Below, in pieces: positions 1 through 64,000 of a stretch of DNA of 64,000 bases. The stretch comes from Serratia liquefaciens (GTDB taxonomy: Bacteria; Pseudomonadota; Gammaproteobacteria; Enterobacterales; Enterobacteriaceae). The stretch spans positions 2,293,019 to 2,357,018 of the forward strand of contig NZ_CP088930.1 of the NCBI RefSeq assembly GCF_027594825.1, in the 5' to 3' direction. A model generated the notes under the pieces. It had not been told where the DNA came from. It ran no database searches and saw nothing but the letters and a program-made list of their open reading frames with translations. The first letter of the stretch is position 1. Each line of letters opens with the position of its first letter. The position numbers and the translations under genes are program-made.

Positions 1-1073
1 CCAACGGCGCAGTAAGCACGTCAGCGCCGTCAGCAGATGCTGCCCCGGTAACGGCCGCTCAGCCTTCAGCCCCATCCACCGCGCCGATTACGCCGCCGCA
101 GGCCGCTAACGCGCAGATTAAAGTGTATGATACCTCCAGCCAGCCACTGGCCGCGCTGCTGACGCAGGCCCAGCAGGATGGAGCCACCTTGGTGGTCGGC
201 CCGCTGCTGAAAGAAAATGTCGATCAACTGGCCGGCAGCACCACCACCCTGAACGTCTTGGCGCTCAACCAGCCGGAAACGCCGAAAGACAATCCGAACA
301 TTTGCTACTTCGCGCTTTCACCGGAAGATGAAGCCCGCGATGCTGCCCGCCACATTTGGGAACAGCAGAAACGGCAACCGCTGCTGTTGATCCCGCGCGG
401 TGCCTTCGGCGATCGCGTTGCCAAAGCCTTTAATCAGGAGTGGCAGAAACTGGGCGGCCAAACGGTGCTGCAGCAAAATATCGGCTCCGCCGGTGAACTG
501 CGCCAAATGGTGAACAGCGGCGGCATTCGCATGTCGGGCACGCCAATCTCCACCGCACCGGCACCGCAGGCGGTCACCATTGCCGGGCTGACCATTCCTG
601 CGCCACCGAGTGATACGCCAGCAGCCAGCGGCGGCAGCGTAGATTCGGTCTATATCGTCGCGACCCAGTCCCAGCTGACGTTGATTAAACCGATGATCGA
701 CATGGCCACCAACTCGCGCAGCAAGCCGGCGATGTACGCCAGTTCGCGCAGCTACCAGGCCGGGGCCGGTCCGGATTTCCGCCTGGAAATGGAAGGCCTG
801 CAGTTCAGCGATATCCCGTTGCTGGCCGGTGCCAACCCGCAGCTGTTGCAGCAGGCAAGCAGCCAGTTCCGCAACGACTACTCGCTGGTGCGCCTGTACG
901 CCATGGGGATGGATGCCTGGACATTGTCCAACCACTTTGCTGAAATGCGCCAGTTGCCCGGCTTCCAGGTCTCCGGCACCACGGGCATGCTGACCGCCTC
1001 ACCGGGTTGCGTCATCAACAGAAAACTGCCTTGGCTGCAATACCGCCAGGGCATGGTCGTCCCGGTCTCTTGA
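1..1073 (+). CDS. lpoA: LpoA, penicillin-binding protein activator (C-terminal part)
   Basis: Outer-membrane lipoprotein that reaches through the periplasm to activate the peptidoglycan synthase PBP1A. The reading frame is open from base 3, so the signal peptide, lipobox and N-terminal TPR-like domain lie off the left edge; about 356 residues remain. The first ~40 visible residues are an Ala/Pro/Ser/Thr-rich linker. After it comes the periplasmic-binding-protein-like domain, ending in the family's C-terminal motif [12 protein letters not shown] and then VVPVS. Its stop codon overlaps the proposed yraN start, so lpoA-yraN-diaA-dolP is probably one transcription unit, as in E. coli. Identity rests on the C-terminal sequence and on the neighbours. 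Confidence 0.94.
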
Positions 1074-1423
1074 GTCAACGCGCTACAGGGGCGGGCTATG
1101 AATTACAAGCCCGCCACTATCTGGAACGCGCCGGGCTCACCTTCTTCGCCGCCAATGTTACGCTGCGCGGCGGTGAGCTCGACCTCATCATGCGCGATGG
1201 CCAAACCTGGGTGTTCGTTGAAGTACGCTACCGACGCAGCGATGCGTTTGGCGGTGCCGCCGCCAGCGTTACCTATCGCAAGCAACAGCGGTTGCTGCAT
1301 GCCGCCGCCGTTTGGCTGGCGGGGCGCGGAGCCAGTTTTGACACATCGTCTTGCCGTTTTGATGTTTTGGCCATTACCGGTAACCAGTTAGAATGGATAC
1401 CCAATGCCTTCAATGCGGATTAA
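1070..1423 (+). CDS. yraN: YraN, UPF0102 endonuclease-fold protein
   Basis: Small protein of the UPF0102 family, which has a restriction-endonuclease-like fold; its cellular role is not settled. The core motif [11 protein letters not shown] followed by VFVEVRYR carries the acidic and Glu/Lys-type residues of that fold (roughly residues 35-55), and the end matches E. coli YraN (EWI..AFN). I chose the TTG at 1070, which overlaps the lpoA stop (TTGA) and gives 117 residues; an upstream in-frame TTG at 1007 would add 21 residues lying entirely inside lpoA. The start is therefore less certain than the identity. Confidence 0.88.
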
Positions 1424-1474
1424 ACGCGGTTTACCGGTGCAGACCGGCCCTTTGACTTAGTGGATTAATACAAC

Positions 1475-2065
1475 GTGCTGGATAGAATTAAAGCCTGTTT
1501 TACCGAAAGCATCCAAACCCAGATTGCGGCGGCGGAAGCTTTGCCCGACGCCATCTCGCGTGCAGCAATGACGCTGGTTCAATCCTTACTCAACGGCAAT
1601 AAAATTCTGTGCTGCGGTAACGGCACCTCGGCAGCCAATGCGCAGCATTTCGCCGCCAGCATGATCAACCGCTTTGAAACCGAGCGCCCAAGCCTGCCGG
1701 CCATTGCACTGAATGCCGATAACGTGGTGCTGACCGCGATCACCAACGATCGCCTGCACGATGAAGTCTATGCCAAACAGGTTCGCGCGCTCGGCCACGC
1801 CGGCGACGTGCTGCTGGCAATTTCCACCCGCGGCAACAGCCGTGATATTGTGAAAGCGGTCGAAGCTGCCGTGACGCGTGACATGACGATTGTCGCACTT
1901 ACCGGTTACGACGGTGGGGAGCTGGCCGGCTTGCTTGGCCAACAGGATGTCGAGATCCGTATCCCTTCCCACCGCAGTGCACGCATTCAGGAAATGCATA
2001 TGCTGACTGTAAATTGCCTATGCGACCTGATAGATAATACGTTGTTTCCCCACCAGGACGATTAA
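1475..2065 (+). CDS. diaA: DiaA, DnaA initiator-associating SIS-domain protein
   Basis: Binds DnaA as a homotetramer and promotes ordered assembly of DnaA on oriC for timely replication initiation. The 196-residue product is the same length as E. coli DiaA and nearly identical. It contains a SIS (sugar isomerase) domain with the [13 protein letters not shown] loop near residue 48 and the [10 protein letters not shown] loop near residue 112. The start is GTG at 1475. It follows yraN by 51 bp and precedes dolP by 9 bp, the usual enterobacterial order. Confidence 0.97.
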
Positions 2066-2074
2066 GGAACTGAG

Positions 2075-2650
2075 ATGAAGCTAAAAGCCACATTTGCAGT
2101 GCTGTCCAGCGCCCTGCTGTTACAAGGTTGTATTGCAGGCGTTGTCGTTGGCAGCGCCGCCGTCGCCACTAAAACGGCCACCGACCCACGCAGCGTGGGG
2201 ACTCAGGTAGACGATGGGACGCTGGAAGCCCGGGTTGAAAATGCCCTGAGCAAAGATCAGCAGTTGAAGAAAGAAGCCCGGGTGGTTGCAACCGCCTATC
2301 AGGGTAAAGTCCTGCTGACCGGCCAATCGCCAAGCACCGATCTGGCGGCCCGTGCCAAGCAGATTGCCATGGGTGTTGAAGGCACCACCGAAGTGTATAA
2401 CGAGATCCGTCAGGGGACGCCGGTTAGCCTGAGCACCGCCTCTTCCGATACCTGGATCACCACCAAGGTCCGTTCACAGCTGCTCACCAGCGATACGGTG
2501 AAGTCATCCAACGTGAAAGTGACCACTGAAAATGGCGAAGTGTTCTTGCTGGGCCTGGTCACCCAACAGGAAGGCCAGTCTGCGGCGCAGATCGCCAGCC
2601 AGGTGAGCGGCGTAAAACACGTCACCACCGCCTTTACCTTCGTGAAATAA
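2075..2650 (+). CDS. dolP: DolP (YraP), outer-membrane BON-domain lipoprotein
   Basis: Outer-membrane lipoprotein that binds anionic phospholipid at the division site and supports envelope integrity and BAM function. The 191-residue length equals that of E. coli DolP. A lipoprotein signal ends at LLQGC (Cys19). Two BON domains follow, about residues 46-115 and 124-191, each with the repeated 'VLLTG / VFLLG' strand. It is last in the lpoA-yraN-diaA-dolP run and is followed by a hairpin terminator. In E. coli this gene is sigma-E controlled; I did not find a convincing sigma-E promoter here. Confidence 0.96.
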   Translation: MKLKATFAVLSSALLLQGCIAGVVVGSAAVATKTATDPRSVGTQVDDGTLEARVENALSKDQQLKKEARVVATAYQGKVLLTGQSPSTDLAARAKQIAMGVEGTTEVYNEIRQGTPVSLSTASSDTWITTKVRSQLLTSDTVKSSNVKVTTENGEVFLLGLVTQQEGQSAAQIASQVSGVKHVTTAFTFVK

Positions 2651-2656
2651 TCCTTC

Positions 2657-2685
2657 AGGCAAGGGGTCTTCCCCTTGCCGCTTTT
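2657..2685 (+). terminator. Hairpin terminator after dolP
   Basis: GGCAAGGGG (2658-2666) pairs with CCCCTTGCC (2671-2679) across a 4-nt loop, then a short T-rich tract. It closes the lpoA-dolP unit. Confidence 0.7.
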
Positions 2686-2766
2686 CTGCACGCTCCCCGC
2701 TGTTTTACCCTGGTTTAATGAGTCGCGTTTAAAGTAACCTCTCACTTCATTACGGATAAAATTCAA

Positions 2767-4329
2767 ATGGACAGAATTTTAATCGGTTTTCTCACTGCCG
2801 TTTCTTTATTCACCGCCGACGTTTCCGCCGCCAATCCCCCACAGGAAGTTCCCCGTGCCGAGCATGCCCCGGCTTCGATGGCCGATCAAACCGTTACCAC
2901 TGAAGGCGCGATCACGGTCAACCAGGTAAAAATCAATTATCAGGCGCAAACCGGGGTGCTGGAATTGAGTAAAGACGACCCGGAAGATCCCGTGACCGGC
3001 ATGTTCTATGTCGCGTATTTCAAAAAGAATGAGAATAAGAGCGAGAGCAGGCCGATTACCTTTATCTACAACGGCGGGCCGGGCTCTGCCTCGCTTTGGC
3101 TGCATATGGGAGCTCTGGGGCCTAAACGGGTTATCGCTACTCAGCCAGAAAAAACACAGCTGGCGCCTTACCCACTAACCGATAACCAGTACAGCCTGCT
3201 CAACGTCAGCGATCTGGTGTTTATCGATGCCCCCGGGACGGGTTACAGCCGCTTTTCCAGCAGTGCCGCCAGCCAGCCAGAGAGAGCGCAGCAAAAATCA
3301 CAGAGTGCCAGCAACGTTTATGGCGTCAACGGCGATGCTCAGGCTTTTTCTCAATTTATCGTTCAGTTTCTAACGCATTACCAACGCTGGAACTCACCTA
3401 AATATTTATTGGGTGAAAGCTACGGCACTACCCGCTCGGTGGTATTGGCCGAGACGCTAAAAAATCAGAATATCGATCTTAACGGCATTATCCTGATGTC
3501 GCAGTTTCTGAACTACGACAATAATGTCGACGATCCCAATCAAAACCCCGGCGTCGATCAGCCTTACTATCTGGCGCTACCAACCTACGCAGCCAGCGCA
3601 TGGTACCACCAGCGGCTGCCGGGCAAACACCAGAGCCTGCAAACCTTGCTAGACCAGGCCGAGCAGTTTGCGCTGGGGACTTATGCTCAAGCATTGCTGC
3701 AAGGCGCCAATCTGCCTGAAAAAGATCGCCAAACGCTCGCCGAGCAGCTTTACCAATTTACCGGCATTCCGGCCGATTATTGGCTCAAGGCCAATCTGCG
3801 CCTGAGTGGGCCGGTTTTCGCCAAGCAACTGTTGAGCCGTCAGGATGAGACCATTGGCAGAATCGATACCCGCTATCGTGGACCGTCGCTGGATAATATC
3901 GCTGAAACGTCCAATTACGATCCCAACATCAGTGCAATTACTTCCGCCTACGTCGCGCAATTCCACGATTATCTTGGCAAAACGCTGCATTTTAGCGCCG
4001 ATCAAAACTATCGCGCATTTTCCGATGAGACATATGACTGGAACATGTCCAGCAACAGCCGGGACAGATCATTTAACGTGTTGCCGAGCCTGTCACGGGT
4101 GATGAAAATGAACCCGGCAATGAAAGTGATGGTGATAGGCGGAGTTTACGATCTGGCCACTCCTTACTTCGTCGCCAAATATGAGATGAGCCATCTGCCC
4201 GTGTCGCCCAAATTACGCGACAATATCCGTTTCTATTGGTATGACACCGGGCATATGCCGTACGTGGATGAGCCATCGCTCAAAAAGATGCATGCGGACT
4301 TAAGCGCATTTATCAGCAATAAGCCCTGA
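2767..4329 (+). CDS. Secreted S10-family serine carboxypeptidase
   Basis: Predicted periplasmic or secreted serine carboxypeptidase (peptidase family S10), removing C-terminal residues from peptides. A signal peptide is visible (hydrophobic residues 4-16, likely cut after DVSA). The oxyanion/substrate loop YNGGPGSAS is at 111-119, the nucleophile elbow GESYG has Ser218, the Asp is expected in the GVYDLATPYF segment (~458) and the His in YDTGHMPYV (~497). Length 520 fits bacterial S10 members. It stands alone between dolP and the convergent mtgA, a place where E. coli has unrelated genes. Substrate unknown. Confidence 0.88.
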   Translation: MDRILIGFLTAVSLFTADVSAANPPQEVPRAEHAPASMADQTVTTEGAITVNQVKINYQAQTGVLELSKDDPEDPVTGMFYVAYFKKNENKSESRPITFIYNGGPGSASLWLHMGALGPKRVIATQPEKTQLAPYPLTDNQYSLLNVSDLVFIDAPGTGYSRFSSSAASQPERAQQKSQSASNVYGVNGDAQAFSQFIVQFLTHYQRWNSPKYLLGESYGTTRSVVLAETLKNQNIDLNGIILMSQFLNYDNNVDDPNQNPGVDQPYYLALPTYAASAWYHQRLPGKHQSLQTLLDQAEQFALGTYAQALLQGANLPEKDRQTLAEQLYQFTGIPADYWLKANLRLSGPVFAKQLLSRQDETIGRIDTRYRGPSLDNIAETSNYDPNISAITSAYVAQFHDYLGKTLHFSADQNYRAFSDETYDWNMSSNSRDRSFNVLPSLSRVMKMNPAMKVMVIGGVYDLATPYFVAKYEMSHLPVSPKLRDNIRFYWYDTGHMPYVDEPSLKKMHADLSAFISNKP

Positions 4330-4349
4330 TGCGGACTAGCCGCTGAAGA

Positions 4350-4383
4350 GAGAGATACCTTGCCCGAAAGCAGGGTATCTCTT
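4350..4383. terminator. Hairpin between convergent S10 peptidase and mtgA genes
   Basis: AGAGATACCTTGC pairs with GCAGGGTATCTCT around a 6-nt loop. It has no good U tract on either strand, so it may be a weak bidirectional terminator or simply a 3'-end stabiliser. Confidence 0.45.
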
Positions 4384-4385
4384 GG

Positions 4386-5117
4386 TTAATCCAGCTTATT
4401 CTCTTTCAGGAAACCTTCCCCACCCAACTGACGCATCTGGCGCATGATCCACTGCTGTCGCTGTATGACATAGCCGGAAGGCGCATTGGCCTTGAAGCGA
4501 TGCGGATTGGGCAGCACGGCTGCCAGCAACGCGGCCTCCGAGGCGGTCAGGCGCTTGGCCGGTTTATTGAAGTAGCGCCGTGACGCTTCCTCTACGCCGA
4601 ACACGCCGTCACCGAACTCCACGATATTCAGGTATACCGTCAGGATCCGACGCTTGGTCCACACCAGCTCAATGCCGGAGGTCAAACCGGCCTCCAATCC
4701 TTTGCGCAACCAGCTGCGGCCATCCCACAGAAACAGGTTCTTCGCGGTTTGCTGCGACAGCGTCGAAGCGCCGCGAATGCGCGTAGGTCGACGTTCATTG
4801 TGGCTGAACGCTTTTTCTATCGCCGCCACGTCAAAACCCCAGTGATCCGGGAACTTCTGATCTTCCGCCGCCATCACCGCCAGCGCCATCTGCGGGGAAA
4901 TCTCGTCCATCGACACCCAGTCGGAATGCGCCACATAGCCAAAATCGCCCCTCAGCCAGGCGCCGATCTGCCGCTCTACCATCACCGCCGAAAAAGGCAC
5001 CGGCAAAAAAGCGAAGGCCACGATGCCCAGCAGCCATACCCCGACCACCGCGATCGCGGCGCGTTTCAACCAAAACCATGGCCGGGATAGCATCGATTTG
5101 CCCACAGACTTTCTCAT
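4386..5117 (-). CDS. mtgA: MtgA, monofunctional peptidoglycan glycosyltransferase
   Basis: GT51 enzyme that polymerises lipid II into glycan strands at the inner membrane, without a transpeptidase domain. The 243-residue protein has one N-terminal membrane anchor (about residues 18-38), then the GT51 domain with the catalytic Glu in [14 protein letters not shown] and the second conserved block [13 protein letters not shown]. Length matches E. coli MtgA (242). Its ATG overlaps the elbB stop (ATGA), so the two are translationally coupled. An internal ATG at codon 9 is an alternative start. Confidence 0.96.
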
Positions 5118-5767
5118 TCAGCCAAGTCCAGCACCCGTGAAACCAGCTTATCAATCCCGCGGGCAGCCTCACCGATTGATTTCGCCAACATATAGGCCGG
5201 CGTGGTCACCACTTTGTTCTCAATATCCACCACGATATCGTCAACCGGACAAATGACCGGCTCACCGCCCATGGCATCAATCACTTCACCGAGGTCAGGA
5301 TCGTTGCCAATGGTCAGCCGCACTTGTTGATCCAGCAGCTTTGGCAGCAGCGCCGGCGCAATGCACATAAAACCGATTGGTTTATTTGCCTTATGCATTT
5401 CTTGCGTTAGCTTCGCCAAATCTTTATCAATCCAGCATTCCGCCCCTTCGCTGGCAAAACTGCTGAGGTTCTTTGCCGCACCAAACCCGCCGGGGACGAT
5501 CAGGGCGTCCAGTTGGTCGGCATCGGCCTGTGAAAGCGGCTGGATCTTGCCTCTCGCAATGCGTGCGGACTCCAGCAAAACATTGCGCGCCTCCGGCATT
5601 TCATCGCCAGATAAGTGATTAATAACATGAAGTTGAGGTTTATCAGGGGCAAAGCACACCGCCTGCGCGCCTGCCCGGTCCAACGCCAGCAGCGTCAGGA
5701 CGGCCTCATGGATCTCCGTACCGTCATAAACCCCACAGCCGCTCAGCACTACGCCCACGTTTTTCAT
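5114..5767 (-). CDS. elbB: ElbB, DJ-1/PfpI-superfamily glyoxalase III-like protein
   Basis: DJ-1/PfpI-like protein (isoprenoid biosynthesis protein ElbB; glyoxalase III activity has been reported for the E. coli protein). The start at 5767 is backed by an AGGAGG ribosome-binding site 7 nt upstream and gives 217 residues, exactly the E. coli length; the longer in-frame extension to 5818 is not needed. The nucleophile elbow is GFMCIAP, and VPGGFG lies upstream of it. It is the first gene of an elbB-mtgA pair, divergent from arcZ. Confidence 0.95.
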
Positions 5768-5865
5768 CACCCTTCCTCCTGTTGATACTGTCAACTGGTT
5801 AGTGCTCGGAGTAGACAAACACTAATCTACATCACACATTTTAATGAATCTTCTAACAAGAGCGC

Positions 5866-5895
5866 TTACATTTGGTATGTTGTTGGCTGTATGAT
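5866..5895 (+). promoter_or_regulatory. Predicted arcZ promoter
   Basis: TTACAT (5866-5871) and TATGAT (5890-5895), 18 bp apart, lie just upstream of the conserved ArcZ sequence and would start transcription near 5902. The predicted start is inferred from spacing only. Confidence 0.5.
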
Positions 5896-5901
5896 GTTTA
5901 G

Positions 5902-6014
5902 GAATTCTCTACAACCTGCTCGACCAGAACACTAAATCCAATACGCAGGTTCACAATTTCCCTGGTGTTGGCGCAATATTCGCGCACCCCGGCCTAGGTC
6001 GGGGTCATTTTTTT
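5902..6014 (+). ncRNA. arcZ: ArcZ (SraH) small regulatory RNA
   Basis: Hfq-dependent sRNA that activates rpoS translation and represses many flagellar and metabolic mRNAs after cleavage to a ~55-nt form. The 3' half is highly conserved: TTTCCCTGGTGTTGGCGCA, then a short spacer with GCGCACCCCGG, then a terminator stem CCCCGGC/GTCGGGG with eight Ts ending near 6015. It lies between elbB and arcB on the strand opposite arcB, the same place and orientation as in E. coli. The 5' half is much less conserved, so the 5' end is approximate. Its terminator overlaps the last codons of arcB. Confidence 0.92.
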
Positions 6015-8344
6015 TCAGCTTCCGCTACCCACGCTCGCAGTACCTGCACATCGTTACGCCACTCCTGCTTCAGCTCATCCACCCAGTCCTGCACGTTATC
6101 CCACCATGCCGGCAACGTCGGGGTTTGAATTTGCTGTGCCAGCTGTTGCAGATGGCGCAGCCCCACCGAACCCGCAGCGCCTTTAATCTTGTGCCCTTCT
6201 TCCGTGATGCCTTTCTGGTCGCGCGCGGTCATATTGGAATCCAGCACCGCCAGATAGCCCGGCATCATTTGCTCAAACATCTCCAGGCTCTGATGGATCA
6301 ACTGCGGCCCCACCAGGTCCATGTACTGTTCCAGCATGGTGGTATCCAGTAAAGACTCATTAATTTGCATCGTCTTTTGCTCCATTTTCTTTGTGGTGTG
6401 AGAGGGTTGATGATCCCAGTAATGTTTAATCACCTTGGTCAGCGCCGGCACCGACAGCGGCTTGCTCAGCACGTCGTCCATCCCCGCGTCGAGATACTCT
6501 TTCTTGTCTTTCAGCACGTTGGCGGTCAATGCAACCAGCGGCGGCAACGCCTGCCCGGCATAGCGCTCTCGCAGCACCCGGGCGATATCCAGCCCGGTCA
6601 TATCCGGCAATTGGATATCCAGCAACACCAGATCGAACTCGTCCGGATCAAACATCGCCAGCGCATCCTTGCCGTTCATCGCCACTTCGACGCTGTTGCC
6701 CAGCTTCTCCAGCACCGAACGCGCCACAATCACGTTCAGCTCGATATCTTCGACCAGCAGGATATGCAGCGCCGGTAATGGCAAGGCCTCTTCCGCCTGC
6801 GTTTCACTTTCCGCTTCCTGCACCGCCGGCGCCTGGATGGTCAAAGTGAAGCAAGAACCGTGCCCTTGCACGCTGTTGACGGTGATATCGCCGCCCATGC
6901 TCTGCGCCAGGCGCTTGGAAACCGCCAGCCCAATGCCGGTGCCGGTTGCCGGACGACCGCCGTGCTGGTCCTTGACCTGATAATACATGGCGAAGATCTT
7001 GTCCTGTTCATCCTGCGGAATGCCCATGCCGGAGTCTTCCACCTCAAACACCAGCCGATCCTGCTCCTCACGCCGCACGCGGACCACAATTTGCCCCTGC
7101 GGTGTGAATTTCACCGCATTGCCGATCAGGTTCCATAGGATCTGACGCAGGCGGGTACCATCGGTAATGATTTGCTGCGGCAGCGGTGGCTGCGGCTCCA
7201 TCACAAACTGCAGGCCTTTCGGCTGAGCCAACAGGCCGGAGAGGTTTTCCAGGTCCGCCAGGAAGCCGGTAAAATCTACCGGTTGATTGTCGAGCTGCAC
7301 CTTGCGCCGCTCAAGCTTGTCCATCTCGATAATGTCGTTGAAGATATTGCCCAGGGTAATGGCGCTGACATGGATGGTTTTGAGGTATTTCAGCTGTTCG
7401 TCGTTTAACTCGGTATCGAGCAGAATGCGGCTCAGCCCGACAATGCCGTTAAGCGGCGTACGAAGCTCGTGGCTGATCGTGGAGATGAAGGTGGTCTTGT
7501 CCCTGCTGGCGTTCTCCAACGCGTCCTGATAGCGCTTACGCTCGGTTATATCGCGGCCAAAGCCCATCAGCCCATGCCGTTTGCCAACGCGGTCGTAAAA
7601 CGGCACTTTGCGCAGCTCAAAACAGGCCTTGCGCCCGTCCGGATAGACCAGCCACTGTTCATAGGTCAGCGAAACGTTGTGGCGGAACACTTTCTCATCG
7701 GTTTCTATCACCTTTTCGGCGATTTCCTGGCCGTAAACGTCGTACGGCGTCAGGCCAATCAGCTGTTTTTCGCTTTTGCCGGTCAGCAGCTCCATCGCCC
7801 GGTTACAGCCGGAGAATTCTTTGTCTTCGTTGCGGTAATACACCAGGTCCGGTGAGGCATCGAGGAAAGAACGCAACAGCGCCGACTGCTGGCCCAGTTC
7901 GATTTGCGCCAGTTCACGCTGTTCCATCTCTTCCGTCAGCTTGTCCATCACCTGCTGGCGCTCTTCTTCCGCCTTGATACGGTCGGCAATTTCCTGATTC
8001 AGCTGGCTGATGTTATCTTTAAGCTGCTGGTTCAGCTCCAGGTCGCGGTGGCGCATTTCTTCCAGCTTATCCACCAGCCGCGCCAGGCGCTGGCGTGATT
8101 CTTCAAGCTGTTCGACCACCACCGACAGAAAGTAGACTGCCCAGGGCGTAATCAACAGGCCGAAGAAGATTGAGCGCACCACGTCGATGCTTTCCACTTC
8201 GCCGCGCAGCAGCATGGTCACCGCCATCTGCACCACCATCGCCAGCACCACCAGCGCCGACGCCAACAGCAGCGAAAAGCGTACCAGCCCCAGTTTTACC
8301 ATTAAATCAACGTAGTACTGGGCTAACACCCGGATTTGCTTCAT
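6005..8344 (-). CDS. arcB: ArcB, aerobic respiration control hybrid sensor kinase
   Basis: Tripartite inner-membrane sensor that senses quinone redox state and phosphorylates ArcA. Two membrane helices lie within residues 22-77, a coiled coil follows (78-150), then a PAS domain (~155-275) keeping both redox cysteines (the FSGCNRA and KACFE motifs), HisKA with SHELRTP (His ~292), HATPase, a receiver domain (LVLLDIQLPDM, Asp ~576) and a C-terminal HPt domain (EEGHKIKGAAGS, His ~717). I chose ATG 8344 (779 residues; E. coli 778) because GGGAG lies just upstream, not the ATG four codons earlier. The gene's 3' end is antisense to the arcZ terminator. Confidence 0.97.
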   Translation of the reverse strand: MKQIRVLAQYYVDLMVKLGLVRFSLLLASALVVLAMVVQMAVTMLLRGEVESIDVVRSIFFGLLITPWAVYFLSVVVEQLEESRQRLARLVDKLEEMRHRDLELNQQLKDNISQLNQEIADRIKAEEERQQVMDKLTEEMEQRELAQIELGQQSALLRSFLDASPDLVYYRNEDKEFSGCNRAMELLTGKSEKQLIGLTPYDVYGQEIAEKVIETDEKVFRHNVSLTYEQWLVYPDGRKACFELRKVPFYDRVGKRHGLMGFGRDITERKRYQDALENASRDKTTFISTISHELRTPLNGIVGLSRILLDTELNDEQLKYLKTIHVSAITLGNIFNDIIEMDKLERRKVQLDNQPVDFTGFLADLENLSGLLAQPKGLQFVMEPQPPLPQQIITDGTRLRQILWNLIGNAVKFTPQGQIVVRVRREEQDRLVFEVEDSGMGIPQDEQDKIFAMYYQVKDQHGGRPATGTGIGLAVSKRLAQSMGGDITVNSVQGHGSCFTLTIQAPAVQEAESETQAEEALPLPALHILLVEDIELNVIVARSVLEKLGNSVEVAMNGKDALAMFDPDEFDLVLLDIQLPDMTGLDIARVLRERYAGQALPPLVALTANVLKDKKEYLDAGMDDVLSKPLSVPALTKVIKHYWDHQPSHTTKKMEQKTMQINESLLDTTMLEQYMDLVGPQLIHQSLEMFEQMMPGYLAVLDSNMTARDQKGITEEGHKIKGAAGSVGLRHLQQLAQQIQTPTLPAWWDNVQDWVDELKQEWRNDVQVLRAWVAEAEKK

Positions 8345-8448
8345 AGCCGCTCCCATCAGACAGAATCGTCTAAATCATACCGTAAAACACCGAGGAGATA
8401 AGGAAGCAAACGCCGAAGTGTGGGAAAGATTGCAAATCAAAACAGCGA

Positions 8449-9375
8449 TCAAGGGCGATATTGCTGCTTTTCATCCAATCGGCTGCCCTGCCCGCCATGG
8501 CGCTGCAAATAGCCGCCGACCGCCTGCATGCCGTTCCAGCGGTTTTCGCACCATAACGGTGCCAGCAGCGTCGGCCGACGCGCGCTGGCGGAAATACGGT
8601 GATATACCACCTCCTGCGGCGTATGGCGAATCATCTCCCCGGCGCTGGCGGCATAGGCCTCAAGCGACAGTTCAGGCAGCCGGCCCGCCTGCCAGGCCCG
8701 CGCCAGCGTGCTGCCAATCACGATGTGCAGCGGATGCAGCTTGATGCCATCCACACCGCTGTCCACCACCCGTTGTAAGGTGGTCAAGTGGTCGGCTGCG
8801 GTTTCCCCCGGCAGCCCGACAATCAGATGGCTGCATACCTTCAGCCCGCGCTCGCGTGCCCGTTGGGCGGTGTGCTGATAACAGGAGAAATTATGGCCGC
8901 GGTTGATGCGCTTTAGCGTTTTATCGTGCGCCGTCTGCAACCCGAGCTCCAGCCACACTTCGTAGCCTTTTTCGCGGTAACTCGCCAGCAGATCCAGGGC
9001 GGCAGGTGGTACGCAGTCCGGCCGGGTTCCGACACAAATGCCGACCATATCCGCCTGGCCCAACGCCTGGCGATACATTTCCGCCAGCAGATTCACTTCT
9101 GCATAAGTACTGGTATAGGCCTGGAAATAGGCCAGGTAGCGTTTTGCGCGATTCACCCTGCCGGCCTGCAGCGCCAACTGTTCGGCGATGCTTTGATGCT
9201 GCATCTGTTCATCGGCAAATGAAGCGACATTGCAGAAGGTACAGCCACCGCGCCCCAGCGTGCCGTCGCGGTTCGGGCAACTGAACCCGCCGTGCAGCGT
9301 GAGTTTATGGATCTTTTCGCCGTATCGCCGCTGAAGGTCGGCACCAAACATATTGACTAATTGCGGCAACTGCAT
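8449..9375 (-). CDS. yhcC: YhcC, TIGR01212-family radical SAM protein
   Basis: Radical SAM protein of unconfirmed reaction. Cluster-binding cysteines are in CPNRDGTLGRGGCTFC (about residues 31-46), where the first two cysteines are further apart than in the classical CxxxCxxC motif, as is normal for this family. The rest shows the TIM-barrel blocks GTRPDCVP, LELGLQTAHD and HLIVGLPGE. Start at 9375 gives 308 residues, matching E. coli YhcC (309); an upstream extension to 9474 has no homologous sequence. It is divergent from gltB, as in E. coli. Confidence 0.94.
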   Translation of the reverse strand: MQLPQLVNMFGADLQRRYGEKIHKLTLHGGFSCPNRDGTLGRGGCTFCNVASFADEQMQHQSIAEQLALQAGRVNRAKRYLAYFQAYTSTYAEVNLLAEMYRQALGQADMVGICVGTRPDCVPPAALDLLASYREKGYEVWLELGLQTAHDKTLKRINRGHNFSCYQHTAQRARERGLKVCSHLIVGLPGETAADHLTTLQRVVDSGVDGIKLHPLHIVIGSTLARAWQAGRLPELSLEAYAASAGEMIRHTPQEVVYHRISASARRPTLLAPLWCENRWNGMQAVGGYLQRHGGQGSRLDEKQQYRP

Positions 9376-9669
9376 AATCTTGGGGGTCTCTGTGCTCAAA
9401 GCCCGTGATGCTAATAAAAAACGGCTTTTCCCGCGATGACAGAGATCAACGCTTTCTCCGCAAGGCTTCACCAAGCATAACTATTCATTATAAATGCAAA
9501 TAAAATCATCCTGACCGAGATGAATTTTTCTTATTTCTACGCAACCGTTAACGCCAGTATGACATTGCGATGAAAAATAGTTGCAAACAACAAAAAAGAA
9601 TAAGTTATTAGAATAAAACTCTGACATTCCCACCCGCACTAGCATGGTGCAGAGATTCAGGCGTTGCAC

Positions 9670-9691
9670 TATAGTGAGACAGCTCACATTT
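9670..9691. promoter_or_regulatory. CRP-like site upstream of gltB
   Basis: AGTGA (9673-9677), six bases, TCACA (9684-9688), flanked by T/A-rich bases, matches the CRP consensus TGTGA-N6-TCACA except for one base. Crp is an established regulator of the E. coli gltBDF operon together with Lrp, IHF and ArgR. It could also serve yhcC. Confidence 0.6.
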
Positions 9692-9746
9692 CTTCGGGGG
9701 GCGACGCTCCTCTGCGCAAGCTCAAAAAACGCCAAAAAACAATTAA

Positions 9747-9759
9747 TATCAAATAATTA
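9747..9759 (+). promoter_or_regulatory. IHF consensus site in the AT-rich gltB upstream region
   Basis: TATCAAATAATTA fits WATCAANNNNTTR exactly. It sits in a very AT-rich stretch (9721-9780) about 80 bp before the predicted gltB start point, consistent with the IHF/Lrp nucleoprotein control known for E. coli gltB. Confidence 0.6.
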
Positions 9760-9799
9760 AATACAATTATTTCATTAGAAAACCCCCTTAGGCCTATAT

Positions 9800-9828
9800 T
9801 TGACCTGCGTATTCTTTCTCGCTAAGTT
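9800..9828 (+). promoter_or_regulatory. Predicted sigma-70 promoter of gltBD
   Basis: TTGACC (9800-9805) and TAAGTT (9823-9828) are separated by 17 bp. Transcription from about 9835 would leave a ~235-nt leader before gltB. No other strong pair was seen in 9760-10070. Confidence 0.5.
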
Positions 9829-10070
9829 GGAAGTCCGCTGGAAGCTTTCTGGACGGGCAAACGTCTCGTCATATTTATGCAGTAATTTAAGACTCCCTCT
9901 TAAAACAAGTCATTTACCACTTGTGAGCACCATCACGAGAGGCCATTGACGGAGGGCGGAAAAGCAGATCGGCGATATTCAGCTTGCTGATTGGACTTCT
10001 GCCTGACGTTGAGAAGCCCGCTCGTGAGTCGGTTGTGAGAGTCACGCAGAGCCTGGGGAGGTTCACTGAT

Positions 10071-14531
<4,461 letters not shown>

Positions 14532-14542
14532 GAGGTCATTAA

Positions 14543-15961
<1,419 letters not shown>

Positions 15962-15982
15962 TCTTCCGCTGACCTCCCCCCA

Positions 15983-16019
15983 AGGGCCCGCAGCCAAAAC
16001 TGCCGGGCCTTTGTTTTTT
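15983..16019 (+). terminator. Rho-independent terminator of gltBD
   Basis: GGGCCCGCAG pairs (one bulged base) with CTGCCGGGCC, followed by TTTGTTTTTT. Confidence 0.85.
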
Positions 16020-16132
16020 CACTGCTGCCCACACGCTTTGTAACACCCCCTTTAACCCAACGCGCTATAGTATTGAGTTAGCATCACTCAGGGGCGCTGC
16101 TGCGTCTGATATCTTGATAAGGATAGCTAACC

Positions 16133-16612
16133 ATGAAATTCTCCTTTCCCTTACTGACCGGCGCACTGCTGGTTGTCAGCTTCAATTCACTGGCCATGTC
16201 GCTCGACTCTCAGGAAGTGGGTTACAACATTGAGGCACGCGGTGCGGCGTCGGTGGTCGCTCAATTGGCTAAAGCAGGCCAGCTTGCCGCGGTAGAAAAA
16301 AACATCAAACTGGGCGACGATAACTGGATCGCTCTGGCCCCTAAACTGGCCAACGGCGGCAACGCCTCCTTTACCGCCGGCGTGAAGTCAGCCCTGTCTT
16401 CCGCGTTGGTCTATAACCCTGCAGCGGTGCTGCATGCCCTCGATAAAGGCAATAACTTACCGATCAACGATATCTGTACCGCACCGCCGGAAGTGCAAGG
16501 CGATACCGCTATCACCACGTTCAAGCAGCGCGCCACCCATGCACTCACCACCGTGCGTATCGGCGACCTCAGTGCACCGCGTGACGCCTGTATCGCCTCA
16601 TTGAAAAGCTAA
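16133..16612 (+). CDS. Exported protein of unknown function
   Basis: I do not recognise this 159-residue protein. It has a typical Sec signal peptide (MKFSF, hydrophobic 6-18, likely cleavage after SLAMS or nearby), no lipobox and no membrane segment after that, so it should be periplasmic or secreted. The mature part is Ala/Leu-rich and probably helical, with two cysteines (in DICTAPP and RDACIAS) that could form a disulphide. A GATAAGGATAG ribosome-binding region precedes the ATG. It is monocistronic, between the gltBD terminator and convergent sspB. Confidence 0.8.
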   Translation: MKFSFPLLTGALLVVSFNSLAMSLDSQEVGYNIEARGAASVVAQLAKAGQLAAVEKNIKLGDDNWIALAPKLANGGNASFTAGVKSALSSALVYNPAAVLHALDKGNNLPINDICTAPPEVQGDTAITTFKQRATHALTTVRIGDLSAPRDACIASLKS

Positions 16613-16634
16613 GCCAAGCTGGATCGCAGGCAAT

Positions 16635-16660
16635 AAAAAAGGTCGCCGAAGCGACCTTTG
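16635..16660 (-). terminator. Terminator of sspAB
   Basis: GGTCGC-CGAA-GCGACC hairpin with TTTTTT on the minus strand, right after the sspB stop. On the plus strand only three Ts follow, so termination of the upstream gene is less likely. Confidence 0.8.
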
Positions 16661-16679
16661 AGCTTGCACCACTGCGGGA

Positions 16680-17177
16680 TTATTTCACCACGCGCAGTGC
16701 CGGGCGGCCACCACGTGGCGGCGGAGGCGGTTCATCGTCCGAATCGTTATCTTCACTCAGATCCGGCCGATCGCCATCAATCACCGACATCAGGCTTTCC
16801 GATGGGATCGTCTCATTATCCAGGCCTTCAAACGCGCCTTCCGCTTCATAAGCGGCTTCCGGTTCAAACATGGTACCTGCACCGTTCTCACGCGCATAGA
16901 TCGCCAGTACGGCTGCCATTGGCACAGAAACCTGACGCGGCACACCGCCGAAACGTGCGTTGAAATGCACTTCGTCGTTGCCCAGTTCCAGATTGCCCAC
17001 CGCACGCGGCGCAATGTTCAGAACAATCTGTCCATCGCGGGCGAATTCCATCGGCACTTGCACATCAGGACGCGTCACATCTACCACCAGATGCGGTGTT
17101 AGCTGATTGTCCAGCAACCAGTCATAGAACGCCCGCAGCAAGTACGGACGGCGTGGAGTCATCTGAGACATATCCAT
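16680..17177 (-). CDS. sspB: SspB, ClpXP specificity-enhancing factor
   Basis: Adaptor that delivers ssrA-tagged proteins and N-terminal RseA fragments to ClpXP. 165 residues, identical in length to E. coli. The folded substrate-binding domain (to about residue 112) is nearly identical. A variable acidic linker follows, then the conserved C-terminal ClpX-binding tail RGGRPALRVVK. It follows sspA by 5 bp in the same operon. Confidence 0.97.
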   Translation of the reverse strand: MDMSQMTPRRPYLLRAFYDWLLDNQLTPHLVVDVTRPDVQVPMEFARDGQIVLNIAPRAVGNLELGNDEVHFNARFGGVPRQVSVPMAAVLAIYARENGAGTMFEPEAAYEAEGAFEGLDNETIPSESLMSVIDGDRPDLSEDNDSDDEPPPPPRGGRPALRVVK

Positions 17178-17182
17178 GACGC

Positions 17183-17824
17183 TTAGCCCCGAGTCTGCAG
17201 GCGCATTTCGCGCTCGGCTTCGGTCAGGGAGGCCAGGAAGGCATCGCGTTCGAACACGCGAGTCATGTAGCCTTTCAGCTCTTTGGAGCCGGCACCGCTC
17301 AGTTCAATGCCTAACTGCGGCAAACGCCACAGCAGCGGCGCCAGGTAGCAATCCACCAGGCTGAACTCTTCGCTCATGAAATACGGCGTCTGACCAAAGA
17401 TAGGGGCAATCGCCAGCAGCTCTTCGCGCAGTTGACGGCGAGCTGATTCAGCTTCCTGACCGTTGCTCTGCTCGATTTTGTACATCAGCGAATACCAGTT
17501 TTTCTCGATACGCAGCATCATCAGGCGGCTCTCGCCACGCGCGACCGGATAAACCGGCATCAACGGCGGGTGCGGGAAGCGTTCATCAAGGTATTCCATG
17601 ATGATACGGGATTCATACAGGGTCAGTTCGCGATCGACCAGCGTAGGCACCGTCTGGTACGGATTGAGGTCAATCAGATCCTGCGGCAGGTTATCCAACT
17701 CAACCTGCTCAATCTCGACGCTGACACCTTTCTCCGCCAGTACGATACGTACTTGATGGCTAAAAATGTCGGTCGGGCCAGAGAACAGCGTCATTACCGA
17801 ACGTTTGTTGGCAGCGACAGCCAT
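17183..17824 (-). CDS. sspA: SspA, stringent starvation protein A
   Basis: GST-fold RNA-polymerase-associated protein needed for stationary-phase acid tolerance and reduction of H-NS levels. Start 17824 (GGAGG 6 nt upstream) gives 213 residues, like E. coli (212), and begins MAVAANKRSVMTLFSGPTD. The thioredoxin-like N-terminal domain keeps the cis-Pro region TVPTLVDRE; the helical C-terminal domain includes DCYLAPLLWRLPQLGI. Operon sspA-sspB. Confidence 0.97.
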   Translation of the reverse strand: MAVAANKRSVMTLFSGPTDIFSHQVRIVLAEKGVSVEIEQVELDNLPQDLIDLNPYQTVPTLVDRELTLYESRIIMEYLDERFPHPPLMPVYPVARGESRLMMLRIEKNWYSLMYKIEQSNGQEAESARRQLREELLAIAPIFGQTPYFMSEEFSLVDCYLAPLLWRLPQLGIELSGAGSKELKGYMTRVFERDAFLASLTEAEREMRLQTRG

Positions 17825-18099
17825 GAAAACCTCCAAGTTATCTAGAAAATACTGCGAATAGCCCACTGACAGGCTGCTATCCTGAATGATCTTGACCGCA
17901 GGCCAGCAACTCGCAGCTAAACCTTAGGTCATAAAACCGGCCTCGGAGGTAAACTGATAACTGCTGCATGGCGAACAGGCGCAAAAGTGGATGATAGTTT
18001 ACCAGATTTTGCTTGTTTTGTGGGGGCTGTGCGGCGAATTCGTATTGAATTGTCTGATATACCAAAGATTTTAGTAGCAGTAACGTGATTTTCAGGCAT

Positions 18100-18128
18100 A
18101 AAAAAACCCGGTGAAGCACCGGGTTTTT
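18100..18128 (-). terminator. Terminator of rplM-rpsI
   Basis: AAAACCCGGTG-CTT-CACCGGGTTTTTTT read on the minus strand, 33 bp past the rpsI stop. The A/T tracts on both sides would also allow function on the plus strand. Confidence 0.85.
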
Positions 18129-18160
18129 GGCGTAAATTCCACTGCCGAAGCAGTAAAAAA

Positions 18161-18556
<396 letters not shown>

Positions 18557-18568
18557 CTATAATCCCGA

Positions 18569-19063
<495 letters not shown>

Positions 19064-19166
19064 TCACACGACCATACAAGTCCAGCAAACCTACCCCTTC
19101 GAATAGCCATTGCCGGCACTATAAAGTTTTTGGGAAAAAAACTTTGTTGTAACGTGGGGTCGCAAG

Positions 19167-19172
19167 ATTATA
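19167..19172 (-). promoter_or_regulatory. Likely -10 element of the rplM-rpsI promoter
   Basis: A perfect TATAAT on the minus strand about 170 bp before rplM. No good -35 hexamer is at 17 bp, so the call rests on the -10 and on the long leader expected for L13 autoregulation. Confidence 0.4.
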
Positions 19173-19270
19173 GAGAAGTCGCTCACAAAGATCGAACGCT
19201 TTTTGAATGGAAACGCAATTAATCGCCAGCAGCGGAAAATCGGGGCGCCAGCAGTAACGCCCCCGGGCAA

Positions 19271-20398
19271 TCACGGCAGATGCGGCAACTTGAGATATTC
19301 CTCGCTTTGCATCTCCTGCAGGCGTGACAGGCAGCGCTGGTACTCGAACTTCAGCCGCTCGCCCTGGTAAATCTCGAACATCGAGGCTTCGGCGGCGATC
19401 ACCAACTTGACGTGGCGCTCGTAGAATTCATCCACCAACGCCAGGAAGCGGCGTGCGGTATTTTCCTTTAGCGGCCCCATCACGCGCACATTATACAGGA
19501 TAACGCTGTGGTAGAAGCGCGATAAGGCGATGTAATCAAGCTGGCTGCGTGCTTCCTCACACAAGGTGTGAAAATCTACGGCCAGCACGCCGTCTACCGC
19601 GTGGATAACCTGCAGCGGCCGGTGATTGATCTGCAATACCGGTGCCGCCTCGCCTTTCTTGCCGGCCAGTTTCACGAACATCTGATCCATCGCCTGTCGG
19701 GTTTGTTCATCCAGCGGCGTCAGATACAGGTGCGCCTGAGTCAGGGTGCGCAGACGATAATCAATGCCGGCGTCAACGTTCATCACATCGCAATATTCGT
19801 TAATCAAATCGATCGCCGGCAGGAAGCGCGCGCGCTGCAGACCGTTGCGATACAAATCGTCCGGCGGAATATTGGAGGTAGCGACCAGCGTGATGCCACG
19901 GGCAAACAACGCCTGTAACAGCGTCGCCAGCAGCATGGCGTCGGTGATGTCTGAAACAAAGAACTCGTCGAAACACAGCACATCGGTTTGCGCCTTGAAC
20001 CCATCAGCGATGATTTCCAGTGGGTTTTCCTGCCCCTGTAATTCGGTCAGCTCTTCGTGCACCCGCAGCATGAATCGGTGGAAATGCAGCCGTAGCTTGC
20101 GCTCACCCGGCAGGCTGTGGAAGAACATATCCATCAGCCAGGTTTTGCCACGCCCGACCCCGCCCCACATATATAAGCCCTGTACCGGGCGCTGTTTTGC
20201 CGTTTCGCTGCTTTTACCCAGCAGACGGCTCAGCTTGCCGCGCAGACCGCCGACCGGGGCACTGGCAACCGGTATTTGCTGCAAGGCCTGATAGATATGA
20301 TCCAGCTGAGTCACGGCCTGGCGTTGAACCTCATCGGCCTGGTATTCCCCCGCAGCAAGCAGCCGCTGGTAGCGTGATAACGGTGATTGTGCCTGCAT
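19271..20398 (-). CDS. zapE: ZapE, cell-division AFG1-type ATPase
   Basis: AFG1-like ATPase that associates with FtsZ late in constriction and destabilises FtsZ polymers. 375 residues, the same as E. coli. Walker A is GGVGRGKTWLMD (~79-90), Walker B is VLCFDEFFVSD (~140-150), and a sensor/arginine segment with TSNIPPDDLYRNGLQR follows. It is divergent from zapG. Confidence 0.97.
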   Translation of the reverse strand: MQAQSPLSRYQRLLAAGEYQADEVQRQAVTQLDHIYQALQQIPVASAPVGGLRGKLSRLLGKSSETAKQRPVQGLYMWGGVGRGKTWLMDMFFHSLPGERKLRLHFHRFMLRVHEELTELQGQENPLEIIADGFKAQTDVLCFDEFFVSDITDAMLLATLLQALFARGITLVATSNIPPDDLYRNGLQRARFLPAIDLINEYCDVMNVDAGIDYRLRTLTQAHLYLTPLDEQTRQAMDQMFVKLAGKKGEAAPVLQINHRPLQVIHAVDGVLAVDFHTLCEEARSQLDYIALSRFYHSVILYNVRVMGPLKENTARRFLALVDEFYERHVKLVIAAEASMFEIYQGERLKFEYQRCLSRLQEMQSEEYLKLPHLP

Positions 20399-20629
20399 CT
20401 GTTCGATGTTCCCTAAGAACGCTTAGAAATTATTTAGCCCATTTTCGCGACATATTACGGCCGGTTAGCCCTCATATCGCCACAAATGCCCACTCTGAGC
20501 GGCGCTGAAAACCCTGCAAAAATCAGGTCAAAGCTCATCAGGATTCCACTCGGACAAGGTTAACGGTTATAGTGGATATTATTAAGTGAAAAATCCCTGC
20601 GGAACAACGAAGTCAAAATAGGAGTCATC

Positions 20630-21031
20630 ATGACCTGGGAGTATGCGCTGATTGGTTTGGTGGTCGGTATCGTCATTGGTGCGGTAGCGATGCGTTTTGG
20701 TAACCGTAAATTACGTCAACAACAAGTTTTGCAGAACGAGTTGGATAAGAGCAAAACCGAGCTGGAAGAGTATCGTCAGGAGTTGGTCGGTCACTTTGCC
20801 CGCAGCGCCGAGCTGCTGGACAACATGGCACGCGATTATCGCCAGCTGTATCAGCATATGGCGAAAAGCTCCAACAACCTGCTGCCGGATCTGCCGATGC
20901 AGGAAAATCCGTTCCGCTATCGCCTGACCGAAGCCGAAGCGGATAACGACCAGGCGCCGGTAGAAATGCCGCGCGACTACTCCGAAGGCGCATCAGGCCT
21001 GCTGCGTGGCGAACGTCCACGTCGCGACTAA
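20630..21031 (+). CDS. zapG: ZapG (YhcB), inner-membrane division/envelope protein
   Basis: DUF1043 protein linked to divisome and envelope growth control. 133 residues: one N-terminal membrane helix (about 4-22), then a coiled coil (25-85) and a disordered, acidic/basic C-terminal tail. GGAG ribosome-binding site 8 nt before the ATG. Divergent from zapE, as in E. coli. Confidence 0.96.
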   Translation: MTWEYALIGLVVGIVIGAVAMRFGNRKLRQQQVLQNELDKSKTELEEYRQELVGHFARSAELLDNMARDYRQLYQHMAKSSNNLLPDLPMQENPFRYRLTEAEADNDQAPVEMPRDYSEGASGLLRGERPRRD

Positions 21032-21043
21032 ACGCCGTTCTTC

Positions 21044-21070
21044 GCCCGTGGGCCAGCCCCACGGGTTTTT
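21044..21070 (+). terminator. Terminator of zapG
   Basis: CCCGTGGG-CCAGC-CCCACGGG followed by TTTTT. Confidence 0.85.
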
Positions 21071-21226
21071 GATCCCCCTCATACTTATTCCCCTGCACTG
21101 AGCTATCCTTAACGCTGACGATTGAGTGAACTTTTCACGCAAATTCACGGTCTTACCCTTCACTATGGTATTGCTGCTGCTTTATCATCACTATTCCACC
21201 GGCAGGTATTGAGAGAGCTATTATCA

Positions 21227-22597
21227 ATGAAGAAAAAGTCGTTAATTCTTAGTGCATTGGCAATGAGTATTGGCCTCACACTGACCTCCGTACCGGCTGC
21301 CACCGCCGCGATGCCCATCGCCGTTCAGGGGCAACCGCTGCCAAGCCTGGCGCCGATGCTGGAGAAGGTCTTGCCCGCAGTGGTCAGCGTGCATGTTGAA
21401 GGAACCCAGGTACAGCGCCAGCAAGTTCCGGAGGAGTTCAGACGCTTCTTTGGCCCAGGCGGCCCTGGGCAACAACAAAGCTCGCGCCCGTTTGAAGGCT
21501 TGGGTTCCGGCGTCATCATCGACGCCGCCAAGGGCTATGTACTGACCAACAACCACGTGATCAACAACGCCGATAAAATCAGCGTGCAGTTGAACGATGG
21601 CCGTGAAGTGGACGCCAAGCTGGTAGGCCGTGACGAACAGTCCGATATCGCCCTGCTGCAGCTCAACGACGTGAAAAACCTGACCGCTATAAAAATAGCG
21701 GACTCCGATAAACTGCGGGTCGGCGATTTCGCCGTGGCCGTCGGCAACCCGTTTGGCCTGGGCCAAACCGCCACTTCCGGCATCATTTCCGCCTTGGGCC
21801 GCAGCGGCCTGAACCTGGAAGGGTTGGAAAACTTTATTCAGACCGATGCGTCCATCAACCGCGGTAACTCCGGCGGCGCACTGGTTAACCTCAATGGTGA
21901 GCTGATCGGCATCAACACCGCCATTTTGGCGCCAAGCGGCGGCAACGTCGGTATCGGTTTTGCCATTCCGAGCAACATGGCGCAGAACCTCAGCCAGCAG
22001 TTAATCGAGTTTGGCGAAGTGAAACGCGGGCTGCTGGGCATTAAAGGCAGTGAAATGACGGCTGATATGGCCAAAGCCTTTAATACCGACGCGCAACGCG
22101 GGGCATTCGTCAGTGAAGTGCTGCCGAAATCCGCCGCGGCCAAGGCGGGCATCAAGGCCGGCGACATCCTGGTTTCGGTCGACGGCAAGCCCGTCAGCAG
22201 TTTCGCCGAACTGCGCGCCAAGGTCGGTACCACCGCACCGGGGAAAACCATCAAGGTCGGCCTGCTGCGCGACGGCAAACCGCAGGAAGTTTCCGTTACG
22301 CTGGATAACAGCGAAAGCGCCTCAACCAATGCCGAAACGCTTTCCCCAGCCCTGCAGGGGGTTTCACTGAGCAACGGGGCGATCCCAAGCGGTGAAAAAG
22401 GCGTGAAGATCGATAAAGTGGATAAAGGCTCTGCGGCTGCACAAATCGGGCTGCAAAAAGACGATGTGATCATTGGCGTCAACCGCCAGCGAATTGAGAA
22501 CATCACGGCGTTGCGCAAGGTGCTTGAGGCCAAACCACCGGTCATGGCGCTGAACATCGTGCGCGGCGGCGAAACCATTTATCTGCTGCTGCGCTGA
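21227..22597 (+). CDS. degQ: DegQ, periplasmic HtrA-type protease
   Basis: Periplasmic serine protease/chaperone for unfolded envelope proteins. I chose ATG 21227 (MKKKSLILSALAM...), which starts a clear signal peptide cut after ATAA and gives 456 residues (E. coli 455); the open frame from 21122 upstream is non-homologous. Trypsin-like domain with His in TNNHVI, Asp in SDIALLQL and Ser in RGNSGGAL, then two PDZ domains (about 280-370 and 385-456). It lacks the long Q-linker of DegP. Followed by degS. Confidence 0.97.
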   Translation: MKKKSLILSALAMSIGLTLTSVPAATAAMPIAVQGQPLPSLAPMLEKVLPAVVSVHVEGTQVQRQQVPEEFRRFFGPGGPGQQQSSRPFEGLGSGVIIDAAKGYVLTNNHVINNADKISVQLNDGREVDAKLVGRDEQSDIALLQLNDVKNLTAIKIADSDKLRVGDFAVAVGNPFGLGQTATSGIISALGRSGLNLEGLENFIQTDASINRGNSGGALVNLNGELIGINTAILAPSGGNVGIGFAIPSNMAQNLSQQLIEFGEVKRGLLGIKGSEMTADMAKAFNTDAQRGAFVSEVLPKSAAAKAGIKAGDILVSVDGKPVSSFAELRAKVGTTAPGKTIKVGLLRDGKPQEVSVTLDNSESASTNAETLSPALQGVSLSNGAIPSGEKGVKIDKVDKGSAAAQIGLQKDDVIIGVNRQRIENITALRKVLEAKPPVMALNIVRGGETIYLLLR

Positions 22598-22615
22598 TCG
22601 TATATTTGTTTAAAA

Positions 22616-22644
22616 ACCGGGCGCGGTGACATACTGCGCCCGGT
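22616..22644 (+). terminator. Hairpin between degQ and degS
   Basis: A perfect 9-bp stem ACCGGGCGC/GCGCCCGGT with an 11-nt loop but no U tract. It could reduce read-through or stabilise the degQ mRNA end. Confidence 0.4.
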
Positions 22645-22693
22645 ATTCTCATGTTATCCTCCCGGTATCTTTCATCTCACGTACTAAAACTCC

Positions 22694-23752
22694 ATGTTTG
22701 CTAAGCTCTTGCGCTCCGTCGTTATTGGTCTAATCGTTGCCGGCCTGCTGCTGGTTGCTTTGCCCGTGCTACGTTCTTCCAATGCTTTGTTCGCAGAAAA
22801 ACATGATAATACCCGTGATGAAACGCCCGTCAGTTACAACAAGGCGGTGCGACGTGCCGCGCCTGCCGTAGTCAATATCTACAACCGCAACATGAACGGC
22901 ACCGCCAACGTGCTGTCGCTGGGTTCTGGCGTGATCATGAATGAACGCGGCTATATCCTGACCAATCGACACGTGATCAAGGATGCGCAACAAATTACCG
23001 TGGTCGTGCAGGACGGTCGCCGCTATGAGGCGCTGCTGGTCGGCTCGGACAGCCTGACCGATCTGGCGGTGCTGAAAATAGATCAGGGCAACCTGCCGGT
23101 GATCCCGATTAATAACGCGCGCACCGCGCACGTGGGTGACGTCGTGCTGGCGATTGGCAACCCTTATAACCTCGGCCAGACCGTGACTCAGGGGATCCTC
23201 AGCGCCACAGGCCGTATCAGTATGAGCACCACCGGGCGCCAGACCTTCCTGCAGACCGATGCCTCGATTAACCGCGGCAACTCGGGCGGTGCTTTGGTCA
23301 ACTCCCTGGGCGAGTTAATCGGCATCAATACCCTGACCTACGATAAAATCACCGACGGTGAAACGCCGGAAGGCCTGGGCTTCGCCATTCCCATCGAACT
23401 GGCCACCAAGATTATGGACAAGCTGATCCGCGACGGCCGCGTCATTCGGGGTTATTTTGGTATTCAGGGCAAAGAGATTATTCCGCTGCGCTCGTCCAAT
23501 TCCGGTATCGATCGCCTGCAGGGCATTATCGTGACTGAAATTACCCAGGGCGGGCCGGCAGGCAACGCCGGTTTCCATATTAACGACGTGATCATTAACG
23601 TGGACAACAAGCCTGCGGTATCGGTGTTGGAGACCATGGATCAGGTGGCCGAGATACGCCCGGGTACGGAAATTCCGGTGGTGGTCCTGCGCGAAGGCAA
23701 ACGCATCACGCTGAAGATGACCGTGGGTGAATTCCCGGAAGACAATAATTAA
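22694..23752 (+). CDS. degS: DegS, regulated-intramembrane-proteolysis site-1 protease
   Basis: Inner-membrane-anchored protease that starts the sigma-E response by cutting RseA when misfolded porin C-termini bind its PDZ domain. 352 residues (E. coli 355). One N-terminal membrane anchor (about 5-27), protease domain with His in TNRHVI, Asp in LTDLAVLKI and Ser in RGNSGGAL, and a single PDZ domain (about 255-350). Downstream of degQ in the same direction, convergent with murA. Confidence 0.97.
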   Translation: MFAKLLRSVVIGLIVAGLLLVALPVLRSSNALFAEKHDNTRDETPVSYNKAVRRAAPAVVNIYNRNMNGTANVLSLGSGVIMNERGYILTNRHVIKDAQQITVVVQDGRRYEALLVGSDSLTDLAVLKIDQGNLPVIPINNARTAHVGDVVLAIGNPYNLGQTVTQGILSATGRISMSTTGRQTFLQTDASINRGNSGGALVNSLGELIGINTLTYDKITDGETPEGLGFAIPIELATKIMDKLIRDGRVIRGYFGIQGKEIIPLRSSNSGIDRLQGIIVTEITQGGPAGNAGFHINDVIINVDNKPAVSVLETMDQVAEIRPGTEIPVVVLREGKRITLKMTVGEFPEDNN

Positions 23753-23823
23753 AAAGGCCCGGCAATGCCGAGCCCTCAATACTGCATTGACTACGCCGGA
23801 GCCAGGCCCCGGCGTCAGACAAA

Positions 23824-25101
<1,278 letters not shown>

Positions 25102-25138
25102 CTAAACTGACGCTGCCCGCCCCGCTGGGCAAACAGCC

Positions 25139-25393
25139 TTAAAATCCGTTGAGTTTGCGATCTCGCTGCCACTCTTCAGGGGTGTACGCCTTAATCGACA
25201 AGGCGTGAATACGGTTGTCCGCAATGTATTCCATCAGCGGCGCATAGACCGTCTGTTGTTTCTTGACGCGGCTCATGGCGGCAAACAGCTCACCGACCAC
25301 GATCACCTGAAAATGGCTGCCGTCGCCGGTAACATGTGCTTCTTCCAGTGCCAATGCGCGCATCAGCACATCTTTAATCTCGCTATTTTCCAT
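25139..25393 (-). CDS. ibaG: IbaG (YrbA), BolA-family protein
   Basis: BolA-like protein that forms Fe-S-linked complexes with monothiol glutaredoxin and is tied to acid resistance. 84 residues. The conserved His and surroundings are present ([12 protein letters not shown], then [13 protein letters not shown]). Lies 55 bp upstream of murA, probably co-transcribed with it. Confidence 0.96.
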
Positions 25394-25470
25394 AGTATCC
25401 AGTTCTGTATCAAAAGGATCATAATCAGCCTGATATCTTAGTGGAATACGACGTTTTCTTAAACTAAAGA

Positions 25471-25495
25471 AAAAGCCCCTGTTGTACAGGGGCTT
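25471..25495 (-). terminator. Terminator of mlaFEDCB
   Basis: AAGCCCCTG-TACAA-CAGGGGCTT with a T-rich tail on the minus strand, between mlaB and ibaG. It separates the mla genes from ibaG-murA, at least partly. Confidence 0.75.
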
Positions 25496-25533
25496 TCTGG
25501 GGAGAAAACGTCTTCATCCAGTTGAAAATCGGG

Positions 25534-25836
25534 CTAACCAGCGGTATCGACAGGCATTATTGCTTGCAGATTGTACAGTGCGATCAGCGTTTTCAAGCGA
25601 TCGCCGGCGCCAGAAATTTTTAATTCCACGCCATGTTGGCGCTGCTGTTCGCGCAGATGCACCAGCAGTGCCAGCCCGGACGAGTCCACCCGCTGCAGTT
25701 GAGTCACGTCGATAACGGTTTTATCCGCCAGCAACGTTTCCCGCTGTTCCCACAGCGGCAGCAGCGTTTCCCGATCCAGTGCACCGCGCAGGATCAGGGT
25801 CTGTTGCTGCGATTCAAAGCTGAGTGCCGCTGACAT
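25534..25836 (-). CDS. mlaB: MlaB, STAS-domain subunit of the phospholipid transporter
   Basis: Cytoplasmic STAS-domain protein that binds and activates the MlaF ATPase in the MlaFEDB complex. 100 residues. The STAS motif VDSSGLALLVHL is present with the conserved functional Thr/Ser region. Its ATG shares one base with the mlaC stop (TGATG), so the frame extension to 25932 inside mlaC is rejected. Confidence 0.95.
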   Translation of the reverse strand: MSAALSFESQQQTLILRGALDRETLLPLWEQRETLLADKTVIDVTQLQRVDSSGLALLVHLREQQRQHGVELKISGAGDRLKTLIALYNLQAIMPVDTAG

Positions 25837-26465
25837 CAGTTTTTCTGATCCAGCGTAATCGGCTGAGCCGCCGCCGCTTGCAGTTGCTTGGTCAGGCCGT
25901 CGATCCCCTGGGTACGCAGCGTAGAAGCCCACTCGTTCTGCTTGGTGGTAATCATGCTGACGCCTTCGGCGATCATGTCATAGGCCTGCCAGTGACCGGT
26001 TTTGGTGTTTTTGCGCCACTGGAAGTCCAGACGCACCGGCGGGCGACCGCCGTTGTCGATGATGGTCACGCGGATCGCCACAATGCTGGCGTCGCCCAGC
26101 GGCTTCTCGGGTTCAATCTGATAAGTTTGGCCGTGGTACATGGCCAGCGCCTGGCCGTAAGCCTGTTCCAGATAGGCCTGGAATGCGGTGAAGTAGGCTT
26201 CACGCTGCGCCGGCGTCGCTTCTTTGTAAAAACGGCCCAGCACCAGCGCACCGGCGTATTTGACCTGCACAAACGGCATCAGTTCCTGATGCACCACTGA
26301 ACGCAGGTAGTTCGGGTCCTGCTTGATTTTCGGCTGTTCGGTTTTCAGACGGGTGAAGGTCTTCTCAGCCGCGTCTTGCATCAGGCTGTAAGGATTGGTC
26401 TGATCGACCGCATTCGCCAGCGGTGCGACCACCAGCAGGGCAACCATAAGTAAACGTTTAAACAT
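25836..26465 (-). CDS. mlaC: MlaC, periplasmic phospholipid shuttle
   Basis: Carries phospholipid between the outer-membrane MlaA-porin complex and the inner-membrane MlaFEDB complex. 209 residues with a signal peptide (cut after ANA), then the NTF2-like lipid-binding fold. Conserved blocks [14 protein letters not shown] and DFQWRKN are seen. 14 bp after mlaD. Confidence 0.97.
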
Positions 26466-26479
26466 GCAGGTTTCCTCTC

Positions 26480-27031
26480 TTAATGAATAGGGGCAGCGGC
26501 TTGTGGGGCAGCGCCGGCAGCCGGCTGAGCAGCCGCGTCTCCCGTTTTGGCTGCATCATCCTGACCGCCGCTCTTATACAGGAACTGGCCGATCAGATCT
26601 TCCAGAACCATGGCTGATTTGGTGTCCTGAATCGTGCCGCCGTCTTTCAAAATGGCCGTGCCCATGTCCGGATCTTCAAAACCGACGTTCAGCGCCAGAT
26701 ATTGTTCCCCCAACAGGCCGGAGGTGCGGATCGCCAGCGAACTGGTGTCCGGGATCTGGTCGTATTTATCCTGGATATCCAGGGCTACGCGCGGCGTATA
26801 GGTTTTAGGATCGAGCGTGATATCAGCCACTCGGCCAATCATCACACCGCCGATTTTCACCGGAGAACGCGCTTTCAGACCGCCGATGTTATCGAAGGTC
26901 GCATAGATGCGGTATGTCGGCTCGTTACCGATCGACTTAATGTTGGCCACTTGCAGGCACAGAAACACGATGGCGCACAGCGCAATCAGCATAAATGCCC
27001 CAACCCAGATTTCACTCTTCTTCGTTTGCAT
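26480..27031 (-). CDS. mlaD: MlaD, MCE-domain subunit of the phospholipid transporter
   Basis: Membrane-anchored MCE protein forming a hexameric ring on the periplasmic side of MlaFEDB. Start [11 protein letters not shown] at 27031 gives 183 residues, the E. coli length. One N-terminal helix (about 8-28) precedes the MCE domain (38-115) with [12 protein letters not shown]; the pore-loop/C-terminal helix includes [11 protein letters not shown]. The tail is Ala/Gly-rich and variable. Gap to mlaE is 4 bp. Confidence 0.97.
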
Positions 27032-27035
27032 CGAA

Positions 27036-27818
27036 TCAATTCCCAAACATCAGTGCTGTCAGCACGAAATCCAATCCCAACACCGCCAGTGACGAATGTA
27101 CCACGGTACGGGTCGTTGCCCGGCTTATCCCTTCAGAGGTCGGTACGGCATCATACCCGTTGAAGATGGCAATCCAGGTCACGGTGATGGCAAATACCAC
27201 GCTCTTGATCAGGCAGTTGAGCAGGTCTTTTTTCCACTCAACAGCGCCCTGCATGGCCGACCAGAAGAAACCGCTGTCAATGCCCTTCCAGTCTACGCCA
27301 ACCACCGAGCCGCCCCAGATGCCGATAGCGACAAAAATCATCGTCAGCAATGGCATGCTGATCAAACCGGCCCAGAAGCGCGGCGCAACGATACGCCGCA
27401 GCGGATCGACGGCCATCATTTCCAGACTGGAGATTTGTTCCGTTGCCTTCATCAGGCCAATTTCGGCCGTCAATGCAGAGCCTGCACGTCCGGCAAACAG
27501 CAGCGCGGTGACCACCGGACCCAGTTCACGCAGCAGCGATAACGCCACCATCATGCCCAGGCTGGCTTCAGCGCTGTAAGTGGTGAGCACCAGATAGCCC
27601 TGCAACCCCAGCACCATACCGATAAACAACCCGGAAACCACGATGATCAGCAGCGACTGCACGCCAACGCTGTGCAACTGCTTGAGCAACAGTGGCCACT
27701 GCCTGCGCGGCTCAGGCCGCCCGACCAGCGCGTTGAACAGCATCAACCCGGCGCGCCCAAAGCTGGCGCTGGTGTTGATGCCACGGCGTCCTAACGACGC
27801 TAACGCCCGTAATAACAT
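27036..27818 (-). CDS. mlaE: MlaE, permease subunit of the phospholipid transporter
   Basis: Inner-membrane permease of the MlaFEDB ABC transporter; 260 residues, same as E. coli, with about five to six hydrophobic segments. The coupling-helix region [21 protein letters not shown] that contacts MlaF is intact. Close to mlaF (4 bp) and mlaD (4 bp). Confidence 0.97.
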
Positions 27819-27822
27819 CAGC

Positions 27823-28638
27823 TTATTTACTCCCTAAACCTAACAGCTCGGCCTGGTAATCGCCGGCCGGATAACGGAAGGGTACCGGCCCATCGGCAAT
27901 ACCATCCAGGAACTGGCGCACGCGTGCATCAGGATTGTTCTGTAATTGCTGCGCCGTGCCTTCGGCTATCACCCGATGATCGGCCACAATGTAAGCGTAG
28001 TCGGCGATGCTCAGCACTTCCGGCACGTCGTGCGAAACCACGATGCAGGTGATGCCCAGCGCGTGATTCAGCTCATCGATCAGCTTGACCAGTACGCCCA
28101 TGGTGATGGGATCCTGGCCGACGAAAGGCTCGTCGAACATGATCATCTCCGGATCGAGCGCAATCGCACGTGCCAGCGCAGCTCGCCGCGCCATGCCGCC
28201 TGACAATTCATTCGGCATCAGATCGGCCGCTCCCCGCAGCCCCACCGCTTCCAGCTTCATCATCACCGTGCTGCGCAGAATGGGCTCCGGCAAACGGCTA
28301 TGTTCGCGCAGCGGGTAAGCCACGTTTTCGAACACCGTCAGATCGGTAAACAGCGCGCCAGACTGAAACAGCATGCTCATTTTCTTGCGCGCTTCATACA
28401 GTTGATGGCGAGACAATGCGGGAATGTTATCGCCATCAAACCAGATTTCACCGCTGTCCGGTGCCAGTTGGCCGCCGATCAGACGCAGCAGCGTCGTTTT
28501 GCCAATACCGGACGGCCCCATGATCGCCGTGACCTTGCCACGGGGAACCGTCAGGTTGATATCTTCGAATATCAGTCGATCGCCACGCGAGAACGTCATG
28601 TCGCGAACTTCGACCAGATTCTCTGCCTTCTGGTGCAT
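27823..28638 (-). CDS. mlaF: MlaF, ATPase subunit of the phospholipid transporter
   Basis: ABC ATPase powering MlaFEDB. Start at 28638 (AAGGAT 8 nt upstream) gives 271 residues (E. coli 269); the open frame to 28713 has no homology. Walker [10 protein letters not shown] (~43-51), Q-loop MLFQSGALF, signature ELSGGMARR, Walker B IMFDEPF, H-loop VSHD. The extended C-terminal tail that swaps onto MlaB/MlaF is kept. First gene of mlaFEDCB, divergent from yrbG. Confidence 0.97.
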
Positions 28639-28941
28639 GTTAATTGATCCTTTACGGGTCATTTTTGCCAAATCTACCCACGATGTTAAAGCAACGGGCG
28701 CAATGCGTCTCATCTTTACAAAAACTTACCGCCATTTCGCTACCAATGGTGCCATAGGTTTTACTTTTACGCGCCACCCGGTCAAAATTGGCGCCATAAC
28801 GAAAAAAAACGAAAGTGTTCATATATTAGCCGGGAAAACCCGTTGCTGTGGCTTTAACCTGCGCAACGGAGGGCAAAGCAAGATAGCCGAATTACGGCTT
28901 TTAACCAACGAACCGGGATGATACCCAACAAAGGACCCTGC
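28639..28941. promoter_or_regulatory. Intergenic region between divergent mlaF and yrbG
   Basis: 303 bp without a gene. It must contain the promoters of both divergent operons, but I see no promoter pair I would defend. A short imperfect repeat (TTGGCGCCATAA and AATGGTGCCATAG, about 45 bp apart near 28742-28800) is the only structure noted. Confidence 0.35.
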
Positions 28942-29928
28942 ATGTTTCTCGCGATAGCTTTATTAATCGTTGGTTTATTTTTACTGGTATATGGTGCAGA
29001 CCGCTTAGTTTACGGTGCTGCGGTAATTTCCCGTTCACTCGGCGTGCCACCGCTGATTATCGGTATGACCATCGTCGGCATCGGCACTTCACTGCCGGAG
29101 CTGTTTGTGTCGACCACTGCGGCATTGAACGGGCAAATCGATATGGCCGTGGGGAACGTATTAGGTTCCAACATCACGAATATTTTGCTGATCCTCGGCG
29201 TTGCCGCGCTGATACACCCGCTGGCGGCGCGATCCGAAGTGTTGCGGCGCGAACTGCCGCTGATGTTGGCGGTCACAGTATTGTGCGGTTTCGTGCTGAT
29301 GGACGGCACGCTTAGCCGACTGGATGGCGTGCTGCTGTTGGCCGCCGCCGCGGTATTTATTCTGTTGATGTTGAAAATTGCCCGGTTGGCGCAGCGTGAA
29401 GGCAGCGACAGCCTGACCGTGGAGCAACTCGCCGAACTGCCGCAGGACAGCAGCAACACCGTGGCGGTGTTGTGGCTGGTGCTGGCGTTTATCATTCTGC
29501 CGCTGTCTTCCAAAATGGTGGTCGATAACGCCACGGTCATCGCGCACTATTTCGGTATGAGTGAGTTGGTGGTGGGCCTGACCGTCATTGCCATCGGCAC
29601 CAGCCTGCCGGAGCTGGCCACGTCGATCGCCGGCGCACTCAAGGGCGAAGATGATATGGCGATTGGCAATATCATCGGCTCCAACATTTTCAACACGGTG
29701 ATCGTGCTGGGCGTGCCCGCCCTGCTGTCTCCGGGGACCGTCGATGGTGCCGCCTTCCATCGCGATTACTGGGTCATGCTGGCCGTCAGCATTGTGCTCA
29801 GCGCCCTGTGCATCGGGCGCAAACATCGCATCGGTCATCTGGCCGGCGCTCTGTTATTATGTGGTTTTATTGCGTACCTTGCGGTGCTGTTTTTTAACCC
29901 TTTCAATTCATTTAGCTATAGCCTCTAG
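28942..29928 (+). CDS. yrbG: YrbG, Ca2+/Na+ antiporter-family membrane protein
   Basis: Predicted cation/Ca2+ exchanger (CaCA family). 328 residues, ten or so hydrophobic segments in two homologous halves, each carrying the ion-binding alpha repeat: GTSLPELFVSTTAAL with GNVLGSNITNI in the first half and GTSLPELATSIAGAL with GNIIGSNIFN in the second. Start 28942 has AAGGA upstream. It heads the kds-lpt operon as in E. coli. Its last codons abut, and may be partly made of, the repeat element beginning at about 29929. Confidence 0.94.
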   Translation: MFLAIALLIVGLFLLVYGADRLVYGAAVISRSLGVPPLIIGMTIVGIGTSLPELFVSTTAALNGQIDMAVGNVLGSNITNILLILGVAALIHPLAARSEVLRRELPLMLAVTVLCGFVLMDGTLSRLDGVLLLAAAAVFILLMLKIARLAQREGSDSLTVEQLAELPQDSSNTVAVLWLVLAFIILPLSSKMVVDNATVIAHYFGMSELVVGLTVIAIGTSLPELATSIAGALKGEDDMAIGNIIGSNIFNTVIVLGVPALLSPGTVDGAAFHRDYWVMLAVSIVLSALCIGRKHRIGHLAGALLLCGFIAYLAVLFFNPFNSFSYSL

Positions 29929-30035
29929 CTTTCAAGTTGCAGCCAGGCGGCAAACTCACTCATCCCCAGGTGCCTGCTCAGGTAAGTCACCGGGATGAGT
30001 GGATACGGCGCTGTAATTTGAGAGATGACGGGTAT
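29929..30035 (+). repeat. Inverted-repeat intergenic element, copy 1
   Basis: GCTTTCAAGTTGCAGC (29928-29943) at the left and GCTGTAATTTGAGAG (30010-30024) followed by GACGGGTAT (ending 30035) at the right form imperfect terminal inverted repeats. Inside, CTCACTCATCCCC and CGGGATGAGTG form another hairpin. The same arrangement recurs at 41355-41460 in the opposite orientation. The ends resemble the ATACCCGTC..CTTTCAAG-type palindromic repeats common in intergenic DNA of Serratia and relatives (recalled, not searched). It sits in the yrbG-kdsD gap, so it is transcribed in the operon. Confidence 0.75.
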
Positions 30036-30052
30036 GACCGATGGGAATGAGC

Positions 30053-31039
30053 ATGTCGAACATTCAGTTGCAACCGGGCTTTGATTTTCAGCAGGCAGGC
30101 AAAGAAGTGCTGCAGATTGAGCGTGACGGGCTGGCCCAGCTCGATCAATACATCAATGCAGACTTTACCCGCGCCTGCGAGTTGATCGCCGAATGCAGCG
30201 GCAAAGTGGTTGTGATGGGCATGGGTAAATCCGGGCACATCGGCTGCAAGATTGCCGCCACCTTCGCCAGCACCGGAACGCCGTCGTTCTTTGTTCATCC
30301 GGCCGAGGCCAGCCATGGCGATCTCGGCATGGTCACCGCACAGGATATCGTGCTCGCCATTTCCAATTCGGGTGAGTCCAACGAAATACAGGCGCTGATC
30401 CCGGTGTTGAAACGTCAGCGTATCCCGCTGATCTGCATGACCAACAACCCGGAAAGTTCGATGGGCAAGGCGGCGGATATTCACCTGTGCATCAAGGTGC
30501 CACAGGAAGCCTGCCCACTCGGCCTGGCGCCGACCACCAGCACCACCGCCACGTTGGTGATGGGCGATGCGTTGGCCGTCGCACTGTTAAAAGCTCGCGG
30601 TTTCACGCCGGAAGATTTTGCGTTATCGCACCCAGGGGGCGCTCTGGGCCGCCGCCTGCTGCTGCGCGTATGCGACATCATGCACAGCGGCGATGAAATT
30701 CCTCACGTCAGCGCCGATGCATCGCTGCGCGACGCGCTGCTGGAAATTACCCGAAAAAATCTGGGCATGACGGTTATCTGCGATGATTTGATGAAAATCG
30801 CCGGTATCTTCACCGACGGTGACCTGCGCCGGATTTTCGATATGGGCATCAATCTCAACGAGGCCCGCATCGTCGATGTCATGACGCTCGGCGGCGTGCG
30901 GGTACGTCCGAACCTGCTGGCGGTCGACGCGCTGAATCTGATGCAGCAACGTCACATCACCGCGCTGCTGGTTGCCGATGGCGACCAATTGCTGGGTGTG
31001 GTACATATGCATGACATGCTGCGCGCCGGCGTCGTTTAA
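30053..31039 (+). CDS. kdsD: KdsD, arabinose 5-phosphate isomerase
   Basis: Converts ribulose 5-phosphate to arabinose 5-phosphate, the first step of Kdo synthesis. Start MSNIQLQPG at 30053 gives 328 residues, the E. coli length. SIS domain (about 42-184) with MGKSGHIGCKIAATFASTGTPSFF, followed by two CBS domains (about 210-328). The preceding gap with yrbG holds the repeat element; kdsC follows after 17 bp. Confidence 0.97.
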   Translation: MSNIQLQPGFDFQQAGKEVLQIERDGLAQLDQYINADFTRACELIAECSGKVVVMGMGKSGHIGCKIAATFASTGTPSFFVHPAEASHGDLGMVTAQDIVLAISNSGESNEIQALIPVLKRQRIPLICMTNNPESSMGKAADIHLCIKVPQEACPLGLAPTTSTTATLVMGDALAVALLKARGFTPEDFALSHPGGALGRRLLLRVCDIMHSGDEIPHVSADASLRDALLEITRKNLGMTVICDDLMKIAGIFTDGDLRRIFDMGINLNEARIVDVMTLGGVRVRPNLLAVDALNLMQQRHITALLVADGDQLLGVVHMHDMLRAGVV

Positions 31040-31056
31040 CTATGGAAGAGAACTCA

Positions 31057-31611
31057 ATGAGTCTGGTTGAAACCTGCTACGGGCCTGTAGAGCAAGAGGT
31101 CATGGCGCGTGCCGGCAAAATCCGCCTGCTGATTTGTGATGTCGACGGCGTGCTGTCAGACGGCCTGATTTTCATGGGCAACAATGGTGAAGAATTAAAA
31201 GCGTTTAACGTACGCGACGGTTACGGCATCCGCTGCCTGAAAACCTCGGATATCGAAGTGGCAATCATTACCGGTCGCTCCGCCAAGCTGTTGGAAGACC
31301 GGGCTAAAACGCTCGGCATCACGCACCTTTATCAGGGGCAATCCGATAAGCTTTTGGCCTTCCGCGAACTGTTGGATACACTGTCGCTGACGGCGGATCA
31401 GGTCGCCTATATCGGCGACGACCTGATCGACTGGCCGGTGATGGCGCAGGTTGGCCTGGCGGTCGCGGTGGCAGATGCGCACCCGCTGCTGACGCCACGG
31501 GCACATTATGTTACCCGCATTGCCGGCGGCCGCGGTGCGGTACGTGAGCTGTGCGACATTATTCTTTTGGCTCAAAACAAGCTGGAAGACGCCAAAGGGC
31601 TATCGATATGA
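31057..31611 (+). CDS. kdsC: KdsC, Kdo 8-phosphate phosphatase
   Basis: HAD-family phosphatase releasing Kdo from Kdo 8-phosphate. HAD motif I is DVDGVLSDG, motif II TGRS, motif III and acidic cluster GDDLIDWPVM. I chose ATG 31057 because GGAAGAG lies at proper distance (184 residues); an ATG at 31042 would give 189 and lacks a ribosome-binding site. Its stop overlaps the lptC start (ATGA). Confidence 0.96.
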   Translation: MSLVETCYGPVEQEVMARAGKIRLLICDVDGVLSDGLIFMGNNGEELKAFNVRDGYGIRCLKTSDIEVAIITGRSAKLLEDRAKTLGITHLYQGQSDKLLAFRELLDTLSLTADQVAYIGDDLIDWPVMAQVGLAVAVADAHPLLTPRAHYVTRIAGGRGAVRELCDIILLAQNKLEDAKGLSI

Positions 31612-32186
31612 GTAAAACCAAACTTTGGATCACCGTGCTGCTGGCGGTGATCGCACTGGCGCTGATTGGCTGGAACATGACGGATTTCAGTGATGATACG
31701 GCTCCGGGGCCGGTGAACAGCCAGGACCCGACTTATCAGAGCCAGCATACGGTCACCATAGTGTACAATCCGACCGGCAAGCTGAGTTACAAGCTGGTGG
31801 CGGAAGACGTGAAGTACTATACCGCCGATGAATTAAGCTGGTTCACCCAGCCGGTGATGACGCTGTTTGATGAAAACGCGGTGGCCACCTGGTCAGTTCG
31901 CGCCGACCGCGCCAAACTGACTAAAGACCGGATGCTGTATCTTTACGGCCACGTCGAGGTGAACAGCCTGACCACCACGTCGCAGCTGGAAAAAATTAAA
32001 ACAGACAATGCTCAGGTGAACCTGGTGACCCAGGATGTGGCTTCGGATGACGAAGTGACGCTCTACGGGACGAACTTCACCTCTAACGGCATGAAAATGC
32101 GTGGGAACCTGCGGGCCAAGACCGCTGAGCTGATTGATAAGGTTAAGACCAACTATGAAATTCAAAACCAACAAACCAAGCCGTAA
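31608..32186 (+). CDS. lptC: LptC, LPS export bitopic membrane protein
   Basis: Accepts LPS from LptB2FG and passes it to LptA. 192 residues (E. coli 191): one N-terminal membrane helix (about 7-25) and a periplasmic beta-jellyroll. Starts inside the kdsC stop and overlaps lptA by 32 bp, the same tight packing as in E. coli. Confidence 0.97.
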   Translation: MSKTKLWITVLLAVIALALIGWNMTDFSDDTAPGPVNSQDPTYQSQHTVTIVYNPTGKLSYKLVAEDVKYYTADELSWFTQPVMTLFDENAVATWSVRADRAKLTKDRMLYLYGHVEVNSLTTTSQLEKIKTDNAQVNLVTQDVASDDEVTLYGTNFTSNGMKMRGNLRAKTAELIDKVKTNYEIQNQQTKP

Positions 32187-32694
32187 TCTGTTAATCGGCA
32201 GCTTGATTTTGGCCGCCAGCGCCCCCGCATGGGCGCTGAAGTCCGACTCCAATCAGCCGGTGAGCATCGACTCGCTGAAACAGTCTCTGGACATGCAGAG
32301 CAACGTCAGCACCTTTACTGATAACGTGGTGATCAAACAAGGCACCATCGATATCAAAGCGGACAAAGTCGTGGTCACCCGCCCGGGCGGCGATCAGAAC
32401 AAAACCTATATTGAAGCCTTTGGCAACCCGGTCACCTTCTATCAGATGCAAGACAGTGGCAAGCCGGTGAAAGGCCACGCTCAGAAGGTGCGTTACGATG
32501 TGGCGTCTCAGTTGGTGACCCTGACCGGGAACGCCTATCTGGAACAGCTCGACAGCAACGTCAAGGGCGATCGCATCACCTACCTGGTGCAACAGCAGCA
32601 AATGCAGGCGTTTAGCGATAAAGGCAAACGCGTGACTACGGTTCTGGTACCGTCGCAGTTGCAAGACAAAAACGGGCAAAACAAGAGTAACTAA
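32155..32694 (+). CDS. lptA: LptA, periplasmic LPS bridge protein
   Basis: Forms the periplasmic beta-jellyroll bridge carrying LPS from LptC to LptD. 179 residues with a signal peptide (MKFKTNK..., cut after AWA). Conserved strands include KADKVVVTRPGG and TFYQMQDSGKPV. Start lies within the end of lptC. The C-terminal tail is shorter than in E. coli (185). Confidence 0.97.
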   Translation: MKFKTNKPSRNLLIGSLILAASAPAWALKSDSNQPVSIDSLKQSLDMQSNVSTFTDNVVIKQGTIDIKADKVVVTRPGGDQNKTYIEAFGNPVTFYQMQDSGKPVKGHAQKVRYDVASQLVTLTGNAYLEQLDSNVKGDRITYLVQQQQMQAFSDKGKRVTTVLVPSQLQDKNGQNKSN

Positions 32695-32700
32695 TCACTT

Positions 32701-33426
32701 ATGGCTACACTCATCGCAGAAAACCTGGCGAAAGCCTACAAGGGCCGCAAAGTCGTTGAAGACGTCAGCCTGAAAGTGAAATCCGGCGAGATCGTCGGCC
32801 TGCTGGGGCCAAACGGCGCCGGCAAGACCACCACTTTCTACATGGTGGTCGGTATCGTTCAGCGTGACGCCGGGCGTATCGTGATTGACGAAGAAGACAT
32901 CAGCCTGCTGCCGCTGCACGCCCGTGCGCGTCGTGGCATCGGCTATCTGCCGCAGGAAGCCTCGATCTTCCGCCGTCTGAGCGTTTACGACAACCTGATG
33001 GCAGTGCTGGAAATCCGTGACGATCTCAGCAGCGAACAGCGGGCGGACCGTGCGGTAGAGCTGATGGAAGAGTTCCATATCTCCCACCTGCGCGACAACC
33101 TGGGCCAGGCGCTGTCCGGTGGCGAACGTCGCCGCGTGGAGATCGCCCGTGCGCTGGCGGCTAACCCGAAATTCATCCTGCTGGATGAACCCTTCGCCGG
33201 GGTTGACCCGATTTCCGTTATCGACATTAAAAAAATTATCGAGCACTTGCGTGACAGCGGCCTGGGCGTGCTGATCACCGACCACAACGTGCGCGAAACG
33301 CTGGACGTGTGTGAACGCGCCTATATCGTCAGCCAGGGCAAACTGATTGCTCACGGCACGCCGGATGCTATTCTGGCCGATGAGCAGGTAAAACGCGTTT
33401 ATCTGGGCGAAGAATTCCGCCTCTGA
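32701..33426 (+). CDS. lptB: LptB, LPS export ATPase
   Basis: ABC ATPase of LptB2FG. 241 residues as in E. coli. Walker [10 protein letters not shown], signature [15 protein letters not shown], Walker [15 protein letters not shown]-loop TDHNV. 6 bp after lptA. Confidence 0.98.
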
Positions 33427-33476
33427 GTGCCGGCGCGTCCTGATGGGCGACTGTTAACGGAAGTAGACTGAAGAAT

Positions 33477-34910
33477 ATGAAGCAAGGTTTGCAACTCAGG
33501 TTTAGCCAACAACTGGCCATGACCCCCCAGCTCCAGCAGGCCATACGCCTGCTGCAGTTGTCCACGCTTGAGCTCCAGCAGGAGATACAGCTGGCGTTAG
33601 AGAGCAATCCACTGCTTGAACAAACCGATTTGCACGAAGAAATCGACGCTAAAGAGACCACCGAAACCGAAGGTTTGGATACCCGGGAGGCGCTGGAGCA
33701 AAAGGACATGCCCGAAGAGCTGCCGCTGGACGCCACCTGGGACGAGATCTATACCGCCGGCACTCCGTCAGGGACCCGCACCGATTACAGTGACGATGAA
33801 CTGCCGGTGTATCAGGGCGAAACCACCCAAACCCTGCAGGATTACCTGATGTGGCAGGTGGATCTGACGCCGTTTTCCGATACCGATGCCGCCATCGCCA
33901 CCTCAATCGTCGACGCCGTCGATGACACCGGCTATCTCACCGTGCCGCTGGAAGACATTCTGGAGAGCATGGGTGACGATAATGTGACAATGGACGAAGT
34001 CGAAGCGGTTTTAAAGCGCGTGCAGCGGTTTGATCCGGTTGGCGTCGCGGCGCGCGACCTGCGCGATTGTCTGCTGGTTCAGCTTTCCCAGTACGCCAAA
34101 GACACCCCTTACCTCGCAGAAGCACGCCTGATCATCAGCGAACATCTGGACCTGTTGGCGAACCACGACTTTCGCAGCCTGATGCGAACAACCCGCTCAA
34201 AAGAAGATACACTGAAAGAAGCGATGCTGCTGATCCAGTCACTCGATCCGCGTCCAGGCCAGTCGATCAACACCGGCGAATCTGAGTACGTGATCCCGGA
34301 CGTGCTGGTACGCAAAGTGCAGGATGTGTGGACGGTCGAGCTCAACAGCGACAGCATCCCAAGGCTGAAGATCAATCAGCAGTATGCCGCACTGGGCAAC
34401 ACTGCGCGTAACGACAGCGACGGTCAGTACATCCGCAGCAATCTGCAGGAAGCGAAATGGCTGATCAAGAGCCTGGAAAGCCGCAACGACACCCTGCTGA
34501 AAGTTTCGCGCTGCATCGTCGAGCAGCAACAGGCGTTCTTTGAGCAAGGCGCGGAATTTATGAAGCCCATGGTGCTGGCGGATATCGCTCAGGCCGTGGA
34601 GATGCATGAATCGACAATTTCACGCGTGACCACGCAGAAGTTTTTGCACAGTCCGCGCGGCATTTTCGAATTGAAGTATTTCTTCTCAAGCCACGTGAAT
34701 ACCGACAGCGGAGGCGAAGCTTCCTCTACGGCGATCCGTGCGGTGGTGAAGAAATTGATTGCGGCGGAAAACCCCGCCAAACCGCTCAGCGACAGCAAGC
34801 TGGCCACCCTGCTCTCCGATCAGGGGATCATCGTGGCGCGGCGTACCGTCGCCAAGTACCGAGAGTCTTTGTCCATCCCGCCGTCCAACCAGCGTAAACA
34901 GTTGGTTTGA
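33477..34910 (+). CDS. rpoN: RNA polymerase sigma-54 factor RpoN
   Basis: Sigma-54 for nitrogen and other activator-dependent promoters. 477 residues as in E. coli. Gln/Leu-rich region I (first ~50 residues, which contacts activators), acidic region II (50-110), core-binding domain, and the C-terminal RpoN box [10 protein letters not shown] for -24 recognition. Follows lptB by 50 bp and precedes hpf-ptsN-rapZ-npr. Confidence 0.98.
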
Positions 34911-34933
34911 CCTCTATTGAGAAGGAAGACACT

Positions 34934-35221
34934 ATGCAGCTCAACATTACCGGACACCACATCGAAATCACCGAACCCTTGCGTGAGTTCGTGAACACCA
35001 AGTTCGCCAAACTCGAACAGTATTTTGACCGCATAAATCAGGTGTATGTCGTGCTTAGTGTGGAAAAAGTGCAGCAGATTGCGGAAGCGACGGTGCACGT
35101 GAATGGAGGCGAGTTGCACGCCACCTCGGAAGACGAGAACATGTATGCGGCAATTGATACCCTGATCGACAAACTGGCGCGTCAATTGAACAAACATAAA
35201 GACAAACTGAAACAACACTGA
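34934..35221 (+). CDS. hpf: HPF, ribosome hibernation promoting factor (short form)
   Basis: Binds the 30S subunit and with RMF stabilises 100S dimers in stationary phase. 95 residues beginning MQLNITGHHIEITEPLREFV, the E. coli length; GAAGGAAG precedes the ATG. The fold's DENMYAAIDTLIDKL helix is intact. 23 bp after rpoN. Confidence 0.97.
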   Translation: MQLNITGHHIEITEPLREFVNTKFAKLEQYFDRINQVYVVLSVEKVQQIAEATVHVNGGELHATSEDENMYAAIDTLIDKLARQLNKHKDKLKQH

Positions 35222-35271
35222 CATTCTGGGCCGTTTCCGTCAGCGGGTACGGCTCAAACGTAGCCTCGGCC

Positions 35272-35304
35272 ATCGGCGCGTTACCTGTTTGGGTACGCGC
35301 CGAT
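35272..35304 (+). other. Strong hairpin in the hpf-ptsN intergenic region
   Basis: ATCGGCGCGT (35272-35281) and ACGCGCCGAT (35295-35304) are exact inverted repeats with a 13-nt loop that can pair further (TACC/GGTA). There is no U tract, so it is not a typical terminator; it may be a processing or stabilising structure within the operon transcript. Confidence 0.5.
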
Positions 35305-35379
35305 AAGCCATCAGGGTTAAACAAGGCGAAAAATCACCTCACAAGCCTGCTTGCTGGTGTGGTTTTAAGTGAAGATGAG

Positions 35380-35841
35380 ATGAACAACGAAACAATGCAG
35401 TTAAGCTCGGTATTAAATATCGAGTGCACCAGAAGCTCTGTACATTGCACCAGCAAGAAACGGGCTTTGGAAATTATTAGCGAACTGGCCGCCAAACAGC
35501 TCAACCTGCCACCCCAGGTGGTGTTTGACGCGGTTCTCACCCGCGAGCGCATGGGCAGCACCGGTATCGGCAACGGTATCGCCATTCCCCATGGCAAACT
35601 GGAAGAGGACACACTGCGGGCCGTTGGCGTATTTATTCGTCTCGACCAACCTATCGCCTTCGACGCCATTGATAACCAGCCGGTCGATCTGCTGTTCGCC
35701 CTGCTGGTGCCGGCCGACCAATGTAAAACCCATTTGCATACCCTGTCTCTGGTCGCCAAGCGTCTGGCCGACAAAACAGTATGCCGTCGCCTGCGCGCGG
35801 CCCAAAGTGACGAAGAGCTTTACCAAATCATCACCGAGTAA
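35380..35841 (+). CDS. ptsN: PtsN, EIIA of the nitrogen PTS
   Basis: EIIA-Ntr, phosphorylated by NPr; regulates K+ transport (TrkA, KdpD) and other targets. 153 residues from ATG 35380; phosphorylation His in GIAIPHGKL. The C-terminus stops about ten residues earlier than the E. coli protein. An internal ATG at 35395 is an alternative start. Part of the rpoN-hpf-ptsN-rapZ-npr cluster. Confidence 0.96.
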   Translation: MNNETMQLSSVLNIECTRSSVHCTSKKRALEIISELAAKQLNLPPQVVFDAVLTRERMGSTGIGNGIAIPHGKLEEDTLRAVGVFIRLDQPIAFDAIDNQPVDLLFALLVPADQCKTHLHTLSLVAKRLADKTVCRRLRAAQSDEELYQIITE

Positions 35842-35972
35842 CGCCCGGCTGGCGTGACTTCCAGCCCGGATAACGATACTGTTTAGCCATGATGGATTCC
35901 GGTTCAGGCCGGAATAATAAAGTTTCTAACGGTGGCGATAGACGCCGCCGAGATGCCAGGGGGAGTTGCCAC

Positions 35973-36827
35973 ATGGTGCTGATGATTGTCAGCGGCCGTT
36001 CCGGTTCAGGGAAATCCGTCGCCTTGCGGGCGCTGGAAGACATGGGTTTTTACTGCGTTGATAACCTGCCCGTGGTACTGCTGCCGCAGCTTGCCAATAC
36101 GCTGGCGGAACGCAACAGCTCCGCGGCGGTAAGCATCGACGTGCGTAACATGCCGGAATCGCCGGAAGTGTTTGAATATGCGATGACCCAACTGCCTGAC
36201 AGCTTTTCGCCGCAGTTGCTGTTCCTCGACGCCGATCGTAACACACTGATCCGCCGTTACAGTGATACTCGCCGCTTACACCCGCTGTCCAGCAAGAACC
36301 TGTCGCTGGAAAGCGCCATCGACGAAGAAAGCGATCTGCTTGAGCCGCTGCGTTCACGGGCCGATCTGATCATCGACACCTCGGAAATGTCGGTGCATGA
36401 ACTGGCCGAAATGCTGCGTACCCGTTTACTGGGCAAACGCGAGCGCGAACTGACCATGGTGTTTGAATCCTTCGGCTTTAAACACGGCATCCCGATCGAC
36501 GCCGATTACGTGTTCGACGTGCGATTCCTGCCGAACCCACACTGGGATCCTAAACTTCGCCCGATGACCGGCCTGGATAAACCCGTCGCCTCATTCCTCG
36601 ATCGCCACACTGAAGTGCACAACTTTATCTACCAGACCCGCAGCTATCTGGAACAGTGGCTGCCGATGCTGGAAACCAACAACCGCAGTTACCTGACGGT
36701 GGCCATTGGCTGTACCGGCGGTAAGCACCGTTCCGTCTACGTGGCAGAACAGTTGGCCGACTACTTCCGTTCACGCGGCAAGAACGTGCAATCGCGACAC
36801 CGCACGCTGGAAAAACGTAAACAATGA
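35973..36827 (+). CDS. rapZ: RapZ, RNase adapter protein
   Basis: Binds sRNA GlmZ and targets it to RNase E, controlling glucosamine-6-phosphate synthase. Start 35973 (GGGGGAG upstream) gives 284 residues, same as E. coli; the open frame from 35889 is rejected. Walker A GRSGSGKS (~8-15), Walker B-like region, and the C-terminal [10 protein letters not shown] and basic tail ([12 protein letters not shown]..) for RNA binding. Its stop overlaps npr. Confidence 0.98.
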
Positions 36828-37096
36828 CGGTCAAGCAAACGGTTGAAATCAAAAACAAACTGGGCATGCACGCCCGCCCGGCGATGAAGCTGTTCGAGCT
36901 GGTGCAGAGTTTTGACGCCGAAGTGATGCTGCGTAACGACAGCGGCACCGAGGCCGAAGCTAGCAGCGTGATTGCACTGCTGATGCTGGACTCCGCGCAG
37001 GGGCGCCATATCGAGGTGGAAGCCACCGGCCCGGATGAGGTAAAAGCGCTGGCCGCAGTGGTTGAGCTGATTAATTCCGGTTTTGACGAAGACTAG
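36824..37096 (+). CDS. npr: NPr, HPr-like phosphocarrier of the nitrogen PTS
   Basis: Passes phosphate from EI-Ntr (PtsP) to PtsN. 90 residues; active-site His in [10 protein letters not shown] (~15-17). ATGA overlap with rapZ. Last gene of the operon. Confidence 0.97.
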
Positions 37097-37126
37097 TTTC
37101 CCCGCAGCGAAGAAGCCAGTATCAAG

Positions 37127-37148
37127 AACGCGCCCATCAAGGCGCGTT
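37127..37148 (+). terminator. Weak terminator hairpin after npr
   Basis: AACGCGCC-CATCAA-GGCGCGTT hairpin 30 bp after the npr stop, followed by only a mildly T-rich stretch. Confidence 0.5.
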
Positions 37149-37253
37149 CAACATTTGTGAGACATCCCCCAATTCCCCGTGCATGCCAAATGGAAACATC
37201 TTGCCTCTCTGCAAAACCGATCCCAACGATTGTAACGACCATAACAAACTGAT

Positions 37254-37272
37254 TTTATTATTTAATAATAAA
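37254..37272. repeat. Perfect 19-bp AT-only palindrome upstream of higBA
   Basis: TTTATTATT-T-AATAATAAA: nine perfectly paired A/T bases around a central T, in the gene-free stretch 37097-37407. Function unknown; possible protein-binding site. Confidence 0.5.
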
Positions 37273-37343
37273 TCTACAGTGACTTCTCAACAGCAAAACA
37301 CCGACATATTACGCCGCCGTTCGCCGCAGAGACAAAAAATGAA

Positions 37344-37360
37344 GTTTACAATTTGTGAAC
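37344..37360. promoter_or_regulatory. Probable HigA operator overlapping the higBA promoter
   Basis: GTTTACAATTTGTGAAC is a 17-bp palindrome with one mismatched pair. It covers the -35 hexamer TTGTGA (37353-37358); TACAAT (37376-37381) is the -10 at 17 bp. Binding of HigA or the HigBA complex here would block transcription. Confidence 0.6.
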
Positions 37361-37407
37361 TAATAGCTCAGCCGCTACAATGATGACAGGGCATGAATGA
37401 GGGAGCG

Positions 37408-37719
37408 ATGCATATAATTTCAAGGGAACCGTTCAACGAGGCCGCTCTCCGCTACCCCAACGAAGCAGCCTCTCTCAACACAATCTACAAAACGCTGCGC
37501 CGAGGGACGTTCCATACACCGGAAGAATTAAAATCCCTTTTCCCTAGCCTGGACCGAATGAAGTACAAAGCAAAATGGTGGGTCATTGATGTCGGAGGAA
37601 ATCATCTCAGGATCTTATTCTTTGCCAACTTTGATACCCAGAAAATATTTGTTAAACAGATAGTGACTCACGCAGAGTACGACAGATTACTGCAGCAGTA
37701 CCGGAGGAACCCAAAATGA
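37408..37719 (+). CDS. higB: HigB, type II mRNA-interferase toxin
   Basis: RelE-superfamily ribosome-dependent mRNA interferase. 103 residues from ATG 37408, which has GGGAG 5 nt upstream; the in-frame start at 37393 has none. Resembles E. coli HigB (YgjN) over its length: FPSLDRMKYKAKWWVIDVGG, NHLRILFF, and the C-terminal basic THAEYDRLLQQYRR. Toxin-first order and ATGA overlap with higA are typical of hig loci. The region is more AT-rich than its neighbours. Confidence 0.9.
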   Translation: MHIISREPFNEAALRYPNEAASLNTIYKTLRRGTFHTPEELKSLFPSLDRMKYKAKWWVIDVGGNHLRILFFANFDTQKIFVKQIVTHAEYDRLLQQYRRNPK

Positions 37720-38138
37720 TCACCGATGCGCTTAAGGCCACCCATGAGCTGTTGCGCGCCATTCCCTTATTAGGTGGCAGCACCTCGCCGCAGGATTACC
37801 GTGATGCTCTGGCGTTAGTGGAACACCTGCTTGAAACCGACGAGCGCCACCCGCTGATTGACGTTCTGGCAGCCAAGATCGCCGAGTATGAAGATAACAG
37901 CCCTGATTTTGCGGAGTTCAATCAGCGCATCGCACAGCTACCGCAAGGCGTAGCCGCGCTCAGCGTACTGATGGAGCAATACGGTCTCAGCCAAAGCGAC
38001 TTCGAAAACGAGATCGGCAAAAAGTCACTGGTGAGCCAAATTCTAAGCGGAAAGCGATCGCTGACCATCCCCCATATCATGGCGCTGGCAAAACGTTTCA
38101 ACCTGCCGCCGGCCTTGTTCTTGCCAGAAACCCGTTAG
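37716..38138 (+). CDS. higA: HigA, antitoxin with XRE-type helix-turn-helix
   Basis: Neutralises HigB and represses the operon. 140 residues, like E. coli HigA (YgjM, 138). An acidic helical N-terminal domain (about 1-80) precedes a C-terminal HTH (LMEQYGLSQSDFENEIGKKSLVSQ..., about 90-135). Translationally coupled to higB. Convergent with the PRD regulator gene. Confidence 0.92.
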   Translation: MITDALKATHELLRAIPLLGGSTSPQDYRDALALVEHLLETDERHPLIDVLAAKIAEYEDNSPDFAEFNQRIAQLPQGVAALSVLMEQYGLSQSDFENEIGKKSLVSQILSGKRSLTIPHIMALAKRFNLPPALFLPETR

Positions 38139-38153
38139 GGAGGGATCCCAGTC

Positions 38154-40070
38154 CTAGATCCGGCTCAAGCAGTCCAGCGCCACCGCCTTGAAGCTGTCGA
38201 AGTTGTCGCTGCCCAACAGGCGGCTCATTGAGCGTTCACGTACAAAGGTGACGAACAGTTCGTAAATTGCCATCGCTTCTTCGTAATCACTTTTGCTGAT
38301 CGCCAACAGGAAGATCACGTGGGCGATTTCTCCCTCTCCCCAGACCACGCCCTGCGGCGCCAGCAGCGTCACCACCACGGTTTTCTTCGCCAACAGGCCC
38401 AGCGAGTGCGGCAGTGCAATCCCTTCTCCCAGCAACGTGGAAACAATCGCCTCACGTTCCACAACCGATGGATAGAAATCATCGCCAACGTAGCCTTCAC
38501 TCTCCAGTTGGCTGCACACTTTCTGGAACAATTGCGCCTGAGTCAGCGGCTCGTTCACCACCATAAAATGCTCGGCGTCGAAAAATTTCTCCAGCATGTA
38601 GGGCTTGGTGCGATCCACCAGCACCAGCTTACCCAGCTGTTCGAGCTGGTATTCGGTCGGGAACGGCGACATCACCACCACCGGTTTGTTCTTTTCGCTG
38701 ACCCGCGCGTTGGAAATGACAAAGTCTTCGTCGATATGATTGAGTACCTCGTAATCGCGTAGCGAAACGATGCGCGTCATCACCAACTGCGGGTATTTGC
38801 GCGCAATTTGCGCCTGGATCATCCGGACCGTCGAGTTGCCGGTATCGCAGACCAACATCACCTGCGGGTGGCGTTCGTAGCCGATGTTGTAATGCCGCTC
38901 CAGGCCAACGCCAATGTGCAGCACCAAATAGCCGATCTCGTTTTCACTCAGGGTGTAAGGCGTGTATTTTCCCCAGCTCGATACGGCCGCCAGCGTTACG
39001 TCGTAGGCCATCGGGTAGTGCTGCTTGATGTTCGCCAACAGGGGATTGGGGATATTAATCTGGTATTTCACCCGGGTGATCATGGTTTTGATGTGGGTGA
39101 GCAGATCGGCCCGCAGCTGTTTGTCCCCCTGCAGGTTGTAGTTATAGTGCGAATTGATATACGACAGGATGTAATCCACCAGCGCCTCTTCATCGTCGGC
39201 GTTGATCTCGGTCGGCTGCACCTCCTGCACGCGACGCGCGGCGATATTGACCCGCAGATAAGCCTCCTCCGCCACCGAGACCTCTTTGCCGCTGGCTTTG
39301 CGTAACTCCCCGGCTAACCAGGTAGAGGCCTTGCGCACCGCGTCATCACCGTCCTCAACGTCAAAGTCCGGCAGCGGATAGCCGTCGGTAATGCGCCGCA
39401 GTGCCACCGCACAGTAGAAAATCAGGTACTGCTCACCCTCGTCGGTCAGACGAATAGCGTATTGCGACAGCAGCGGATGCAGCAGCCCGGCAAAGGTCGC
39501 CACCTGCGGTTGCCGCAGGATCTCATTGTTAAGCAACGGGTTCTCGGCGTCGGCCAAATGCAGTTGGAATAACAAGTCGGTCAGACAGGCACGGATCGCC
39601 ATCTCCGAACCGAACAGCTTCATGCCGTAGCGCGGCTTGGTCTCGATGGTCAACTGATAGTGCGCCAGGCGCTCCCTCACCTCAGCCATGTCGTTTTGCA
39701 GCGTGCCGCGGCTGACAAACCATTCGTCGGCTAAATCTTCCAGCTTCAGAGAAAAGGCTGAGGTCAAAAAACGAACCAGCAGATAGTGCACCCGCTCCTG
39801 TGCGCTGCGCGGCGTAGCGTGCTTTTTACGCTCCTGATGCTGCAGGGCGCTGAACAACCTGGCGTCATCCACCTGCAGGCGATAGCCCGCCCCGCGGCTA
39901 TGCACAAAGTGCGCACCATACTTTTCCAAAATATCGTTCAGCGCGGTGATGTCAGCGCGTACGGTTCGGGTGGACACAGCGAAGCGCTTCGCCAACTCAT
40001 CCTGAGGCAAGGTTTCGGACTGCAAAGCATCAAACAGATAGGCCAAACGCGGGTAGGGAAATCGCACCAT
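38154..40070 (-). CDS. PRD-containing transcriptional regulator with EIIB and EIIA domains
   Basis: PTS-controlled DNA-binding regulator of the MtlR/LicR type, not an RNA-binding antiterminator: the N-terminus is an HTH (about 5-60) with a second Mga-like HTH (85-165), rather than a CAT RNA-binding domain. Two PRD domains follow (about 180-290 and 295-400); the second keeps His336 and His395, while the first lacks clear paired histidines. An EIIB-Gat-like domain has Cys408 (VCDTGNST), and the C-terminal EIIA domain has His555 (ALPHSLG). 638 residues. Directly downstream of the lactonase gene and in the same direction as the DUF4310-4312 operon, which it may control. Confidence 0.88.
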   Translation of the reverse strand: MVRFPYPRLAYLFDALQSETLPQDELAKRFAVSTRTVRADITALNDILEKYGAHFVHSRGAGYRLQVDDARLFSALQHQERKKHATPRSAQERVHYLLVRFLTSAFSLKLEDLADEWFVSRGTLQNDMAEVRERLAHYQLTIETKPRYGMKLFGSEMAIRACLTDLLFQLHLADAENPLLNNEILRQPQVATFAGLLHPLLSQYAIRLTDEGEQYLIFYCAVALRRITDGYPLPDFDVEDGDDAVRKASTWLAGELRKASGKEVSVAEEAYLRVNIAARRVQEVQPTEINADDEEALVDYILSYINSHYNYNLQGDKQLRADLLTHIKTMITRVKYQINIPNPLLANIKQHYPMAYDVTLAAVSSWGKYTPYTLSENEIGYLVLHIGVGLERHYNIGYERHPQVMLVCDTGNSTVRMIQAQIARKYPQLVMTRIVSLRDYEVLNHIDEDFVISNARVSEKNKPVVVMSPFPTEYQLEQLGKLVLVDRTKPYMLEKFFDAEHFMVVNEPLTQAQLFQKVCSQLESEGYVGDDFYPSVVEREAIVSTLLGEGIALPHSLGLLAKKTVVVTLLAPQGVVWGEGEIAHVIFLLAISKSDYEEAMAIYELFVTFVRERSMSRLLGSDNFDSFKAVALDCLSRI

Positions 40071-40121
40071 TCTCTTTCCGTCAATTAGAGTGCCCGCCAG
40101 GAGGCTCCGGCGGGCAACAAG

Positions 40122-41339
40122 TTACTTGGCAAGCGGCAAGAACACCATTTGCGAGGGGCTGCCCACTGGCGTATAGCCTTCAACAAAGCTGAGTTTGCCA
40201 CTGGCCTTATCCACGCTGAAGCGGGTGACGTTATCGCTGCGTTGATTCATCGCATACAGATAACGCCCGTCCGGGCTCAGCGTAAGCGATCGCGGGTAAT
40301 CTCCGCGCGTCCAGGTTTCCGCCACCGAATGCAGCTCGCCGCCGCTGCCCACGCTAAACTGCGCAATGCTGTTGTGCAGCCGATTGGCCACGTACAGGTT
40401 TTTGCCATCCTCGCTCAGGACCAGGCCGGCGGCGAAGTTGGTGCCTTTATAATCGGCAGGCAGCGAAGAGACCACGTGCAACTGTTTCAGAGTACCTTTT
40501 TGATTATCAAAACGGTAGCTGGTCAGCGTGGAAGCCTCTTCATTCACCAGCAGCACGGTTTTCCCGTCCGGATGGAACACGAAATGACGCGGCCCGGCGC
40601 CGGCAGAAGATGCCGCGATCCACGGCGGATCGTTCGGCGTTAACTGGCCGCTGGCGTCGTCAAAGCGCCATTGATAAATACGATCCAGCCCCAGATCGGT
40701 AGAGAATACAAACTTGCCGCTCGGATCGCTGGCGATCATATGCGCATGCGGGCCATTGTGATCGCTGATGGCAAAACTCCCCTCCACCGCCGCCTCCGGC
40801 TTGCCGGCCCCTGCCGGCCCTTGCTGTTGCTGCACCGAACTGGCCTTACCCAGCTTGCCGTCGCCCTCAACCGGGAAAACCGCTACGGTGCCGCTGACAT
40901 AGTTTGCCACCAGCAGGTGGCGCCCGTTTGGCGTCAGGAAAAGATAAACCGGCCCCGCCCCCTGCGAATCAACCTGATTGAGCTGGGTCAGGCTGCCGTC
41001 CTTTGGTTGGATGCGGTAAGCGATAATGCCGCCGTGTTGAGTCCCGTTAAAGTCCGCCACTTCACTGGCGACATACAGCGTCTGGCCTTTGGCATCCACG
41101 GTAAGCTGCGCCGGATTCGGCTGGCTGCTGGCCAACGTCCTGGCGCTCAGTGCACCACTGACCGGATCGACCTGCACCCGGTAAACGCCTTCGCCGTTAG
41201 GGTTGTAAGTACCGATATAAGCAAAATGAGATGACGTAGATTTCATTGCATCCTCAGCATGAAGCGCCGGGCTAGCCATTGCCAGCAGCGCCAGAGTGAC
41301 TGCAGTTCGCAGGGTGGAAGAAGTTTGCCAGTTTCGCAT
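40122..41339 (-). CDS. Exported lactonase-family seven-bladed propeller protein
   Basis: Belongs to the YbhE/6-phosphogluconolactonase-type lactonase family, but has a signal peptide (MRNWQTSSTLR, hydrophobic 12-23, cut after LHA), so it would act in the periplasm or outside, not in the pentose phosphate pathway. Repeated propeller blades are recognisable by SPDGRYLYAMN, TPNGRHLLVAN, HPDGKTVLLVN and SEDGKNLYVAN. 405 residues from ATG 41339, which has AGGA upstream. Placed between the DgaF-like aldolase and the PRD regulator, it could hydrolyse an exogenous aldonolactone for the operon; this is inference. Confidence 0.85.
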   Translation of the reverse strand: MRNWQTSSTLRTAVTLALLAMASPALHAEDAMKSTSSHFAYIGTYNPNGEGVYRVQVDPVSGALSARTLASSQPNPAQLTVDAKGQTLYVASEVADFNGTQHGGIIAYRIQPKDGSLTQLNQVDSQGAGPVYLFLTPNGRHLLVANYVSGTVAVFPVEGDGKLGKASSVQQQQGPAGAGKPEAAVEGSFAISDHNGPHAHMIASDPSGKFVFSTDLGLDRIYQWRFDDASGQLTPNDPPWIAASSAGAGPRHFVFHPDGKTVLLVNEEASTLTSYRFDNQKGTLKQLHVVSSLPADYKGTNFAAGLVLSEDGKNLYVANRLHNSIAQFSVGSGGELHSVAETWTRGDYPRSLTLSPDGRYLYAMNQRSDNVTRFSVDKASGKLSFVEGYTPVGSPSQMVFLPLAK

Positions 41340-41354
41340 AGTTATCCTGATGGT

Positions 41355-41460
41355 ATACCCGTCGTCTTTCAAGCCACAGCGTTGTTATCTGCACTCACTC
41401 CCCCCAAAAGTAAACGCCTGGGGATGAATAAGCTGGCCGCCTAGCTGCAATTTGAAAGCC
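41355..41460 (-). repeat. Inverted-repeat intergenic element, copy 2
   Basis: ATACCCGTCGTCTTTCAAG (from 41355) at one end and GCTGCAATTTGAAAGCC (41444-41460) at the other are imperfect inverted repeats; CTCACTCCCCCC and CTGGGGATGAATAAG lie inside. Read on the minus strand it matches copy 1 (29929-30035) over GCTTTCAAxTTGCAGCxAGGCGGC and TCATCCCCAGG, and again over the GACGGGTAT end. It separates the lactonase/regulator pair from the aldolase. Confidence 0.75.
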
Positions 41461-41546
41461 AGAGGGGAAAGATAGTGGCGCGGTGTGCCCGCGCCTGGGG
41501 ATACAGAGCCTGCGCCTCCCTGCCTTACGTCATCCGATAATGCGCT

Positions 41547-42287
41547 TTACCCCACCAGCTTTTTGGTGGTCGCCAGCAGGGCTTTCACGTCCTGTGGGCG
41601 GGTGTTGCCGGTGGCGGAATCGATGATTGAACTGTAGATGTGCGGGATCACGCGCTTCACGCCGGCAGCCAATGCGATCTCGACGATCGGCTCGAAGTTT
41701 TCCAGATCGATACCGCCGGTAGGTTCCAGCATAAAGTCATGCTCGGCACAGGCTTTGGCGACATACTCGTATTCTTCTCTGCATGCCAGTCCGCCCATCG
41801 GGAAATATTTGATTGAGCTGCCGCCCATGTCTTTCAACAAGGCGATGGCGGTTTCCACCGGCACAATGCCGTCCGGCGCGGCAGCGCTCAGCGGCCCCGT
41901 CGAAATCTTCACCCAGCCAACACGGCCGGTTGGCGACACCAGACCGTTCACCACGCTGTCATTCTGGCCCAGCAGCGCACGGCTGGCACCCACACCGGTA
42001 AACACCTGATTGACGTGCTGCGGCTGCACTTTCTGGGAAATCAGACTGACCATCGCCGATTGTTTAGGATCGCCTGCGCCCAGCCCCACCGACAACGCAT
42101 TCTCAATCAGTCGCGCATAGCGCTGCATATCCGCAACTGCACTGTCGACGTCCGGGTAGTTCTTGGAAAGCACCCCCACCAGCACATGCCCTTCTGCCGC
42201 GGCATAAATCTCCTGCGCGTTGTCTTTCGAACCGGCCAACACGTTGAGACACACGCGGTCGCGATAGTAGTTAGGTTGCAGCTTCAT
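41547..42287 (-). CDS. dgaF: DgaF-like 2-dehydro-3-deoxy-6-phosphogluconate aldolase
   Basis: Member of the KDPG-aldolase-like family named after Enterococcus EF_0839, which includes Salmonella DgaF; cleaves KDG-6-phosphate (or a relative) to pyruvate and glyceraldehyde 3-phosphate. 246 residues, TIM-barrel type, with a Lys in SSIKYFPMGGL (Lys160) as probable Schiff-base residue and the phosphate-site region EPTGGIDLENF. Start overlaps the DgaE-like stop (ATGA). It is the last enzyme of the operon. The symbol is given at family level; the exact substrate is not proven. Confidence 0.85.
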   Translation of the reverse strand: MKLQPNYYRDRVCLNVLAGSKDNAQEIYAAAEGHVLVGVLSKNYPDVDSAVADMQRYARLIENALSVGLGAGDPKQSAMVSLISQKVQPQHVNQVFTGVGASRALLGQNDSVVNGLVSPTGRVGWVKISTGPLSAAAPDGIVPVETAIALLKDMGGSSIKYFPMGGLACREEYEYVAKACAEHDFMLEPTGGIDLENFEPIVEIALAAGVKRVIPHIYSSIIDSATGNTRPQDVKALLATTKKLVG

Positions 42288-43402
42288 GCTTGTTTCTCCT
42301 TGAACAGATTTTTAATGCAGGTGAAAACGGTCATCAGCTGTTGCTGGTCAACGCTGCGCACGTCCACTTCAATCTTGCCTTCGTTAGCTTTATAACCGCG
42401 GAAGTAGATGGCGATCTCGCCGGTTTTCAGCGCCTGCACGATGTCGTAGGTCGACCATCCCAGCACCGCTTCGTCGAACGTGATTTCTGCCCGTGCAATA
42501 TCACGCCCGGCGCTGTCCCAGACGGTTTTGGCGCTGATACCGGCCAGGGTGTTCAGACTGTCGATAAACGGCGTCATTCTTTCCACCATCTGCTGTCCGG
42601 TGGTTTTCTCCAGCCGCAGGTAGCTTTCGATCGCCTGCGTCAGGCCGAGGATGCCCTCTTTACCGACCTTCATCGCCCGGCCAATACCGCCGGTTTGCAG
42701 CTTCACCCATTCAACGTACTGTTTCCTGCCAATCACCAGACCGCTGGTGGGGCCTTCGATGGCCTTGGCGCCGCTGTAAACCACCAGATCGGCTCCCATC
42801 TGGTAGTAGCACAGCAGATCTTCTTCCGCCGCGGCATCGACGATCAGCGGCAGGTTATGTTTGCGCGCCACCACCACCGCCTGCTCAACGGAAAGTATGC
42901 TTTTCTGCACGCAGTGGTGTGACTTGATATAGAGAATCGCCGCCGTTTGCGGCGTTATGCAGGCCTCTAGCTGCTCGGCAGAACACTCGTTGGCGTAACC
43001 GGCTTCAACCACCTTCCCCCCGCCCAGCGCCACCATGGTATCGACCGGGGCACCAAAGTTGACATTATGGCCACGCGGCAACACGATTTCGCGTGGAACG
43101 GTAATAGGCGCGGAGTGCAGGTTCACCAACAGGTTGGCGTTGTCTCTGACGATCAGCGCCGCCACTGACTGGGCGATGCCCGCCGAGGCGCAGGAAACTA
43201 CCACCGCGTTTTCGACATTCAGCAGGTTGGCGATGTAAGCGCCGGTCTTGTCGACCAGATCCTTGATTTCGAAGTAGTGGTTCATGCCGTAATCCACGGC
43301 GTCGATAACGTCCTGGCGCGGCGTGGACACGCCGAGTGCAGTCATGCGACCTGAAGTGTTGATGACCTGTTTTAAATTATATTTTTCATAAATCGAAGAC
43401 AT
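42284..43402 (-). CDS. dgaE: DgaE-like PLP-dependent ammonia lyase (SelA-related)
   Basis: SelA-related PLP enzyme. The characterised relative, Salmonella DgaE, eliminates ammonia from D-glucosaminate 6-phosphate to give 2-keto-3-deoxygluconate 6-phosphate. 372 residues from ATG 43402, preceded by AAGGGAAA. The PLP lysine is Lys213 in VVYSGAKAIEGPTSG, with Asp199 (LIVDAAAEED) positioned to contact the pyridine nitrogen. It overlaps the amidohydrolase gene by 17 bp and the aldolase by 4 bp, so the three enzymes are translationally linked. The symbol is family-level. Confidence 0.87.
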   Translation of the reverse strand: MSSIYEKYNLKQVINTSGRMTALGVSTPRQDVIDAVDYGMNHYFEIKDLVDKTGAYIANLLNVENAVVVSCASAGIAQSVAALIVRDNANLLVNLHSAPITVPREIVLPRGHNVNFGAPVDTMVALGGGKVVEAGYANECSAEQLEACITPQTAAILYIKSHHCVQKSILSVEQAVVVARKHNLPLIVDAAAEEDLLCYYQMGADLVVYSGAKAIEGPTSGLVIGRKQYVEWVKLQTGGIGRAMKVGKEGILGLTQAIESYLRLEKTTGQQMVERMTPFIDSLNTLAGISAKTVWDSAGRDIARAEITFDEAVLGWSTYDIVQALKTGEIAIYFRGYKANEGKIEVDVRSVDQQQLMTVFTCIKNLFKEKQA

Positions 43403-44525
43403 GAGCGGCTTTCCCTTCATCGGTTAATAGGATTTCCCCGGCCACCACGGCAGCCAACGGAACCAGCAATTGTTGACCCTCGGCCGACTGCCCTTCTGAA
43501 TCGGCGAACACCTGTGGCCCCTGACGGAGCTCGAACAGCGTGAAATCGGCATCGCAACCCGGTTCCAGCCGCCCCTTATGGGACAGGTGCAGCGCCGAGG
43601 CGGCATTTTCCGTCACGCAGGCAATCACCTGCGGCAGCGACAGCCCCACGCTGAAGAATTTGGACATCACCGTCGCCAGGCTGTGTACCGGCCCGGCCAT
43701 TCGGTTGCGACAGTAGATATCGGAGCTGATGGTATGCGGCAAAATGCCGAGCGCTATCGCCTGCCGTGCCACCTCGAAGCTGAAGCTGGCGGTGCCGTGG
43801 CCAACATCCAGCAAGACGCCGCGCTTTAGCGCGCGCTGGATAGACTCACGCAGTGTGCCCGCCGGTGTCAGAATGCGATTCGGTTTACCGTTGTAGCAGT
43901 GAGTGATAATGTCGCCACGGGTCAGCAGATCGGCGATTTCATCCAGATCCGGCGGGTTATTACCGATATGCACCATCAGTGGCAACAGGTTATTTTCTTG
44001 CTGGATCTCTTTGGCCAATACCAGCGGTCGAATGCCGTTCTGGCCGACCACGCTGCTGCTCATGCGCGCCTTGATGCCGATGACAAAACCGGCATGTTTG
44101 TCGATCGCCCGGCTGACTTTCTGCTTATCGATGTCTGCCAAATCAGCCAGTTCGTTCTGACGCAGCAGGCCAATGCGCGAAATATTCAGGAAGGCGAAAA
44201 CGTTGGTTTTGGTGCTGCGCGTCAGCGTATAAAACGCATCCACGTCGTCGGTGCCGGTACTGCCGGCATCCACCACCGTGGTGACGCCACAGGCCGTGCC
44301 GACCAAGTCCGGTTCGTCATGGTAAATCGGCGAAGAGGGGTAGCAGTGCACGTGGGAGTCGATCCAGCCGGCGCTCAGGCGGCAGTTGCCCGCCAGATCC
44401 AGGTTCCGATGGGCGTGGACGTCGTCGGCCAACTGCCCCACCTCGGCAATCTTGCCGTCCTTGACCGCCAGATCCACCAGCCGATCATCCGCCAGCCTGG
44501 CGCGTCTGATTACTAAGTCATACAT
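43386..44525 (-). CDS. Amidohydrolase/deacetylase-family metalloenzyme (EF_0837 type)
   Basis: Amidohydrolase-superfamily enzyme with a complete binuclear metal site: His58 and His60 (DSHVH), probable carboxylated Lys152 (GIKARMSS), His186 (LMVHIGNN), His209 (IITHCYNG) and catalytic Asp269 (ISSDIYC). 379 residues, TIM barrel flanked by the usual beta-sandwich termini. Members have been annotated as dihydroorotase-like, but this subfamily travels with the DgaE/DgaF enzymes, so it probably removes an N-acyl or N-carbamoyl group from an amino sugar acid. Substrate unproven. Confidence 0.85.
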   Translation of the reverse strand: MYDLVIRRARLADDRLVDLAVKDGKIAEVGQLADDVHAHRNLDLAGNCRLSAGWIDSHVHCYPSSPIYHDEPDLVGTACGVTTVVDAGSTGTDDVDAFYTLTRSTKTNVFAFLNISRIGLLRQNELADLADIDKQKVSRAIDKHAGFVIGIKARMSSSVVGQNGIRPLVLAKEIQQENNLLPLMVHIGNNPPDLDEIADLLTRGDIITHCYNGKPNRILTPAGTLRESIQRALKRGVLLDVGHGTASFSFEVARQAIALGILPHTISSDIYCRNRMAGPVHSLATVMSKFFSVGLSLPQVIACVTENAASALHLSHKGRLEPGCDADFTLFELRQGPQVFADSEGQSAEGQQLLVPLAAVVAGEILLTDEGKAAHVFDL

Positions 44526-44591
44526 ACCGCATTACTCCTTTTCCTGCCTGAGGACGGCACCGCGTACCGTCCTCAGCAATCACGCTCGTGA

Positions 44592-45242
44592 TTAAACGAT
44601 AGCTACCGGGAAAATGGCCCCTAACAGCATCGCACCGAGGATCGCCCCACCGGTAATCGGCTTATTCCAGATATAGAACAGCAAGGCGCCAAGCAGCGAG
44701 CCGATACCGATCGGAATGGAAGCGGTCATCGCCGACAAGATGATCAACGGCCCCAGGAAACGCCCCGAAGAGTTACCGGCGCCCATCATCACGTCCGCCC
44801 CGTAGGTGGAGTTGCTCTGATTGATGGTAAATTTACGCGCCAAAATGATCAGGTAGCCAATCGCCAGGCCAATCACCAGGCCGGTCACCAGCGAGGCGGC
44901 GAAGTTAGCGACCGGGAAGATGATCCCCGCCCCCAGCAGCAGCGCCGGAACCCCCAGCCCCACGCCGGTCTGGATCGCACCGCCGATGTCCAGGATCCCC
45001 ACCAGCGAACCTTCAATGATGCGCGCAAACAGGAAGCTGGCGCCGAAGGCCGCCACGGCACCGTAAACGCCGGTGTCCATTCCCGCACGCAGCATGGAAA
45101 CGAAGGCGACTTCGTTAAACGCGCCAATGCCATACAGGTAGTACATGTGCGTCCCGGCGAACACGCCGGAGGAGAGCAGGCCAACAAAAATCGGGAATGA
45201 CCAGTCGGCATACCAGAAGCCTTTTTGGGTTTGTTCTTCCAT
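44592..45242 (-). CDS. DUF4310 integral membrane protein
   Basis: 216 residues, mostly hydrophobic, with about six membrane segments and many Gly-rich stretches (GVGLGVPALLLGAGIIFP, PIGIGSLLGALLFYIWNK). I recognise it as the DUF4310 family (EF_0833 type), found next to DUF4311, DUF4312 and SFCGS proteins in distant bacteria; no function is established. AAGGAG ribosome-binding site. It lies 11 bp after the DUF4311 gene and is the probable second half of a membrane complex. Confidence 0.82.
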   Translation of the reverse strand: MEEQTQKGFWYADWSFPIFVGLLSSGVFAGTHMYYLYGIGAFNEVAFVSMLRAGMDTGVYGAVAAFGASFLFARIIEGSLVGILDIGGAIQTGVGLGVPALLLGAGIIFPVANFAASLVTGLVIGLAIGYLIILARKFTINQSNSTYGADVMMGAGNSSGRFLGPLIILSAMTASIPIGIGSLLGALLFYIWNKPITGGAILGAMLLGAIFPVAIV

Positions 45243-45253
45243 TTTCCAGCTCC

Positions 45254-46030
45254 TTATTTACCGCTCAGGGTGTTGTGAATGGCGTCCAACCAACCCGGCA
45301 CGCCGAGGCTGAAGGACTCGAGGACTTTCATGTCAAAGCCGCGGAAGAACCCGCTCAGCACGAACAGCAGCACGATCACCGCCATCATGATCTTGGTGAT
45401 TTTGTTCCAGCCGCTCTCTTCCACGCCTTTACCGATCAGGATGCCCAGCACCAGACCCGGTACGGCGTTGCCCATGATCAGCTGCGCCAGGCCGCCGAAG
45501 ATGGTGCCCCAGAAGCCGGAACGGCGTCCGGCGTCGATCGCCGCCAGCCAGAAGATCACCGGCATCACGGTATTCACCAGCAAGTTCGCTGCCGGCACCA
45601 GCACCTTGATCGCCGTCACCTGCAATGCGGCAGGCACGGCGGAAGCCGTGGTATTCAGGAAGGCCACAACCAGCATGCCGATGATGCCGCAGGCGATAGC
45701 CATTTTTTTCGGATCGTGCAGCGTTTGCGCCAGGTTGCGATTTTTAACCATCAACGCAGCCGCGCCCCAGTGTGGAATAATGCGGTGGTCAACGTCCTGC
45801 GTGAAGGCCCCTGCCGCCACTGAAGACGCCCAGGCGTTGAAGAAGAAGCCCAGACCGAATGAGAAGTGGGAAGCCGGATCGCCCTCGCAGGAGTTCAGCT
45901 CGCCCAGGGTGCGGAAAGCCCCCATGCCCTGTGTCGTCGGAGCATGGAACATACGTGCAGCGCCGGCCCCTACGCCAACCCCCACCAGTCCGCCGATAAT
46001 AAGCGACTTAAATAAGATGATTAAAAACAT
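45254..46030 (-). CDS. DUF4311 integral membrane protein
   Basis: 258 residues with about six to seven membrane segments. The N-terminal helix begins at residue 1 (MFLIILFKSLIIGG); a hydrophilic loop follows, with the distinctive ELNSCEGDPASHFSFG and DVDHRIIPHWGAA segments rich in polar/charged residues and His, which are candidates for substrate or phosphate handling. Family DUF4311 (EF_0832 type). Always seen with DUF4310 in my recollection. Function not established; a permease subunit is the simplest idea. Confidence 0.82.
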   Translation of the reverse strand: MFLIILFKSLIIGGLVGVGVGAGAARMFHAPTTQGMGAFRTLGELNSCEGDPASHFSFGLGFFFNAWASSVAAGAFTQDVDHRIIPHWGAAALMVKNRNLAQTLHDPKKMAIACGIIGMLVVAFLNTTASAVPAALQVTAIKVLVPAANLLVNTVMPVIFWLAAIDAGRRSGFWGTIFGGLAQLIMGNAVPGLVLGILIGKGVEESGWNKITKIMMAVIVLLFVLSGFFRGFDMKVLESFSLGVPGWLDAIHNTLSGK

Positions 46031-46060
46031 CAGTATACCCTTTGATTTATGCTAACGTTT

Positions 46061-46357
46061 TTATTTCGCGACGAAGACAACTTTTTCTGTATTGATCATT
46101 GTCACGTTCACGGTTATTTCCAGAGCCACGGAGTAGCTTTTTCTTTCGCGCGGCAGAAAGAAAAACAGAAACTTTTCTTTTGTTATTTTCTCTTCTGCTT
46201 TTAATACGCTGACATCCTGCGGTTCAATACGCAGCAGAATATTACTGGTGGATTTTAATACCGCGCCCTGCACATTGGCCAAGGCGGAAGCAAAAGCTTT
46301 CGCTTTGCTGTCGCCCTTACCCTCCACCTTTACCGACGTTGTATATTGTTCTTTCAT
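46061..46357 (-). CDS. DUF4312 small soluble protein
   Basis: 98 residues, no signal peptide or membrane helix, alternating beta strands and a short helix (KAKAFASALANVQGAVL). Family DUF4312 (EF_0831 type). Its start shares one base with the SFCGS gene stop (TAATG), pointing to stoichiometric co-translation. No catalytic motif is obvious; I see Arg/Lys-rich FLPRERKS near residue 72. Function unknown. Confidence 0.8.
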   Translation of the reverse strand: MKEQYTTSVKVEGKGDSKAKAFASALANVQGAVLKSTSNILLRIEPQDVSVLKAEEKITKEKFLFFFLPRERKSYSVALEITVNVTMINTEKVVFVAK

Positions 46358-46722
46358 TACGGGTTGCCGTGTTTTTTGACGTAGGCTTCCACCAGCCTTT
46401 GACCCAGCTCTTCTTTATCCATAAAACCAAAACCCAATACGGTGCAGCCTTCGTTTATTGCCGTCACGCCCTCATCAATGGAGCGCATGCCGTATTTGGC
46501 TTTGTAGCCGTATTTAGTTTGTGCGGTAATGGCACCCGCGCCGCCGCTGCCGCAGAAAGAAATCCCCAGCTGTGCGCCTTCCGCTTTCATCACGTCGCCC
46601 AGCTTCATGTCAGCCGCCACGCCGGGGATCACGATGGCTTTTCCACCTGCATTTTCAATGCCCTGACCCACTTTCTGACCTTTACCCAAACGATCGCCAA
46701 TCACTACGGTAATCTGACCCAT
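46357..46722 (-). CDS. SFCGS-family glycine-rich small protein
   Basis: 121 residues, soluble, of the family named for its SFCGS motif (EF_0830 type). It begins MGQITVVIGDRLGKGQKV and has GISFCGSGGAGAITAQ with Cys57. A cysteine in a Gly/Ser-rich turn after a beta strand recalls the phosphocysteine loop of PTS EIIB proteins, though here it is mid-protein; this similarity is my inference. A second cysteine is Cys93. CAGGAG ribosome-binding site. Function unknown. Confidence 0.82.
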   Translation of the reverse strand: MGQITVVIGDRLGKGQKVGQGIENAGGKAIVIPGVAADMKLGDVMKAEGAQLGISFCGSGGAGAITAQTKYGYKAKYGMRSIDEGVTAINEGCTVLGFGFMDKEELGQRLVEAYVKKHGNP

Positions 46723-46757
46723 GGTATTTTCTCCTGATTAATTTAATTCGCTAAAAA

Positions 46758-47105
46758 CTATTGGTTATTATCTTTTGCCACTTCAAAATGTACGGAAAGC
46801 AAATAGGCTTCTTCAATCGGCAGAGTGGTGAATTGGTCGACTACCCGTTCCGCCATTTGCATAGATTCCGCCGAGATTTCGTCAAACAGTGATTTATCCA
46901 CTTCCGGTAATGGCTCACCGGTGATTGAGCGCAACACCATGGCGCGAATATGCGACTCCAGCATCTGTTGCTGCACCGCATTGGTATAAATGTCTTCGGC
47001 GTTTAGCATGGCGGTAATATCAGCCAGCACCCGTTCGGTTATCGATCCGGCCGTGCTGACGTCAGGTTGTTCACTATTTTCTCTCGCAGCAGATCCATCA
47101 TTCAC
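46758..47105 (-). CDS. Stand-alone PRD-domain protein (EF_0829 type)
   Basis: 115 residues: a disordered ~20-residue N-terminus and a single PTS-regulation domain with His52 (LESHIRAM) and His106 (LLSVHFEV) at the two positions normally phosphorylated by HPr or EII proteins. There is no DNA- or RNA-binding domain. Start is GTG 47105 with AGGGGAA upstream. First gene of the operon, 35 bp before the SFCGS gene. A phosphorylation-responsive partner of the membrane system, or of the PRD regulator at 38154-40070, is a reasonable guess. Confidence 0.8.
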   Translation of the reverse strand: MNDGSAARENSEQPDVSTAGSITERVLADITAMLNAEDIYTNAVQQQMLESHIRAMVLRSITGEPLPEVDKSLFDEISAESMQMAERVVDQFTTLPIEEAYLLSVHFEVAKDNNQ

Positions 47106-47345
47106 TTTTCAGTTCCCCTAGATCCAAACATGATTCCGTAAGTCGCACAGCGCATCACCTGAATAAGCCGCCTTCTCTGATGCCTTTACCCTAACCCCGG
47201 GGAGATATTCTGTGTACTCTGTTTTTTTCCAGTTGAAAGTGGAAATTCAGTGACCGTCAGGGATCCATTTCGCAAAATAAGCATCTGCCAGATAATTCAA
47301 TTAGATTACAAAAAGATATCGCCACAAAAGGTTTCCAGTTGAGCC
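47106..47345 (-). promoter_or_regulatory. Upstream region of the DUF4310-4312/SFCGS operon
   Basis: Holds an exact 11-bp direct repeat TTTCCAGTTGA at 47226-47236 and 47332-47342, 106 bp apart, and an adjacent imperfect inverted repeat (TTGAAAGTGGAAATTCA, 47233-47249). These are candidate regulator sites. I found no sigma-54 (-24/-12) promoter, in contrast to Salmonella dga which uses a sigma-54 activator. Confidence 0.35.
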
Positions 47346-47432
47346 ATGGGCGGTGAAAAGCTTCGTGATCGGGATCTCTTTCTTTTCCCGGCTTAACCGC
47401 CTACTATCGGTAAGACAATTCGACATCAACAA

Positions 47433-47467
47433 CACCCCCGTACCTCTGGCGCGGGGGTTTTGCTTTT
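47433..47467 (+). promoter_or_regulatory. Premature terminator in the rnk leader
   Basis: CCCCCG (47435-47440) pairs with CGGGGG (47452-47457), followed by TTTTGCTTTT, about 65 bp before rnk. An 'rnk leader' attenuator has been described in gamma-proteobacteria from conserved premature terminators; this matches in place and structure. Alternatively it ends a short upstream RNA. Confidence 0.7.
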
Positions 47468-47530
47468 GTGCTGTTTTTCCGAATTTATGGGCGCGTTACC
47501 CGACGCCTTTTGATTTGACTGGAGAGTGGA

Positions 47531-47941
47531 ATGACCAAGCCAACCATTACTATTAATGAGCTGGATGCGGAACGCCTGGATGCGCTATTGGAACAACCGG
47601 CCTTTGCCAACACCGATGTCGCGGCTGCGCTGAACATCGAGCTGGATCGCGCCGAAATTCTGCCGCCGTCCCAGATCCCGGCCAACGTAGTGACCATGAA
47701 CAGCCGCGTACGTTTCCGCGATCTGCATACGGCAGAAGAACACGTGCGTACGCTGGTTTATCCGGCTTCGCTGAAGGACAGCCACGAACAGCTGTCGGTG
47801 ATGGCGCCGCTGGGCGCAGCGCTGCTGGGCATGCACATCGGCAACCAGATTACCTGGCAGTTGCCGAACGGTGAAGAAGCACGTATCGAAGTGCTGGAAC
47901 TGTTGTACCAGCCGGAAGCGGCGGGTGAATACCACCGCTAA
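47531..47941 (+). CDS. rnk: Rnk, regulator of nucleoside diphosphate kinase
   Basis: RNA-polymerase-binding GreA/GreB-related protein. 136 residues as in E. coli: a short coiled-coil N-terminal domain and the FKBP-like C-terminal domain ([12 protein letters not shown]..., [16 protein letters not shown]). Monocistronic with leader terminator upstream and hairpin terminator downstream. Confidence 0.97.
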
Positions 47942-47950
47942 GCGGTTTTC

Positions 47951-47975
47951 AGGGCGGTGACCAGCCGCCCTTTCT
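47951..47975 (+). terminator. Terminator of rnk
   Basis: AGGGCGG-TGACCAG-CCGCCCT followed by TTCTGT; moderate U tract. Confidence 0.65.
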
Positions 47976-48125
47976 GTCTCCTACAAGCTGATAGCAAATC
48001 AGTACCTCAATCAACAACAACACATAAACTCTGGCATGCAGCCGATCATTGCCCATTCCCCGGTTTCGCCGCGTGCTGAGGCAGGCACCGTTCTGCTATC
48101 TGGCCGCAGAACGGCGCGAAAGGGA

Positions 48126-48512
48126 TTAGCGGAATTTCTTGTGGTTAGCGTCGCGGGTTTGCTTGAAGCCCTGTGCAACCTGCTTAGCTTCAGCCAGCTT
48201 ACCCTGATTGGCCAGCGCCAGTGATTGATCGATCTGACCGATCAACGTGTCCAGTCCGTGATGGAAATCTTTTATCTCTGGGCTATCGGGAACTTTATCC
48301 TCCAGCTTGGGCGGCGTACTTTGCTTCGCATCCACCGCAGCAGCGCGCATGTTCTGCAGGCTTTGCTTCAGGGTATCCGTAGAGTCGGTGCTCAGCACCG
48401 TTTTGTAATTGCCTGCGATGGTATCCATATCGTCGGCCAGATCGGCCGCGACCGCCAGTGAACTGGCGCCCAGCAGTGCCAGCGCCATCAGCGCTTTGAG
48501 TTTGTTCGACAT
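48126..48512 (-). CDS. cybC: Cytochrome b562, periplasmic
   Basis: Small four-helix haem protein of the periplasm, role unknown. 128 residues as in E. coli: signal peptide cut after AVA, then mature ADLADDM with the axial Met at mature position 7 and the axial His near the C-terminus (DANHKKFR). The PPKLEDKVPDSPE loop is conserved. The gene is intact here, whereas some E. coli strains carry a broken copy. Confidence 0.96.
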   Translation of the reverse strand: MSNKLKALMALALLGASSLAVAADLADDMDTIAGNYKTVLSTDSTDTLKQSLQNMRAAAVDAKQSTPPKLEDKVPDSPEIKDFHHGLDTLIGQIDQSLALANQGKLAEAKQVAQGFKQTRDANHKKFR

Positions 48513-48670
48513 GCTTGCTCACCTTCCAGTTATTGTTTTAGTGGTCCCCTTTCAGGGCCGTGCGCCGCCATTGACCACGCCATGACGCAGCACAGCCTAA
48601 CCATAGGCAAGGGAGCAGAAAACCGAAACCGGAGATTTGTAAGCAAGGTTAAAACAGAGGAAGAAGGGAA

Positions 48671-48697
48671 ACGGCTGGCAACCGGAGCGGCCAGCCG
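48671..48697 (-). terminator. Terminator of pmbA
   Basis: CGGCTGGC/GCCAGCCG stem on the minus strand just after pmbA, followed by TTTCCCTTCTT. Confidence 0.65.
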
Positions 48698-48706
48698 TGG
48701 CGAACA

Positions 48707-50047
48707 TTATTGACCGGCTATTTTCATGTCCGGCAGCAAAACGGAGCCGCACTGAATATTGCTGCGGGTTTCGATGTCGCTGCCCACGCTGACAATGTTG
48801 CGCAGCATATCCTTCAGGTTGCCGGCGATGGTGATCTCGCTGACCGGATACTGGATCTCACCGTTTTCCACCCAGAAACCGGCCGCGCCGCGCGAATAGT
48901 CACCGGTGATACCGCTAACGCCCTGGCCCATCAGTTCGGTCACCACCAGGCCGGTGCCCAGTTGCTTCAGCATGCCGGCAAAGTCATTACCCTGCCCGGC
49001 AATACGCCAGTTGTGGATACCGCCCGCGTGCCCGGTGCTGTGCATCCCGAGTTTACGGGCCGCATAGCTGGTCAGCAGCCAGGTTTGCAGTACGCCGTCT
49101 TTAACGATGTCGCGTCGTTGGGTACGAACGCCTTCGCTGTCGAACGGCGTGGAAGCCAGGCCTTTCAGCAGGTGCGGGTGTTCTTCGATGGTCAGCCATT
49201 CCGGCAGGATTTGCTTGCCCAAAGAATCCAACAGGAAGGTGGATTTACGGTAAACGCTGCTGCCGCTGATGGCGCCAACCAGATGGCCGAACAGGCCGGT
49301 CGCCACTTCGGAGGCGAACAGCACCGGAGCGGTCATGGTGGACAGCTTGCGCGGGGCCAGGCGCGACAGCGTGCGGCGGGCACATTCCTGTCCCACCCAT
49401 TCAGGGCTTTCCAGATCGCCCATCGCACGGCCGATGGTATAGGCGTAGTCGCGCTCCATATCGCCATCATGCTCGGCAATCACGCAGCTCGACAGCGAGT
49501 GCCGGCTGGAACAGTAGCTTTGCAGCATGCCGTGACTGTTGCCAAACACCTTGATGCCGTAGTGGCTGTTAAAACTGCCGCCTTCGGTATTGGTGATGCG
49601 CTTGTCAGCCGCCAGCGAAGCCTGCTCTGCGCGAGCAGCCAATTCGATACCGCGTTCGGCGTCCAGTTCTGCCGGGTGGAACAGATCCAGATCCGGCGCT
49701 TCAAACGCCAACAGGTCCTTTTCCGCCGGGCCGGCGTTCGGATCTACCGAGGTATAACGGGCAATATCCAGCGCCGCCTGCACGGTGCGGGCAATGGCAT
49801 CCGGACTGAGATCGGTGGAAGAAGCGCTGCCTTTGCGTTGCTGGTGATAGACGGTAATGCCCAACGCGCCATCGCTGTTGAACTCAACGTTCTCCACTTC
49901 GCCAAAGCGAGTGCTGACGCTGATACCGGTAGATTTGGTCACGGCAACTTCTGCCGCATCAGAACCGGCGCGCGCCAGTTCCAAAGCCTGTGAAACGGCC
50001 TGTTCCAGCGCCTTGCGCTGTTCTGCAACTTGAGTGACTACTTTCAT
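48707..50047 (-). CDS. pmbA: PmbA (TldE), metalloprotease subunit
   Basis: TldD/TldE complex subunit involved in microcin B17 maturation and CcdA degradation. TldE is the partner that lacks the HExxxH zinc motif, and none is seen here. 446 residues from ATG 50047 (E. coli 450), with conserved [19 protein letters not shown] and [20 protein letters not shown] blocks. Normally divergent from darP; here a toxin-antitoxin pair is inserted between them. Confidence 0.97.
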
Positions 50048-50223
50048 CAATCTGCCATACTTAATCAGAAAATCGTTGAGAAAAGTGCCGTGGCGGCGTG
50101 GTTGCGCGCGGAGTCACGCGCAAAAATCATGTGATTTATACTTTTGAGTCTAACAGGAACCGCGTGGAATTTCGCATAAAGCGAGTACGGGGACACAGAA
50201 TGATCGCTAAAACAGCAGGCTTA

Positions 50224-50562
50224 TCACTCAATCACCAATTTTACCGATTTGCCTATATTGGCGAGCATATTGATCAATGCATCAAGCGTAAATTTATCTG
50301 TTTTCCGGTTTACCACATCAGACACGCGCGGTCGTGAAGTGTGTAAATACCGAGCGGCTTCCTCCTGCCGATAGCCTTCCCCCTCTATCCAGGCGCTTAT
50401 TTCCCCCATCAGTTGCCTTTTAAGCGCGATGATGTGTTCAATCTCTGCATTGGATTGCGTCTGCAACTGCCGGGCCTCGTCAGGGGCAAACCCCAGGTCA
50501 GCGAACACATTGCCACCTTGTGGTGTAACATGCCTGGAATGGGTATCAATTGGCTTGGTCAT
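50224..50562 (-). CDS. XRE-family antitoxin
   Basis: 112 residues with a C-terminal HTH (YRQEEAARYLHTSRPRVSDVVNRK, about residues 63-86, followed by FTLDALINMLANIGKSVKL) typical of antitoxins that pair with Gp49-like HigB toxins. The N-terminal half is polar and probably disordered until bound. Its ATG overlaps the toxin stop (ATGA). Likely binds the palindrome at 50926-50943. Confidence 0.88.
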   Translation of the reverse strand: MTKPIDTHSRHVTPQGGNVFADLGFAPDEARQLQTQSNAEIEHIIALKRQLMGEISAWIEGEGYRQEEAARYLHTSRPRVSDVVNRKTDKFTLDALINMLANIGKSVKLVIE

Positions 50563-50909
50563 TTTTTCTTACCCCGCTCTTCTATCACTGCGTCATAACG
50601 CACTTTGATAATCTGAATATCGTGCTGACTGGTTTTCGCCGTCTTCTTCTGAAAACTGTGCAAAACATAAATAACGTCATTGAATTTAGCCACGTAAATC
50701 ACTCTAAAAGCCCCTGCAAGGGCATATAAGCGAATTTCACAAACACCGGCGCCACACCCCTTCATCGGTTTCCAATTGCCGGGTTCTACTCCCTTTTGCA
50801 CTTTGCTTAATTCAAACCCGGCAGCTCTACGTGCGTCTACCGGAAACGCTAATAGGTCTGCCAACGAGGAGCCACGCCAGTCAATGGCCTTTTCATTCTC
50901 ATCATCCAT
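50559..50909 (-). CDS. Gp49/HigB-like RelE-superfamily toxin
   Basis: 116 residues of the phage-derived Gp49-like HigB family (RelE fold), a probable ribosome-dependent mRNA interferase. Motifs: [25 protein letters not shown] and [14 protein letters not shown], the last being the family's hallmark. I chose ATG 50909, which has GGAGGT 7 nt upstream; an ATG at 50924 would overlap that site. Toxin-first order with the antitoxin. Confidence 0.88.
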
Positions 50910-50925
50910 GAGCACCACCTCCATA

Positions 50926-50943
50926 TGTATAAAATTTTATACA
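50926..50943. promoter_or_regulatory. Perfect 18-bp palindromic operator of the toxin-antitoxin pair
   Basis: TGTATAAAATTTTATACA is exactly self-complementary and lies 17 bp before the toxin ATG. It contains a TATAAA-like -10, so binding would occlude the promoter. Confidence 0.7.
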
Positions 50944-51099
50944 CATGTGGTGGTAAAAACAACAAATCAAAAAATAACTGTCGGTGAATTAAGGCCTATT
51001 TCTTGTCGCATCGGCAGCTATACTCAATCTGCTCTGGCGCGCAATTGGCGGGTTGCTGGACAACCTGTTAGGATTAGCCTCTTTTTAACGGAGCCTACC

Positions 51100-51648
51100 A
51101 TGAACAAACAGCCTGAAGACTGGCTCGACGATGTCCCGGAGAACACGGACGAGGACGATGACGAGATTATCTGGGTCAGTAAAAGTGAAATTAAACGTGA
51201 TGCCGAAGCCCTGAAAGACCTGGGGACCGAACTGGTCGAACTGGGTAAAAACGCGCTGGAACGCATCCCGCTGGATGAAGATTTACGTGCCGCAATTGAA
51301 CTGGCGCAGAAGATCAAGAAAGAAGGCCGCCGCCGTCAGCTGCAGCTGATTGGCAAAATGCTGCGCGCCCGCGATGTAGAGCCGATTCAGACCGCGCTCG
51401 ACAAGCTGAAGAACCGCCATAACCAACAGGTTTCGCTGTTCCACAAGCTGGAAGCGCTGCGTGACCGTCTGGTGGAAGAAGGTGATGACGCGATCCCGTC
51501 GATTCTGGCGCTGTATCCGGAAGCCGATCGCCAGCAATTGCGCTCACTGGTGCGTAACGCCCAGAAAGAGAAAGCCGCTAACAAGCCGCCGAAAGCCTAC
51601 CGTCAAATTTTCCAATACCTGCGCGAACTGGCCGAAACCGCCGAATAA
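51100..51648 (+). CDS. darP: DarP (YjgA), 50S ribosome assembly factor
   Basis: Dual-action ribosome maturation protein acting on late 50S precursors. 182 residues starting [15 protein letters not shown] (E. coli 183), acidic N-terminus and helical core with [27 protein letters not shown] ribosome-binding site 7 nt upstream of ATG 51100; the long frame back to 50776 is spurious. Confidence 0.97.
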
Positions 51649-51678
51649 TCGCCGCCGTCACCACGGGATGAACCCGAT

Positions 51679-51978
51679 TCATCCCCGGTGATGTGCAGGT
51701 TCACCGCTGCTTTCACGGATATTGAAACGCAGGCTGCCTTCCAACTCTTCTTCCGCCTCTTCAAACAGCAGGATAATCGCGCCAAAGCGACGTTTGCTGC
51801 GGGCATTGAGATGGGTAAACTCAATCTCGACCGGCAAGCCGATATCCACCGTCACCACGTCCCACAGCGCATCAAGATTGGCGCCAAACGCCTCATCCAG
51901 CGCGAACTTATGCGCGAAGTCGCGGTAAAACGCCGGCAAATCATTAATCTGATTAAAATCGAACTCTACTTTTGCCAT
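51679..51978 (-). CDS. Barstar-family ribonuclease inhibitor
   Basis: Intracellular inhibitor that should block the barnase-like enzyme encoded just upstream. 99 residues from ATG 51978 (GGAG 8 nt upstream). Core motifs match barstar and E. coli YhcO: FYRDFAHKF, LDALWDVV (with acidic residues facing the barnase active site), LPVEIEFTHL and the C-terminal EEAEEELEGSLRF. A GTG at 51987 overlaps the barnase stop (GTGA) and could be an alternative, coupled start. Confidence 0.9.
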   Translation of the reverse strand: MAKVEFDFNQINDLPAFYRDFAHKFALDEAFGANLDALWDVVTVDIGLPVEIEFTHLNARSKRRFGAIILLFEEAEEELEGSLRFNIRESSGEPAHHRG

Positions 51979-51983
51979 CAAGC

Positions 51984-52433
51984 TCACTCCACCCGAATGA
52001 AGTTTTTATAATGGTCACGCGTGACAAAAATCAGGCCATCACTGGAATACAGCAGGCGATCGGCACCGCGCCGGCCGCATTGATAATTGATATCCGCCTC
52101 GCGCCATACCCGGCTGCGGGCCGTAGGCAGTTGTCCTTCACGGTTTGAGAAACGATCGCCGCCAATCGCCTTGCCCGGCAGTACCGAACACAGATTGCCG
52201 TTACGTGCATCCCAACCCTGCTCACGCGCCTGCTTCTTGGTAATGTAATACTCCGGCAGCCGCTGATGCTGCTGCAGGTAGCTCACCACCCTTTTCTGCT
52301 GCGTCAGTTGGTCAATACTCTGGCCTTCGGCCACCGCCGGCACGTTGGTAATAGCCCGATCGTTACCACGCAGTGCGCTAAAACCGGCAATCACAACGGC
52401 GATGACTACCGCCACGAGGATCCGCTTATTCAT
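51984..52433 (-). CDS. Barnase-family exported ribonuclease
   Basis: Guanyl-preferring RNase of the barnase (N1/T1) family. 149 residues: hydrophobic N-terminal signal or anchor (6-18), linker, then a barnase domain (~45-149). All catalytic residues are present: Glu112 (WREADINY), Arg122 and Arg126 (RRGADRLLYSSD), His141 (RDHYKNF), plus the fold motif IGGDRFSNREG. Two cysteines (Cys82, Cys119), absent from Bacillus barnase, could form a stabilising disulphide outside the cytoplasm. Overlaps or abuts the barstar gene downstream. Confidence 0.92.
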   Translation of the reverse strand: MNKRILVAVVIAVVIAGFSALRGNDRAITNVPAVAEGQSIDQLTQQKRVVSYLQQHQRLPEYYITKKQAREQGWDARNGNLCSVLPGKAIGGDRFSNREGQLPTARSRVWREADINYQCGRRGADRLLYSSDGLIFVTRDHYKNFIRVE

Positions 52434-52676
52434 TGCTGTCCCTGAATTATGGCCTACAAGGGTGCACTGGCACCCATGCTAGTTGGATTTATAGATGAAG
52501 AGGATGAAGCAGAGATGACTGGCATGTAACGTTTTCACTTCAGGGAAACCACGCCCCACAACCTGCAACACCCGTTCAAGCTAATCATGCCATTGTGCAG
52601 CGCGTCTGGCACTCAGTGCAACTCTGAAACAGGCCTTTATCAGGCAAGTATAGCCCCGGCAGGGGCATTTGGCGTC

Positions 52677-54644
52677 TCAGTCGATCAGCGCGTGACGGTA
52701 GCGGTGCAGCATGTCGGCCAAACGTTTTACCGGTCCGGTAACGCTGAGCGGTGCCTGATAATCCACCAGCTTTTGCTGATAGTCATTCATTTCATCCAGC
52801 AGCCGATCGTAATAGTAGGCACGCTTCACGTCGTTCTTGGCTGAAACCACATGGTCGGCGGTTTTGCGGATCTGTTTGTGGAAGGCCGAAAGCTCTTCGC
52901 TAACCGGGATCTCTGCCCGCTGCATGCGCTGATGAGCAATGATCAGGTTCAGCGCCAGCCGGTATTTGGCGATGTCGTTCGGGAACATCATCAGCAGTTG
53001 GTTAAGTTGCTGATACAGCGCAGGCAGGTGGTTTTGTCGACGAAGCGACGCCTTGGTGGTCAACGCCGAGACCGCGCTGCCGACAAACTGGTTCAGCAGC
53101 GTGCGACCGGTACGTTCACGTGAATTATCGCGGATCAGCAGCAGTACCATCAGCCCCACGCAGCTGCCGAGGAACTGACCGAGCGCACCGTCGAGGAACT
53201 GAGTGACGTTGAATTCCATCGGGTTACTCAACACCAAAATGTTGATGGTCCCCGCCAGCAGGCCGAGCGACCCCAGCCGTCTTTTCTGCACTTCGATACC
53301 GATGAAAAACGCCAGCAGCCCCAGACTGAGGCACAGCAGTAAAATGCTTTGCTGGGTCGCCGGCAGGATCACCATAAAGAACAGCGAACCGACCGGGATT
53401 GCCGCCAGCATGCCCAGCACAAAGTCCATTGCGACCATGCGCGGCGCGGGGGTACGCATCGCCAGCGAGGTGATCACCGCAATGATCACCATAAAGCCGC
53501 TGCCGGAGGTCCAGCCGGTCCACAGCCACAGCAGGCAGCCAAAGGCCGTCGCCACAAAGGTGCGCAGGCCGTTAATCATCGCGTGGTGGCCTTCAGCCGA
53601 AGTCGGTTTGATCACCACCTCGCTGCTCAACACACCCTCTTCTACCGCGCTGATGCTGCTGTTGGTATGCACGCCTTTAGCCAACAGCAGGTAACGCGTG
53701 GCCGCCCCCACCCAACTGGTGATGGTCAGCAAGGTTTCGTCAGTGCGGTTGGTGGTCAGCACCTGGCGCAACAGCTTCATGCGTTTATGGATTTCCTGCG
53801 GGGTGTCTGCCGGTACCATCAGCAGTTCGCGGATATTTTCTTTCACCGCATCCGGGTGATTCAACAGGATTAAATACGTCTCGCAGGCCTGGGTAATCAG
53901 CGTCAGCGACAGCGTATGCAACGCCAGAACACGGCGGTTCACCTTTTGCCAGCGCGAAGACTCCATCATCAGATTGCTGCGCATGCCGTTCAGCGCAGTG
54001 GTGCCCTTCACCAGGTTGCTCCAGGCGCGGTCGATATCTTCTTTCTCGGCATTGCTGATGCACATCTGCATCAGCCGGTACTGATCCACCAGCAGTTGAT
54101 CCACGGCGCGATCGATATCTTGTTTGATCGAACGCGGCGAGAACAGCAGATCCGCCAGCACTGCGCTGACGATCCCGAGCACGATCTCGCTGCAGCGCTC
54201 AATGGCGAACTGCGGCGCTTCCAGCAGGTGGGCTTCGCTGGTGGCGACCGTCACGATAATGATCAGCGCGGTATAGCCGGCCAGCCCCCAGGCATAGGAG
54301 TTCTCGACTTTAATCAGCGAGGAAAGCCAGGTGCAAAAACCGGCCCAAATGCAGCACAGCAACAGCATCACGACCGGCGCACGCGCGGTAGTGATGATAA
54401 TCGCCAGGCCGACGAAACAGCCGATAAAGGTGCCGATGATACGCAACCAGCCGCGGTGACGGATGGCGCCGGAGAAAGGCTCACCGCCCGCCGCAAAGGC
54501 CGGGCCGGCGGCCACGATGGCGGCGGTCATCGCCGACCAACGTGGGGTTTCCAGATTGAGATGGAAGCCGACGAACAGGGCAAACACAATCGCAAAGCTG
54601 AGCTTGAAGGCAAACCTCAGCCGGATAAAGGTTGGGTTATTCAT
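52677..54644 (-). CDS. aaeB: AaeB, aromatic carboxylic acid efflux pump subunit
   Basis: FUSC-family inner-membrane protein exporting p-hydroxybenzoate and related acids with AaeA. 655 residues as in E. coli, with two blocks of about five to six membrane helices separated by a soluble region (170-355), and a C-terminal soluble domain. Shares one base with the aaeA stop. Last gene of aaeXAB. Confidence 0.97.
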
Positions 54645-55579
54645 TAACCGAACTCACGCAGCCGATGCATCAAACGCACAAAAGGCGAGCCGCTATCGGT
54701 AGCGCGATCGTTCTTGCCTGTGATCACCACGGTAGCCGTGGTGCCTGCCGGGTACGGATGCAACTGGTCTTTGTCGTCCAGCAGGATTTTCACCGGCACG
54801 CGCTGTGCCAGACGCACCCACTCCAGGTTGCTGTCGATCGACGCCAGCCCTTTGCTGTTCACGGTGCTGCTGCTGTTATTGACGGCGGCAGCCACGCTGT
54901 CGACGGTGCCATGCATGATACGGTTACTGCCCAGCGGAGTGATTTCCGCACGGTCGCCCTTGTTCAGGCCATGCAGCTTGGTTTCTTCCAGGTAGGCCAG
55001 AATGTAGAAACTGTTTTTCTTCACCAGCGCCACAGCGACAGAACCGCGGGTAATGTACTCACCGGCATGTACGTTCAGGTTAGTGATCCAGCCATCGGCC
55101 GGTGCACGCACCGTGGTGCGTTCCAAATCCAGCTTCGCCAGTTCACGAGTCGCTACTGCCTTCGCCAACTGATGTTCTACGGTTTGCAAAACGTTATTCG
55201 CCTGGTCAATCTCTTCCTGCGACATTGCCTGCACGCCCAAGCGAACGCGACGGCCCGCCTCACGTCTTTTCTCCGCTGCCAGGGTCTGGTAATAGGCCAC
55301 GTCGGCGTTGGCTTCTGCCAGGGCCTGTTGGTAGCGCGGCTGGTCGATCACCAACAGCACCTGTCCTTTCTTGACCAACTGGTTATCCACCAGCGGCACG
55401 TCGGTCAGCAGACCGGTAACGTCCGGCGCTATCGCCACTACATCAGCGGTAAACTTGGCATCACGCGTCCAGGGGGACTCGGTGTAAAACACCCAGGCTT
55501 TGAATACGGCGACGATCCCCAACAGGACCAGAATCAGAGTGATCGCGATTCGGGTTATTTTTATTGAAAAATTTTTCAC
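54644..55579 (-). CDS. aaeA: AaeA, efflux membrane-fusion subunit
   Basis: Periplasmic adaptor (HlyD family) of the AaeAB pump. 311 residues (E. coli 310): one N-terminal membrane helix (about 10-30), lipoyl half-motifs around [14 protein letters not shown] and [14 protein letters not shown], and a coiled-coil hairpin between (90-150). 7 bp after aaeX. Confidence 0.97.
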
Positions 55580-55586
55580 AGCGACC

Positions 55587-55790
55587 TCAAACGAAAAGAC
55601 ATGAAATCAGATAGAACAAACAGCAGTACAGCGCGGTATTAAACAGCGCCGGATGCCAGACAAAATCGTAAATCCCGGTAGGTTGCAGCAAGCGACGCAG
55701 CAAAAAAAACAGCGCCAGCGAGACCAGCAACTCAAAAAATACCGGGGGAAACGACAGTCCGAAAATGACCATAACCGGAAGCAAACTCAT
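55587..55790 (-). CDS. aaeX: AaeX, small membrane protein of the aae operon
   Basis: 67 residues beginning [16 protein letters not shown], the E. coli length, with two membrane helices (DUF1656). AAGGAA precedes ATG 55790; the frame extending to 55811 is rejected. First gene of aaeXAB, divergent from aaeR. Role not established. Confidence 0.95.
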
Positions 55791-56107
55791 CAATTTTTCC
55801 TTATTGTTCACTACACCGGGCGTTAACCTTCATTTCCATTCACATTCTCTTTACATTTTAGCTGACACGCACCACAAATTCCGCCCCAGACAGGTTGTCC
55901 AGGCCACGAACCTGAAAAAAAGGTAAACTCTGGAACGTACATCCGCGATAGGGAATGCGAGGATACCGGAGGGATCGGCCACGACGTCGGCGCCGATCGC
56001 ACTCGCGCGTTGGTAAGGTCTTTCCACCCGACCCCGTTATATTAGCGTGCTTACTATCAACTCATCAACAATCTGTGATCTAAATCACTTTTAAGCCAGA
56101 GTGAATA
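55791..56107. promoter_or_regulatory. aaeX-aaeR divergent control region
   Basis: 317 bp without a gene; must hold the AaeR-controlled aaeXAB promoter and the aaeR promoter. The clear feature is a CRP-like site near aaeR (separate entry); a GC-rich palindromic patch (GGCCACGACGTCGGCGCCGATC, 55977-55998) is also present. Confidence 0.5.
56074..56089. promoter_or_regulatory. CRP-like site before aaeR
   Basis: TGTGA-TCTAAA-TCACT, one base off the CRP consensus, centred about 27 bp before the aaeR ATG. The TGAT-N4-ATCA core also resembles an FNR site, but the GTGA half fits CRP better. Confidence 0.55.
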
Positions 56108-57019
56108 ATGGAAAGATTAAAACGGATGTCGGTATTCGCCAAAGTGGTTGAATGCGGGTCATTTACTGCGGCGGCGCGCCAACTCGATATGAGCGTTTCG
56201 TCTATCAGCCAGACCGTCTCCAAACTGGAGAATGAGCTGCAGGTTAAGCTGCTTAACCGCAGCACGCGCAGCATTGGCCTGACGGAAGCCGGTAAAATCT
56301 ATTATCAGGGTTGTCGTCGCATGTTGCTGGAAGTGAGCGAGGTGCACGAACAGCTGTACGCGTTTAACAATACGCCGACCGGTACGCTGCGCATTGGTAG
56401 CTCCTCCACCATGGCGCAAAACGTGCTGGCGACCATGACTGCCGATATGCTGAAAGAATATCCTGGCCTGACGGTGAACCTGGTGACCGGTATTCCGGCG
56501 CCGGATCTGATTGCTGACGGGCTGGACGTGGTGATCCGCACCGGTGCGTTGCAGGACTCCAGCCTGTTTTCCAAACGCCTGGGATCCATGCCGATGGTGG
56601 TCTGCGCCGCAAAAAGCTATCTCAGCCAGCACGGCACGCCGCAGAAGCCCAGCGACATGGTCAACTTTTCCTGGCTGGAATACAGCGTGCGGCCGGATAG
56701 CGAATTCGAACTGATCGCACCCGAAGGCATCAGCACGCGCATTGCGCCGCAGGGACGTTTTGTCACCAACGATTCACAGACCATGATCCGCTGGTTGAAA
56801 GCCGGTGCCGGCATCGCCTATGCGCCACTGATGTGGGTGATCGAAGAGATCAAACGTGGTGAAATCGAGATCCTGTTTAAAAGCTATCATGCGGATCCTC
56901 GCCCGGTGTACGCGGTGTACACCGAGAAAGATAAGCTGCCGCTGAAGGTGCAGGTGTGCATCAACTACCTGAGCGACTACTTTAAGCGCGTGGCGGAAGT
57001 CTATCAGGGGTATCGCTGA
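56108..57019 (+). CDS. aaeR: AaeR, LysR-type activator of aaeXAB
   Basis: LysR regulator responding to aromatic carboxylic acids. 303 residues: N-terminal winged HTH (FTAAARQLDMSVSSISQTVSKLE, about residues 18-42), linker helix, and an effector domain (90-300) with SSTMAQNVLATM. Divergent from aaeXAB as in E. coli. Its 3' end overlaps the convergent membrane-protein gene by 38 bp. Confidence 0.93.
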   Translation: MERLKRMSVFAKVVECGSFTAAARQLDMSVSSISQTVSKLENELQVKLLNRSTRSIGLTEAGKIYYQGCRRMLLEVSEVHEQLYAFNNTPTGTLRIGSSSTMAQNVLATMTADMLKEYPGLTVNLVTGIPAPDLIADGLDVVIRTGALQDSSLFSKRLGSMPMVVCAAKSYLSQHGTPQKPSDMVNFSWLEYSVRPDSEFELIAPEGISTRIAPQGRFVTNDSQTMIRWLKAGAGIAYAPLMWVIEEIKRGEIEILFKSYHADPRPVYAVYTEKDKLPLKVQVCINYLSDYFKRVAEVYQGYR

Positions 57020-57359
57020 GCCAAAATCGGCGTGCCAGAGCGCCAAGCAACAGCAAAACCAGCATGCCCAACCCCCAAACCAGCCAGACAAGATATCCCG
57101 CCCAGGTGAGCAGCAGCGGGAAATAACTCGCCAGCCAGCCTCCCAGTTGCTGCAACAGAGGCAGCCCACTGTCCAGCAGCGCTGGCGGCACCAGGCTAAG
57201 CAACCCCGTCAACCGGGGTGCCAGTTCCGCAGAGCCGCTTTGTGCCAGCCCCGTCAACGCCGGCAGCCAGGCCAACACGCCGGAAGCTCCCCAAGCCAGC
57301 AACGTCCATAACGCCATGGCCGCCAACAAGACGACCAGACTCCATCCTGATTTGGTCAT
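56982..57359 (-). CDS. Small membrane protein paired with a zinc-ribbon protein
   Basis: 125 residues with three hydrophobic segments (about 8-32, 52-85 partly amphipathic, and 88-110) and a basic end (LARRFWLSDTPDRLPPRA). I do not recognise a family. ATG 57359 overlaps the stop of the zinc-ribbon gene (ATGA), so the two are co-translated. The last 38 bp are antisense to the end of aaeR. Confidence 0.7.
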   Translation of the reverse strand: MTKSGWSLVVLLAAMALWTLLAWGASGVLAWLPALTGLAQSGSAELAPRLTGLLSLVPPALLDSGLPLLQQLGGWLASYFPLLLTWAGYLVWLVWGLGMLVLLLLGALARRFWLSDTPDRLPPRA

Positions 57360-57643
57360 GGTTGCCCTCCGCTGACCGCCGTACCGCATTGCTGGCAGAA
57401 ACGGCTCCCCGGCGGCAGCGGCGCCGAACACCCACGACAGGACGCTGACTCCGTTTCGAAAGGTTGGCCGCAGCGGTGGCAGTAACGGGCACCGGGCCGG
57501 TTAGGTGCCTGACATTGCAGGCACTGCGGGCCCTGATCTCCATGCTGGTTATAACGGTTACCATGGTGTCCGCCCCCGTGCCGCGAACGTGAGTGGCCGC
57601 CACCAAAGCCACCTTGTCCCAAAAGCCTTTTCAACATGCTCAT
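57356..57643 (-). CDS. Double zinc-ribbon protein
   Basis: 95 residues. A Gly/His/Arg-rich N-terminus (10-38) that could bind metal or nucleic acid is followed by two CxxC..CxxC ribbons: CLQC with CHRC (about 41-58) and CRGC with CQQC (about 69-86). AGGGAAAG ribosome-binding site before ATG 57643. No enzyme domain. Coupled to the membrane protein downstream; may be its soluble partner. Confidence 0.78.
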   Translation of the reverse strand: MSMLKRLLGQGGFGGGHSRSRHGGGHHGNRYNQHGDQGPQCLQCQAPNRPGARYCHRCGQPFETESASCRGCSAPLPPGSRFCQQCGTAVSGGQP

Positions 57644-57851
57644 CGCACTTTCCCTCTCTGCTTTACGCCAGGGCTCAATGTAAACCCTAGAGTAAACTCC
57701 AGGGTAAAGTGCTGCGAGAGGGATTTACGTTTAATTACATCCTTAGAGCAGCAACGCTTTGATGTGGCTAGCAAAAAGCATCATCTGTCATTACCTGGCC
57801 TGCTGCCGGTGCGCTATGCTGCGGAGACCTCTCCCTGCATCAGGAATAAAA

Positions 57852-58796
57852 ATGAAAAAAATCATACTGGACTGCGATCCGGGGCATGACGATGCTATCG
57901 CCATGCTGCTGGCCTGGGGCAATCCGCAGATCGATCTGCTGGCCGTCACCACCGTGGTGGGCAACCAAACGCTGGATAAGGTGACCCACAACGCGCTGGC
58001 TGTTGCACGCATCGCCAATATCACCGGCGTGCCCTTCGCCGCCGGCTGCCCGCGGCCGCTGGTGCGGCAAATCGAGGTCGCACCCGATATTCACGGCGAG
58101 TCCGGCCTGGACGGCCCGGTTTTACCTGAGCCAACGCTGACGCTGGAAACGCTACACGCGGTAGATTTGATTATCGACACCATCATGGCCCATCCGCCAG
58201 GCAGCGTGACGCTGGTCCCCACCGGCGGCCTGACCAATATCGCCATGGCAGTACGTAAAGAACCGCGGATTGCCGAGCGTGTGAAGGAAGTGGTGCTGAT
58301 GGGGGGTGGCTATCACGTGGGTAACTGGAGCGCGGTAGCGGAATTCAATATCAAGATAGATCCGGAAGCCGCGCATATCGTTTTTAATGAGAAATGGCCG
58401 CTGACCATGGTCGGGCTGGATCTGACCCATCAGGCGCTCGCCACCCCAGAGGTGTGTGCACGCATTGCCGCCATCCACACCGGGCCGGCCAGGTTTGTCG
58501 GCGAACTACTCGAGTTCTTTGGCAAAATGTACCAGCAGGCACAGGGTTTCAGTGCACCGCCGGTGCACGATCCATGCGCTGTGGCCTACGTTATTGCCCC
58601 CGATGTGATGACGGTGCGAAAAGTCCCGGTGGATATCGAACTCACCGGCACCCTGACGCTGGGCATGACGGTAGCCGACTTCCGCGCAGCGCCGCCGCCC
58701 GACTGCCATACGCAGGTGGCCGTAACGCTGGATCAGGAAAAATTCTGGGGTTTGGTGGTGGATGCTCTAGAGAGGATTGGGGACGTGAAGATTTAA
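57852..58796 (+). CDS. Ribonucleoside hydrolase (RihA/RihB type)
   Basis: Cleaves the N-glycosidic bond of (probably pyrimidine) ribonucleosides to base and ribose. 314 residues from ATG 57852 (AGGA upstream). The Ca2+-binding and catalytic motif DCDPGHDDAIA lies at residues 6-16; GNQTLDK, VPTGGLTNIA, EFNIKIDPEAA and VHDPCAVAYV follow, the last bearing the metal-binding Asp. Sequence resembles RihB slightly more than RihA; neither symbol is certain. Single gene. Confidence 0.92.
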   Translation: MKKIILDCDPGHDDAIAMLLAWGNPQIDLLAVTTVVGNQTLDKVTHNALAVARIANITGVPFAAGCPRPLVRQIEVAPDIHGESGLDGPVLPEPTLTLETLHAVDLIIDTIMAHPPGSVTLVPTGGLTNIAMAVRKEPRIAERVKEVVLMGGGYHVGNWSAVAEFNIKIDPEAAHIVFNEKWPLTMVGLDLTHQALATPEVCARIAAIHTGPARFVGELLEFFGKMYQQAQGFSAPPVHDPCAVAYVIAPDVMTVRKVPVDIELTGTLTLGMTVADFRAAPPPDCHTQVAVTLDQEKFWGLVVDALERIGDVKI

Positions 58797-59011
58797 TGAA
58801 AGATTAACAAGGGCATTACCGCTTCGGCAGGCAGGGTGGCACTCTGTGCGGCCAGCTAGTTGGGAGCTTACTAGATACGGCAGAACGGGTAACTGGTGAT
58901 TGCTGAGAGTTTTCTGACCATAATCGGCATCACTGATCCGGTTACGGCGGCGAGAAGTGGGAGGATTTAGGGCTTAAAGACAGTAACCCCGGCTTTGACC
59001 GGGGATATTGT
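58797..59011. other. Gene-free stretch after the nucleoside hydrolase
   Basis: 215 bp without a convincing gene. A CCCCGG-CTTTGA-CCGGGG hairpin (58987-59004) just past the immunity gene may terminate the cdiA-cdiI transcript, but lacks a U tract. Confidence 0.4.
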
Positions 59012-59338
59012 TTATGGACCAGCCCATACTAGTTTTGATTTTAATTCCTCAGGTACGATTTTAAATAAGCTCCTAATATAATCCAGGTGCTGATTATAAT
59101 TTGGAGATATATTATCATTACATTTTTCAAAATAATATTTTGCCTGATGATTTAAAAACCATATATCATGCTCAGTAAATTCGCTTATGAGTAAAGTCAG
59201 CGTAAGGTTATGTACCAACTCAGCCTCAAAGTAACATGACATATCCCGCCCTTTCACTTTCTTATCAAGGGACTGAACGTTCCTTATATAAGGCAGAGAG
59301 AGTGCCAGCATTTTTACATATATCTCATTCTTTTTCAT
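59012..59338 (-). CDS. cdiI: Probable CDI immunity protein
   Basis: 108 residues, soluble, AT-rich coding sequence, unrelated to any family I recognise. Its ATG (59338) lies 7 bp after the cdiA stop with AGGAAA formed by the end of cdiA, the position of an immunity gene. Many aromatic and charged residues (YFEAELVHNLTLTL, DIWFLNHQAKYYFEKCND). Role is inferred from position and composition: it should bind the CdiA C-terminal toxin and protect sister cells. Confidence 0.75.
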   Translation of the reverse strand: MKKNEIYVKMLALSLPYIRNVQSLDKKVKGRDMSCYFEAELVHNLTLTLLISEFTEHDIWFLNHQAKYYFEKCNDNISPNYNQHLDYIRSLFKIVPEELKSKLVWAGP

Positions 59339-59345
59339 AAGAATG

Positions 59346-60113
59346 TCATTTCCTTGATGGCATTGGTTTGGCCCCAGCAGGAGCTTTTTTAGTCTGAGCC
59401 CATGAACCATTTTTCAACAACTTCTCTATATAAGAAGCATCACCGGTCTTTTTATATATCTCTTGAGCTGCAACCATTCGATGATTACCTTCCGATATAT
59501 AATAGTTTCCTTTGCTATCTACGTAACCAGCAATACGGCCTTCAGGTGCAGTAAATCTATAATTACCATTCAGCATATCACCTTTTATTTGATCTACTTG
59601 CTGTGGGTCTCGTAATCCTACTTGCATACTTTTTATGCTCGTCGACACCCCACTTTTAGATATATTTGATACTGTTGTTTTAGCTAACGTTACAAGTTCT
59701 TTGCCCAACATCCCAAGGGAAGCAACTACCGCTTGATTCTCTGGATCTGATGCAAAAGCTGCAAATTTCGTCCAGCCAGGGCTGTTTACATCAATATTCG
59801 CCAGATCTTGAGAGTTCCACTGCTGAACATAGGCTTTCGCTTCTTCGCTGGTCATTGCATCGACACCCGGCAATTTACCCACCCAGCCCGGGCGATCTGC
59901 CATCTCTAACCCACCTTGAACTTGCTCTTTATCAAACACCTGAACTTCTAAAGGATTGTCTTCCAGCTTGTTGTCCAAAGCCGCACTTTGCTCATCGCTC
60001 AGTTTCTTATATTTATTAAGGACAGCCGAACAATCTCCACCAGAAGCTTTACACGCCTGCATTTCTTTATCGAACGCAAGGGACTGTGTCGCACTCAGAT
60101 AGTTATTCTCAAC
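59346..60113 (-). other. CdiA C-terminal toxin region after VENN, with ParB-like domain
   Basis: Begins at VENN and runs 255 residues. The first ~150 are a cytoplasm-entry/translocation-type segment; the last ~90 carry GYVDSKGNYYISEGNHRMVAA, a pattern like ParB-type nuclease toxins (conserved Glu-Gly-x-His-Arg). The DNA becomes markedly AT-rich below about 59,720, continuing through the immunity gene, as expected for an exchanged toxin-immunity cassette. Confidence 0.65.
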
Positions 60114-63100
60114 CGCATTCTTACCGGCTTGCGAAGCCGTTACCGCCCCTGCCGTACTGTCTGAGGCTATCCCCCCTGCCAGTCCTGCCGCCAGTTGGCT
60201 CAAAGCACTGACCTCCTGCTTCTCACCTTCTGTCAGGCTGCTTATGTCACGCCCCGGGAACCTTATCTCTACTATCACCCGCGCGGCCAGCTCGCCACCG
60301 CCCGCACCCACTGCACCGGCTACCGCAGACTGGTTGTTCAGTTGCGCAGTTATCGCCCCCAGTAACGCATGCGCCATTGCGTTCGCAGCCACGTTATCTT
60401 CACCGACCCGCGCCTTGATTTCTCGCGCCAGATACGGTGCCGCTCCGCTCGCCAGGGCGCCGGCCAGATTGTTCCCCGCCAGAGCCTGCAGCACGCCCGT
60501 TACGGCTTGTGCGGCCCGCTGTATATCGCTGCCGGTGCCGTATTTCTGCATCTCGGCCTGATATTCCGGCGTTTTACGCAACGCTTTCGCATCCAGCCCC
60601 GGGTGCTTGTCCTTTGCCTTCTGCAAACCATTGATATCACCCTGGGTACGAACAATATCCATCGTTTGCCCGGCGATCTCGCCGATCAACTGCGCCTGCT
60701 TCAGCCGGTTCTGCTCTTTCTCCTTGTCGAAGATCGGCCCGATGCTGCCATTGGCGTTATCCGTATCCCGACTCAGCTGATTTACATCCTGCTGCTGGTT
60801 GGCCCGATCGCGAATAACCACGCTACCGCCCGACAACGCAGCCTTGGTCGTGCCTTCTGCGTGCCCTTTATTGCCCGCGCCGGAAAGAACCGCACCCGCC
60901 AGATTGGTCAGCAAATCTGACCCCACCGGGCCGCCGCTGCTGATGCTACCCCCCTGATGCTCGGCCTTGAAATCCGCCTGGTTATGGATATCACTGAAGC
61001 CCAGGGTGCCGGTATCAAGACGGTTTTTCTCTGGTGCGGCAGTACTGGCTATGACTGCGCCGTCCAACTGCGTATGCTGGTTAACCTTAATATCATAGCC
61101 GCCCTTGCCGGCAAATATACCGGTTTGCTCCTGCACGCTGTCATAATTGCTGTGCAATTTGTCACGGCTCATACTCAGACTCGCCGAGCCGCCGGCACCG
61201 AAGATAGCCACACTGACACCACCACTGGCGCTGCTTTGTTTGGCGTCATAGTTGTCGCTATCCTGCAGGCTTTGCATTATCAGGTTACCGCCAGTATCCA
61301 CCTCCACCCTTTCGCCACTGATTTGTGCCCCTGACAAAAGAGTATTCCGGGTACTGCGCGTTGACATCACGCCACCGGTGTCTATCGTCGTCTCAGTCCA
61401 AAACGTTCCATCCCCATGCTCACTGCCCTGGCTTTTGTTGGCATTGGCGAAGACGCTCAATCCCGTCTGTTTTCCTACACCAATGCTGACGCCGATATTA
61501 CCGCCGCTGCTCTTGTTGCTTCCTTCGGTCTTCTGAGTATTGGCTGCGCCCAACAGCAAGATGTCACGCTCGGCACCCAGAGTGGTGTTGCCCGCCACTT
61601 TAAACTGACTGCCTACAACGACAATGTCACCGCTGTCAGCAGTATTGCCCTTGCCGGTCGCCGTCACCTGCAGATTATTACCGACACTGAATGTTGAACC
61701 GGCGACGTTAGTTTGTTCCTGATGCTGTTTCGACGACGATTTCTGGCCGCCAAGAGAAATACTGACCCCTACCATGCTGCCTTCTTCAGTATCGGTATCG
61801 CCGACTTTTGCCAGTCGACCCGCCTGAGCGGCCTGCACGCCGGATAATGCCGCTTTGGCCCCCTGCAGAGCAGTAAGTCGGCCGTCGGTCTCCTGCTTTG
61901 CCTGTTGAGCCGTTGCCACCGCACTATTAATCGCACTGCCCACCGTACCGGACAGCGCCAAACTCAGGCCACTCTGTTTCTGTTCGAAGGCTTCGTCACG
62001 ACGACGAATATCCTTACCCGAATCGATATGGACGCTATCCCCCGTCATCGACAGGTTCTTATCCACAATCACATCTGCGCCACTGATATGCACCTTGCCG
62101 AGCGCTTCGATATCTACGCTGCCGCCGGTCGAGCCTATGGTGCTGACGCTCTGGCTTTGGGTGGTGCCATCTTCGTTCAATTGATGACGAGAAGATTTAC
62201 TGCCGAGGGTCGCGCCGATGCCGCCGCCGCTGAACACGCCGCTGGTTTTTTTCTCATTCAGCCGGTAACGGGATTGCTCCTCGGTGGCGGCAAAAATACC
62301 GATGTTATTGTCGGCTTTTAATGTGACCTGGCCGTCGCCCACCACCGTCGAGCCACGTACGGTCAGATCGTTAGTGGCCTTGAGCAAAACGTTGTCGCCA
62401 CTCAGTACCGTTCCTTTCTCATGGGTCGCGTAGTCCTCCTCCACCGTATGGGTGGTGGTTTTGGACATAAACCCTTTCTTGACCCTGGTCTCTTCGAAGA
62501 AGCTGTAGTCACTTTCAGTGACGCTGCCCACCACGATATTACGGTCGGCGTTAGCCACCAAATTGCCACTGACCTGTGCTTGCGTCCCCTTGAAGATGAC
62601 ATCCTGGTCGGCATCAACGCGCAAACTGCCGCCGGCGATTTCGGTGACCTGTTGGCGTATGGACTCTTTCACTCGCTGCTGGCCGCCGCCATGGCTTGCC
62701 TGATACTCCCGGCTTTCCACGCTGTTGAGATTTACGTCTCGCTTGCCACTCAGGAGGATGTCGCTGTCGCTCACCAACATCGCTGCCTGCGAGTTCAAAT
62801 CACGCTCGGCATGTAGCGTCATATTTCCACTACTGGTGATGATGCTGCGATCGGCACCGCTGCTGATGCGCTCGCTATTATTGGTTTTATCAATGGATTC
62901 TGTGCGATTGACAAGCAGGTTGATGTCACCTGTCGCCTGCAGGTTCATCGTGCCGTCAGAGGCGAGCCTCGCGCCGATAACATCGATATTTTTGTCGACA
63001 CGCATGATCAACGCATCTTCTGCGCTGATGACAGCAGTATCGCCAACTTCGGTACGCGACAGGGACAACGTCTGGCCGCCCTGAGTCCCCGTGGCATCCC

Positions 63101-64000
63101 ACTGGCGAGCCTGGGTTTTATTGATAATGCTGCCATCCAGGCTTTCAATCGCGACCCGCTTGCCGCTGATGGTCGAGCCGATATTGCTGATATCGCCAAT
63201 GGCGCTGAGCTGCAAATTGCCGTCGGCATCGATCAGCCCCTGGTTAAGGTTGCTGATACCCGCTTTACTATTAACGTTCAGCCGTTCACCCCCTTGTAGC
63301 GAGCTGCCGTCATTGCGGATGCTGCCGCCGTTCAGGTTAACGATATTGCCGGTGATCACGCTGCCGTTGAGCTGGGCGGCGTCACCTTTGGCCAAATAGA
63401 GTTTGGGTGCCAACACCGTTTGGCCGTTGATCGTTACCTTCTCCCACCAGACGATGCTTTTCTCCAACTGCGCAACCTGGCCCGGCGTCAGGCTAACGCC
63501 AAACTGCAAGTTCAGGCCGCTCTGCGCTTGTGCGGCGTTGTCGATCAACTGCTGCATCTGCGCCAAATCGGAGCCGATACCGTTGAGATAGCGCTTGCCG
63601 GTCTGGCTGAGCATGGCGTTGCTGATATAGCGGGTATCGAACGCCGCATCCCCCAGGAACCGATAGTCGTAGTCCGGATTGAGCCGCAGCCGATCGAGGA
63701 AGTAGGCCGAACCGATAAACTGTTTTTCATCGGTAAAACGGCGGTCGTTTTCACGCGGAGCGGCACCCGGCTGTTGGCCCAGCATGGCGTAGAGATCGTT
63801 GAACAGGCTGCTATCCAACTGCCCCAGGCCGTCCAGTTTCGGGTTGGTGGTGATCAGGTATGGGCTGTTGGGATCCGCGCTAACGACAAAACGGCCGCTA
63901 TCCCCGCCCGGCAATGGGTAGTCCGCCAGGGCTACGGCGTTATTACCCAGCGAGCCCAGGGCCGCCTGCAGGTTGTCTTTCCACTCCGCTGAACCAAAGG
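59346..64000 (-). CDS. cdiA: CdiA/FhaB-type contact-dependent inhibition toxin (3' part)
   Basis: Two-partner-secretion exoprotein with a polymorphic C-terminal toxin. The frame is open to the right edge, so the N-terminal signal, TPS domain and much of the filament are missing; about 1550 residues are visible. They contain filamentous haemagglutinin-like beta-helix repeats (many GNxxxxADxNIxVG and LxLxGxxDVNLNS units), a Ser/Gly/Gln-rich region and a pretoxin segment ending in VENN (60102-60113). The last ~255 residues form the toxin part. Outward pore CdiB is expected beyond the window. Confidence 0.9.
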   Translation of the reverse strand, partial: FGSAEWKDNLQAALGSLGNNAVALADYPLPGGDSGRFVVSADPNSPYLITTNPKLDGLGQLDSSLFNDLYAMLGQQPGAAPRENDRRFTDEKQFIGSAYFLDRLRLNPDYDYRFLGDAAFDTRYISNAMLSQTGKRYLNGIGSDLAQMQQLIDNAAQAQSGLNLQFGVSLTPGQVAQLEKSIVWWEKVTINGQTVLAPKLYLAKGDAAQLNGSVITGNIVNLNGGSIRNDGSSLQGGERLNVNSKAGISNLNQGLIDADGNLQLSAIGDISNIGSTISGKRVAIESLDGSIINKTQARQWDATGTQGGQTLSLSRTEVGDTAVISAEDALIMRVDKNIDVIGARLASDGTMNLQATGDINLLVNRTESIDKTNNSERISSGADRSIITSSGNMTLHAERDLNSQAAMLVSDSDILLSGKRDVNLNSVESREYQASHGGGQQRVKESIRQQVTEIAGGSLRVDADQDVIFKGTQAQVSGNLVANADRNIVVGSVTESDYSFFEETRVKKGFMSKTTTHTVEEDYATHEKGTVLSGDNVLLKATNDLTVRGSTVVGDGQVTLKADNNIGIFAATEEQSRYRLNEKKTSGVFSGGGIGATLGSKSSRHQLNEDGTTQSQSVSTIGSTGGSVDIEALGKVHISGADVIVDKNLSMTGDSVHIDSGKDIRRRDEAFEQKQSGLSLALSGTVGSAINSAVATAQQAKQETDGRLTALQGAKAALSGVQAAQAGRLAKVGDTDTEEGSMVGVSISLGGQKSSSKQHQEQTNVAGSTFSVGNNLQVTATGKGNTADSGDIVVVGSQFKVAGNTTLGAERDILLLGAANTQKTEGSNKSSGGNIGVSIGVGKQTGLSVFANANKSQGSEHGDGTFWTETTIDTGGVMSTRSTRNTLLSGAQISGERVEVDTGGNLIMQSLQDSDNYDAKQSSASGGVSVAIFGAGGSASLSMSRDKLHSNYDSVQEQTGIFAGKGGYDIKVNQHTQLDGAVIASTAAPEKNRLDTGTLGFSDIHNQADFKAEHQGGSISSGGPVGSDLLTNLAGAVLSGAGNKGHAEGTTKAALSGGSVVIRDRANQQQDVNQLSRDTDNANGSIGPIFDKEKEQNRLKQAQLIGEIAGQTMDIVRTQGDINGLQKAKDKHPGLDAKALRKTPEYQAEMQKYGTGSDIQRAAQAVTGVLQALAGNNLAGALASGAAPYLAREIKARVGEDNVAANAMAHALLGAITAQLNNQSAVAGAVGAGGGELAARVIVEIRFPGRDISSLTEGEKQEVSALSQLAAGLAGGIASDSTAGAVTASQAGKNAVENNYLSATQSLAFDKEMQACKASGGDCSAVLNKYKKLSDEQSAALDNKLEDNPLEVQVFDKEQVQGGLEMADRPGWVGKLPGVDAMTSEEAKAYVQQWNSQDLANIDVNSPGWTKFAAFASDPENQAVVASLGMLGKELVTLAKTTVSNISKSGVSTSIKSMQVGLRDPQQVDQIKGDMLNGNYRFTAPEGRIAGYVDSKGNYYISEGNHRMVAAQEIYKKTGDASYIEKLLKNGSWAQTKKAPAGAKPMPSRK

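Follow-up and report, generated by a model that had tools for sequence, protein, structure and literature searches.

From our analyses of gene families, gene order and predicted structure, we conclude with a probability of about 0.5 that an operon of Serratia liquefaciens encodes the uptake and breakdown of an N-acyl-aminohexonate, for example N-acetyl-D-glucosaminate, through a DUF4311/DUF4310 permease that depends on EI and HPr of the phosphotransferase system (PTS). Such PTS-coupled uptake of an amino sugar acid is the best-fitting reading because an HPr-EI gene adjoins the operon in Bartonella, the DgaE-like enzyme keeps arginines placed at a phosphate site with no kinase in the window operon, and regulation appears to involve PRD and EIIA domains. 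The DgaF-like protein scoring over a KDPG-aldolase equivalog cut-off, the invariant histidines of the PRD protein and the EIIA domain of the regulator were also counted in its favour. Counted against it were the dissimilarity of SFCGS to EIIB, the lack of a convincing link between DUF4310/4311 and EII proteins, the single lineage with an adjoining HPr-EI, the EIIC and PfkB kinase of the Enterococcus faecalis cluster, and the score of the window DgaE below the NF047797 cut-off.

Gene content and conservation of the operon

The window, the whole stretch of 64,000 nucleotides that was analysed, carries eight ORFs at 41547-47105, all on the minus strand of its ORF map. All eight had NCBIfam matches with E-values of 6e-38 or better, each to the family stated in the earlier note. 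The unit extends beyond them to 38154, with a lactonase and then a PRD/EIIA regulator:

46758..47105, minus strand: PRD-domain protein with a single PRD and a GTG start (TIGR03582, 129.5 bits, over cut-off)
46357..46722, minus strand: SFCGS, soluble protein of predicted RpiB/LacAB fold (PF14272, 3.3e-61; TIGR03577)
46061..46357, minus strand: DUF4312, small soluble protein (PF14189, 1.8e-33; TIGR03578)
45254..46030, minus strand: DUF4311, integral membrane protein, putative permease half (PF14188, 8.4e-120; TIGR03580)
44592..45242, minus strand: DUF4310, integral membrane protein, putative permease half (PF14187, 5e-106; TIGR03579)
43386..44525, minus strand: amidohydrolase of the EF_0837 type, putative N-deacylase (TIGR03583, 537.7 bits, cut-off 432)
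42284..43420, minus strand: DgaE-family PLP ammonia-lyase (TIGR01437, 588.9 bits, cut-off 385)
41547..42287, minus strand: DgaF-type KDPG aldolase (NF047796, 388.5 bits, cut-off 300; TIGR03581; PF07071)
40122..41372, minus strand: accessory 7-bladed lactonase (PF10282, 3.4e-103; apparent signal peptide by eye)
38154..40070, minus strand: BglG/MtlR-type regulator (PF00874, PF00359, PF05043, PF08279)

The arrangement of the eight-gene cluster is far from chance. Eighty genome loci were retained from a DUF4311 search, 74 of them with room for the whole cluster, and in 73 of these 74 all eight genes were matched and their order was kept; the single exception, L063, lacked a DUF4312 match. Intergenic gaps in this set had medians of -17 to 58 bases and a maximum of 286. 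The description of eight adjacent, tightly spaced genes of named families in the earlier note was thus borne out by both the NCBIfam/Pfam assignments and the gene order. At locus L036, several cluster genes were matched merely as fragments. The regulator with PRD and EIIA domains was present at all 74 loci and the lactonase at 31. The cluster was found in Serratia, Yersinia, Pantoea, Klebsiella, Chromobacterium and Bartonella, and with additional genes in Enterococcus. DUF4311 and SFCGS were identical in their occurrence within the phylum (12 of 398 genomes); neither had relatives in the viral collection, and DUF4311 occurred in none of the 394 genomes of one further family (that of G055), a count of little weight as the family was guessed to be alphaproteobacterial. 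No study on the function of this operon was found in the open-licence literature, among the matches listed.

The earlier note had also placed the same set of genes in E. faecalis and Aeromonas. The E. faecalis set is in fact larger: three further reading frames separate DUF4310 from the amidohydrolase, namely an EIIC, a hydrophobic ORF of 99 aa and a MupG-like gene, and the cluster is followed by a PfkB kinase. Its regulator has no PF00359 match. Given this EIIC, the kinase and a regulator without EIIA, a PTS sugar or the kinase could supply the phosphate in that organism. At none of the 74 loci did the operon strand give a match when probed for kinase, EIIC and MupG of the E. faecalis type. 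In Aeromonas, the single record found (L020) agreed for PRD, SFCGS, DUF4312, DUF4311, DgaF and the regulator, while DUF4310, the amidohydrolase and DgaE were unmatched.

Catabolic enzymes and the proposed link to the phosphotransferase system

The DgaE- and DgaF-type enzymes are common to this operon and to Salmonella DgaABCDEF, whose DgaABCD is described in PMC9529869 as bringing in D-glucosaminate as its 6-phosphate. In place of PTS permease families, the window operon has the amidohydrolase, PRD, SFCGS, DUF4312, DUF4311 and DUF4310. It differs also in its DgaE, which scored 367.8 bits against the D-glucosaminate-6-P ammonia-lyase equivalog NF047797 (cut-off 600), so that its substrate may differ from D-glucosaminate-6-P. 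A manual docking model given in PMC9529869 puts R301, R332 and R346 of the Salmonella enzyme at the substrate phosphate. With residue equivalents mapped by hand from an alignment, these three positions are arginine in 82 of 82 DgaE homologues; the equivalents of H163 and K213 are likewise kept in 82/82 and that of H162 in 80/82, and the R226 position is R or K, 41 each. The same arginines align in 8t7j, a more distant relative, which was counted against the phosphate reading. PDB relatives are 7lc0 for the DgaE-like protein and 8wzy, 2ics, 2ogj and 8je0 for the amidohydrolase. DgaF is the sole PF07071 match in the genome. The start of the DgaE-like protein possibly lies a few codons further in.

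The earlier note saw no classical EIIA, B, C or D gene and no sugar kinase here. A family profile search found neither a kinase family nor a PTS permease family among the ten window genes; EIIA is absent from the eight genes but present in the adjoining regulator, which combines HTH, PRD, a C-loop that is EIIB-like by eye, and an EIIA domain with the motif GIALPH. The PF00359 EIIA domain stands together with HTH/PRD as part of the regulator in the window, Bartonella and Xenophilus. The match of the PRD protein to PF00874 was weak and under cut-off (E 0.018); its H52 and H106 showed no variation across the 83 sequences aligned. Judged by its sequence, it is a candidate HPr-phosphorylated regulator or relay protein.

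On two Bartonella plasmids, the gene next after the operon and its regulator encodes an HPr-EI fusion. The protein (671 aa) has PTS-HPr and all three EI domains. None of the 74 other loci had an HPr-EI beside the operon, and Bartonella represents one lineage. The nearest other plasmid relatives of this fusion are from Caballeronia and Paraburkholderia (54-55% identity). The annotated Caballeronia relative, the first non-Bartonella plasmid relative among the matches listed (55% identity), is an EIIA-HPr-EI adjoining the glucose EIIBC PtsG; it thus has an EIIA and a classical neighbour, whereas the partners of the Bartonella protein are the DUF set. EI was present in 18 of 18 operon-bearing genomes examined, which is weak evidence because most are Enterobacteriaceae, which have a PTS anyway.

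SFCGS and the membrane proteins

Profile comparison and a predicted fold indicate that SFCGS is a relative of RpiB/LacAB, with the active-site cysteine kept and other active-site residues lacking. RpiB/LacAB models gave weak matches to up to 12 of 13 SFCGS members; PF02502 weakly matched 11 of 13 (best E 0.0012), and the window protein had no PF02502 match listed up to E 10. The AlphaFold2 model matches RpiB and has the RpiB/LacAB fold, and hhalign related SFCGS to RpiB with a P of 1e-4. The cysteine loop, an Asp after strand 1 and an Asn near the C-terminal strand are shared. SFCGS is, however, shorter, and in an alignment with 10 of 29 RpiB sequences it has Ile-Asn where RpiB has His-Asn and lacks both that histidine and the C-terminal GGRHxxR arginines, which we take to be the ring-opening residue and the phosphate ligands of RpiB. 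D10, R11 and C57 are conserved. An identity as EIIB, suggested by the resemblance of 'CGSGG' to an EIIB cysteine loop, was rejected, as profile, topology and fold all indicate RpiB. In the model the Cys follows the third strand rather than the first; hhalign against 29 EIIB sequences of the PTS_IIB type (PF02302) gave a P of 0.13, no resemblance; lactose EIIB came at rank 46 in Foldseek (TM 0.43); and EIIB chains were absent among the 50 VIA matches listed. Since SFCGS is unlike PTS_IIB, no EIIB is identified in the operon. An L. lactis control gave a sub-cut-off PF14272 match, which may be its LacA/LacB gene.

DUF4311 (GRAVY 0.77, many hydrophobic segments) and DUF4310 (GRAVY 1.04) are strongly hydrophobic; DUF4312 has no hydrophobic segments at the threshold applied. 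Invariant polar residues include R26, H29, E44, D51, H55, D79, H82 and R83 in DUF4311 (84/84) and H32, E44, R74, E77, D85, R136, D150 and R161 in DUF4310 (82/82). Pfam EIIC/EIID families had no match listed up to E 10 among 24 DUF4311 and 19 DUF4310 members. The profile comparison with EIIC/EIID called for in the earlier note, run by hhalign against EIIC-Man, EIID and EIIC-Gat, yielded nothing convincing, with a method that also missed EIIC-Man versus EIID (P 0.11). Its best value (DUF4310-EIID, P 0.0048) was one of ten comparisons, fell in a hydrophobic stretch with no shared motif, and is not claimed. The predicted DUF4311 structure (pLDDT 45) was unusable.

Weak matches of DUF4310 to ICE2 (6 of 19 members, best E 0.099) and MMPL (1 of 19, E 0.15) were taken as chance. 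DUF2232 weakly matched 24 of 24 DUF4311 members (best E 0.0034). For DUF4312 there was no usable match; RecA fusion chains reached E 6e-4, no single stretch passing alone. A kinship of DUF4311 with EIIC was also considered from sub-cut-off PF14188 matches: the E. coli control had one, and two similar ones occurred in other genomes, of which that at L014 was discarded as spurious because it lies inside a DjlA-like frame.

Proposed function and alternatives

The substrate would be an N-acylated 2-amino-2-deoxyaldonate, most likely N-acetyl-D-glucosaminate, opened from its lactone in the periplasm where the lactonase is present. DUF4311 and DUF4310 would jointly form the permease, with SFCGS and DUF4312 as cytoplasmic partners, and coupling to EI and HPr would let the substrate arrive as, or become, the 6-phosphate. 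SFCGS may carry phosphate on C57 in place of EIIB, or may bind or rearrange the sugar acid. The amidohydrolase would strip the acyl group, DgaE would remove ammonia to give 2-keto-3-deoxy-6-phosphogluconate, and DgaF would split this into pyruvate and glyceraldehyde-3-phosphate. Reporting the phosphorylation state of the PTS would fall to the PRD protein and to the regulator with PRD and EIIA domains downstream. The novel, possibly phosphorylating amino-sugar-acid permease of the earlier note is thus strengthened by the Bartonella HPr-EI and the DgaE arginines, and weakened by the SFCGS fold and the missing EII link. Its placing of SFCGS in transport lost ground, RpiB/LacAB being a non-transport enzyme family, an outcome named beforehand as speaking against it.

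It is possible, though we consider it doubtful, that DUF4310/4311 form a non-phosphorylating secondary permease, that a kinase elsewhere makes the 6-phosphate, and that the PTS acts only in regulation, by way of the PRD protein and the PRD/EIIA regulator. It is established that PTS phosphorylation acts on PRD and EIIA domains to regulate; the Bartonella HPr-EI could serve these alone, and the PfkB kinase after the E. faecalis cluster would fit such a division. The ten window genes without a kinase family argue against it, as do the 74 loci without the E. faecalis-type kinase, the sole type probed, and the Bartonella operon, which has HPr-EI with no kinase annotated beside it; a whole EI for regulation alone would presumably be costly.

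SFCGS as a working sugar-phosphate isomerase or epimerase for another amino sugar, with transport left to DUF4310/4311 and perhaps DUF4312, would explain the fold, the cysteine loop and the conservation of D10, C57 and other polar residues. We regard this as unlikely, in view of the missing catalytic and phosphate-binding residues, a Dga-type pathway that requires no such enzyme, and a gene that at 73 of 74 loci lies in the block of DUF4312 and the membrane genes, apart from those for the enzymes. More improbable still is a membrane-bound modification or sensing complex of the four DUF proteins whose substrate enters by another system. The want of a convincing sequence link to a transporter family and the EIIC within the E. 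faecalis cluster are consistent with it; the hydrophobicity of DUF4310/4311, their fixed position ahead of the catabolic enzymes (73/74) and a ten-gene unit with no other permease gene speak for transport.

If PTS-coupled uptake is correct, it would give one shared role to four co-travelling Pfam families whose function is unknown, and the phosphotransferase system would have to be defined more broadly, so as to include a PTS-coupled transporter in which neither EIIB nor EIIC is recognisable. N-acyl aminohexonates would then be a testable substrate for the cluster in several genera, from Serratia to Enterococcus. A bolder proposal, which we hold to be rather unlikely, is that DUF4311, DUF4310, DUF4312 and SFCGS form a new class of PEP-dependent group translocation unrelated to the EIIC superfamilies, with an RpiB-fold cysteine protein replacing EIIB and the E. 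coli yhf operon (PRD protein YhfY, DUF2620 protein YhfU, membrane protein YhfT) as second member. YhfT showed no sequence link to DUF4311/4310 in our comparisons: hhalign gave P values of 0.31 and 0.37, no better than reversed controls and from shallow profiles, and the notion of DUF4311/4310 as a split YhfT, hinted at by eye from 'FH' and 'FGL..GF', found no support. The yhf operon differs further in that YhfY lacks the second PRD His and other enzymes follow. YhfY is nevertheless related to the window PRD protein (BLASTP E 4e-6), YhfU likewise has weak links to RpiB and SFCGS, and a Cetobacterium layout of PRD, DUF2620 and YhfT is similar to the window operon.

Composition and conservation of the gene cluster

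Ten genes, all on the same strand, span 38154–47105 (−):

41547–47105 (−), eight genes: PRD, SFCGS, DUF4312, DUF4311, DUF4310, amidohydrolase, DgaE-like and DgaF-like
40122–41372 (−), lactonase
38154–40070 (−), PRD/EIIA regulator

The families assigned to the eight genes in the earlier note were borne out by NCBIfam models, which matched at E 6e-38 or better, and Pfam agreed, save for PRD (E 0.018, under the cut-off). When genome contigs were scanned with a DUF4311 alignment, at least 500 relatives were confirmed; among the best 80, which were kept, the closest were from Serratia, with 97–100% identity, placing the window in a Serratia-like genome. These 80 loci, being the best-scoring relatives and nearly all from Enterobacterales, are little informative on distant lineages. 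Probe searches found all eight genes in order in 73 of the 74 loci with enough flank for the whole cluster, the sole exception (L063) being without a DUF4312 match; the six loci with short flanks agree with this order as far as their sequence reaches. The regulator then follows in all 74, and the lactonase, where present (31/74), always lies between DgaF and the regulator; having no match in the other 43, it is optional. An apparent swap of PRD and SFCGS in one locus (L086) arises from the sorting of open frames rather than genes. Several operon genes of Serratia rubidaea (L036, counted in the 73) were matched piecewise in different frames, which probably reflects assembly errors. Of 398 genomes of the phylum, 12 contained DUF4311 and the same 12 contained SFCGS; the two families also shared the same six plasmid records. 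The Klebsiella locus has the same ten-gene set. The cluster is real and cohesive, as had been proposed. Its families are represented in NCBIfam as 'hypoth_equivalog' models; new here are the wider gene unit, the PTS link via HPr-EI, the phosphate-site conservation and the RpiB fold predicted for SFCGS.

The E. faecalis locus (L018) resembles the window in its PRD-to-DUF4310 block. It differs in that an EIIC (PF02378), a hydrophobic ORF of 99 aa and a MupG-like protein stand ahead of its amidohydrolase, with a PfkB kinase lying further along. Its regulator has HTH and PRD without an EIIA match, and its DgaF was matched as two pieces. The EIIC and the MupG-like protein, a 6-phospho-N-acetylmuramidase relative, lie inside the cluster (11620–14355 of L018), which may point to another substrate, or a further one, in E. 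faecalis. In the Aeromonas record (L020), no match was obtained with the probes for DUF4310, amidohydrolase or DgaE.

The membrane pair DUF4311 and DUF4310

Both proteins are strongly hydrophobic (GRAVY 0.77 for DUF4311 and 1.04 for DUF4310), and many of their polar residues are invariant. In Pfam scans reaching to E 10, neither had a convincing transporter match; MMPL was matched by one of 19 DUF4310 members, at E 0.15. In hhalign comparisons of the pair with EIIC-Man, EIID, EIIC-Gat and YhfT, no score was clearly better than its reversed control (P 0.045, reversed 0.22, for DUF4311 with EIIC-Gat), save DUF4310 against EIID (P 0.0048 versus 0.2 reversed), a kinship that we do not claim because it was one of ten comparisons and came without a motif. 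The comparison is insensitive, since EIIC-Man and EIID were also unlinked (P 0.11). As the profiles gave no convincing link and the structure model of DUF4311 (pLDDT 45) was unusable, a transporter role is inferred from hydrophobicity and gene context. Of the proposed novel, possibly phosphorylating permease, the first part, a new permease, is likely; phosphorylation by it is possible but unproven.

DUF2232 was matched weakly by all 24 DUF4311 members scanned (window gene 45254–46030; best E 0.0034). The window's own genome also carries a yhf-type pair, YhfU-like DUF2620 and YhfT (L103, G000:C1:2477539-2478810), possibly a cousin of the window system.

Probable phosphorylated substrate and pathway

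Manual docking described for Salmonella DgaE placed the 6-phosphate of D-glucosaminate-6-P near Arg301, Arg332 and Arg346, with His163 as proton donor (PMC9529869). We mapped these residues by hand via alignment to the DgaE relative 7lc0 in 82 homologues: those of the window, E. faecalis, Klebsiella and two Bartonella, together with 77 from the set of 80 loci, the remaining loci having missing or odd-length genes. The equivalents of all four, and of the PLP lysine, are unchanged in 82/82. The His162 position is His in 80 and Ala in two, one of them Bartonella L016, and the Arg226 position is divided equally between Arg and Lys (41 each). Because arginine also occupies the same three positions in the alignment of another DgaE relative, 8t7j, the conservation is evidence for an anionic C6 group without singling out a particular substrate. 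DgaF scored over the KDPG-aldolase cut-off, and no other PF07071 match occurs in the genome. Pfam and NCBIfam profiles detected no kinase in the window's ten-gene unit.

The amidohydrolase belongs to the EF_0837 type. N-acetyl-D-serine is a truncated analogue of N-acetyl-D-glucosaminate. The cog3964 enzymes of Ornelas et al. (2013) reportedly use acetyl-(R)-mandelate as a substrate, with weak activity on N-acetyl-D-serine. Together with DgaE and DgaF, these activities favour N-acetyl-D-glucosaminate, our best guess for the operon substrate. The lactonase seems, by eye, to carry a signal peptide; from the lactone it could generate the acid.

HPr-EI and a proposed PTS link

On plasmids of Bartonella sp. 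HY406 and HY761, the eight genes and a BglG-type regulator are followed on the same strand by a 671-aa gene (named ptsP), whose product comprises an HPr domain and three EI domains; the two proteins are 99.7% identical and count as one lineage. Their nearest non-Bartonella relatives, among the best 25 of 397 matching records in a plasmid-wide protein search, were from Caballeronia/Paraburkholderia (54–55% identity). One annotated relative (L167) is an EIIA-HPr-EI followed by PtsG EIIBC; a second (L168) carries no annotation. The Bartonella operon has thus travelled with a phosphorelay of the sugar type or acquired one. This HPr-EI is the strongest single evidence for a PTS link; it represents one event and could serve regulation alone. 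Probe searches found no HPr-EI on the operon strand in the other 74 loci.

An NPr/HPr-like ORF (36824–37096) lies close downstream of the window's regulator, and weak HPr matches occur on the opposite strand in several Serratia and related loci. On the small HY406 plasmid (L166), the operon's neighbour is a type VI secretion gene cluster (24911–44894). Elsewhere in the window, small-ORF pairs at 37393–38138 (+) and 50224–50924 (−) resemble, by eye, type II toxin–antitoxin (HigBA-like) pairs, and at 51679–52433 (−) a barstar-like ORF adjoins a secreted-ribonuclease-like ORF, likewise judged by eye only.
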